NCBI GenBank assembly: GCA_023264995.1
Contig: JAHFUR010000040.1
Coordinates: 1 to 39,666, forward strand
Source: Acidimicrobiia bacterium
GTDB lineage: Bacteria; Actinomycetota; Acidimicrobiia; Acidimicrobiales; AC-14
DNA length: 39,666 bases
Direction: 5' to 3'
In this document: positions 1 through 39,666 of the stretch, in pieces
Position numbering within the stretch: the first letter of the stretch is position 1
Layout of the letters: each line of letters opens with the position of its first letter
Made by a program: the position numbers and the translations under genes
The notes under the pieces: generated by a model
Told to the model about the DNA's origin: nothing
The model's database searches: none
Seen by the model: only the letters and a program-made list of their open reading frames with translations

Positions 1-116
1 CGATGGCGCACGGCCAGGCCCGGCGTCCCGGTGGCCTCGGCGTAGGTGGCCCGGAGCCGGGCCGGGCCATCGACCGGCCCGGACAGGATGCCGGCCCACG
101 GATCGTCCCTGCTCAC
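1..116 (-). CDS. N-terminal fragment of an unknown protein, cut by the window edge
   Basis: A minus-strand reading frame opens with GTG at 116-114 and runs off the left edge. The start reads V-S-R-D-D-P-W-A-G-I-L-S-G-P-V-D. Nearly all codons end in G or C, as in neighbouring genes, and no stop occurs in the 38 visible codons. I do not recognise the family from so short a piece. A GGCGG just upstream is only a weak ribosome-binding site. The same orientation as the next gene (184-804) makes it a possible downstream member of that transcript, although the 67-bp gap contains GC-rich dyad sequence around 131-154. Confidence 0.45.
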   Translation of the reverse strand, partial: MSRDDPWAGILSGPVDGPARLRATYAEATGTPGLAVRH

Positions 117-183
117 GGCCGCCGACGGTAGCCGGCCGGGCCTGCCGGGCCGGCGATCCCCGCAGCCGGCGCCGGCGCCGGCG

Positions 184-804
184 TCAGTCGACCGTGCCCG
201 ACCGCCTCCGGCGGCTGGTGGCGGCGAGGAGCAGCGCCCCGAGTACGACGGCCAGGGCGGCCGGGACAGCCAGGCCCAGGTCGGCGCCCGTGAGGGCCAG
301 CGAGCGGCCCGCGGTCGCGGCTGCGGGTGCCGCTGTCGCCGCCGGAGCGCCGGCGCCGGCCAGCGCGGCCGCGAGCCGCGCGGCCGCCGCCGGCGTGAAG
401 TTGAAGTTGAAGGTGGTGATCTGGCCCAGCGAGATGGTGATCTGCCAGGTCGAGTCGAGCGTGGCCAGCCCGAGGGACCGGAACAGGTCAACGGCGACGG
501 TGCCGCTGAAGGTGACCACCTCGGGCGTCACCGCGACCGGCGGCGTGGTTTCGGCCCGGAAGTTCCCGGCGGCCAGTTCCTGCTGCCACCCGGTGATCTG
601 GGTCCGCCCGACGAACACCCCGGTGGGCAGGTTCACGACCGCGCCGGGAGCGAAGAGCGCCACGGCCGCCGAGACGTTGTGGGCGTTCTCCGCCGCGATC
701 AGCGCGCGCGCCACCGACACCGCATCGGTCTGGGCGGATGCCGGCGAGGCGGTCAGCCCGCTCACCAACGCCACCGCAGCTACAACAATCGCCAGTCTTC
801 TCAT
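184..804 (-). CDS. Secreted NTF2/SnoaL-like protein with LAxTG sortase anchor
   Basis: 206 residues from the ATG at 804, preceded by AGAAGGGG; an upstream in-frame start would only lengthen the N-terminus ahead of a good signal peptide. Residues 1-24 form a signal peptide (MRRL, hydrophobic core, cleavage near ASPASA). Residues about 26-130 read like a SnoaL/NTF2-type fold (ALIAAENAHNVSAAVALFAPGAVV). An Ala-rich linker follows, then LALTG at 169-173 (bases 286-300), a hydrophobic helix and a terminal RRRR. This is the layout of an LAxTG signal used by class E sortases of high-GC Gram-positives, so the protein is probably attached to peptidoglycan. No catalytic function can be assigned and no sortase gene is in the window. 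Confidence 0.85.
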   Translation of the reverse strand: MRRLAIVVAAVALVSGLTASPASAQTDAVSVARALIAAENAHNVSAAVALFAPGAVVNLPTGVFVGRTQITGWQQELAAGNFRAETTPPVAVTPEVVTFSGTVAVDLFRSLGLATLDSTWQITISLGQITTFNFNFTPAAAARLAAALAGAGAPAATAAPAAATAGRSLALTGADLGLAVPAALAVVLGALLLAATSRRRRSGTVD

Positions 805-878
805 CGAACGCCCCTTCTGTAGGCCAGGACGCCCGCTTGCTAGCACCGGGCCGGCGACCTGTCAACGATCGACGGCGC

Positions 879-1595
879 TCAGGCCGATGCCGTCGGCCCG
901 AACCGCTCCACGCGGATGCTCGTCGCCGGCCAGCCCGAGGCGATGAGCAGGTCGGTGGCGGCGTCGGCGAAACCCGCCGAGCCGCACACGTAGGCGGTGG
1001 CCCCGGGCGCCGGCCGGGCCGGTAGGTCGGCGGCCGCCAGCCGGCCCGGGGGACGTGGCGCACCCGCCGGGCTGCGCCGGGTGTAGACGACGGTGACCTC
1101 GGGCCCGGCCAGCTCGGCGGCGTAGAGCAGGTCGTCGGGCGAGCGCACGGACACCACCAGACGGACGAGGTCAGGCCGGCCCGACGCCCGGGCCAGGCGC
1201 AGCATGGCCATGAGCGGCACCACCCCTGACCCACCGCCGACGAGGACCGCCGGCGTCGACCCGTCCCAGACGAACCAGCCGCCCAGGGGGCCCCGGACCT
1301 CCAGCTCGTCGCCGACCTCGGCCACGTCGTGCAGGAACCCCGAGACCTCGCCGCCGGCGAGGCGCTCGACGGTGAGATCGACCTCACCCGAAGCGTCCGG
1401 CGCCGATGCGACCGAGTAGGACCGTGACGCGGTGTACCCGTCCGGGGCGGTGAGGCGGACGACGTAGTGCTGGCCCGCCAAGTGGGCCACCGGCCGCTCG
1501 AGGCGCAGGCGGAACGTCTTGGCCCGGCTGGTCTCGTCGGTGATGGCGACGACCGTGGCCGCCTGCCATGCGGTGGGCACGGCCGGGCTGGGCAC
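879..1595 (-). CDS. FAD/NAD(P)-binding oxidoreductase (ferredoxin reductase family)
   Basis: 238 residues from the GTG at 1595, two bases after the stop of the molybdopterin oxidoreductase, so the two are very likely co-translated. The N-terminal half is a flavin-binding barrel with RSYSVAS (FAD binding). The second half is a Rossmann-type NAD domain with GGGSGVVPLMAML, then YVCGSAGF near the C-terminus, as in ferredoxin-NADP reductase and CDP-6-deoxy-glucose reductase relatives. No 2Fe-2S cysteine cluster is present. It is likely the electron partner of the adjacent Mo enzyme, passing electrons between NAD(P)H and the Mo site. The pairing is inferred from coupling; the family is clear from motifs. 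Confidence 0.9.
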   Translation of the reverse strand: MPSPAVPTAWQAATVVAITDETSRAKTFRLRLERPVAHLAGQHYVVRLTAPDGYTASRSYSVASAPDASGEVDLTVERLAGGEVSGFLHDVAEVGDELEVRGPLGGWFVWDGSTPAVLVGGGSGVVPLMAMLRLARASGRPDLVRLVVSVRSPDDLLYAAELAGPEVTVVYTRRSPAGAPRPPGRLAAADLPARPAPGATAYVCGSAGFADAATDLLIASGWPATSIRVERFGPTASA

Positions 1596-1597
1596 CG

Positions 1598-2209
1598 TCA
1601 GTCGCCCTGGTAGCGCTGCTCGAGCCAGGGGTCGCCCCTGTCGTGGTAGCCGTTGCGCTCCCAGAAGCCGGGCTCATCGTGGTCGAGGAGCGTGAGACCG
1701 GCCACCCACTTGGCCGACTTCCAGAAGTACAGGTGGGGTACGAGCAGCCGGGCGGGGCCACCGTGCTCGGTCGGGAGCGGTTGGCCGTCGACCTCCCAGG
1801 TCACCCACGCCTTCCCGTCGCGCAGGTCGGCGAGGGGCAGGTTGGTCGTGTACCCGGTGTGGGCAAAGGCCACGACATGGGTGGCGCCACCCTGCGGGCC
1901 GGCGGCGTCCAGGAGGGTATCGACGGAGACGCCGGCGAACCGCATGCCGAACTTCGACCAGGTCGTGACACAGTGGATCGGCCCTTCGTAGGTCGACCCC
2001 GGGAGCGCCCGGATCTCCGTCCATGTCCACGTCGTCGGCCGGTCGACCATCCCCTCGACCGTGAACGTCCATGCGTCGGTGCCGAGCTTCGGCGTGGCCT
2101 CGGCGGTCAGCACGGGCCAGTCAGTCCCGGTGTCGTACTGGCCGGGCGGGAGCCCGACACCGGCGCCCGACCGGCTGTGCCCGGTGAAGCCCCGGGTGAT
2201 CCTCGCCAT
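1598..2209 (-). CDS. Sulfite oxidase-like molybdopterin-dependent oxidoreductase
   Basis: 203 residues from the ATG at 2209, which has GGAGGG seven bases upstream; a start at 2242 is possible but lacks such a site. It is a compact oxidoreductase of the sulfite oxidase/YedY (MsrP) superfamily. GPIHCVTTWS supplies Cys80, the expected Mo thiolate ligand, and GGPARLLVPHLYFWKSAKWV is the typical pterin-binding stretch of the YedY-like branch. There is no Tat signal or heme domain, so it is probably cytoplasmic, unlike MsrP. The substrate is unknown. It is followed after 2 bp by an FAD/NAD reductase gene, suggesting a two-component reductase or oxidase. Confidence 0.9.
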   Translation of the reverse strand: MARITRGFTGHSRSGAGVGLPPGQYDTGTDWPVLTAEATPKLGTDAWTFTVEGMVDRPTTWTWTEIRALPGSTYEGPIHCVTTWSKFGMRFAGVSVDTLLDAAGPQGGATHVVAFAHTGYTTNLPLADLRDGKAWVTWEVDGQPLPTEHGGPARLLVPHLYFWKSAKWVAGLTLLDHDEPGFWERNGYHDRGDPWLEQRYQGD

Positions 2210-2269
2210 CCCTGCCCTCCCTCGACGGCCCCTCCATGTCATACACGACAGTGGAGCGGCTCGGCATCG

Positions 2270-5065
<2,796 letters not shown>

Positions 5066-5145
5066 CTCGCGGTTGTCGACATCGGGCGACGTCCACTTGA
5101 GGCGCGAACGCCCCGGCCCGGCCGTGCCGACCGTAGGGTTCAGGC

Positions 5146-5538
5146 ATGAAGTTCGACACCATCGACAGTGCCCAGGGCGAGCTGCCCGAGGAGTACCGGC
5201 CCCACTTTGAGGGCCACGCCCGGTTCCAGCGCTTCGCCAGCCCCTTCGGCGACCGGCCGGCCGTGTTCGCCGTCCACTTCGACGCTGGCGCCCGCACCCG
5301 GCCCCACGTGCACCGCTCCGGGCAGGTGCTGCACATCACCGCAGGTCGGGGCATCGTCGCCAGCCGCGCCGGGCGCCAGACCGTGCTCCCCGGCGACGTC
5401 GTGACGGTGGAGCCCGGCGAATGGCACTGGCACGGCGGGACGCCGACCACCTCGATGACCCACCTCACCGTGCAGGTCACCGCGCCCGGCGACGTCGACT
5501 GGGAGGTCGACGAAGGAGACTGGGCCGGCCACGCCTGA
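5146..5538 (+). CDS. Small cupin-domain protein
   Basis: 130 residues starting MKFDTIDSAQGELPEEY. It is a single-domain cupin: RTRPHVHRSGQVLHITAGRG is cupin motif 1 with its metal-binding histidines, and PGDVVTVEPGEWHWHGG is motif 2. Such proteins are small metal-binding enzymes or sensors; the substrate cannot be read from sequence. It is divergent from the hybrid kinase (80-bp gap) and is followed after one base by the sugar kinase, so it heads the plus-strand run that includes recCBD. Related cupins are often annotated as carboxymuconolactone-decarboxylase-associated or quercetin-dioxygenase-like, but nothing here selects between these. Confidence 0.88.
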   Translation: MKFDTIDSAQGELPEEYRPHFEGHARFQRFASPFGDRPAVFAVHFDAGARTRPHVHRSGQVLHITAGRGIVASRAGRQTVLPGDVVTVEPGEWHWHGGTPTTSMTHLTVQVTAPGDVDWEVDEGDWAGHA

Positions 5539-5539
5539 G

Positions 5540-6955
5540 GTGCTGCTGCTCGGGATCGACATCGGCACGTCGCACACCAAGGCCGTGGTCGTGGCCAGGG
5601 ATGGTCGGGAGGTCGCGTCATCGGCCGTCGCCACGCCGTTCGTCGGGCGCGACGGCCGGACCGAGATGAGCGTGGACGCGCTCCGCGGCTGCCTGGGCGA
5701 TGTCCTCGCTCCGCTGGGTGACCGGCGCCGCCAGGTCGTGGCCGCCGGCGTGGCCGGCATCGCCGAGAGCGGGGCGCCCTTCGACGCCGGCGGGCGGCCC
5801 TTGGCACCCGTCATCGCCTGGACCGACGAACGGGGCCATGAGGCAGTCGCCGCGCTGGCCCGCCAGTTCGGGCCGGCGCTCCCGGCCCGCATCGGGCAGG
5901 AGGTGCGGACGGTCCTCACTGTCTCGAAGCTGGGTTGGCTCGTGTCGAACGGCATGACGGGCATGGCCCGGTGGCTGGGCGTCCCCGAGCTCGCCCTTCA
6001 CGCCCTCACCGGGGAGGCCGCGACCGAAGTCTCGCTGGCGGCCCGGACGGGCGCATTCGACGTGATCTCGCGGAATTGGATCCCCGAGGTGCCCACCTCG
6101 CTCGGCTTCTCCATCGGCGCCTTTCCTCCCGTCTGTGTGGCCGGGGCGGCCATGGGCCGGGTGTCCGGCCCCGCGTCGGGATGGTCGGGGCTCCCGCGCG
6201 GGATCCCGGTGACCATCGCCGGCCACGACCACCTGGTCGGGATGGCCGGCGCCGGTGCCGGCCCGGGCGACGCCGCCAACTCCGTCGGTACCGCCGAGAC
6301 GATCGTGGTGCGCGCGCCCGGGCCGCCCGACGTGGCCGCGGCGCTGGCCGCAGGGCTGCGGGTCAGCGTGCACCCCGGCGGCGAGGAGTGGGCCGTACTG
6401 GTCGGTGCGGCGCGGGCCGGGCTCGTTCTGGAGGCCGCCGCCGCCCGGCTGGGCCGGGCCCTCCCCGACCTCGACCGTGCCGCCGCCGGCGAGCCGGTGG
6501 CCCACGGGACCGCCGCCGGCGAGCCGACGGCCAGCGGGACTGCCGCCGGCGAGCCGACGGCTAACGGGACTGCCGCCGGCGCCGGCGCCGGGCCTGCCGC
6601 CCTCGACGGGATCGTCGACGGCCTGGCCCGTGGCATCCCGGTCGTGTTCCCTGCCGTGGCCGACGGCACGGTATGGGCCGGGCTGCTCCGTGCGCTGGCG
6701 GCGCGCACCGCCGATGCCTACCGCCGCCTGGTGCAGGTCGTCGGTCCGTGCCTGCGCCTGGTGGTCTACGGCGGCGGCGCGGCCAGCGACCCGTGGCTGC
6801 GGGCCAAGGCGGCGGCGCTGACCGTGCCGGTGGTGCGGTCGGACGCCTCGGCCGTGGCCCGGGGCGCCGCCCTCTACGCCGGCGTCGCCGCCGGCTGGTG
6901 GGCCACGGTCGACGGCGCTCCCGCCCCCAGCCTCGTGCCCGTCGGTCGGCCGTGA
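5540..6955 (+). CDS. FGGY-family carbohydrate kinase
   Basis: 471 residues from a GTG one base after the cupin stop. The N-terminal FGGY domain has GIDIGTSHTKAVVVARDG (phosphate 1 loop) and AWTDERG. GHDHLVGMAGAG supplies the likely catalytic Asp, and SVGTAETIVV the phosphate 2 region. The C-terminal FGGY domain has YGGGAASDPWLRAKAAAL and ends GAALYAGVAAGWW. The family phosphorylates polyols and ketoses; no residue seen here fixes the substrate. An unusual low-complexity insert made of three 10-residue repeats (about 315-344) interrupts the C-terminal half. The stop overlaps the recC start (GTGA), an odd partnership for a repair operon. Confidence 0.9.
   Translation: MLLLGIDIGTSHTKAVVVARDGREVASSAVATPFVGRDGRTEMSVDALRGCLGDVLAPLGDRRRQVVAAGVAGIAESGAPFDAGGRPLAPVIAWTDERGHEAVAALARQFGPALPARIGQEVRTVLTVSKLGWLVSNGMTGMARWLGVPELALHALTGEAATEVSLAARTGAFDVISRNWIPEVPTSLGFSIGAFPPVCVAGAAMGRVSGPASGWSGLPRGIPVTIAGHDHLVGMAGAGAGPGDAANSVGTAETIVVRAPGPPDVAAALAAGLRVSVHPGGEEWAVLVGAARAGLVLEAAAARLGRALPDLDRAAAGEPVAHGTAAGEPTASGTAAGEPTANGTAAGAGAGPAALDGIVDGLARGIPVVFPAVADGTVWAGLLRALAARTADAYRRLVQVVGPCLRLVVYGGGAASDPWLRAKAAALTVPVVRSDASAVARGAALYAGVAAGWWATVDGAPAPSLVPVGRP
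6482..6571 (+). repeat. Three in-frame 30-bp tandem repeats inside the sugar kinase gene
   Basis: Three consecutive 30-bp units begin at 6482, 6512 and 6542, each starting GCCGCCGGCGAGCCG and encoding A-A-G-E-P-x-A-x-G-T. Units 2 and 3 differ by two bases; unit 1 is more diverged. A partial fourth unit (GCCGCCGGCG) follows. The length is a multiple of three, so copy-number change would keep the frame. Confidence 0.9.
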
Positions 6956-9900
6956 CCGCCAACGGGCTCACCGTCCACCGGGCCGAGCGGGCCGACGTGC
7001 TCGTCGATGCCCTCGGCGATGTCGTGGGGGCCGGCCTCGACGACCCGCTGGAGACCGAGGTGGTCTCGGTGCCGACCCGCGGGGTCGAGCGCTGGCTCAC
7101 CCAGCGCCTGTCCGCCCGGCTCGGCGTGTCCCCCGGCCGGGCCGACGGCGTCTGCGCCAACGTCGCCTTCCCCTTCCCGGGGCGCCTGATCGGCGGGGCG
7201 GTTGCCGCAGCCTCGGGGATCGACCGTGATGGCGACCCATGGCTGCCCGAGAGGGCGGTGTGGCCGCTGCTCGCCGTCCTCGACGGCTGCATGGGCGAGC
7301 CCTGGCTCGCCGCGCTGGCCGGCCACATCGGCGCCGGCGGCGGCGTTCTCCGGTCCCGCCGGTTCGGCGCCGCTCGCCACCTCACCGACCTCTACGACCG
7401 CTACGCAGTGCACCGGCCGGGCATGCTCCGGGCCTGGGCCGGAGGCGCCGACATGGACGGGGCCGGCGGGCCGCTCCCCGCCGACGCGGCGTGGCAGGCC
7501 GAGCTGTGGCGCCGCCTGCGGCGCCACATCGACGAACCGAGCCCGGCGGAACGGCTCGATGCCGCATGCACCCGGCTGGAGGCCGACCCGGCGCTGGCCG
7601 ACCTCCCCCGACGGCTGTCGATCTTCGGCCTCACCCGCCTCCCCGCCAGCTACCTGCAGGTCCTGCGGGCACTCGCCGCCCATCGCGAGGTGCACCTCTT
7701 CCTGCTCCACCCGTCGCCCGCGCTTTGGGACCGGGCGGCCACCGTCGCCGGCGCCGGCGCGGCCGGTCACGGCGGCGTCCGCCGCGCCGGCGACCCGACC
7801 GCCCGGCTGGCGCGCCACCCGCTGCTGGCCTCATGGGGCCGTGACGCCCGGGAGATGCAGCTCGTCCTGGCGGGTGGCGACCGGCCCGCCGCCGACCGCC
7901 ATCACCCCGTCGCCACCGAGGCCCCCACCACCCTGCTCCAACGCATCCAGCACGCAGTTCGCGCCGACTTGGCCCCACCGGGTCGGCCCCTCGCCGGCCA
8001 GCCCGACCGCCGCCCCCCGCTCGACCCCACCGATCGCAGCATCGAGGTCCACGCCTGTCACGGCCGGGACCGCCAGGTCGAGGTGCTGCGCGACGCCATC
8101 CTCCACGCCCTGCTCGACGACCCCACGATCGAGGCTCGCGACGTCATCGTCATGTGCCCCGACATCGAAGCGTTCGCGCCGATGATCCACGCGGCCTTCG
8201 GTGCCGGCGACCCGTCCGACGACGCTGACGACGCCGGCGCGGGCGGCCCGCCGGGCGCCCCGGTCGACCTTCGGGTCCGGTTGGCCGACCGGTCACTCCG
8301 TCAGACGAACCCGGTCCTCGGCGCGGTCTGGAGCCTCCTGGGCCTGGCCGACGCCCGGGTGACGGCGTCGGAGGTCCTGGACTTCGCCGGCCGCGACCCC
8401 GTCCGCCGGCGCTTCGCCTTCGACGACGACGACCTGGCCCGCATGAACGAGTGGGTCACGGCCACCGGCATCCGGTGGGGCATCGACGCCGGCCACCGGG
8501 CCCCGTTCCAGCTCGAGGCGGTGGCGCAGAACACCTGGCAGTCCGGCCTCGACCGCATCCTCGTCGGGGTGGCCATGGCCGACGAGGACCAGCGCATGGT
8601 GGGGGGCGCGCTCCCGCTCGACGATGTCGACAGCGGCTCCATCGACCTGGCCGGGCGCGTCGGCGAGCTCGTCGACCGGCTCCGGGCTGCCCTCGACGCG
8701 CTGGCGGGGCCGGCGACGGTCGCCGAGTGGGTCGGCGCCGTCGACGACGCGGCCCGCGCCCTTACCACCACCACCGATGGCGACGGTTGGCAGGCCACCC
8801 AGCTCCGCGGGCTCCTCGACGGCGTGCTGGCCGAGGCCAACCTCGGCGGTACGCCGAGCGGGGCGGTGCTCCAGCTCCAGGAGTTCCGGTCGCTCCTTGC
8901 CGACCGCCTGCGCGGCCAGCCGACACGGGCCAACTTCCGGACCGGTCATCTGACCGTGTGCACCCTCGTCCCGATGCGCTCGGTGCCCCACCGGGTCGTG
9001 TGCCTGCTCGGCCTCGACGACGGCGCGTTCCCCCGCAAGACCGAGCCCGATGGCGACGACCTCGTGCTCGTCGAGCCCCATGCCGGCGACCCCGACGGGC
9101 GCCACGAGGACCTCCAGCTCCTGCTCGACGGCCTGCTGGCGGCCACCGGACGGCTGGTGATCACCTACACCGGCCGCGACGAGCGCACCAACGCCGAACG
9201 CCCGCCCGCAGTACCGGTTGGCGAGCTGCTCGACGTCGTCGACCGCACCGTCAGGGTCGACGGCGGGGGTGCCCGGGCCCGTGACCGCATCACTGTCCAC
9301 CACCCGCTGCAGCCCTTCGACATCCGCAACTTCACGCCGGGCCGGCTGGTGCCCAGCCGACCATGGAGCTTCGACACCGTGGCCCTCGACGGCGCCCGGG
9401 CCCTCGCCGGCGAGCGCCGCGCACCGGCGCCGTTCCTGGCCCGTCCCCTCCCGCCGGCGCCCGTCGAGGTCGTCGAGCTCGACCAGCTCGTGCGCTTCGT
9501 CCAGCACCCGGCGCGGGCCTTCCTCCGCCGGCGGCTGGGCATCTCCCTGGGCGACTGGACCGAGGACATCGTCGACGCCCTCCCCGTCGAGCTCGACGCC
9601 TTGGAGGCGTGGGCCGTCGGCCAGCGTGTGCTCGACGCCCGGCTCGCCGGCGCCACGATGGCGGCGTGCGTCGCCGCCGAGCGGGCACGCGGCCCGCTCC
9701 CGACCGGCGCGCTCTCCGAGCGGGTGCTGGGCCGCATCCGGGCCCAGACCGACGGGCTCCTGGCCGCGGCGGCGGCCGAGGTGCCCGCCGGCGAGCCCGA
9801 CAGCATCGAGGTCAACGTCCGCCTCGACGACGGGCGTGCTGTGGTGGGAACGGTGCCCGGGGTGGTGGACGGCGTGGCCCGCACCGTCACCTACAGCCGG

Positions 9901-10425
9901 GTGGGGCCCAAGCACCGCCTGGCCGCGTGGGTGCGGTTCCTGGCCCTCGCCGCGTCGGGGCCCGCCGCCGGCCACGACGTGGTGACGGTCGGCCGGCGCC
10001 GGCCCGATGGCGCCAGCTACACGGAGATCACCGTCGCCCGGCTGGCCGCCGGCGCCGTCGACCAGGCCGCGGCCGGCGCCCTGCTCCACGACGTGGTCGA
10101 CCTCTTCGACAGGGGCGGGTGCGAGCCGCTCCCCCTCTACTGCGCCACCTCGGCGGCGTACGCCAACGCGGTGGCCATGGGCCGCAACGGGGTGGCCGCC
10201 GCCCGCTCGGCATGGGAGAGCAGCCGCTTCCCGGCCGAGGATGCGGATCTCGAGCACCAGCTCGTCCTCGGCGGCAGAGTGCCCGTCGAGCACCTGCTCG
10301 CCGGCGCCGCGGCCGCCGGCGAGGTCGGTCCGGGGTGGGACGCGGGAGAGCCATCGCGGTTCGGCCGCTACGCCCGTCGGCTGTGGGGCCCCCTGCTCGC
10401 CGCCGAGTCGGTCGAGGACCGGTGA
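6952..10425 (+). CDS. recC: RecC, exodeoxyribonuclease V gamma subunit
   Basis: 1157 residues from the GTG at 6952 that overlaps the kinase stop (GTGA); the reading frame extends further upstream, but that part lies inside the kinase gene. The N-terminus (LTVHRAERADVLVDAL, then SVPTRGVERWLTQRLSARLG) is characteristic of RecC. FGLTRLPASYLQVLRALAAH, IEVHACHGRDRQVEVLRDAI and VPMRSVPHRVVCLLGLDDGAFPR are further conserved blocks. RecC lacks an active helicase site; it binds the 3' tail and recognises Chi in the RecBCD nuclease-helicase that processes double-strand breaks. Length is close to the E. coli protein (about 1120). Its stop overlaps the recB start by GTGA, giving stoichiometric translation. 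Confidence 0.96.
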   Translation: MTANGLTVHRAERADVLVDALGDVVGAGLDDPLETEVVSVPTRGVERWLTQRLSARLGVSPGRADGVCANVAFPFPGRLIGGAVAAASGIDRDGDPWLPERAVWPLLAVLDGCMGEPWLAALAGHIGAGGGVLRSRRFGAARHLTDLYDRYAVHRPGMLRAWAGGADMDGAGGPLPADAAWQAELWRRLRRHIDEPSPAERLDAACTRLEADPALADLPRRLSIFGLTRLPASYLQVLRALAAHREVHLFLLHPSPALWDRAATVAGAGAAGHGGVRRAGDPTARLARHPLLASWGRDAREMQLVLAGGDRPAADRHHPVATEAPTTLLQRIQHAVRADLAPPGRPLAGQPDRRPPLDPTDRSIEVHACHGRDRQVEVLRDAILHALLDDPTIEARDVIVMCPDIEAFAPMIHAAFGAGDPSDDADDAGAGGPPGAPVDLRVRLADRSLRQTNPVLGAVWSLLGLADARVTASEVLDFAGRDPVRRRFAFDDDDLARMNEWVTATGIRWGIDAGHRAPFQLEAVAQNTWQSGLDRILVGVAMADEDQRMVGGALPLDDVDSGSIDLAGRVGELVDRLRAALDALAGPATVAEWVGAVDDAARALTTTTDGDGWQATQLRGLLDGVLAEANLGGTPSGAVLQLQEFRSLLADRLRGQPTRANFRTGHLTVCTLVPMRSVPHRVVCLLGLDDGAFPRKTEPDGDDLVLVEPHAGDPDGRHEDLQLLLDGLLAATGRLVITYTGRDERTNAERPPAVPVGELLDVVDRTVRVDGGGARARDRITVHHPLQPFDIRNFTPGRLVPSRPWSFDTVALDGARALAGERRAPAPFLARPLPPAPVEVVELDQLVRFVQHPARAFLRRRLGISLGDWTEDIVDALPVELDALEAWAVGQRVLDARLAGATMAACVAAERARGPLPTGALSERVLGRIRAQTDGLLAAAAAEVPAGEPDSIEVNVRLDDGRAVVGTVPGVVDGVARTVTYSRVGPKHRLAAWVRFLALAASGPAAGHDVVTVGRRRPDGASYTEITVARLAAGAVDQAAAGALLHDVVDLFDRGGCEPLPLYCATSAAYANAVAMGRNGVAAARSAWESSRFPAEDADLEHQLVLGGRVPVEHLLAGAAAAGEVGPGWDAGEPSRFGRYARRLWGPLLAAESVEDR

Positions 10426-13400
10426 GCGGGACCGTGGTCACGCCGTTCGACCTGTCCGGCCCCCTGCCGACCGGGGTCACCGTCCTGGAAGCCAGCGCGG
10501 GCACCGGGAAGACGTTCACCATCGCCGCTCTGGCGGCGCGCTACGTGGCCGACGGCCTACCCATCGAGCGGCTGCTGATCGTCACGTTCACCCGTATGGC
10601 CACCAGCGAGCTGCGCGACCGGGTCCGCGACCGGATGGTGTCGGCCGAGCAGGGCCTGGCCCGCGCCCTCGCCGGCGAGCCGCCCGAAGCCGGTGACGCG
10701 GTCGCCGGCCTGCTGGCCACCGGCCCGCCCGACGAGGTCGCCCGGCGCCGGGACCGGCTCAGCCGTGCCCTCTCGGATTTCGACGCCGCCACCATCGCCA
10801 CCACCCACGGCTTTTGCCAGCACGTGCTCAACGGCCTCGGGGTGGCGGGCGACGTCGAGCGCGACGCCCGGTTCGTCGAGGACCCCCGGTACCTGGTCGA
10901 CGAGGTCGTCGCCGACCTCTACGTCCGGAAGTTCCACGCCGGCGGCCCGCCGCCGTTCACCCTGGCTGAGGCCCGGACGATCGGCGAGAGCGCCGTGTCC
11001 AACCCGGACGCCTTTCTCGCGCCCGACGGCGCCGAGCCCGAGAGCCCGGCGAACCTGCGCTGGCGGCTGGCCCGCCGGGTGCGCGCTGAGGTCGACCGCC
11101 GGCGCCGGTTGGCCGCGGTCCTGACCTACGACGACCTCCTCACCCGCCTGCGCGACACCCTCAACCACCCGGCCCGGGGCGACGCCGCATGCCGCCGCCT
11201 CCGCGCCCGCTACCGGGTGGCGCTGGTCGACGAGTTCCAGGACACCGATCCCGTGCAGTGGGAGATCATGCGCCGGGCCTTCGCCGAGCCGGGGACGGGG
11301 GCCACCCTCGTCCTCATCGGCGACCCCAAGCAGGCCATCTACGCCTTCCGGGGCGCCGACGTGTACGCCTACCTGGCCGCGGCCCGCATGGCGGGCACCC
11401 AGGCCACCCTCGACGTCAACTGGCGCAGCGACCAGGGCCTGCTCGACGCCCTCGACGCCCTCTTCGCCGGCGCCCGCCTGGGCCACCCGGGCATCGTCTA
11501 CCGCGACGTGCACGCCGCGGCGGCGGCCCGCAGCCCGGGGCTGCACGGCGCGCCGGTGGACGTGCCCCTACGGGCCCGCGTCCTCCACCGTGACGACGAC
11601 CTCGTCCGGCTCACACCGAAGGGGTACCTGCCGGTCGCCGGCGCCCGGTCGTGCATCGCCGGCGACCTGGCCGCCGACGTGGCCCGGCTCCTGTCGTCGC
11701 GTGCGACGATCGCCGGCGCCGGCGTCCGTCCCGGCGATGTCGCCGTGCTCGTCCACCGCAACCGCGATGCCCTGGCCGTACGCGACGCCCTCGAGGCGGC
11801 CGGCGTGCCCGCGGTGGTCAACGGCGCCGGCAGCGTGTTCGCCACCGACGCCGCCGGCCAGTGGCTACGGCTCCTGGAGGCGCTGGAGCGGCCGACGTCG
11901 GCCAGCCCCGCCCGGGCCCTGGCGCTCACGCCGTTCCTCGGCTGGGACGCGGAGCGGGTGGCCACCGCCAAGGACACCGAGTGGGAGGAGGTCCACGCCC
12001 GGCTCCACGGCTGGGCCGCCGCGCTGCGCCTCCGCGGGGTGGCGGCGCTGTTCGAGACCATCTGCCGACGGGAAGGCGTGCCCGGCCGGATCCTGACGGG
12101 GGCCGGCGGCGAACGCCAGCTCACCGACCTCCGCCACGTCGCTCAGCTCCTGCACACCGTCGCCACAGCCGAGCAGCTCGGGGTCACCGCTCTGGCCGGG
12201 TGGCTCCACCTGCGCATCGACGAGGCCGGCGAAGACGACGACTCCGAGGACCGCAGCCGGCGCCTCGAGTCCGACGCCGAGGCCGTCCAGGTCCTGACCG
12301 TCTACCGGAGCAAGGGCCTCGAGTTCCCCGTCGTCTACTGCCCGTACCTCTGGGACCCCGGCTGGATCTTCGAAGAACGACCACCCGAGTTCCATGACCC
12401 GGCTGCCGGCGACCGGCGCACGATCGACGTCGGCGGCGGCACCACCCGGTGGAAGGGTTCGGGCCGTCAGCACCTGGTGGAGCGCCGGGGCGAGGAGCTG
12501 CGGCTCCTCTACGTCGCGCTCACCCGAGCCCGCCACCAGGCCGTCGTGTGGTGGGCCGGGTCGTGGGACAGCCGCGACTCCGCCCTGTGCCGGTTGCTCT
12601 TCTCCCGCGACGCGGACGGCAACGTCGCGGCGGACGGGAAGGCGCCGCCCGACGACGCCCAGGTGGTGGCCCGCCTCGACGAGCTGGCGGCGAGCGCACC
12701 CGGGCGCATCAGCGTCGAACGGGTCGACGGTGGCGCCGGCGCGGTGTGGACGAAGCGCCATGCGGCCCCGCTGGCGCTCTCCGCCGGCCGCTTCGACCGG
12801 TCTCTCGACCCCCAGTGGCGGCGGACGTCCTACAGCGGCATCACCTCGGGCGCCCACGACGCCTGGGTCGCCAGCGAGGCCGAAGAACCGCCGCGGGCCG
12901 ACGAGGTGATCACGGGGCCGCTCCTCGCACCCGCCTCCGCCGACGGCGGCGACCCGGTGCCGGCGCTGCTCTCCGCCATGCCGGCCGGTGCGGACGTCGG
13001 CACGTTCGTCCATACCGTCCTGGAAGGGGCCGACTTCGCCGCGCCGGACCTCAGTACTGAGCTGGCCGCGTCGTTCGGCCGAGCGCGTGCGCGCGACGCG
13101 GTCGACGTCGGCGACCCGGAGGTCGTGGTCGCCGGCCTGCGCGCCGCACTCGAGACGCCGCTCGGGCCCCTCGTCGGGGACCTGCGGTTGCGAGACGTGC
13201 ACCGGGCCGACCGCGTGGACGAGCTGGGCTTCGAGCTCCCGCTAGCCGGCGGCGACGTACCGGCAGGCGCCGTCGCCGTCGAGGACATCGGCCGCCTCCT
13301 GGCCGCCCACCTCCCCGCCGGCGACCCCTTCGCCGCCTACCCCGAGCGGCTCCGGGACCCTGCGCTCCAGACCGGCCTCCGGGGCTACCTCTCGGGGAGC

Positions 13401-13775
13401 CTCGACCTCGTGCTCCGCACGCCCGACCGGCGCTACGTCGTCGCCGACTACAAGACCAACCGGCTGGGCGCCGCCGGCGAGGCGTTGACCGCTTGGCAGT
13501 ACCGGCCCGCGGCGCTGCTCGACGCCATGTACGCCGCCCACTACCCGCTGCAGGCGGTGCTGTACACCGTCGCCCTGCACCGCTACCTCCGCTGGCGGGT
13601 GGCGGGCTACGACGCCGGGCGCGACCTGGCCGGCGTGCTGTACCTGTTCGTGCGGGGCATGACCGGGCCGCAGACGCCCCGGGTCGACGGCCAGCCGTGC
13701 GGGGTGTTCTCGTGGCGCCCGCCGGCGGTGCTGGTCGAGGCCCTGAGCGACCTCCTCGACCGGGGGTCAGTATGA
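10422..13775 (+). CDS. recB: RecB, exodeoxyribonuclease V beta subunit (helicase-nuclease)
   Basis: 1117 residues from the GTG overlapping the recC stop. It is a UvrD/SF1A helicase: Walker A EASAGTGKTFT (Lys30), FTRMATSELRDRVR (motif Ia), VDEFQDTDPVQWEIM (motif II), IGDPKQAIYAFRGAD (III), LDVNWRSD (IV), TVYRSKGLEFPVVY (V) and LLYVALTRARHQAVVWW (VI). The C-terminal nuclease domain has His864, Asp995 (SLDLVLRT) and Asp1009/Lys1011 in VADYKTNRLG, matching the RecB-family H...D...DxK site. It is therefore predicted to be a fully active 3'-5' helicase and nuclease. It sits between recC and recD in a coupled operon. Confidence 0.96.
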   Translation: MSGTVVTPFDLSGPLPTGVTVLEASAGTGKTFTIAALAARYVADGLPIERLLIVTFTRMATSELRDRVRDRMVSAEQGLARALAGEPPEAGDAVAGLLATGPPDEVARRRDRLSRALSDFDAATIATTHGFCQHVLNGLGVAGDVERDARFVEDPRYLVDEVVADLYVRKFHAGGPPPFTLAEARTIGESAVSNPDAFLAPDGAEPESPANLRWRLARRVRAEVDRRRRLAAVLTYDDLLTRLRDTLNHPARGDAACRRLRARYRVALVDEFQDTDPVQWEIMRRAFAEPGTGATLVLIGDPKQAIYAFRGADVYAYLAAARMAGTQATLDVNWRSDQGLLDALDALFAGARLGHPGIVYRDVHAAAAARSPGLHGAPVDVPLRARVLHRDDDLVRLTPKGYLPVAGARSCIAGDLAADVARLLSSRATIAGAGVRPGDVAVLVHRNRDALAVRDALEAAGVPAVVNGAGSVFATDAAGQWLRLLEALERPTSASPARALALTPFLGWDAERVATAKDTEWEEVHARLHGWAAALRLRGVAALFETICRREGVPGRILTGAGGERQLTDLRHVAQLLHTVATAEQLGVTALAGWLHLRIDEAGEDDDSEDRSRRLESDAEAVQVLTVYRSKGLEFPVVYCPYLWDPGWIFEERPPEFHDPAAGDRRTIDVGGGTTRWKGSGRQHLVERRGEELRLLYVALTRARHQAVVWWAGSWDSRDSALCRLLFSRDADGNVAADGKAPPDDAQVVARLDELAASAPGRISVERVDGGAGAVWTKRHAAPLALSAGRFDRSLDPQWRRTSYSGITSGAHDAWVASEAEEPPRADEVITGPLLAPASADGGDPVPALLSAMPAGADVGTFVHTVLEGADFAAPDLSTELAASFGRARARDAVDVGDPEVVVAGLRAALETPLGPLVGDLRLRDVHRADRVDELGFELPLAGGDVPAGAVAVEDIGRLLAAHLPAGDPFAAYPERLRDPALQTGLRGYLSGSLDLVLRTPDRRYVVADYKTNRLGAAGEALTAWQYRPAALLDAMYAAHYPLQAVLYTVALHRYLRWRVAGYDAGRDLAGVLYLFVRGMTGPQTPRVDGQPCGVFSWRPPAVLVEALSDLLDRGSV

Positions 13776-13798
13776 GCGACAACCGGAGGTCGGTATGA
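13772..13798 (+). CDS. Eight-residue minicistron bridging recB and recD
   Basis: An ATG at 13772 overlaps the recB stop as ATGA, runs eight codons (MSDNRRSV) and stops at TGA 13796-13798, which overlaps the recD ATG at 13795 as a second ATGA. The recD ribosome-binding site (CGGAGG) lies inside it. The sequences around the two starts are similar (GTCAGTATGAGC and GTCGGTATGAGC, 23 bp apart), so it may have arisen by a short local duplication. Ribosomes finishing recB could re-initiate here and then again at recD. The peptide itself probably has no function. Confidence 0.5.
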   Translation: MSDNRRSV

Positions 13799-15714
13799 GC
13801 CCCGACCGGGCGGCCGCCGCCCTCGACCACTTCGATGTCCGGGTGGCCCGCAGCGCCGGGGGGCTCCTGCGCACGTTCAACGATGCCGGCGCCCTCACCG
13901 CCGCCGACGTCCACGTGGCCAGCTGCCTGGGCCGCCTCGGCCCCGAAGTCGACGAGCACGTCCTTCTCGGCGCCGCGTTCGCCGTCCGGGCCCCGCGGCT
14001 GGCCCATGTCTGCATCGACCTGGCGACGGTCCGCGACAGGGTCAGCGTCGACAGCGACCTCCCGGTCGACATCCGGTCGCTGCCGTGGCCCGAGCCCGGC
14101 CCGTGGGCGGCCGCCCTGGCGGCCAGCCCGCTCGTGGCCAGCGGGATCGATGGTCCCCCCGACCGGCCCCTTCGCCTGGCCGGCACCCGCCTGTACCTCG
14201 ACCGCTACTGGCGGGAGGAGCGTCAGGTGGCAGCCGACCTGCGGGCGCGCGGCGCGGTCATGGCGGCCGGCGTCGACCGCACCGTCCTCCGCGCCGGCCT
14301 GGCCCGGCTCTTCCCCGGCCCGGGGCCCGACGACCAGCGGCTGGCCGCGGCGACGGCCGTGCTACGCGGGCTCACCGTCGTCGCCGGCGGGCCGGGGACG
14401 GGTAAGACGACCACCGTGGCCCGGGTCCTGGCCCTCCTCTACGAGCAGGCCGCGGCCGCCGGCGAGCGGCCCCCGCTGGTGGCGCTGGCGGCGCCGACCG
14501 GCAAGGCCGCGGCCCGCCTCGAGGAGGCCGTCCACCAGGAGGCGGCGGGGCTTGACATCGGTAACGACGCCCGGGCCTGGCTGCTCGGGCTGTCGGCGTC
14601 GACGCTCCACCGCCTGTTGGGGTGGCAACCGGGCCGGCGATCCCGGTTCCGGCACGACCGGGCCAACCGCCTCCCCTTTGCGGCTGTGGTGGTCGACGAG
14701 ACGTCGATGGTGCCGCTCACGCTGATGGCCCGGTTGGTCGAGGCGGTCCGGCCGGGGGCGCGGCTCGTGCTGGTGGGCGACCCCGACCAGCTCGCCTCGG
14801 TGGAGGCCGGCGCCGTGCTGGGCGACATCGTCGGCTCCGCCGCCGGCGGGCTCCTGCTCCGCCCACCGGCCCGGGCGGCCGTCGCCGAGGTGACCGGCCA
14901 CGAGGTGCCCGCCTCCGACCCGCCGCCGGCGGCGGCCGTGGCCGACGGCGTCGTCGTCCTCCGGCGCGTCCACCGCTTCGCCGGCGCCATCGCCGAGCTG
15001 GCCTCCGCCGTGCAGCGGGGCCACGCCGACCAGGCCATCGCCGTGCTAGCCGGCAGCCACGACGACGTGGTGTGGCTCCCCGCCGACGCTGGTGGTGCCG
15101 ATGCCCTTGGGCCGGTACGGGAGGCGGTGGTGGCCGCGGGCCGGGCCGTGACCGATGCGGCTCGGGCCGGCCAAGGCCGGGAGGCACTGGCCGCGCTGGG
15201 CGGGTTCCGGCTCCTGTGCGGCCACCGGCGGGGGCCCTACGGCGTGTCGTGGTGGACGGAGCAGGTCGAGCGCTGGCTGGCCGCAGGGGTCGAGGGCTTC
15301 GCCGCCGGCGCCGGTTGGTACGTGGGCCGGCCCGTCCTGGTGACCGAGAACGACTACGGCTTGCAGCTCTACAACGGCGACACCGGCGTGGTCGTGGCCG
15401 GTGCCGCCGGCGGCCCGGCCCGGGCGGTGTTCGAGCGTCGGGGCGAACTGCTCCAGCTCAGCCCGCAACGGCTGGGCGCGGTCGACACCGTCTACGCCAT
15501 GACCGTGCACAAGGCCCAGGGCTCCCAGTTCGACGAGGTCGCCGTCGTCCTCCCTGACGAGACCTCGCCGATCCTCACCCGTGAGCTGCTCTACACCGCC
15601 GTCACCCGCGCCCGCCGGCGCCTCATCCTCGCCGGCGCCGAGGCGACGGTACGAGCCGCGGTCGAGCGGCCCATCACCCGGGCGTCGGGGTTGCGCGAGT
15701 GGCTGTGGGGGTGA
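13795..15714 (+). CDS. recD: RecD, exodeoxyribonuclease V alpha subunit (5'-3' helicase)
   Basis: 639 residues from ATG 13795, with CGGAGG upstream. It is an SF1B helicase: Walker A GGPGTGKTTTVARVL (Lys204), VVVDETSMVPLTLMA (motif II), LVGDPDQLASVEAGAVLGDI (III), and near the C-terminus YAMTVHKAQGSQFDEVAVVL (V) and LLYTAVTRARRRLILAG (VI). The N-terminal 160 residues are the usual RecB-contact region. RecD is the fast 5'-3' motor of RecBCD and restrains its nuclease until Chi. Length matches the family (about 610). It closes the recC-recB-recD operon and is convergent with the next gene, with only 21 bp between stops. Confidence 0.96.
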   Translation: MSPDRAAAALDHFDVRVARSAGGLLRTFNDAGALTAADVHVASCLGRLGPEVDEHVLLGAAFAVRAPRLAHVCIDLATVRDRVSVDSDLPVDIRSLPWPEPGPWAAALAASPLVASGIDGPPDRPLRLAGTRLYLDRYWREERQVAADLRARGAVMAAGVDRTVLRAGLARLFPGPGPDDQRLAAATAVLRGLTVVAGGPGTGKTTTVARVLALLYEQAAAAGERPPLVALAAPTGKAAARLEEAVHQEAAGLDIGNDARAWLLGLSASTLHRLLGWQPGRRSRFRHDRANRLPFAAVVVDETSMVPLTLMARLVEAVRPGARLVLVGDPDQLASVEAGAVLGDIVGSAAGGLLLRPPARAAVAEVTGHEVPASDPPPAAAVADGVVVLRRVHRFAGAIAELASAVQRGHADQAIAVLAGSHDDVVWLPADAGGADALGPVREAVVAAGRAVTDAARAGQGREALAALGGFRLLCGHRRGPYGVSWWTEQVERWLAAGVEGFAAGAGWYVGRPVLVTENDYGLQLYNGDTGVVVAGAAGGPARAVFERRGELLQLSPQRLGAVDTVYAMTVHKAQGSQFDEVAVVLPDETSPILTRELLYTAVTRARRRLILAGAEATVRAAVERPITRASGLREWLWG

Positions 15715-15735
15715 CGGCGGGCGCCCCCTTGGTCG

Positions 15736-16179
15736 TTACCGGATGACCTGGATGTGGTCGACGACCCCGAGCTGACGGAGGAGGCTCCCCAGGTCGGGAA
15801 GGGCGATGCCGGCGCTGGCATCAATGAGGGGCAGCCGCAGGCCCAGGTCGGGCGAGATGACAGCGAGGGCGACCGGCACGGGAACTGGGGTGTGCAACAG
15901 GTTGGCCACGATGGCCAGGACGGCAGTGTGGGCACCAGGCGTCGCGAACCCGGTCAGGACCAGCCTTCCTCGTACCAGGGCGACCTCGACGCCGACGAAC
16001 TGGCTGCGGAGCGTCGTTTGCAGCGTGTGCACCAGAGCGGCGTCAACGGAGGCCCCGCCGACCGTGGCGCCGGCCTCGGCTCCCACGGTGGTCTCACGGG
16101 CCATGGCCGTGCTGGTAAGGGCGATGGCGATCACGCCGGCGGTCACCGCGACCGCGATCCATCGGACAACATTGCGCAA
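15736..16179 (-). CDS. Exported small protein with a BON-like segment
   Basis: 147 residues from a TTG start at 16179. Residues 1-28 are a signal peptide (MRNVVRWIAVAV, hydrophobic core, cleavage near STAMA). The mature part contains LVRGRLVLTGFATPGAHTAVLAIV, which resembles the beta-strand-turn-helix of BON (transport-associated) domains, but the match is partial. The C-terminus reads DLGSLLRQLGVVDHIQVIR. It lies downstream of an ECF sigma gene on the same strand (129-bp gap), so it may be a target or co-transcribed partner. It is not a recognisable anti-sigma factor: no zinc motif or cytoplasmic domain is present. Confidence 0.75.
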   Translation of the reverse strand: MRNVVRWIAVAVTAGVIAIALTSTAMARETTVGAEAGATVGGASVDAALVHTLQTTLRSQFVGVEVALVRGRLVLTGFATPGAHTAVLAIVANLLHTPVPVPVALAVISPDLGLRLPLIDASAGIALPDLGSLLRQLGVVDHIQVIR

Positions 16180-16308
16180 GGGGAGCTGCCTGCCTTCCTG
16201 GGGTTCGGGACGCGGTCCAGCCGGAGCCGCGTCCAGGGGAACCGCTGGCCGCCGGCCCCGCGTTACAGGTTCCTCAGGATGTTGCCGGGATCTGACGCGC
16301 CAGGGAGG

Positions 16309-16818
16309 TCAGTCGACCTCCCTGTGCCCCATGCGGTCGGCTAGTCGGTGGGTGGCCCGGTGGTGCAGGACGCGCACGTTCGCCGGCGTCTTGGCCGTCA
16401 ACCTCGCCACTTCGTCCACGCTGAGCCCGCGCACGACCCGCAGCAGGAGGACCTCCGCCTGGTCGGCCGGCAGGAGGTGCCGGAGCCGGGCGACGGTGGC
16501 CTCCAGGGAGATGCGGACCATGGTCTCGTCCTCGGGACGGTCGGCCGCCGCCATGCAGCGGTCTTCGACCAGCCGATCGGTGGGCCGCCGGCCGGACCGC
16601 CGGTAGGTGTCGATCAGGCGCCGCCGAGCCAGGCTGAAGACCCAGGCACGGAACTCGTCGTTGCCGCCGACGAAGCGGGGGAACGAAGCGACCACCTCCG
16701 TCCAGACCTCGCCGGCGATGTCCTCGGCCTGTTCGGGGTGCCCCACCCGCAGCAGGCCCAGCAGGGCCGGTTGCAGCTCCTGAAAGCGCTCGTCCAAATC
16801 TACGCCGTCGGCCTGCAC
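16309..16818 (-). CDS. ECF-type RNA polymerase sigma factor
   Basis: 169 residues from a GTG at 16818. Region 2 is seen in HPEQAEDIAGEVWTEVVASF and FRAWVFSLARRRLIDTYRR (core binding and -10 recognition); region 4 is LPADQAEVLLLRVVRGLSVD followed by EVARLTAKTPANVRVLHHRA, a helix-turn-helix for the -35 element. There is no region 1 or 3, as usual for ECF factors. No anti-sigma gene adjoins it; the gene downstream is an exported BON-like protein. The upstream intergenic region, shared with a divergent ATPase gene, holds three 23-bp repeats that could include its target or an autoregulatory site. Confidence 0.93.
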   Translation of the reverse strand: MQADGVDLDERFQELQPALLGLLRVGHPEQAEDIAGEVWTEVVASFPRFVGGNDEFRAWVFSLARRRLIDTYRRSGRRPTDRLVEDRCMAAADRPEDETMVRISLEATVARLRHLLPADQAEVLLLRVVRGLSVDEVARLTAKTPANVRVLHHRATHRLADRMGHREVD

Positions 16819-16875
16819 CCCCCCGATGTCGGCAGATGGGGCCGACGGCTATAGATGCAACCTCACCGGCCCGCC

Positions 16876-16944
16876 GGCTCGGGACGAAATGCTCACCAGG
16901 CTCGGGACGTTCTGGCTACTAGCAATGGGACGATTTCGTTACTA
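16876..16944 (+). repeat. Three 23-bp direct repeats in a divergent intergenic region
   Basis: Units start at 16876, 16899 and 16922. Units 1 and 2 share GGCTCGGGACG exactly. All three contain GGGACG at the same offset (16881, 16904, 16927), and units 2 and 3 end in TACTA. They fill most of the gap between the ECF sigma gene and the GTG of the ATPase. The 23-bp period is about two helical turns, which fits repeated binding of one regulator on one DNA face. No binding protein can be named. Confidence 0.8.
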
Positions 16945-16973
16945 GAGCCCTCTCCCACGACTAATGTGGCCGG

Positions 16974-18245
16974 GTGAGAACCCGCATCACAGGGCAGGTC
17001 GAGCGACGTGCGGCTCAGTTCGTCGAGACGCTCATGCTCGAGGAACCGGCGATCCTGGTCGAAGGCCCCCGGGGCTCGGGGAAGTCCACCCTCCTGCGTC
17101 GGATCGCCGCGGCTCAAGGCGGTGCACTGCTCGACCTGGACGATCCCGCGACGGCACGGCTGGTGGCCGAGGACCCGTCGGGCCTGGTCGGCGGCCGCCC
17201 GGGGCTGGTGTTCATCGACGAGTACGAACGGGTGCCCGAGGTGCTCTCGGTGGTCAAGCGGGAGGTGGACCGCGACGGGCGTCCCGGTCGGTTCCTGCTG
17301 GCCGGGTCGGTGAGCGGGCGGCTCCTCCCCCTCGGGACCGAGACACTCACCGGCCGGGCCCATCGCCTCGTGCTGCCGCCCTTGTCGGCCGGAGAGGTGC
17401 TGGGTGCGAACGTGCCGTTGCTGCCGCAGCTGTTGGCCACGGGCACGCCCCCGCGGGTCGAGAGCGGTCTCAGCCGTCGCGACTACTTCGACCTCGTCGC
17501 CGCGGGCGGCTACGCCGCGGCACTGGCCCGCCCGACTGACCAGGCGCGGCGGCGCTGGCATACCAGCTACCTGGCCACCGTGGCCGACCGTGATCTTGGG
17601 ACGCTCGTCGAGGTACGCCATCCCGGAGCCCTGGCCACGCTCTACCGTTCCGTCGCCGAACAGACGTCGTCGGTCGTGACCCGCTCGGCCATCGCCCAAC
17701 GGTTGGGCCTGAACCCAGCGACGGCCCGGTCCTACCTCGACCTACTCGTGCGCGTCTTCCTGATCGGGGAGCTACCGGGCTGGACTGTGGGGGTGTCGGC
17801 GAAGGTCGGTCGGCGGCCCAAGCTCCATGTGACCGATACGGGGCTCGGCGCGGCGGCGGTCCGGCTCGACGCAGGCCGCTTGGCCGTGAGCGCCGTCGGG
17901 GGGTCGTTCATGGAGAGCTTCGTGGTCAACGAACTGGCGAAGCAGGTGGCCGTGATCGACGAGCCGCTCGTCCTCGCCCACTTCCGGGACCGATCGGGGG
18001 CGGAGGTGGACGTGGTCGTCGAGCGCGGTGACGGCTCGGTCTTCGCGTTCGAGGTGAAGTCGGCGACCTCCGCCGCGCCCCGTGACGCCTCCGGGCTCCG
18101 CTTCCTCCGAGATCGCCTCGGCGACCGCTTCGTGACGGGGGTCGTCCTGCACACCGGCCCGCTGACCGCCGGCCTCGGGGACCGCTTGTGGGCGATGCCG
18201 ATCGCCGGCCTGTGGGCTGGCACCGAGCACTCGTCACCGGGCTGA
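16974..18245 (+). CDS. DUF4143-type AAA ATPase
   Basis: 423 residues from a GTG at 16974. The N-terminal P-loop domain has VEGPRGSGKSTLLRRIAAAQ (Walker A) and GLVFIDEYERVPEVL (Walker B), with LLAGSVSGRLL as sensor 1. A winged-helix segment follows (SAIAQRLGLNPATARSYLDLLVRVFLI). The C-terminal DUF4143/nuclease-fold part has SFMESFVVNELAKQ, SGAEVDVVVERGDGSVFAFEVKSAT. The E-V-D...E-V-K pattern matches the core of a PD-(D/E)xK fold, though activity in this family is not established. Such ATPases are common, poorly understood and often found in variable regions. It is convergent with the BrxC/PglY-PglZ-like gene (28 bp between stops). Confidence 0.9.
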   Translation: MRTRITGQVERRAAQFVETLMLEEPAILVEGPRGSGKSTLLRRIAAAQGGALLDLDDPATARLVAEDPSGLVGGRPGLVFIDEYERVPEVLSVVKREVDRDGRPGRFLLAGSVSGRLLPLGTETLTGRAHRLVLPPLSAGEVLGANVPLLPQLLATGTPPRVESGLSRRDYFDLVAAGGYAAALARPTDQARRRWHTSYLATVADRDLGTLVEVRHPGALATLYRSVAEQTSSVVTRSAIAQRLGLNPATARSYLDLLVRVFLIGELPGWTVGVSAKVGRRPKLHVTDTGLGAAAVRLDAGRLAVSAVGGSFMESFVVNELAKQVAVIDEPLVLAHFRDRSGAEVDVVVERGDGSVFAFEVKSATSAAPRDASGLRFLRDRLGDRFVTGVVLHTGPLTAGLGDRLWAMPIAGLWAGTEHSSPG

Positions 18246-18273
18246 CCTTCCCCGCTGGCGGGACCGGCTCGGC

Positions 18274-21200
18274 TCAGCCCTCGACGCCGGCCACGCCGAA
18301 GGTCGCCACCGGGACGACGCTCTCTTCGAGCGACGGCCCGCCGTGGCCGTAGCGACCGCCCGGGCCCCGCCCCCACGACCGGCTCTCCCGGAAACCGTGG
18401 TCGGCCAGCACCACCAGCGGCACGCCGGCGGGCAAGGCCTGGAGGGTGGGGACCAGCCGGCGCTCGAGGCCGGCGACCGCCTCGTCGAGCAGGCTGGCGA
18501 CGTCGGACGACGAACGATGGAGAGCCTCGTCGACACCGGTGGCGACAGCCACCGTGATGCGAGGACCGCCGGCAGCCCCGGCCCACAGGTCCCGGAGCGA
18601 GGCCGCCGCGCCATCGCGGTCGACCCCGACGAGCGACGACGCCTCGAAGCCGAGGTGGGCGAACGGCGGGCCGAGGTCGCTGGGCGTCTCCGGCCCGGAG
18701 CCGGCAGCGACCGGGCGGCCCAGGTAGAGCGACGCCATGGCCTCCCGGGTCCGCGTCGGCTCCGGCACCACCGCCCAGGCCTCCCGCAGTGCCCGCCCGG
18801 GCAGGGCGGCCACCAGCAGGGGCCGGAGCCGGAGCCACACGTCGACGCGCATGGCATCGACGACCAGGACCGCCACCCGCTCATGGCGGGCCAGCAGTGT
18901 CGCCATCACGACGCTCCCGACCTCCCAGATGCGCAGGCACCCGGGGAACCCGGCGCCGGCGTGCACGGCGAAGGCGGCGTCGGCGCCGGCCAACGCCCGT
19001 CTCGCAGCCAGGCGCACGGCGTCGAATGTGCCGTCGGAAAGGAGCGACGGCCCCACCGCGGCCAGCTCGGCCCGGCTCAGGAGGGCGGGCACCGGGGCGA
19101 CGCTGGCTGGGTAGATCTCCTCGACCAGGTCCCGGCAGGAGGCGCCGGGCAGGTTGCGCTCCAGGGCGGCCAGGTGGCGGCCGGCACCGAGCAGGAAGGC
19201 CAACGGCGCCAGCTCGGGCTCACCGACCAAGGCGTGGGCGCCGGCCACGGCGGCCAGGTCAAGATCGGCGAGCCGCTCGGCCAGTTGCCAGTCGCCGGCC
19301 ACCCGGCGGGCCAGGTCGTCGACCGCCAGCCGGCACGGATGGCGCAGCAGGTGCTCGCCGGCCAGCACGTCGGCGACGGCCGGCGCCGGCCGGTCGGCCA
19401 GCCGGAGGGCGGCGCCCACCTGGTCGCCCAGCAGGCTGGCCGGGCCGATGCGGGCGTCCAGGTCGACGAGGTCGGCCCGCGCCCCGAGGTCGCCGACGGC
19501 CGCCGCCGCCGCAGTTGCCAGCAGGTCGACCTCGGCGACCAGCGCCGCCGGCAACCACCCCGGGGGGTCGGCGTCGCCCCCGCTGGCCGCCCACCACGCG
19601 GCCAGCCAGAAGCACTCCCCCGCCCGGTCGCCGGGGAGCAGCGCCGCCAGCCGGGGGAACCGGCGACCGAGGAACGCGGCGGTGCCGCTCGACGCGGCCG
19701 CGTCCCGCGCCGGCGCCGAGGGGACGAGGTCGCCCTCGTCGGGCGCCGAGCTGTCGAAGACCTCGACGAAGCTGCCGGCCGACAGGGCGCCGTCGGGGTC
19801 GACCCAGGTCGCCAGCAGGTCGAGCAGCCGGCGCTTGGGGAAGCGCCGGCCGGCCAGGTCGTCACGCAGGCCGGCCAGGTCGCGGCGTACGACGAGCTGA
19901 CCGCCGGTCAGCACGTCGCCGGCGACGGCGCCGAGCGGGCCGGCGAGGAGGTGGGCGACGGCAAGCGGGTCGGCCTTGGCCGGCTCGGCCGCGAGGGCCA
20001 GGAAGGCCCGGAGGTCGTCGCCCACCTCCTGGCGGCCGAGGTCGGTGAGATGCTCCAGCGCTTGCTCCAGCCGGGCGCGCTGCTCGGGCCGGTCGAGCTC
20101 GGCCAGGTGCTCCCGTACACCGCGGTCAGCCATGGCCTCGACGGCCTCGGCGTCGAACGGCGGCCGGGTCTGGCCGATGGCAAAGCCGCAGCTACAGCGG
20201 GGCTTCCAGGACAGCTCGAGGTCGAGGCGCCGGTCGCAGCGGGCCGGGGCCGCAGCGGCGAGGACACGGTCCACCTTGACCCGGTCGTCGCGGACGGCGA
20301 GCGCCCCGATGCGCCCCAGCGCGGCCAGGGCGGTGTACGCCGGAGTCGCCCGGACGGCCGCGACCTGCGCCGTCACCGGCCCCCCGTAGAAGCGCTCGTG
20401 TTCCTCCTTGTACGTCGCGACGTACACCCGCCGGAACTCGCGCTCCATCTCCAACAGCTCGCGGACCCGGTCCTCCGCAGCCAGCCCGAGCACGTCACGG
20501 ACCAGCTTCCGCGCCTCGTCGCGCAGGACGACCAGCCGGCCCTCGGCCGGCAGCGCCAGCTGCGGGTGGGTCAGGTACGAGGCGGCCTGCTCGACCTTGG
20601 CCGCCTCCTCCCGGAAGTACCGGGCGACAGCGGCCACCCGGCGGGCCGCGGCCAACACCGCGTCCGCATCGCCGACAGCTCCCACCAGTGCCCGCAGCCC
20701 AGGGACGGGCGTGAGGTTGACGTCGACCGCGGCCAGCACCGCCTCGAGGGGCCCGAGGTCGGCGGCGGCGGGTTCGGTGACGACGTCGGCCAGCAGGGCG
20801 TTGTCGGCCATGGCGTCCAGACCGGCCCGCACCTGGGCCACGTCGTCACTACGCACGTCGATCCAAGCCCGGGCCCGCTCCCACGCCGCCCGCTGGAGGG
20901 TGGCGTTCCACGGTTCCCACGGCCCCTGACCGACCACCGGACCGAGCGCGGCGAGGGCCTCGCGCCCCGCCGGCTCCAGGAGCTCGGCCGCGGCCAGACG
21001 GTCGGCCGACGTCACCGCCAGGAACGGTTCGGTGAGGGTACGCCGGCCCCGACGCAGTTCGAGCAGCCCAGCCTGCACGCAGCCGTTCAGCACGAGCAGG
21101 GCCTCCGGCTCGGTCAGCCCCACCGGCCCGTCGCCGAGCGCGACCACGACGTCGACCGCGGGCACGGCCTCGACGTCGGGCACCAGGCGCAACGCCTCGG

Positions 21201-23460
21201 CTACCGCCGGGCTGCGGGCCGGGTCCGGCGACAGCACGTGGGCGTCGCCCCGCCGGCGGACGAGCCCCAGGGGCACGAGGTACCCGGCCAGCAACGAGCG
21301 GAGCTGGCCCCGCTCGGCCGCGGCCGCCCCGATGCGCGGCTGGGTCAGCACCTCCGTCACGAGTTGGCGCAACAGGCGTTCGCCGACCAGCTCGCCTCGC
21401 GGGGCGACGTCGCGGTGGAGCGGGTGGAGCCGCGACAGGAGCGGGTCGGCGAGGGGCAGGAGCAGGCGCTCGAAGGGCAGCCCGGCCAGCGACGGCAGGT
21501 CGACCGACGCCGCGCCGGCGCCCGACACGACGGCACCGGAGAAGTAGGCCCGCTGCAGCACCTCCCGGGCCCGGGCCTCGTCGCCGGCCGTGGACCGTTC
21601 GAGGAACTCCACCAGGCCGCCGGCCTCGGTGCGGCCCTCGGCCCGGGCCTGGGCCAGCACCAGCCGTCGGGCGTGCAGCTCGACGGCCACGTCCACGGCC
21701 TCGCCGGTGAGGCGCTGCGGGGCCCAGAGCGTCACCCGCTCGCTCGACGCCGCCAGGGCGACGGCCCGTTCGAGGCCCCCGTCCGCTCCCATCTCCAGCT
21801 CGGCCAGCAGGAGGCACCCCTCGGCGCCGAGCGCCCGGGCCTGAGCGACCAGGGCGGCCACATCGGCCTCGGTCAGCTCGGGGGCCCGCACGGGGACGAC
21901 CAGCAGCGAGCGCTGCGTGTTGTGCCACAGGAACTCGCGCCGGGCCGGGCCGACGTCGGTGAGGAGCTGGAACGGCAACGTGGGCGACGAGCCCAGCTCG
22001 ACCAGCGTACGAACGACCCGGCGGTCGTCCGGCGAGAGCTCGGCCCGCACCTGGGCCTGGCGGGCCAGGGCCACCTCGGCCGCGTCGGCCGTCAGCTCGA
22101 TCGCGTACACGGGGGGCGGGCCGGCCCTGGCCACGACATAGGCGCCGCGGGCGACGATGGGCTCGAGCACCGCCCTTTCGAGGTACGACACGTTGGCCGA
22201 CGGGTCGAGGGCGCTGAGGCGGGTGAGGAGCAGGCTGGCCAGCTCGGTGGCCGTCCGCGGCCGCTCGACGGGCGATGCCTCGATGAGGCACAGCAGCTTC
22301 ACCGCCCGCAGCCCGAGGGCCTGGTCGGCCGGCGCGGCGAGGATCTCCTCGACGGCCCGTTCGTAGTAGGGCACGACCGTCTCGGCCAGGCGCCGGCTCT
22401 CGATGCGCTCCTGGAGGCGGGGCCGGAAGTGGTCGTAGACACGGTCGGGCGTGACCAGCTCCAGGTAGCCCCGCTCCGCCCAAGCGGCGATGCCCGCCGA
22501 CGCGTCACCGCGGAGCTGGCGGCAGATGAAGTCGACGACACCCCGCTGCTGGGAGAAGAGGAACCGCAGCCCTTCGAGCACCGACAGCGTGGCCGGGTGG
22601 ACCGGGTAGCAGCGCTGCAGGCGCTCGGGGGAGACGCCCCATCCCGGGAACGCCGTCTCGATCTCGCGGTGCGCCTTTTCCACCCACGCCTCGGCGCCCG
22701 GCCGGAGCCGCACCAGCCGGCCCCGCACCAGATCCTCCACGTGGCGCATCGTCAGGCCGATCGTCCGGTACCGGTCGCGGATACGGGCCAGCTCGCGCTG
22801 GCTCACGTTGGCCACCTCGTCGATGCTCTCCTGCAGCGCGGCCACGACCACCACCGGCGACTCCCGTGCCCACTCGCCGAGGAACTGCAGGAAGCGCAGG
22901 TCCTCCACCAGCGCCGGGCCCTGCTTGGCCCGGAGGAACTCGCTCAACTCGTCGAGGAGGACGACGAGGCCGGCGCCCCGCTCGCCGGCGCCCGCCAACA
23001 CGTCGTCCCACGCCGCCCGGCGGTTGCTGCTCGACGGCGGCGACGGGTGGCCGAGCGCAGCCCATGCCGCCCCGAGCACGAGGTCCTCGAGCTGCGCCGA
23101 CGCCCGGTGCTCGACCAGGGGCACGGCCACGGCCACGCTCGGTCGCGCCCGGCCGGCCGCCTCCCTGAGATCGGGCCCCCAGGCGTCGACGGAGCCACCT
23201 CCGGCCAGCTCGGCCAGGGCGGCGAGCAGGTGCGACTTGCCCGACCCGAAGTGGCCGACGAGGAAGAAGGCGGCGCCGGTGTCGTGAGCACGGGCGTCGA
23301 GCACCGTCGAGAGGGCGCCGGTAACGTCGGCGGTGAGCACCAGCTCCGACAGGCGGCCGGGCCGCCCGTCGAGACGGACCACCGTCTCCACCGCGGCCAC
23401 CTCGACGAGCTGGTCGATGGTGGGCGGGGCCACGCCCGGCCCCGGTGCCGGCAGGGTCAC
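18274..23460 (-). CDS. BrxC/PglY-like ATPase fused to a C-terminal PglZ domain
   Basis: 1728 residues from the GTG at 23460, overlapping the TPR gene stop (GTGA). The N-terminal ATPase has Walker A LVGHFGSGKSHLLAAL (Lys75) and Walker B GLVVLLDELSEFL (Asp170-Glu171), then YPVHPATLSVLEGL and FSQQRGVVDFICRQL, blocks resembling BrxC/PglY-type (DUF6079-like) ATPases. The middle holds helical and winged-helix-like regions and a possible zinc site (Cys1075, Cys1089, Cys1091). Residues about 1509-1728 form a PglZ domain: VLVVDAMRVDVW, PTRTREAM (candidate nucleophile Thr), GVDEALH, VLADHGF and RYGHGGPSLEESVVPVA carry the metal-ligand motifs of the alkaline phosphatase superfamily. In BREX/Pgl systems these two parts are separate proteins. 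A phage-defence role is inferred; no PglX methylase is nearby. Confidence 0.88.
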   Translation of the reverse strand: MTLPAPGPGVAPPTIDQLVEVAAVETVVRLDGRPGRLSELVLTADVTGALSTVLDARAHDTGAAFFLVGHFGSGKSHLLAALAELAGGGSVDAWGPDLREAAGRARPSVAVAVPLVEHRASAQLEDLVLGAAWAALGHPSPPSSSNRRAAWDDVLAGAGERGAGLVVLLDELSEFLRAKQGPALVEDLRFLQFLGEWARESPVVVVAALQESIDEVANVSQRELARIRDRYRTIGLTMRHVEDLVRGRLVRLRPGAEAWVEKAHREIETAFPGWGVSPERLQRCYPVHPATLSVLEGLRFLFSQQRGVVDFICRQLRGDASAGIAAWAERGYLELVTPDRVYDHFRPRLQERIESRRLAETVVPYYERAVEEILAAPADQALGLRAVKLLCLIEASPVERPRTATELASLLLTRLSALDPSANVSYLERAVLEPIVARGAYVVARAGPPPVYAIELTADAAEVALARQAQVRAELSPDDRRVVRTLVELGSSPTLPFQLLTDVGPARREFLWHNTQRSLLVVPVRAPELTEADVAALVAQARALGAEGCLLLAELEMGADGGLERAVALAASSERVTLWAPQRLTGEAVDVAVELHARRLVLAQARAEGRTEAGGLVEFLERSTAGDEARAREVLQRAYFSGAVVSGAGAASVDLPSLAGLPFERLLLPLADPLLSRLHPLHRDVAPRGELVGERLLRQLVTEVLTQPRIGAAAAERGQLRSLLAGYLVPLGLVRRRGDAHVLSPDPARSPAVAEALRLVPDVEAVPAVDVVVALGDGPVGLTEPEALLVLNGCVQAGLLELRRGRRTLTEPFLAVTSADRLAAAELLEPAGREALAALGPVVGQGPWEPWNATLQRAAWERARAWIDVRSDDVAQVRAGLDAMADNALLADVVTEPAAADLGPLEAVLAAVDVNLTPVPGLRALVGAVGDADAVLAAARRVAAVARYFREEAAKVEQAASYLTHPQLALPAEGRLVVLRDEARKLVRDVLGLAAEDRVRELLEMEREFRRVYVATYKEEHERFYGGPVTAQVAAVRATPAYTALAALGRIGALAVRDDRVKVDRVLAAAAPARCDRRLDLELSWKPRCSCGFAIGQTRPPFDAEAVEAMADRGVREHLAELDRPEQRARLEQALEHLTDLGRQEVGDDLRAFLALAAEPAKADPLAVAHLLAGPLGAVAGDVLTGGQLVVRRDLAGLRDDLAGRRFPKRRLLDLLATWVDPDGALSAGSFVEVFDSSAPDEGDLVPSAPARDAAASSGTAAFLGRRFPRLAALLPGDRAGECFWLAAWWAASGGDADPPGWLPAALVAEVDLLATAAAAAVGDLGARADLVDLDARIGPASLLGDQVGAALRLADRPAPAVADVLAGEHLLRHPCRLAVDDLARRVAGDWQLAERLADLDLAAVAGAHALVGEPELAPLAFLLGAGRHLAALERNLPGASCRDLVEEIYPASVAPVPALLSRAELAAVGPSLLSDGTFDAVRLAARRALAGADAAFAVHAGAGFPGCLRIWEVGSVVMATLLARHERVAVLVVDAMRVDVWLRLRPLLVAALPGRALREAWAVVPEPTRTREAMASLYLGRPVAAGSGPETPSDLGPPFAHLGFEASSLVGVDRDGAAASLRDLWAGAAGGPRITVAVATGVDEALHRSSSDVASLLDEAVAGLERRLVPTLQALPAGVPLVVLADHGFRESRSWGRGPGGRYGHGGPSLEESVVPVATFGVAGVEG

Positions 23461-24428
23461 TCCGTGGGGCCGAGCTTGCGCAGCTCGCCGTAGACCGCGC
23501 CCCGGCGCCCGCCGGCCAGCGGTACCAGCTCCTCCAGCGTCGACCGCAGCTCGTCGAGGGCGCCGCGCTTGCGTTGGAGATGGACGTAGGTCCGGAAGAG
23601 GATCAGATCCTCGGGGTCGGCCAGGAGGCAGGCCCGGAACAACGTGGCCGCCTGCTCGAGGTCGCCGGCCTTGCGCAGGGCGTAGGCCTCCATCTTCCGG
23701 GCGTAGGGGTCGCCATGGAGCTTGCGCCGGGCAGCCCAGGTCTCGGCCGCTTGCTTGTCGTCACCGCCGGCGCTGCGCAGACGGGCCAGCACGGCCAGCA
23801 AGTGGCGGTTGCCCTGGTCCGCAGTGCGCAGGAGCACCTCAACCTCCCGCTCGCGGTCCTCGGGCGCCAGCCGCAGGACCCGGGCCTCGATGAGCTTGGC
23901 GTAGGCGAACTCGTCACCCGGCGCCCGGTCGTGGGCCCGCTCGAACAAGGCCACGGCGTCGTCCTCACGGCCCTCGCGCAGCGCCACGTCGCCGAGGACC
24001 ACCCACGCCGAGCTATCCCCATCGTTCCGCTCGACGGCACGCGACGCTGCTCCGCGCGCCGCTTCGAGCTCGTTGAGCCGGAGATGGCAGCGAGCCAGCT
24101 GCACCAGCGACCACGAGCCCTTGTCGCCTAGAGCATCGGCATCGGAGTACGACCGGGCCGCATCCCGCCACCGCTGCTCCCGGTACCGGAGGTCACCCCG
24201 GACGCGGGCGGTGAACGCGGTCGTACCGGCCAGTGACTCGGCCCGTTCCAGGGCGTCGCCGGCGTCGGCCAGCCGGCGGCGGCGCAGTTGCACTTCAGCC
24301 AGGTGAGCGAGCGCGACCGGGTTGGCCGGCGACCGGGCCAGGACACCCTCGATGGCGATCACCGCCTCGTCGAGCCGCCCCGAGCGCTTGAGCTCGAGCG
24401 CCTCCTCCAGACTGCCCGTGCCCGACAC
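23457..24428 (-). CDS. TPR-repeat protein coupled to the ATPase-PglZ fusion
   Basis: 323 residues from a GTG at 24428. The whole protein is a helical solenoid of tetratricopeptide-like units, for example ALELKRSGRLDEAVIAIEGV, ALAHLAEVQLRRRRLADAGD, AWVVLGDVALREGREDDAVA and EAYALRKAGDLEQAATLFRA. There is no signal peptide, membrane helix or enzyme motif, so it is probably a cytoplasmic scaffold or adaptor. Its stop overlaps the start of the 1728-residue ATPase-PglZ gene by GTGA, which argues for a shared complex and balanced synthesis. It has no counterpart among the core BREX/Pgl components I know, so its role (substrate recognition, sensing or regulation) is open. Confidence 0.85.
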   Translation of the reverse strand: MSGTGSLEEALELKRSGRLDEAVIAIEGVLARSPANPVALAHLAEVQLRRRRLADAGDALERAESLAGTTAFTARVRGDLRYREQRWRDAARSYSDADALGDKGSWSLVQLARCHLRLNELEAARGAASRAVERNDGDSSAWVVLGDVALREGREDDAVALFERAHDRAPGDEFAYAKLIEARVLRLAPEDREREVEVLLRTADQGNRHLLAVLARLRSAGGDDKQAAETWAARRKLHGDPYARKMEAYALRKAGDLEQAATLFRACLLADPEDLILFRTYVHLQRKRGALDELRSTLEELVPLAGGRRGAVYGELRKLGPTE

Positions 24429-24568
24429 CCCTCAGTCTACCGAGGCCTTGACGAGCCCCGTGGTTCCTTGGCACAGTCGGCCCACCGGTCGTGGCAGACC
24501 GCGCCCTTCGCCGTCGAGGACAACGACGGTCCACGTGACTCCACCCGTGCGACCTGAAGGGGCGTCCC

Positions 24569-25333
24569 ATGCCCGTACCCGTCCATCCGTCCATCGATAC
24601 CGCATTCCTCGAGTTCCTGGCCGAATCGCTCGGCCGGGCCGTCGCCGACAACGGCACCGGCGTGCTCGTCCATGTCGCCGCCGCCGCCGGCGCCGACGGG
24701 CCCGACATCGGCGTGCTCCCGCTCGACGGCCAGGCTCCCGCCGAGGTGCTGCTAGGCGCCGTGGCGCCCGAGCACTGGTCGGTGCTCGGCGTGGCCACCA
24801 CGGGTCGGGCCTGGCCGCTCGACCGTCACGCCGGCACCCGTCCTGGTCGGGCCGAGATCGTGGTGCTCGCCACCCGCGACGGGCGGGTCGTCGGCCGGGC
24901 CCGCGCCGGGGGCCGGGTCATCACCGAACCACCGGCGTCGGGCCTCACGCTGGACTGCCTGCAACGGGCGCTGGGCCTGCCGACCGCGCCGCCCGATGTC
25001 CCACCGGCCCACCTCGTCGCCGTCGTGCTCCTCGAACGGGCACTGGCCGGCGGGCCGGCAGCCGAGGCTGAAGGATTGCTGGCGGCCTTCGAGGCACCCG
25101 GGCCGGCGCTGGAATGGGGTCGGCTCCGCCACCTGATGGCCCGCGCCCGGCCGGACGCGGGCCAGATGCCGGACGACCCCGACTGGTTCGACGACGGCGC
25201 CTTTGCCCGCTGGGCGCTGAGCCGGTACCGGCCGGTCCCCGTACTCCTCGCCGAGGCTCGCCGCACGCTCGGCCCCGCCGGCGCTCGTCATTGCGCCAGG
25301 ATCCTCGACCGGCTCGGTGTCGCCGCCGAGTGA
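24569..25333 (+). CDS. Conserved-looking protein of unknown function
   Basis: 254 residues from ATG 24569, with GAAGGGG upstream. I do not recognise the family. It is cytoplasmic by appearance: no signal peptide or membrane helix. Residues 1-120 alternate strands and helices (TGVLVHVAAAAGADGPDIGVL, VVLATRDGRVVGRARAGGRV); the C-terminal part is helical with a Trp/Asp-rich stretch (DDPDWFDDGAFARWALSRYR). Codon use is strongly GC-ending, as in neighbours, so it is a real gene. It is divergent from the TPR gene (140-bp gap, possible shared promoter region) and convergent with the acetolactate decarboxylase gene. Confidence 0.75.
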   Translation: MPVPVHPSIDTAFLEFLAESLGRAVADNGTGVLVHVAAAAGADGPDIGVLPLDGQAPAEVLLGAVAPEHWSVLGVATTGRAWPLDRHAGTRPGRAEIVVLATRDGRVVGRARAGGRVITEPPASGLTLDCLQRALGLPTAPPDVPPAHLVAVVLLERALAGGPAAEAEGLLAAFEAPGPALEWGRLRHLMARARPDAGQMPDDPDWFDDGAFARWALSRYRPVPVLLAEARRTLGPAGARHCARILDRLGVAAE

Positions 25334-25359
25334 CGACGCGTCCAGGCGGCGGTCGGCAG

Positions 25360-26232
25360 CTACGCGGGAGCCGACGGGCCCGACGTTTCCGCGCTGGCGA
25401 TGCCTCCCGACACGTCGGTCTCGAAGCGGGTGGCCAAGAACTCCTCGGTGGCCTGCAGGCTGAGGTGCAGCTCGGCCTCGGAGTCGATCCGGATGCGCGG
25501 GCGGTCGACGGTGAAGTCGAAAACGTGGCCCCCCGAGAGATGGTCGTCGCTCAGGAAATGCAGGTGATAGCCGGCCACCCCGATCCCCTGGGCGTAGTCG
25601 GGCGTGTGGAACCCCACGATCGTGCCGACGACGTCGGAGATCGTCACCGTCGGTTCGGCCGCCGCGGCGTCGGCAAGGCGGGGGTACGGCTTCGACTGCC
25701 TCGTGATGGTCCGGGTCAGCACGGTGGGGAACCTCCCGTCGATCCGCACCGCGTAGAACAGGTTGTCACTCGGCGCCAGACGGTGGAGGACGGCCTCACA
25801 CTGCTGGCGGGTCAGCCGCCCGTCCTCGGTGTGGTCGATGTTCGGTCGGAAGTTGGTGACGGCGGCGAACGGTGTGAGCTCGTCACCCGACACCCGGTTC
25901 ACCGTGCCGTCGCTGCGAAGGTGGAAGTACCGGCCATCGAGCGCGACCATCTCACCGTCGAGGGCGTTGAACGTGCCGACGCCGAAGTCGCCGTGGCGCA
26001 TCACGTCCCGGTAGGCCACGTTCCCGTCGTAGAGACCCTCCACCAGGGAGACGATGGTCGACGTCTGGAACACCTCATGGGGCCTGCGCCCACCGCCGAC
26101 CCGGTGCGACAACAGGCTCCGGGCGAACCCGAGGATGTGATCGGAAGAGATGCCTCCAACATGGCACGCGGCGAGCCGGGCAGCAGCATCCTCGGCCGAG
26201 CCCCGGCTGGGCAACACTGGGCGCCGGCCCAA
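25360..26232 (-). CDS. budA: Alpha-acetolactate decarboxylase
   Basis: Up to 290 residues. It converts 2-acetolactate to acetoin. Recognised by HEVFQTSTIVSLVEGLYDGN, then HGDFGVGTFNALDGEMVALD and GFHTPDYAQGIGVAGYHLHF...GGHV; the HLH pair plus the GGHV histidine match the three zinc ligands of the family. The start is uncertain: there is no in-frame ATG before the conserved core, only TTG at 26232, GTG at 26217 and later TTG codons. The first 45 residues align with nothing I recognise. No acetolactate synthase or acetoin reductase gene is nearby, so it stands alone, as is common where it drains acetolactate from valine synthesis. Confidence 0.92.
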   Translation of the reverse strand: MGRRPVLPSRGSAEDAAARLAACHVGGISSDHILGFARSLLSHRVGGGRRPHEVFQTSTIVSLVEGLYDGNVAYRDVMRHGDFGVGTFNALDGEMVALDGRYFHLRSDGTVNRVSGDELTPFAAVTNFRPNIDHTEDGRLTRQQCEAVLHRLAPSDNLFYAVRIDGRFPTVLTRTITRQSKPYPRLADAAAAEPTVTISDVVGTIVGFHTPDYAQGIGVAGYHLHFLSDDHLSGGHVFDFTVDRPRIRIDSEAELHLSLQATEEFLATRFETDVSGGIASAETSGPSAPA

Positions 26233-26285
26233 GGGTGGTCGCAGAGGGGCCCTGTCCCGGACCGCCCCAGACAGGAGGAACCAGC

Positions 26286-26720
26286 ATGCCCGTTACCGTC
26301 ACCGTCACCGGCTCCGGAACGCCCGACGACCCGTGGGCCCTGCGCACCCCACCCGGGACCTCCGAATACCGGATGCACCGCGACGACACTGTCGACCCGC
26401 CCGAGCTCGTCTGCCAGGTCGGGGCCACTACCTTGAAATACCTCGCTCGCTGCCTCGACGATGCCGCCGCCATGCTGCAGGAGCACGGCGACTGGATAGA
26501 GCTCGGCAGCGCCGACGAAGGCAAGCCGGCCAAGGACGGCACCCTCGAGGCATGGGCGAGATCCCCGGCCAACCCTGTCGGCGGGTGGTACGGGCTTCGG
26601 AAGGGCTATCGGGGCCGGTTCGCCATGTACGTCCCCCCGCTTCTGGAGCACCTCGGCCTGGTCGAACTGGAGCACAACCCACGGAACAACCGAGTGAAGG
26701 CCGTCCGGCGGGAGGTTTGA
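26286..26720 (+). CDS. Small conserved protein of unknown function (DUF6855-like)
   Basis: 144 residues from ATG 26286, chosen because AGGAGG lies just upstream; an earlier in-frame GTG at 26235 lacks such a site. The protein starts MPVTVTVTGSGTPDDPWAL and contains LEAWARSPANPVGGWYGLRK and GRFAMYVPPLLEHLGLVELE, a pattern I associate with small uncharacterised bacterial proteins of the DUF6855 type (recalled, not checked). No catalytic motif, membrane helix or export signal is seen. The C-terminal NPRNNRVKAVRREV may form a wing-like basic tail. Divergent from the decarboxylase gene (53-bp gap), followed by a structured hairpin. Confidence 0.8.
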   Translation: MPVTVTVTGSGTPDDPWALRTPPGTSEYRMHRDDTVDPPELVCQVGATTLKYLARCLDDAAAMLQEHGDWIELGSADEGKPAKDGTLEAWARSPANPVGGWYGLRKGYRGRFAMYVPPLLEHLGLVELEHNPRNNRVKAVRREV

Positions 26721-26758
26721 CTCCGCCCGGCCTGAGCGGTGTGCTCGCCGGCGCGGAG
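26721..26758 (+). terminator. GC-rich hairpin right after the 26286-26720 gene
   Basis: Outer arms CTCCGC/GCGGAG, middle arms CCGGC/GCCGG and inner arms GAGC/GCTC with loop GGTGT stack into about 15 base pairs with small bulges. There is no T-tract, which is frequent in high-GC genomes. It also separates the gene from the tRNA. Confidence 0.45.
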
Positions 26759-26910
26759 TAGTTGCGTCGTCAGGGACGAAACTGGTGAAGCGGATGCCCG
26801 ACAACGCCACTGCGTGGTCGACGACTGGCAGTTGCCTTCGATGGAGCGGCGTGCAGCCCGATGGGGGCGGTATCGTGGGCGCGTCACCGCAGGTCAGACG
26901 GGTAGATCAA

Positions 26911-26983
26911 GCCCCTGTAGCTCAGCGGATAGAGCGGCTGCCTTCTAAGCAGCGGGTCGCAGGTTCGAGTCCTGCCGGGGGCG
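26911..26983 (+). tRNA. tRNA-Arg (anticodon TCT)
   Basis: A complete 73-nt cloverleaf: acceptor GCCCCTG/CGGGGGC with discriminator G, D stem GCTC/GAGC, anticodon stem GCTGC/GCAGC with loop CTTCTAA (anticodon TCT), and T stem GCAGG/CCTGC with loop TTCGAGT. No CCA is encoded. Its 3' part (from 26942) is repeated at 33771-33815 and is the integration target of the adjacent element. Because the repeat restores the 3' end, the tRNA remains functional. Confidence 0.97.
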
Positions 26984-26986
26984 CCG
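26942..26986 (+). repeat. Left attachment site within the tRNA-Arg gene
   Basis: 45 bp starting CTTCTAAGCAGCGGGTCGCA, running from the anticodon loop to three bases beyond the tRNA 3' end, identical to 33771-33815. The recombination crossover should lie inside it. Confidence 0.95.
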
Positions 26987-27002
26987 CAAAAGTGCAGGTC
27001 AG
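26987..27002 (+). repeat. Left copy of a 16-bp terminal inverted repeat
   Basis: CAAAAGTGCAGGTCAG directly follows the left attachment site. Its exact reverse complement is at 33727-33742 near the right end. Its place inside both ends suggests a recombinase or excisionase binding site. Confidence 0.85.
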
Positions 27003-27056
27003 AGGCCATTTTGCCCGACTTCGGCTTACCGCCACGAACCCCCATTCACCGCCCGA

Positions 27057-27085
27057 CCACGCGAGTTCGCGTGGTTTTCGCGTGG
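27057..27085 (+). promoter_or_regulatory. Left candidate integrase arm sites (paired CGCGTGG boxes)
   Basis: CGCGTGG occurs at 27068-27074 and 27079-27085, start to start 11 bp, with TTTT between them. An inverted CCACGCG at 27057-27063 makes a dyad with the first box. The same direct pair with the same spacing occurs near the right end (33666-33683). About 70-100 bp inside an attachment site is where arm-type sites of tyrosine integrases usually lie. Confidence 0.6.
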
Positions 27086-27453
27086 TTGTTTGGGCGTCTC
27101 CGGACCGCCGCGAGCGGCGGGCCTCGTGTACGCGACGCCAGACGCGGCCACAGGTGGTGCGTCGCGAGGAGCGCCGCTTGACCGCCGCGATCCACCCCAG
27201 CCGGTAGACCGCCCCCACTGGATACTGCTCGATCGGTTTCCCCCTTGACCGAGGCAATCCGGCACTCATTCTCAACGGTGAAGGAGGGCACCGGAGGACG
27301 GGATCCTGACGAAGACCGTCCTTCCTGAGCGACGCCCCGACGAAGTCGACAGCGACGAGCGGCACCGGTCAGCGATCAACGCGTCACCACCTGGAAGCCC
27401 CGATGGCAGCTTTCTGCTGTGGTGGTTCCCGCTCACGCCGGCACCCGCCCGAG
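27086..27453. other. Element left end without a recognisable gene
   Basis: Beyond the arm-like boxes I see no credible coding sequence. Frames reading through here have mixed third-position composition, and one long minus-strand frame ends in the translation of the tRNA itself. A GGTGAAGGAGGGCACC stretch near 27278 resembles a ribosome-binding site but no good gene follows. Confidence 0.5.
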
Positions 27454-27852
27454 TTAGAGGCGCGGGTCTGGCCAATCCTTGCCACCAGCGGCATCCGCAC
27501 CGCCGCGCGATCCGCACGCAACGGCTTGGCTGACCTTCACCGTGATTCGCTCGCTCGGACGTCGGCTTAGCCGGAAGGGAAGACATCCAATCTGTTGGCT
27601 GCTCGAGCCCAAGACGATCATCGAGTTGTAACCCGACTTGACCTCCACGTTCCCACCGCCGAGCTGGCCGGGCTTCAGCAGCCAGTCGTCCCCGGTCCGG
27701 GAGCAGTCATGCGATTTGCAGACCTTTAGCGTCACCGATTCCGGCAGATCGTTCTTCACATCTACCGCCACGGGCTCCGAGGAGGTGGCGCACGCGGTCA
27801 GCCCGCAGAGGGCAGCGAGCGCCCCCAACGTGGTTAATCGCACGAAGGTCAT
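27454..27852 (-). CDS. Putative lipoprotein carried by the element
   Basis: 132 residues from the ATG at 27852, which places a lipoprotein signal at the N-terminus: MTFVRLTTLGALAALCGLTAC, with lipobox L-T-A-C. A longer frame upstream would bury this signal. The mature part (EPVAVDVKNDLPESVTLKVC, then SHDCSRTGDDWLL) has several cysteines (KVCKSHDC, GCLPF, VACGS) that could form disulfides outside the membrane. I do not recognise a family. Codon use is less extreme in GC than in chromosomal neighbours, in line with acquisition with the element. A role in surface exclusion or envelope interaction is possible but only a guess. Confidence 0.7.
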   Translation of the reverse strand: MTFVRLTTLGALAALCGLTACATSSEPVAVDVKNDLPESVTLKVCKSHDCSRTGDDWLLKPGQLGGGNVEVKSGYNSMIVLGSSSQQIGCLPFRLSRRPSERITVKVSQAVACGSRGGADAAGGKDWPDPRL

Positions 27853-27985
27853 CCACGCGCTGGGCCTACTGCATGGTCGCTGTGCTCTCTCGCTCGTCCG
27901 GCCTACCACCACCAGACAGCCCGTCGGCTTTCCGGACCCCTCATAGTCCACTCGATAGCGTCCCTAATCCTTGCCAGCTGGGACA

Positions 27986-28003
27986 ACCCTGCGATCGCAG
28001 GGT
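27986..28003 (-). terminator. Perfect 18-bp palindrome after the DUF4160-DUF2442 pair
   Basis: ACCCTGCGATCGCAGGGT is fully self-complementary and starts 9 bp past the minus-strand stop at 28013. As RNA it could form a 7-bp stem with a GATC loop, but no T-tract follows, so it could equally be a protein binding site. Confidence 0.4.
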
Positions 28004-28012
28004 GGCGTATAG

Positions 28013-28276
28013 TCAGGACGTCCGGGCAGCGGCGGATTCCCGGTAGAGCATCTCCGGCGCCACGTCGGCGCCATTGGGCCACACGATCGTCCCCTCCTCG
28101 GCGTCAACGCGCACCTGGGCGAAAAGAACAGGGTCGTTGCGTAGGGGTTCGAACACCGGGCCCCACAAGTGCGGCAGGAGGTCGACCTCCCCGAGGGTGC
28201 CGTCGTCGAAAGTGACGCCCACCACGAAGTCGTGCAGGACTTCCACTTTGGTAACGACGGGGATCGGGTCGGTCAT
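28013..28276 (-). CDS. DUF2442 family protein
   Basis: 87 residues from the ATG at 28276, overlapping the stop of the DUF4160 gene (ATGA). The sequence TKVEVLHDFVVGVTFDDGTL followed by GEVDLLPHLWGPVFEPLRND and IVWPNGADVAPEMLY is typical of DUF2442. These proteins regularly follow a DUF4160 gene and the pair is often proposed to be a toxin-antitoxin module; biochemical proof is limited as far as I know. The N-terminal beta-rich part and the W-P-N-G-A-D-V-A motif are intact. On this element it may serve stable maintenance (inference). Confidence 0.9.
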   Translation of the reverse strand: MTDPIPVVTKVEVLHDFVVGVTFDDGTLGEVDLLPHLWGPVFEPLRNDPVLFAQVRVDAEEGTIVWPNGADVAPEMLYRESAAARTS

Positions 28277-28533
28277 GGCAGTGGCTCAATCGTACCCAAG
28301 GGCTCATGAGCAAGCGCGTGCGCCCACGTGGCCATGAGCTCGTCACGGTACAGCTCGCCCCACTCGCGAACGAGGCGCATGGCCCGGTTGGGCAGACCGC
28401 CGGCAAGCACCTCCAGCGATGCGATGTCTACCGCCGCCCGGTGCTCTCCGTAACGGGCGTGGAAATGCGGAGGCGGATGCTCGGCCCAGTACAGGGAGAT
28501 GACGATCCCGTAGAACTCGCTCAGCCTGGGCAC
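28273..28533 (-). CDS. DUF4160 family protein
   Basis: 86 residues from a GTG at 28533. MPRLSEFYGIVISLYWAEHP followed by PPHFHARYGEHRAAVDIASL is the diagnostic DUF4160 pattern, including the PPHFHARYGE core. The C-terminal half (GGLPNRAMRLVREWGELYRD) is helical. It is the first gene of a two-gene unit with DUF2442, joined by a 4-bp stop-start overlap. A role as partner in a toxin-antitoxin-like pair has been proposed for such genes; which protein is toxic is not clear from sequence. Confidence 0.9.
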   Translation of the reverse strand: MPRLSEFYGIVISLYWAEHPPPHFHARYGEHRAAVDIASLEVLAGGLPNRAMRLVREWGELYRDELMATWAHALAHEPLGTIEPLP

Positions 28534-28636
28534 CGGGTGAGTCTCTCAGCGAGCGACGCGGTCAGTTCGAGCCGGCAACGGCTCAACGCCGACGTGACGT
28601 CTGGACGGCTGCCGTCCCACCCGCAGCGAGCCCATC

Positions 28637-28876
28637 TCACTCGGACCGAGGCCTACGTGCGTCATCGATCCAAAGCTCAATCTCCTGCGGGTCGAAGCGT
28701 ACGAGGTGACCCCACTTCACAATCGGGATGCGCTTCTCGGCCACGAGCCTCCGGATGTGGCGGACGGTGACCCCGAGACGCTTGGCCACCCACTCGATGT
28801 CGACCAACTCCGTCTGCGTACTCGACCCTGCTCTCTTGCCAACCATGATCGGTAGTCCCTTCTGAGGCGCCGCCAT
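28637..28876 (-). CDS. Excisionase-like helix-turn-helix protein
   Basis: 79 residues from ATG 28876 (AGGTGAGG upstream) or 69 from ATG 28846 (AGAAGGGA upstream); both are plausible. The domain is a MerR/excisionase-type winged helix: IEWVAKRLGVTVRHIRRLVA followed by EKRIPIVKWGHLVRFDPQEI. This is the pattern of small Xis and DNA-binding proteins encoded beside tyrosine integrases. It probably bends DNA at the element ends to direct excision and may repress the divergent relaxase region. Two overlapping palindromes lie 48-66 bp upstream. Confidence 0.85.
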   Translation of the reverse strand: MAAPQKGLPIMVGKRAGSSTQTELVDIEWVAKRLGVTVRHIRRLVAEKRIPIVKWGHLVRFDPQEIELWIDDARRPRSE

Positions 28877-28923
28877 GACCCCTCACCTATCTACTGGTCC
28901 GTTTCCAGCCGAAACGCGACAAA

Positions 28924-28942
28924 GAAATCTGAGATTTCTCAG
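28924..28942. promoter_or_regulatory. Two overlapping palindromes upstream of the excisionase gene
   Basis: GAAATCT-G-AGATTTC (28924-28938) and CTGAGA-TT-TCTCAG (28929-28942) are both perfect dyads sharing ten bases. They sit in the AT-rich divergent region between the excisionase-like gene and the relaxase and are likely an operator. Confidence 0.55.
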
Positions 28943-29069
28943 CAGCGCCCCTCTTGCACACGGACAGTGCCGACAAGACCACAGGCCGCATCGATCGACC
29001 GACTCATCAGCCGAACCAATTTCGTCTCAGGGCCAGATCTCGCTCCCCGTCGGAACTAACCCATTCTCT

Positions 29070-29160
29070 ACCGTCCACTGACCTCAACGAACCGTCATTG
29101 ACCCGAAACACCACAATGACACCGATACAGACCGCAATATACCGCCATAGACCGATCAGC
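29070..29160 (+). repeat. Phased ACCG decamer array upstream of the relaxase
   Basis: ACCG begins at 29121, 29131, 29141 and 29151, exactly every 10 bp. The phase continues leftward as ACCC at 29101, ACCG at 29091 and ACCT at 29081, with ACCG at 29070 (11 bp) and one non-matching unit at 29111. The bases after ACCG vary but are A/T-rich. One site per helical turn fits cooperative binding along one DNA face or an oriT-type accessory region. The whole region 28877-29257 otherwise lacks genes. Confidence 0.65.
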
Positions 29161-29170
29161 AAATAGACTC

Positions 29171-29200
29171 TTTACAACCCCGCAACATCCCTCCCATACT
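29171..29200 (+). promoter_or_regulatory. Candidate promoter for the relaxase gene
   Basis: TTTACA (29171-29176) and CATACT (29195-29200) are 18 bp apart, a fair match to a housekeeping promoter, about 58 bp before the relaxase GTG. It lies directly after the ACCG array, so that array could regulate it. GCAACATC occurs twice here (29182, 29201). Confidence 0.35.
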
Positions 29201-29257
29201 GCAACATCTCTTATACACGATTTCAAGGGTGTCCCCTTGAAGGAGGGCGGTGCCGCC

Positions 29258-32149
29258 GTGGCCTGGATGCAGATCATGGGAGCCAATTCGGTCGACTACC
29301 ACCGTGCCACCGTGCTGGCCCGGGGCGACGACCACCCTGGCCAGGCCCTGGCCTACTACGCCTCCCGGGGCGAGACCCCACTGCTGTGGGGCGGCGCCGG
29401 CGCCCGCCTGTTGGGCCTGCAGGGGGCGGTGACCGATGAGCAGTACTCGGCGATCTACGGCCCCGGCGGCGCCTGTGACCCCACCACCGGGGAGCGGCTG
29501 GTGAACACCAAGTGCCCGGGGCTGGAGCTGGTGGTCTCGGCCCACAAGTCGGTGGCCGAGCTGGGCGTCATCGGCCGGGCCGAGGACATGCACAAGATCA
29601 TGGACGCCGAGCGCGACGCCACCCTGGCCTACCTCGACGACCTGACCCGGCGCCTGGGTGGACGACGGGGCGAGGCGGCGGTGCGCACCCCCACCGAGGG
29701 GCTGATCTACGCCACCGCACGCCACGCCACGTCCCGGGCCGGCGACCCCGGGCCTCACGACCACGTGCTGGTGGCCAACCTCGTGCGCATGAACGACGAC
29801 AAGGGCGGCTGGAAGGCAGCGGTCACCAACCTGTGGACCGAGCACCTCCACGCCGCCACCATGGCCGGGCGCATGGCCTCGGCCCGTGTTGCCGTGGAGC
29901 TGGGCTACGCCATCGTTGCCGACGACGGACCGTCGGGAAAGCTCGGGCACTGGGCCATCGCCGGCGTGCCCGAGGCGGTCATGGACGCCCACTCCAAGCG
30001 GGCGGCGGAGATCGAAGCCGAGATGCAGCGCACGGGCAACTCGAGCTACCAGGCCCGCAACGTTGCCGCCCGGGCCACCAGGGGGCCCAAACGCCACCAG
30101 CCCGTCGGCGATCTCATGCCCCGGTGGGTGGCCGAGATCGGCGAGGTCGGCTGGAGCGTGGAGGCCATCAGCCAGGCCGTCGACCGGGAGGCAGCAGCAC
30201 GGCGGCCGCCGTCGCCCACGCTGAGCGCGGAGGGGGTGCGCAGCATCGTCAACCGGGTGCTCGACGCCGATGGCGCCCTGGCCGCCCGCAAGGTGTTCAC
30301 CCGCCGTGACGTGGTCGTAGCGGTCGCCCCGTCGCTCTACGGCCGTGACCCCGGCGAGCTGGCCCGGGTGGTGGACCGCACGCTGGCCGATCCCGAGGCC
30401 GTGGCGCTGCTGGGCGTGGCCGGAGCGAGCGAGCGGGCCTATGCCACCGCGGTGACCATCGCCCGGGAGGAAGCCATCGCCCGCTCCGTCGAGGCCCAGG
30501 TCTCCCGAAGCAACGCTCCTGCAACATCGGTCGCGAACGCTCGCGCGGCCGTGGCGGCCGCTGAGGAGCGACTCGGCCACGCCATGACGGCCGGCCAGCG
30601 CGACGCAGTTGAGGCCGTGTGCACGTCGGGGCGCGGCGTGGACCTGGTTGTCGGCGTGGCAGGCTCGGGCAAGACGACCGCCCTGGCCGCGACGCGGGAC
30701 GCCTTCGAGGAAGCCGGCTACGAGGTAATCGGCACGTCGACCTCGGGCCAGGCGGCACGGACCCTGAAGCGCGAGGCGGGCATCGACAGCCGGACGCTGG
30801 CCTCGCTCAACTGGCGCATTGCCCACAACACCCTGCGCCTGTCGCCTCGCCACGTGGCCGTTCTCGACGAGGCGGCCATGACCGACGACGCCGCCCTCGT
30901 CGCCTTCCTGGAGGCAGCCCGGGTCACCGGAGCCAAGGTGGTGGCGGTTGGCGATCCCCGCCAGCTGTCCTCCGTCGGCCCGGGCGGCGGCTTCGAGGCC
31001 GTGGTACGGCGGTTCGGAGGCGCCGTGCACGTGCTCAGCGAGAACGTCCGCCAAGTCGATGCCGGCGAACGAGCGGCGCTGGCCCAGCTGCGGTCGGGCA
31101 AGGTCGACGAGGCCGTGTCCTGGTACGCCGGCGCCGGTCGCATCGCCGTGTCCCCGGATCGGGACACGGCCCTCGACGCCACCGTGGCCGGCTGGGCCGC
31201 AGACATGGCCAAGGGCACCTCGACCGCCATGTACGCCTGGCGGCGGGCCAACGTGGCCGAGCTGAACCTCCGGGGCCGCAAGGCGTGGGAGAAGCTCGGG
31301 CGGCTGTCCGGCCCGGAGCTGACCGTCGGCGACCCCGGCTACCGGACCGGGGACCGCGTCGTCACCCTGGCCCCCGGTGCCGGCGGGGAGATCGTGACCT
31401 CCGAGTGCGGCACCGTTCTGGCCGTCGACGTCGCCCGCCGGGAGCTGGCCGCCACCATGGACGACGGGCGCATCCAGCGCTTCGGACCCGACGAGCTCGA
31501 CGCCGCCCATTTGGCCCACGCCTACGCCATCACCGTCCATCGCTCTCAAGGGGCGACGGTGGGCCGGGCCCATATCTACGAGGACGGCGGCGGCCGGGAG
31601 CTGGCCTACGTGAAGATGAGCCGGGCCCGGGAGCGCTCGACCGTCTACGCGGTGGCCGACTCGGTCGAGCATGCGGTCGAGGACCTGGGACGCACCTGGA
31701 GCCCGTCCCGGCGTATCGGCTGGGCCATCGACCAGGGCACGCCGGCGCCGGGCATCGGCGCTGAGCCGGTCCCGGACGCACCTGCGGTGTCGGCCAGCCT
31801 GCGTCACGCCCGATTGGTGGCCGAGCGGGAGGCGGTGGCTGTGGTGGTCCCCTCCGACCCGAGCTCCGCCTTCTACCGGACCCGGAACACCGTGGATCGC
31901 CTGCAGCGCAAGCTCGAGGACCTGGACAAGGCCGAGGGATGGGGCGAATGGCGAGGCACCCCGCTGGGAGGGGCGCCATCGCCTGGAGCGGAGCCGTACA
32001 GGAGAGGCGGGCCTGCCTGGCCCAGGCCGAACACGTCGGGCTCCGGGAGCGTCACCGGCTGCGCCAGCGGGCAACCAAAGCTGCCGAGCAGATCGGTCCT
32101 CTGCGGGAGCGCTTCGAGGCGCTGGCCCGGCCGGAGCGGGTCCGGCTGA
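29258..32149 (+). CDS. MobF-family relaxase-helicase (TraA/TrwC-like), frame breaks near C-terminus
   Basis: 963 residues from the GTG at 29258 (AAGGAGG upstream); an in-frame TTG at 29237 precedes the ribosome-binding site and is unlikely. The N-terminal TrwC relaxase has paired Tyr33-Tyr34 (ALAYYASRGETPLLWGG) and the three-histidine metal site (His156 in ARHATSRAGD, His167 and His169 in PGPHDHVLVANL). The C-terminal RecD-like helicase has VGVAGSGKTTALAA (Lys472), VLDEAAMTDDAALVAFL, VGDPRQLSSVGPGGGF, ITVHRSQGATVGRAH and VKMSRARERSTVY. It would nick oriT and unwind the transferred strand. After about residue 904 the frame turns into low-quality sequence (PSPGAEPYRRGGPAWPRP), while the expected coiled-coil tail continues in another frame. 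Confidence 0.92.
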   Translation: MAWMQIMGANSVDYHRATVLARGDDHPGQALAYYASRGETPLLWGGAGARLLGLQGAVTDEQYSAIYGPGGACDPTTGERLVNTKCPGLELVVSAHKSVAELGVIGRAEDMHKIMDAERDATLAYLDDLTRRLGGRRGEAAVRTPTEGLIYATARHATSRAGDPGPHDHVLVANLVRMNDDKGGWKAAVTNLWTEHLHAATMAGRMASARVAVELGYAIVADDGPSGKLGHWAIAGVPEAVMDAHSKRAAEIEAEMQRTGNSSYQARNVAARATRGPKRHQPVGDLMPRWVAEIGEVGWSVEAISQAVDREAAARRPPSPTLSAEGVRSIVNRVLDADGALAARKVFTRRDVVVAVAPSLYGRDPGELARVVDRTLADPEAVALLGVAGASERAYATAVTIAREEAIARSVEAQVSRSNAPATSVANARAAVAAAEERLGHAMTAGQRDAVEAVCTSGRGVDLVVGVAGSGKTTALAATRDAFEEAGYEVIGTSTSGQAARTLKREAGIDSRTLASLNWRIAHNTLRLSPRHVAVLDEAAMTDDAALVAFLEAARVTGAKVVAVGDPRQLSSVGPGGGFEAVVRRFGGAVHVLSENVRQVDAGERAALAQLRSGKVDEAVSWYAGAGRIAVSPDRDTALDATVAGWAADMAKGTSTAMYAWRRANVAELNLRGRKAWEKLGRLSGPELTVGDPGYRTGDRVVTLAPGAGGEIVTSECGTVLAVDVARRELAATMDDGRIQRFGPDELDAAHLAHAYAITVHRSQGATVGRAHIYEDGGGRELAYVKMSRARERSTVYAVADSVEHAVEDLGRTWSPSRRIGWAIDQGTPAPGIGAEPVPDAPAVSASLRHARLVAEREAVAVVVPSDPSSAFYRTRNTVDRLQRKLEDLDKAEGWGEWRGTPLGGAPSPGAEPYRRGGPAWPRPNTSGSGSVTGCASGQPKLPSRSVLCGSASRRWPGRSGSG

Positions 32150-32421
32150 AGGTCGAGCTGCCCGAGGCCAAGAGGAGCCTGGCCGACCTCCAGGGCCGGC
32201 ACAACGCCTACAAGCGGTTCCAGTACGAGCATCCCGAGGCCCTCCGCCGCCTCGACCGCCTGGACGAGCAGATCGCCACTGCCGCTTGGGAGCTCGGCCT
32301 GGAGCGCCAGGAACTCGACGGCATCCGACCTGAGCCGCCGCAACAGAGCGCACAGCAGTGGGCCATGGAGCGGGGTATCCGGGGCATGGACCGCGGCATG
32401 GACCTTGGAATCGACCTGTGA
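31939..32421 (+). pseudogene. Frameshifted C-terminal tail of the relaxase
   Basis: This frame contains the tail that normally follows the relaxase helicase: AIAWSGAVQERRACLAQAEH, then a charged coiled coil (REAL-like ERFEALARPERVRLKVELPE, LDRLDEQIATAAWELGLERQ) ending at 32421. The true junction with the upstream frame falls near the G-run at 31970-31973, where GEWRGTPLG of the main frame should join GAIAWSG of this one; one missing base explains it. The ATG at 31939 is probably not a real start. This may be a mutation, a sequencing error or a translational frameshift. Confidence 0.75.
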
Positions 32422-32545
32422 CGCCGGTCGAGGCCGCTCTGGCAGGGTCGGCTGTCTCTGCTGCTCGATACGCTTCCCGACGCGATTCCCCCGCGCTCGA
32501 CACCACCCGACGGTGGCGGATTGTTGACGATGAGAAGGAGGCGCA

Positions 32546-33730
32546 ATGGCCAGCGTTCAGAAGCGACAGCGAGCTCGAGGTGGGGCCTCGTGGGTCGTGC
32601 GGTACCGGGACCCGAACAATCGCCCGCGCGAACGGTGGTTCCCCACGGCCGCCGACGCACGTATCTTCGCCAAGACAGTCGACGCCGACGTCGTCAGGGG
32701 CGACTACCTCAACCCGACGCTCGGTCGGACCCGCTTCTCGTACTGGGCCGATCAGTGGTTCGGCACGACAGGCGGGCTGAAGCCCAAGACCCGACAGGGC
32801 TACGAGTCGATGCTTCGCGTCCACGTGGTGCCCCACTTCGGGGGCTGGCAGGTTTCCGCCGTCGACACGCCTGCCGTCCGCGCGTTCCTGGCCAAGATGT
32901 CCGACGCCGGCTCGGCAGTGGGGACGCAGCGGGCCGCTCGGAAGGTGCTCCGCCTGGTCCTGGGTACGGCCATCGAGGGCAACGCCATCCGCCACAATCC
33001 CTGCGACGGTGTGCGCCTCGCCCGGTCGCAACGCGAGGAGATGGTGTTCCTGACCCTCGACCAGGTGCACGCCCTCGCCGAGGCGATGCGCCGGCCCGAG
33101 TACGGGCTGCTGGTCCGGTTCGTCACCCTGACCGGCCTTCGCGCCGGCGAGGTCGGCGCCCTGCGGATCGGCCGCCTGGACCTCCTGCGAGCCCGAGTGG
33201 ACGTCGTCGAGGCCGTGTCCGAAGTGACCGGACACGGGCTGGTCTACGGGCCGACCAAGACCTACGAGCGGCGCAGCGTCCCCATCCCCCGAGCGATGTG
33301 CGACGAGCTGGGTGCCTACCTCGCCACCCGGCCGGCGGACCCTGAGGCGTTCGTCTTCACCGCCCCGGGCGGCGGCCCGCTGCGCCACCACAACTTTTAC
33401 GCCCGTCATTTCCGGTCCGCGGTGGTCGCGGCCGGGCTGCCGGAGCGGATGCGATTTCACGATCTCAGACATACGTGCGCCGCTCTGCTGATCAACGCGG
33501 AACCGCCGGCGCACCCGCTGGCGGTGATGAAACGCCTCGGGCACTCGTCGATCACCGTGACCTACGACACGTACGGGCACCTCTTCCCGGCCCTCGAAGA
33601 AGCCCTCACCGACTCCCTCGACCGCTCCTACCGCGAGAGCCGGGCCAAGGCCGACCTCCGCGATCCGCGTGGATTTCGCGTGGACGACGCCTCAAACGGG
33701 GCCTCGGTGACCGCCTTACACCCCCGCTGA
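32546..33730 (+). CDS. int: Tyrosine-type site-specific integrase
   Basis: 394 residues from ATG 32546, with GAAGGAGG upstream. The N-terminus (SVQKRQRARGGASWVVRYRD) is an arm-binding AP2/Arm-DNA-like domain; residues about 65-150 form the SAM-like core-binding domain (FSYWADQWFG, KTRQGYESMLRVHVVPHFGG). The catalytic domain has Arg199 (LTGLRAGEVGAL), His305/Arg308 (FHDLRHTCAALL), His333 (LGHSS) and the nucleophile Tyr343 (YDTYGHLF). All key residues are present. It sits beside the right attachment site, and its last codons overlap candidate arm sites and an end inverted repeat. Lys and Arg codons such as AGA are somewhat more varied than in host genes. Confidence 0.95.
   Translation: MASVQKRQRARGGASWVVRYRDPNNRPRERWFPTAADARIFAKTVDADVVRGDYLNPTLGRTRFSYWADQWFGTTGGLKPKTRQGYESMLRVHVVPHFGGWQVSAVDTPAVRAFLAKMSDAGSAVGTQRAARKVLRLVLGTAIEGNAIRHNPCDGVRLARSQREEMVFLTLDQVHALAEAMRRPEYGLLVRFVTLTGLRAGEVGALRIGRLDLLRARVDVVEAVSEVTGHGLVYGPTKTYERRSVPIPRAMCDELGAYLATRPADPEAFVFTAPGGGPLRHHNFYARHFRSAVVAAGLPERMRFHDLRHTCAALLINAEPPAHPLAVMKRLGHSSITVTYDTYGHLFPALEEALTDSLDRSYRESRAKADLRDPRGFRVDDASNGASVTALHPR
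33666..33683 (+). promoter_or_regulatory. Right candidate integrase arm sites inside the integrase 3' end
   Basis: CGCGTGG at 33666-33672 and 33677-33683, with the same 11-bp spacing and near-identical spacer (ATTT) as the left pair. They are embedded in the last codons of the integrase gene (D-P-R-G-F-R-V-D-D). Confidence 0.6.
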
Positions 33731-33742
33731 CCTGCACTTTTG
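33727..33742 (-). repeat. Right copy of the 16-bp terminal inverted repeat
   Basis: CTGACCTGCACTTTTG is the reverse complement of 26987-27002. It includes the integrase stop codon (TGA at 33728-33730) and ends 28 bp before the right attachment site. Confidence 0.85.
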
Positions 33743-33770
33743 TCCTTGTGCCGCTCGATTGAGGGTCACT

Positions 33771-33815
33771 CTTCTAAGCAGCGGGTCGCAGGTTCGAGTC
33801 CTGCCGGGGGCGCCG
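33771..33815 (+). repeat. Right attachment site (partial tRNA copy)
   Basis: Exact 45-bp copy of the tRNA-Arg 3' half and its first flanking bases. The sequence before it does not form a D arm or 5' acceptor strand, so it is an att copy and not a second tRNA. It lies 40 bp after the integrase stop codon. Confidence 0.95.
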
Positions 33816-33879
33816 GGCGAGACCCCAAGGCGTGTTCGGGTCGTCGGCGGGCGGCGCCAACGGCACCCGCGCGCCGGGT

Positions 33880-34701
33880 TTACCAGTCCTGGGCGGCGAG
33901 CAGCATCGTGGCGAGCGGCTCGAGCGTGGCCATGAGCTCGTCGAGCTCGCCCGGCCCGAGGCTTTCGTACGGCTTCGCCGCGAGGTCATCAGTGAGCCCC
34001 TCAACCCGCTGGTTGACGGCGCGACCCTGTTCACTGAGCGAGCCGTCATCGCCGATCAAGCCCCGGTCGCGCATCCCGTCGATGACGGCAGCGAGCTGTG
34101 CCGCCGGAAGGTGGTGGACGCGCCCGAACTGCTCGGCGGGCATGCCCATTGCGAGCGCCAATAGGACGTGAGCCTCGAGCCGCCCGACACCTTCGATCAT
34201 CAGGGCGGCAATGTGCCCGTCGCCACGGTGCTCGCGCAGCAAGGAAGCAGCGTGGAAGAGGCGGGCCACCACTTCATCGGGGACCGGGAGCGCCCGCAGC
34301 GCGGCGTACATCGGCCGGCCCTCGTACGGTGCGCTGACTGCGGCCGTGGTCAACAGTTCAGCAGCGCGGGCGAAACCTGCAGAGCCGACGTGATCGCCAA
34401 GGATGCGCCGCAGCGCCTTGACGCAGCCCGCCTGGCGAGCGGTGATCGCCGCCTCGGGTGTGGTGGTGCGCCACACCCTCGGAATATGCCGGGCCACCTC
34501 GCCGGGGGCGAAGTTGTAGAACAGCGCGTCCACCACCTCGGCGGGGACGAGGCCCAAGGGCGCCGCTCGTCCGGCAAAGTAGGTGTCCCAGTAGTTGGTG
34601 AACCCGAGGGCGAACATCGTTTCGTTCGGTTCGTCGGCTGAGTAGGGGATGGCACCGATCGGCTCGACGAGCTCGAACATCCGGCGTGCCATCGCGTTCA
34701 T
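33880..34701 (-). CDS. SCO6745-family protein (SalK-like)
   Basis: 273 residues from ATG 34701, with a strong GGAGGAGG site. The start MARRMFELVEPIGAIPYSAD followed by TMFALGFTNYWDTYFAGRAA matches the actinobacterial SCO6745 (SalK) group as I recall it. The C-terminal third (LPAAQLAAVIDGMRDRGLIG followed by DDGSLSEQGRAVNQRVEGLT) reads as a MarR-like winged helix. Function in the group is not established; a ligand-binding helical domain plus DNA-binding region would fit a regulator. It lies just outside the right attachment site on the chromosomal side and downstream of a two-component pair on the same strand. Confidence 0.8.
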   Translation of the reverse strand: MNAMARRMFELVEPIGAIPYSADEPNETMFALGFTNYWDTYFAGRAAPLGLVPAEVVDALFYNFAPGEVARHIPRVWRTTTPEAAITARQAGCVKALRRILGDHVGSAGFARAAELLTTAAVSAPYEGRPMYAALRALPVPDEVVARLFHAASLLREHRGDGHIAALMIEGVGRLEAHVLLALAMGMPAEQFGRVHHLPAAQLAAVIDGMRDRGLIGDDGSLSEQGRAVNQRVEGLTDDLAAKPYESLGPGELDELMATLEPLATMLLAAQDW

Positions 34702-34866
34702 GGTGCACTCCTCCTCCTGCGGCCCCAGCGCCCCTCTGCGGATACCCGATCAGTTGGACGGTTGCCCGCAGCCAATCTCATCGCACGGCGATGACCCGGT
34801 CCAGCCGGAGGTCGCGACAATGGACGCGCACTCCAGCGGACGTCCGGTGACGTGGCCGGCCAGTAC

Positions 34867-35514
34867 TCAGGCATCGTTGCGGAGGTAGGTCACCACCGCC
34901 TGTACCCGGCGATGGTCGTCCTGGGTGGGGACGAGGCGCAGCTTGGTGAAGACCCCGCTGACGTGCGTCTCGACCGTCCGGCGGGCCAGGTGGAGCCGGC
35001 TCGAGATCGCGATGTTGGTGAGCCCCTCCGCCATGAGCCGCAACACGTCAAGTTCCCTTGGCGACAGGGACGTGAGCAGGTCAGGCGGATGGCCGGTGCT
35101 AACGAGAGCCGAGACGATGAGGGGGTCGATGGCAGTCCCTCCGTTGGCGACTCGGCGCACGGCGTCGATGAACTCGTCAACGTCGAGGACGCGGTCTTTG
35201 AGCAGATAGCCGAAGCCCGATGACCCGGCGGAGAGCAGCTCGATCGCCCTCGCCGTCTCGATGTACTGGCTGAAGAGCAGGATCGGCGTGGCGTGGCCCC
35301 GGCGGCGGATCTCGATGGCGGCGCGGATGCCCTCATCGGTGTGCGACGGTGGCATGCGGACATCCACGATGGCAACGTCGGGTGGTTGCCGCTCGATGGA
35401 CGCGAGGAGCTCGTCGGGGCTGGCGACGCTGGACACGTCGAAGCCCTCGTCGGCGAGGATGCGGACCAGCCCCTCTCGCAGCATGACCGAGTCCTCGGCG
35501 ATCACGACACGCAC
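34867..35514 (-). CDS. NarL/LuxR-type response regulator
   Basis: 215 residues from ATG 35514, overlapping the kinase 3' end by 13 bp, so the pair is translationally coupled. Receiver: VVIAEDSVMLREGL (acidic pocket), phospho-acceptor Asp51 in VAIVDVRMPPSHTDEG, and KDR near 120. The C-terminal LuxR helix-turn-helix is LTSLSPRELDVLRLMAEGLT followed by NIAISSRLHLARRTVETHVS and GVFTKLRL. It should be phosphorylated by the adjacent kinase and bind target promoters. The 165 bp downstream (34702-34866) hold no gene that I can see. Confidence 0.95.
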   Translation of the reverse strand: MRVVIAEDSVMLREGLVRILADEGFDVSSVASPDELLASIERQPPDVAIVDVRMPPSHTDEGIRAAIEIRRRGHATPILLFSQYIETARAIELLSAGSSGFGYLLKDRVLDVDEFIDAVRRVANGGTAIDPLIVSALVSTGHPPDLLTSLSPRELDVLRLMAEGLTNIAISSRLHLARRTVETHVSGVFTKLRLVPTQDDHRRVQAVVTYLRNDA

Positions 35515-37520
35515 GGGATCACCGCCCGGACCGTGGTGCCGGCACCTGTCGGGCTCGTGACCTCGAGCCGCCCGTTGACGGCCTCCACGCGGTCAGCCAG
35601 CCCGCGCAGCCCCGAGCCGGCGCTGACCGTCGCCCCGCCAGGGCCATTGTCGGTCACTTCGGCTCGCAGTTCGCCGTTCTGGGCGCGGATCGAGATGGAG
35701 ATGGCGGCCCCCGCAGCGTGCTTGAGCGCGTTCGTGGTCGCTTCGCACGTGACATACCAGAGCACCGACTCGATGCCCTCGGGTGGCCGTATCGGGACGT
35801 GCACGTCCATGACCACGGAAGCCGGGAGCCTGGCGGCGAGCTCGGACACCGCCGCCTCGATCCCGTTCGACACCAGTACCGGCGACATCACGCCGGCGGC
35901 GAAGCGGCGCAATTCGGCGATGGCGTCCTGGATGCCCGCGACCGCCTGATCGATGAGCGCACCTGCGACCTCGCCGAGCGCCGGGTCGGCGCGGCGCTGA
36001 CCGCCGCGCAATGCCAGTCCGAGCGCCACGAGCTGGCTCTGGGCCCCGTCATGGATGTCGCGCTCGATACGACGCCGTTCGGTGTCACCGGCGGCGATGA
36101 GGCGGGCGCGTGAATCGTGGAGCGCGGCAAGTTGCCGGCCGAGATCGGCCTGCACCCGCCCGTGCTCGAAGGCCGCCACCGACGCCTCCATCACCCGCCG
36201 GAGCCGGTTCCCGTCGCCTGCCGTCGTCGGCGTATGGGCGACGTGTGCTTCCCCGGACCCGAGCACCGAGACATCGAGCACGAGGCCCTCGGGCGTGGCC
36301 CCGGTCGGCCGTCCCCAAGGATCGACGTGCGCGCCGTCGGCGAACCAGTAGCTGAGAACGAGGCGTGGGTCGTCGAGCACCTCGGCCAGGAGCGCCTGCA
36401 GGGCTCCCGGCTCGGGGGCCTCGCTCCCCGAGCCGGCCGTGAAGGCCCGTATGCGCCGAGCGGCCTCCCAGCTCCCACGATCGAACACTCGGTCGAGCTG
36501 GTCCTGAGCCCATCGGTGCACCGGTCTGAGCACGGCCAGGGCCACGGCGGTAGTGAGCGACGCGGCGACCACCGACGCGCCGGAGCCGAGCCGGGACATC
36601 GAGCCGGCGAGGGTTGCTGCCGCCCCCACGAAGGTGAGCAGGGCGGCAGTCATGGAGCCGTAAAGGATCGTGCCCTTGATCAGCCGGTCGATGTCGAAGA
36701 GCCGGTAGCGGAACACCGCCACGCCCACCGACACCAGCATGGCCAGGAACCCGAGGAGACGGACGACCAGGAGCGCGGGCACGACCTCAGCCACGATGTT
36801 GGTCGTCACTGCGGCCACGACCCCGAGCACCACCCACTTGAGCTGCTGACGCACTACGCCGGTGCTGAGACGCCACTTCTCCAAGAGGCCCACCAAGCCG
36901 AGGGCGGCCAGGCCGTACGCGCAAACGAGCGCCACGGTGACCACGGCGTCGGCGAGGGAGGCGCGCGTGGATGCCGGTCCGCTCCCGGTGAGGAGCTCCG
37001 GCCCTCGGGATGGCCAGGCGAGCAGGGCGACAACCGGCAACGCCATGGCCAGGGCGGCGACGGCCTTCGGGATCCAGCGGAACGACGGGGCCGCCTCGCC
37101 GTCCGGGAGCCAGGCCACCATCAAGGGCAACAAGACGATCGGCGTGGTGATGCCCGCCATGCCGCCGACGAGGCACGCCAGGCCGCCCCATGGCAGCGAT
37201 CCCGGCGAGGCGACCAGGCCGTGGTAGCTCCAGGCCAGAGCGAGGACAGAGAGGGCCCGGAGCATGCCCAGGGCACCCAGGACCCGGCCGACCCTGTCCC
37301 GGGGCCGGAGGGTCAGGATGGAGGCGGCCAGGAAGGGCAGCGTGAGGGCCATCGTCAACGACATCGACCCCGTCGGTTCGCCACCGAAGTTCAGCGCGTA
37401 CCCGTCCGAGGAGGCCAGCAGCCCCCCGATCAGGCCGCCGGCGACGCCGCACCCGGCCGCCGCCCAGACCCCGGCGACCGCCCATCGGGCCCGGCGCGGG
37501 CGATCGGAGCGCCAGGGCAC
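35502..37520 (-). CDS. Membrane sensor histidine kinase (HisKA_3/NarX type)
   Basis: 672 residues if started at the GTG at 37520; the frame is open to 37709, but that would overlap the divergent membrane-protein gene and adds unlikely sequence. Residues 1-320 hold about eight or nine membrane helices. A GAF-like linker region (VLDDPRLVLSYWFADGAHVD) follows. HisKA_3 has ERRRIERDIHDGAQSQLVAL, with phospho-acceptor His490; the HATPase_c domain has WYVTCEATTNALKHA and VTDNGPGG, then GSGLRGLADRVEAVNGRL. It pairs with the overlapping response regulator. The large membrane input resembles kinases that sense envelope or hydrophobic signals; the stimulus is unknown. Confidence 0.92.
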   Translation of the reverse strand: MPWRSDRPRRARWAVAGVWAAAGCGVAGGLIGGLLASSDGYALNFGGEPTGSMSLTMALTLPFLAASILTLRPRDRVGRVLGALGMLRALSVLALAWSYHGLVASPGSLPWGGLACLVGGMAGITTPIVLLPLMVAWLPDGEAAPSFRWIPKAVAALAMALPVVALLAWPSRGPELLTGSGPASTRASLADAVVTVALVCAYGLAALGLVGLLEKWRLSTGVVRQQLKWVVLGVVAAVTTNIVAEVVPALLVVRLLGFLAMLVSVGVAVFRYRLFDIDRLIKGTILYGSMTAALLTFVGAAATLAGSMSRLGSGASVVAASLTTAVALAVLRPVHRWAQDQLDRVFDRGSWEAARRIRAFTAGSGSEAPEPGALQALLAEVLDDPRLVLSYWFADGAHVDPWGRPTGATPEGLVLDVSVLGSGEAHVAHTPTTAGDGNRLRRVMEASVAAFEHGRVQADLGRQLAALHDSRARLIAAGDTERRRIERDIHDGAQSQLVALGLALRGGQRRADPALGEVAGALIDQAVAGIQDAIAELRRFAAGVMSPVLVSNGIEAAVSELAARLPASVVMDVHVPIRPPEGIESVLWYVTCEATTNALKHAAGAAISISIRAQNGELRAEVTDNGPGGATVSAGSGLRGLADRVEAVNGRLEVTSPTGAGTTVRAVIPCVS

Positions 37521-37683
37521 ACACGAATGGTCCCACGGGGGCCGATCTGGCACATCGTGGCCAGCACGGAGGCGAGCGGGGCACCGCCTCGTGGCCGGCA
37601 CGCGACAACAACGCGGGCTGCCCACGATGCGCCCGCCGGCCTCGAGGCGCACACTCAGGGCACATCCAGCAGAGGAGAGCCCA

Positions 37684-37941
37684 ATGTTCGCCATCATCCC
37701 GCTCATCACCGGCGTGGCCCTCGGGCTGACCGCCCCTCGCCGGACGGCAGTGATCGCCCAGATCGTGTTCTACATGCTGGCCGCGGCCGCCCTGATCGCC
37801 ACCGCCCCCCAGCATGACGCCAGCCGCGCTGGAGGCGTCGCCCTGGCCCTCGGCCTGCTGCCCCTGGCCGCCCTCAGCCTCGGTGCCGGCCTCCTCCTCC
37901 GCGCCCGCCGGCAGGGCGCCAAGATCGCCGACGCCACCTAG
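37684..37941 (+). CDS. Small membrane protein of unknown function
   Basis: 85 residues from ATG 37684, with GAGGAGA nine bases upstream. Three hydrophobic segments are seen: MFAIIPLITGVALGL, AVIAQIVFYMLAAAALIA and ALALGLLPLAALSLGAGLLL, then a basic tail (RARRQGAKIADAT). I do not recognise the family. It is divergent from the sensor kinase (163-bp gap, possible shared control) and convergent with the hydrolase: the two TAG stops overlap on opposite strands in the same CTAG (37938-37941). Confidence 0.75.
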   Translation: MFAIIPLITGVALGLTAPRRTAVIAQIVFYMLAAAALIATAPQHDASRAGGVALALGLLPLAALSLGAGLLLRARRQGAKIADAT

Positions 37942-38789
37942 CCTGCGCCATGCCCGGCGTCGCGGTCCTCGGCCCGCGCCGCCGTGCTGGCGCCGGCGAG
38001 CAGCGTGGGCTCGACCTCGCGCAACCAGCCCTCGATGGCGGCGGCCCCGTCCTCCCAGCCCGGCTCCTCCATCAGCCAGTGGCTGTGCCCGGCCAGCTCG
38101 ATCAGCGAGGCGCCGTAGCGGCGGGCCGTCTTGCCAACCATCTTCGGGGTGATGCTCGGGCTGTCGAGCCCGCTCACGCAGAGCACCGGGCAGCGCACGA
38201 GCTTCGAGTCGACGGGATAGCCGGTCAGGACCTGGCGGAAGGCGACACCGGACTCCGGCACCAGCCGGGAGTACACCTCGGCGACGTCGTCGGCCGGCAG
38301 GCGGTTCAGCCATGCCCGACGTGCGGCCCGGCGCGTCGGCAGGAAGGACTTACCCACGGCGATGCGGGGCGCCAGCCGCATGAAGACCGGCCACGTCCGG
38401 GCCTTCGGGACGACCGGTATGCCCTTGGGCGGGCCGGGCTCGATCAGGACGGCCGCTGCGCAGCGTTGCTGCGCAGCGACCAGCTGGGCGAGCAACCCGC
38501 CGAGGCTGTGACCGACGACGATCGGCGCCGGCCCGACCTGGTCGAGGACGCGCAGCGTGTCCTCCAGGTAGTCCTCGATCCGCGCCCGGTCGCGGTCGGT
38601 CCGGCGGGTGAAGGCGTAGCAGTCCCACCCCCGTTCGGCGAAGAACCGGACGTACCCGTCAAAACAACGGTGGGTTTCCCACGCTCCGTGCAAGAACACC
38701 AGCGGGTGGGCATGGCGACCGCCGGCGGCCACGACGCCATGGAACTCGGCGAGCTCGACTTCTTCCACGACTCCTCCCGTCGTCTTCAT
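37938..38789 (-). CDS. Alpha/beta hydrolase
   Basis: 283 residues from ATG 38789; a GTG at 38798 is also in frame. It has the alpha/beta hydrolase fold: VFLHGAWETHRCFDGYVRFF (oxyanion region), nucleophile Ser95 in VVGHSLGGLLAQLVA, acidic residue in VLCVSGLDSPSI and the catalytic His in ELAGHSHWLMEEPGW. Substrate unknown; relatives include esterases and haloalkane or epoxide hydrolase-like enzymes. The start codon touches a palindromic operator, so the transcript must be leaderless or nearly so; CATAAT on the minus strand (38812-38817) is a plausible -10. Likely repressed by the divergent PadR protein. Confidence 0.9.
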   Translation of the reverse strand: MKTTGGVVEEVELAEFHGVVAAGGRHAHPLVFLHGAWETHRCFDGYVRFFAERGWDCYAFTRRTDRDRARIEDYLEDTLRVLDQVGPAPIVVGHSLGGLLAQLVAAQQRCAAAVLIEPGPPKGIPVVPKARTWPVFMRLAPRIAVGKSFLPTRRAARRAWLNRLPADDVAEVYSRLVPESGVAFRQVLTGYPVDSKLVRCPVLCVSGLDSPSITPKMVGKTARRYGASLIELAGHSHWLMEEPGWEDGAAAIEGWLREVEPTLLAGASTAARAEDRDAGHGAG

Positions 38790-38833
38790 GGTCCACACTG
38801 GACTACTACCGCATTATGGTCCAGAGTGGACTA
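38788..38833. promoter_or_regulatory. Two palindromic operators between hydrolase and PadR genes
   Basis: GTCCA-CAC-TGGAC (38791-38803) and GTCCA-GAG-TGGAC (38819-38831) are 13-bp dyads, each set in the same flanks (ATG before, TA after), 28 bp centre to centre. They fill the divergent gap, one abutting the hydrolase start and the other just before the PadR gene. This is the expected layout for a PadR autorepressor site. Confidence 0.8.
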
Positions 38834-38846
38834 TTGTCAAGAGGCG

Positions 38847-39503
38847 ATGCGACTGTCGACGACCTCTCACGCCATCCTCGGGATGCTCGCCTTCCGCCCG
38901 GCAACCGCCTACGAGCTGGCCAAGGGGATGGGCACGAACTTCAGCTACTTCTGGCCCCGGGCCCGGAGCCATGTGCTGGCCGAGGTGAAGCGGCTCTCCG
39001 AGCTCGGGCTGGCCGCGGCCCAGTCTGAGCCGCTCGGCCGTCGGGCGCGGACGGTCTATTCCCTCACACCGGCCGGTCGCCTGGCCCTCGAGGCATGGAT
39101 GGCCACCCCGCCGACGGCATTTGGCCTGGAGATCGAAGGGCTCGTGCGGGTCTTCCTGGCCCCCTTCGGCCAGATCGACGACCTGACGGCGTCCCTTGAA
39201 GCGACGCGCGCCGAGGCCGCGACCATGCTCGGCCTCGCCGGCACGATCGTCGAGCGGTACATGGACGGCACGGCGCCGGCCCAGGAGCACATCCACGTCC
39301 GCGCCCTGCTGATCGACTTCCTGACCCACTTCGCCCAGCTCACCGAGGCGTGGGCGACGCGATCGCTCCAGACCGTCGCCACCTGGGACGACCTGAGCCC
39401 CAACGGCAAGCAGGAGGTCGCCCGCGAGACGCTGGCCGCCGCGCCCCGCTCTCCGGCAGCCGGCGCCCCCGTCGAGACCTGGGGCGCCACGGCGCACACC
39501 TGA
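38847..39503 (+). CDS. PadR-family transcriptional regulator
   Basis: 218 residues from ATG 38847 (AAGAGG upstream). The N-terminal winged helix (TTSHAILGMLAFRPATAYEL, AKGMGTNFSYFWPRARSHVL, AEVKRLSELGLAAAQSEPLG) carries the conserved PadR pattern with a wing RRARTVYSLTPAGRLAL. The C-terminal helical part (about 95-190) is a Vir_AS-type dimerisation and ligand region. It is divergent from the alpha/beta hydrolase, and two matching palindromes lie between them, so it probably represses both genes until an inducer binds. Followed by a strong hairpin terminator. Confidence 0.94.
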   Translation: MRLSTTSHAILGMLAFRPATAYELAKGMGTNFSYFWPRARSHVLAEVKRLSELGLAAAQSEPLGRRARTVYSLTPAGRLALEAWMATPPTAFGLEIEGLVRVFLAPFGQIDDLTASLEATRAEAATMLGLAGTIVERYMDGTAPAQEHIHVRALLIDFLTHFAQLTEAWATRSLQTVATWDDLSPNGKQEVARETLAAAPRSPAAGAPVETWGATAHT

Positions 39504-39525
39504 CGCCATCGTGGCCAGGAAAGCA

Positions 39526-39560
39526 AAGGGCCCCGGGCGCTGGTGGCGCCCGGGGCCCTT
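39526..39560. terminator. Strong hairpin terminator after the PadR gene
   Basis: A perfect 15-bp stem (AAGGGCCCCGGGCGC at 39526-39540 and its complement at 39546-39560) with loop TGGTG, followed by a pyrimidine-rich TTCTCCTTTC. It lies between convergent genes, so it may act in both directions. Confidence 0.85.
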
Positions 39561-39592
39561 CTCCTTTCGGTCCGCCACCCCGTGGAGGCGGC

Positions 39593-39666
39593 TTATGCGG
39601 CGTGGGGGTGGTGCGAGGGGCTCAGGGTGAGCACGCCCTTGTGGGCGGGGGCGGCCAGCTCGGCCC
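39593..39666 (-). CDS. C-terminal fragment of an unknown protein, cut by the window edge
   Basis: A minus-strand frame enters from the right edge and ends at TAA (39593-39595), reading A-E-L-A-A-P-A-H-K-G-V-L-T-L-S-P-S-H-H-P-H-A-A. Almost every codon ends in G or C, as in true genes here. The His-rich tail is too short to assign a family. It is convergent with the PadR gene across the shared hairpin. Confidence 0.5.
   Translation of the reverse strand, partial: AELAAPAHKGVLTLSPSHHPHAA

Follow-up and report, generated by a model that had tools for sequence, protein, structure and literature searches.

The window, meaning the whole 39,666-nucleotide stretch of DNA analysed here, is an entire contig (C78); the genome to which it belongs measures 3.8 Mb, is spread over 81 contigs and is 98% complete. 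On its minus strand, positions 18274-23460 form a single open frame of 1728 codons with a GTG start and no internal stops, as unbroken as the original prediction had claimed, in which a BrxC-like ATPase is followed by a PglZ part. A gene for a TPR-repeat protein lies directly upstream. The features of the locus, with the basis of each in brackets, are as follows.

18274..23460, minus strand: BrxC-PglZ single-chain fusion gene, 1728 aa (open reading frame; Pfam, PADLOC and NCBIfam; homologues)
22093..23421, minus strand: ORC/Cdc6-type AAA+ ATPase and the region following it, BrxC fold, residues 14-456 (AlphaFold2, Foldseek, VIA)
19735..22092, minus strand: rest of the BrxC-like part, residues 457-1242 (predicted secondary structure, published BrxC layout, family profile)
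20182..20238, minus strand: conserved three-cysteine site, C1075, C1089 and C1091, then GF, residues 1075-1093 (alignment conservation)
19696..19734, minus strand: linker of low predicted order that joins the BrxC-like part to the PglZ part, residues 1243-1255 (AlphaFold2)
18277..19695, minus strand: PglZ part, residues 1256-1728, with a helical connector and a phosphodiesterase/nuclease core (AlphaFold2, VIA, conservation, PF08665)
23457..24428, minus strand: TPR-repeat protein gene, 323 aa, directly upstream of the fusion (Pfam TPR_19, E 1.8e-18)

The window protein is a true single-chain fusion of BrxC and PglZ. A chimera, a frameshift or an assembly artefact was considered as its source and rejected, since full-length relatives with 54-56% identity occur in three genomes (G039, G051 and G364) and, counting that of the window, 25 complete fusion frames were retrieved. 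Both halves are present in all 25, the window's frame and 24 others, so BrxC and PglZ are one chain in each of them and not separate proteins. In two close pairs the gene evolves under purifying selection (dN/dS 0.22 and 0.24).

The ATPase part extends to about residue 1242. A Walker A-type motif (GHFGSGKSH) is found at residues 69-77 and a Walker B-type motif (VVLLDE) at residues 166-171, and residues 64-316 match DUF6079 (E 2.4e-23), the Pfam family to which BrxC belongs. PADLOC assigns the fusion to BrxC (5e-17), with the BrxC model PDLC02482 as the best for its ATPase, and to SspC (1.6e-10); NCBIfam gives weak matches to the BREX BrxC and PglZ models. AlphaFold2 models were built with alignments of 32 (N-terminal) and 26 (C-terminal) family members. 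For residues 1-1160 the mean pLDDT is 89.2 and the pTM 0.50, so the placement of domains in this model is unsure. Foldseek ranks BrxC from the BREX system of Acinetobacter first for it (9zll_D, E 1.7e-7), and VIA superposes residues 14-456 on BrxC with a Z of 21.2 over 404 residues, the best row outside BrxC being archaeal Cdc6/Orc1 (Z 14.3). Further along, residues 457-1242 are predicted to form, in order, an alpha/beta region, further small domains and long helices, with a strand-helix-helix-strand unit at about residues 1190-1235 closing the BrxC-like part. Comparison of this prediction with the published BrxC domain order (PMC12839542, in part), together with a family profile that matches 11 of 12 unfused BrxC genes past profile position 425, suggests that this stretch, which the fold search barely covered, is BrxC-like as well. 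Within it, C1075, C1089 and C1091 are invariant in 12 diverse rows (alignment A3) and kept in at least 90% of alignment A5. None of the 12 unfused BrxC genes examined, one of which is truncated by its contig, showed a cysteine site of the form CxCG[FWYL]. The three cysteines of the fusion are possibly a zinc site.

The two halves are joined by residues 1243-1255 (residues 114-126 of the C-terminal model), the sole segment of that model with a pLDDT under 50. The PglZ-like part starts at about residue 1256, with the catalytic core from about residue 1527, and the model of residues 1130-1728 has a mean pLDDT of 91.8 and a pTM of 0.78. At the level of sequence, PglZ is the best Pfam family for this part: PF08665 matches residues 1527-1690 at E 4e-4 and 20.8 bits, below its cut-off of 25, and in a whole-genome search it reaches 24.5 alone and 28.7, above the cut-off, with neighbouring frame pieces. 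Of 26 members, 19 match this Pfam family at E <= 1, and a PDB sequence search with the C-terminal profile returns PorX (2.8e-5) and BREX PglZ (3.4e-5). At the level of fold, Foldseek puts PglZ from the BREX system of Acinetobacter at the top (E 1e-9). VIA aligns residues 1414-1724 with PorX (Z 26.4, 290 residues) and residues 1256-1725 with BREX PglZ 9zn5_B (Z 17.9, 431 residues). The latter alignment spans PglZ residues 166 to 755 of 879, which places both the helical connector and the catalytic core in the fusion; no counterpart of the first ~165 residues of BREX PglZ, or of its C-terminal domain, was aligned by VIA. The predicted joining of a BrxC/PglY-type ATPase to a PglZ domain is thus borne out by fold on both sides (Z 21.2 and 17.9), and the C-terminal domain proves PglZ-like when examined by structure.

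The metal-ligand motifs of PglZ, all of which had been read from the window alone, are also a property of the family. Seven ligand-type residues are present (D1535, T1571, D1644, H1648, D1687, H1688 and H1706); the first four are kept in 26 of 26 rows and the last three in at least 90%, row L029 being cut by its contig. They are conserved in members of all phyla for which the C-terminal part was read. These residues are probably metal ligands, judging from motif order and from the threonine and histidine mutants reported for PglZ of E. fergusonii (PMC12205998, in part) rather than from residue-level superposition.

The compact two-gene locus that had been proposed recurs across phyla. In the window, the stop of the TPR gene overlaps the GTG start of the fusion by four bases (GTGA), so translation of the two genes is probably coupled. 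Of the 32 testable loci, 30, from six named phyla, have a homologous TPR gene next to the fusion; L030, L039 and L113, in which the contig begins in or at the gene, were not counted as testable, and the two loci without it are L049 and L108, the latter with only 0.9 kb of upstream sequence. In 22 loci the gene precedes the fusion in the same orientation (17 of 17 that could be assessed in the window's group, plus L038, L040, L041, L044 and L046), and it is divergent in eight (L042, L043, L045, L047, L048, L050, L123 and L124). Two genes intervene in L041, and the distance is 2.9 kb in L043. The profile used for this count was seeded with 17 of the same TPR proteins; most of the genes had already been found by BLAST clustering and by a profile built on just four Acidimicrobiales-type rows (a label taken to mean genomes of the window's order, e.g. 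L035 = G968). Clustering of neighbouring genes placed the TPR gene in 21 loci, followed by clusters of four and three, so that no other gene was common to more than four fusion loci. In the reverse direction, the TPR gene was found at E <= 1e-40 in 12 of 397 genomes of the order, where 11 adjoin a fusion and the twelfth (G816) lies on a contig that ends within it. Its dN/dS in two close pairs, 0.10 and 0.31, indicates purifying selection. Altogether, the TPR protein would be a dedicated partner of the fusion, most likely a sensor or regulator.

Related fusions were collected at 35 loci from at least seven phyla. Queried with nothing but the window protein, the initial scan of genome contigs returned no relative; relatives were found by scanning with an alignment. 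With an alignment of four rows as the query, GTDB contigs yielded 30 loci: 16 from Actinomycetota (Actinomycetes, Acidimicrobiaceae or Acidimicrobiales), 13 from Deltaproteobacteria (Myxococcota in the taxonomy used for the tree), Fidelibacterota, Deferribacteres, Fermentibacteria, Schekmanbacteria, Acidobacteriota and one unnamed bacterium, and L051, a weak ATPase-only match that was left out. Four further loci, belonging to the same phylum as L043 (full-length in 5 of 247 genomes in all), and L131, a broken copy from the window's order, came from searches of genomes; the window itself completes the set. Duplicate identifiers were dropped (L012 = L025, L013 = L026, L017 = L024, L104 = L043, L105 = L117 = L125 = L048, L106 = L115 = L123, L107 = L116 = L124, L118 = L040, L119 = L041, L126 = L034, L127 = L035, L128 = L036, L129 = L037, L130 = L033, L132 = L032). 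The proteins come in two sizes, a long form, with about 1676-1870 residues when counted from the likely start, and a short form with about 1417-1480.

The distribution of the family is sparse. In the sample of relatives, a full-length fusion was found in 3 of 99 genomes, including the window's own, with a short ATPase-only match in G020, and it was absent from all nine other members of the window's family that were examined. A match occurred in 5 of 395 genomes of the class sample, three of them full-length, and in 21 of 396 of the phylum sample, where only that of the window is full-length. Elsewhere, carriers made up 5 of 247 and 2 of 199 genomes, both samples being centred on carriers. No fusion was found on plasmids (queried with the window protein; two match in the ATPase region only) or in phage records (queried with the L040 protein; one record matches in the ATPase region only), and viral contigs, scanned with two ATPase peptide patterns, gave no relative.

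A maximum-likelihood tree, computed from no more than the first 900 residues of each protein, places 30 fusions on one side of a branch (100/100) and 12 unfused BREX BrxC genes, the one kind of outgroup, on the other. Fragments (L030, L050 and L113) and broken copies (L035 and L131) were omitted. The separating branch is drawn as 1.84 changes per column, and order within the fusions is unsure because the program issued a long-branch warning. Evidence on transfer is mixed: the Actinomycetota fusions form one clade, the Schekmanbacteria row lies among the Acidobacteriota, and G1199 stands apart. No unfused copies were seen inside the fusion clade among the complete genes retrieved, a retrieval that leans to this ATPase because the genome-contig scan used two ATPase peptide patterns. 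The frame is broken into two overlapping frames in L035 (also L127) and into three pieces in L131, which is weak evidence of decay since both breaks may be assembly errors.

The absence of PglX from the flanks, noted in the original prediction, extends to the family. By tblastn, the Type-3 methyltransferase PglXI was found at none of the 35 fusion loci (565 kb, several loci being short contigs), compared with 8 of 9 Type-3 BREX controls. BrxF, searched in the same way with one query that could miss distant iSTAND domains, was found at none of the 35, compared with 9 of 9 controls. A crude scan for methyltransferase motifs, run without a control, detected none at the 35 loci. No conserved BREX genes were seen in the neighbourhoods of the homologues, which had been proposed as the place to look for complete BREX loci. 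Beyond the loci, the Type-1 PglX model had no match at E <= 1e-3 in the window's genome (G000) or in G039 and sub-cut-off matches in G051 and G364. Apart from the fusion itself, no PglZ was found at E <= 1 in the window's genome. Other genomes of the family carry further PglZ genes, for example an 848-residue frame in G1023. The neighbours of the unfused relatives include, by PADLOC, BrxF (L136 and L021) and PglXI (L136, L137 and a cut piece in L021), which identifies these relatives as Type-3 BREX; PDLC02482 is also the best PADLOC model for the three Type-3 BrxC genes scanned.

The wider surroundings were scanned with PADLOC and Pfam on 131 of 138 genes within 4.5 kb, called roughly; four very long genes, two short window genes and one under 80 residues were left out. 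Neighbour families are mostly metabolic, transport or regulatory among the matches listed (25 of 173 Pfam families, without a random-gene control), and defence-type neighbours are few among those listed (25 of 96 PADLOC families, without a control set). They comprise a DpdE/ZorD-like helicase beside the fusion in L025, a HepT/MNT pair between the TPR gene and the fusion in L041, a PDC-S01 match in the window, and single DpdF-, PsyrT- and PD-T4-6-like genes. Sigma-54 response regulators occur near three short-form loci and adjoin the gene pair in L047 and L048; they were rejected as a further partner, being confined to three loci and differing in position. In the window, the gene order shared with a sibling species ends after RecD: the sibling (G001) keeps RecBCD and not the downstream side.

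It is proposed that the TPR protein and the fusion form a two-gene, methylation-independent relative of BREX, an ATP-driven PglZ nuclease with a TPR sensor or regulator, a reading to which we give an even chance. That the system is, in addition, an undescribed two-gene immune class of at least six phyla, without a self-marking methyltransferase and with a covalent link in place of the BrxB bridge, is held a little more tentatively, at just short of even. We infer DNA cutting, ATP-driven assembly, the role of the TPR protein and a purpose in defence as parts of one sequence of events. BrxC of BREX assembles with ATP and binds DNA (PMC13326643, in part), and the BrxC part of the fusion would likewise load on DNA and self-assemble with ATP. 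The next step would fall to the TPR protein: on binding its trigger, be it an invader protein or a host complex in altered form, it would switch the fusion. Finally, PglZ, positioned by the covalent link and not by BrxB or BrxF, would cut DNA or oligonucleotides, and this cutting would stop the invader or the infected cell. In BREX, BrxB has been suggested as the bridge between BrxC and PglZ, and the crystal structure is of BrxB with PglZ residues 1-98 (PMC13326643, in part). The simplest reading is that the covalent link may have made a BrxB or BrxF bridge unnecessary, since the BrxB-binding end of PglZ is unaligned in the fusion, BrxF was not found at the loci and a linker (residues 1243-1255) connects the halves. 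A locus with no methyltransferase would imply a trigger other than unmarked DNA, or a suicidal response; such a trigger could be sensed through the TPR protein or, alternatively, through the middle of the BrxC part, which is variable.

As to function, we give slightly more than one half of the probability to defence or action against invaders and about one third to signalling or some other role in the cell. Defence is favoured by parts drawn from defence systems, in which the BrxC family is known (PMC13326643, in part), by the sparse distribution, by the gene-order break after RecD, and by the HepT/MNT pair in L041 and the helicase beside L025. It is disfavoured by the mostly metabolic neighbours among the matches listed and by the single clade of Actinomycetota fusions. 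Another point against the proposed explanation is that, to our knowledge, a system lacking a methyltransferase has no known mark of self versus non-self. The small number of defence-type neighbours, the mixed evidence on transfer, the negative plasmid, phage-record and viral-contig scans and the two testable loci without the TPR gene weigh against it too.

The strongest rival, by analogy with PorX, would make the pair a non-defence machine, a TPR-controlled AAA+/PglZ phosphodiesterase for nucleotide signalling or stress control. The PglZ domain of PorX cleaves oligonucleotides, and PorX gives the core its top structural score (Z 26.4, compared with 17.9 for BREX PglZ); the metabolic neighbours among the matches listed, the sigma-54 regulators near three short-form loci (directly adjoining in L047 and L048) and the one Actinomycetota clade would suit such a role. 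However, the N-terminal part is of the BrxC family known from defence systems, the alignment with BREX PglZ is longer (431 compared with 290 residues) and covers more of the helical connector, and the occurrence in 12/397, 5/247, 2/199 (the last two carrier-centred) and 1/396 genomes is sparse; this rival is possible but rather unlikely. Less probable still, at about one chance in five, is an abortive or toxin-like pair in which the TPR protein would be the antidote or inhibitor restraining a toxic nuclease until infection. There are only two genes, with a start-stop overlap in the window, they are conserved together and are divergent in eight loci, and BREX PglZ is a sequence-independent nuclease in vitro (PMC12205998, in part), but the ATPase half is far bigger than a simple toxin needs. 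Improbable, finally, is a degenerate or split BREX with a methyltransferase, BrxA and BrxB acting from elsewhere in the genome: the nearest unfused relatives are Type-3 BrxC genes adjoining BrxF and PglXI, G051 and G364 have sub-cut-off methyltransferase matches and family genomes have further PglZ genes (the 848-residue frame in G1023), but Type-1 PglX is unmatched in G000 and G039, the fusion is the only PglZ match at E <= 1 in the window's genome, PglXI and BrxF are found at 0 of 35 loci, and the fusions form a single clade whose one near-constant partner across phyla is not a BREX gene.

The proposed two-gene BREX relative bears on the passage from recognition to restriction in BREX, whose dissection is hampered by the many subunits. 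A natural chain of motor and nuclease, with one small partner and without a methyltransferase in the locus, isolates the BrxC-PglZ step. It would make testable whether BrxC and PglZ suffice for defence, whether ATP drives cutting by PglZ, and how self and invader might be discriminated without marking of the cell's own DNA. A lasting covalent link between BrxC and PglZ also fits the BrxB-BrxC-PglZ core complex that was put forward recently. The new element is the fusion family with its near-constant TPR partner, which may represent a pared-down and so far undescribed defence system. A term search of the main text of PMC12839542 gave no mention of a BrxC-PglZ fusion or a TPR partner, and such a fusion with a TPR partner is not named in the available text of PMC12839542, PMC13326643, PMC12205998 or PMC3710099. 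The literature on PglZ with DUF6079, TPR or fusion held no such fusion either, within a coverage outside which lie supplements, preprints and most subscription papers, so that one could be in print.

Among known systems, the closest comparison is with Type-3 BREX, composed of BrxF, BrxC, PglXI/BrxXI, BrxHII, PglZ and BrxA, in which PglZ is without C-terminal domains (PMC12839542, in part). The fused PglZ also stops shortly past its HGG motif, and PDLC02482 is the best PADLOC model for both ATPases; unlike Type-3 BREX, the fusion family is one chain with a TPR partner, without PglXI or BrxF at 35 loci. The 2026 BREX survey defines BREX-Related (BR) and BREX-Related Capture (BRC) systems, and reports that BrxC and PglZ homologues co-occur outside known BREX (PMC12839542, in part). 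The fusion resembles BR Types 1-3 and BRC in having a BrxC-like ATPase, and BR Type 3 and BRC in having PglZ, outside canonical BREX. BR Type 3 consists of a DUF499 ATPase, a methyltransferase, a helicase, a separate PglZ and iSTAND (PMC12839542, in part), whereas the fusion ATPase hits DUF6079, with no Pfam match to DUF499 at E <= 10, and no methyltransferase or helicase partner is common to the fusion loci. BRC contains HerA/FtsK, STAND, DUF4007 and in part GNAT/TGT (PMC12839542, in part); no HerA/FtsK family was found by Pfam among the 21 window ORFs scanned, and no gene beyond TPR is common to more than four fusion loci. SspBCD is similar in that SspC models match the fusion ATPase (best E 1.6e-10), but the fusion has PglZ attached, and neighbour clustering reveals no phosphorothioation partner common to the loci. 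PorX, which has a CheY-like domain (PMC10951265, in part), shares the PglZ fold and part of the connector (Z 26.4), whereas in the fusion a BrxC-type ATPase precedes PglZ and Response_reg has no match at E <= 10. Measured against BREX of any type, the fusion has a BrxC/PglY-type ATPase (DUF6079 E 2.4e-23, Z 21.2) and a PglZ with metal-site-type residues, but BrxC and PglZ form one chain in the complete frames, and the PglXI and motif searches found no PglX/BrxX at its loci. Because the BrxC-PglZ core is kept and the defining composition is not, the system is filed as BREX-related rather than as BREX.

Close to the end of the BrxC-like part of the fusion lies a cysteine site that is found across the family of fusions, with L instead of F in one row (L027), and it is possibly a zinc-binding site. 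Another gene of the window encodes an ATPase matching a PADLOC candidate family (PDC-S01, E 1.3e-125).

Window 20182-20238 (-): C-x(11-13)-C-x-C-G-F site
Window 16974-18245 (+): AAA_14/DUF4143 ATPase

At other fusion loci, defence-type genes were observed, namely a nucleotidyltransferase/HepT toxin-antitoxin-like pair with the TPR gene on one side and the fusion on the other (L041 8800-9626, +) and a DpdE/ZorD-like Swi2/Snf2 helicase convergent with the fusion (L025 15095-18745, -). A partial second TPR copy starts past the broken fusion in L035 (7193-7471, +), and is perhaps the beginning of a tandem copy of the TPR/fusion pair that was cut by the contig end. Sigma-54 response regulators are located near three short-form fusion loci: in L047 and L048 they immediately adjoin the pair, and in L045 the distance to the TPR gene is about 6.5 kb.

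L045 799-2181: sigma-54 response regulator
L047 7513-8871: sigma-54 response regulator
L048 9022-10401: sigma-54 response regulator

RecBCD genes adjoin the fusion locus in the window, and the gene order shared with the sibling species (G001) runs through RecD and stops there.

Window 6673-15714 (+): RecC, RecB and RecD genes
L021 61-4631 and 5672-14228: Type-3 BREX stretch of genome G124 (start of PglXI, truncated where the contig ends; BrxC; a BrxF-like gene) and the RecC and RecD relatives beside it

RecBCD adjacency, which may be a matter of chance, is common to two BREX-type loci, that of the window and L021, where the Type-3 BREX stretch likewise adjoins relatives of the window's RecC and RecD.
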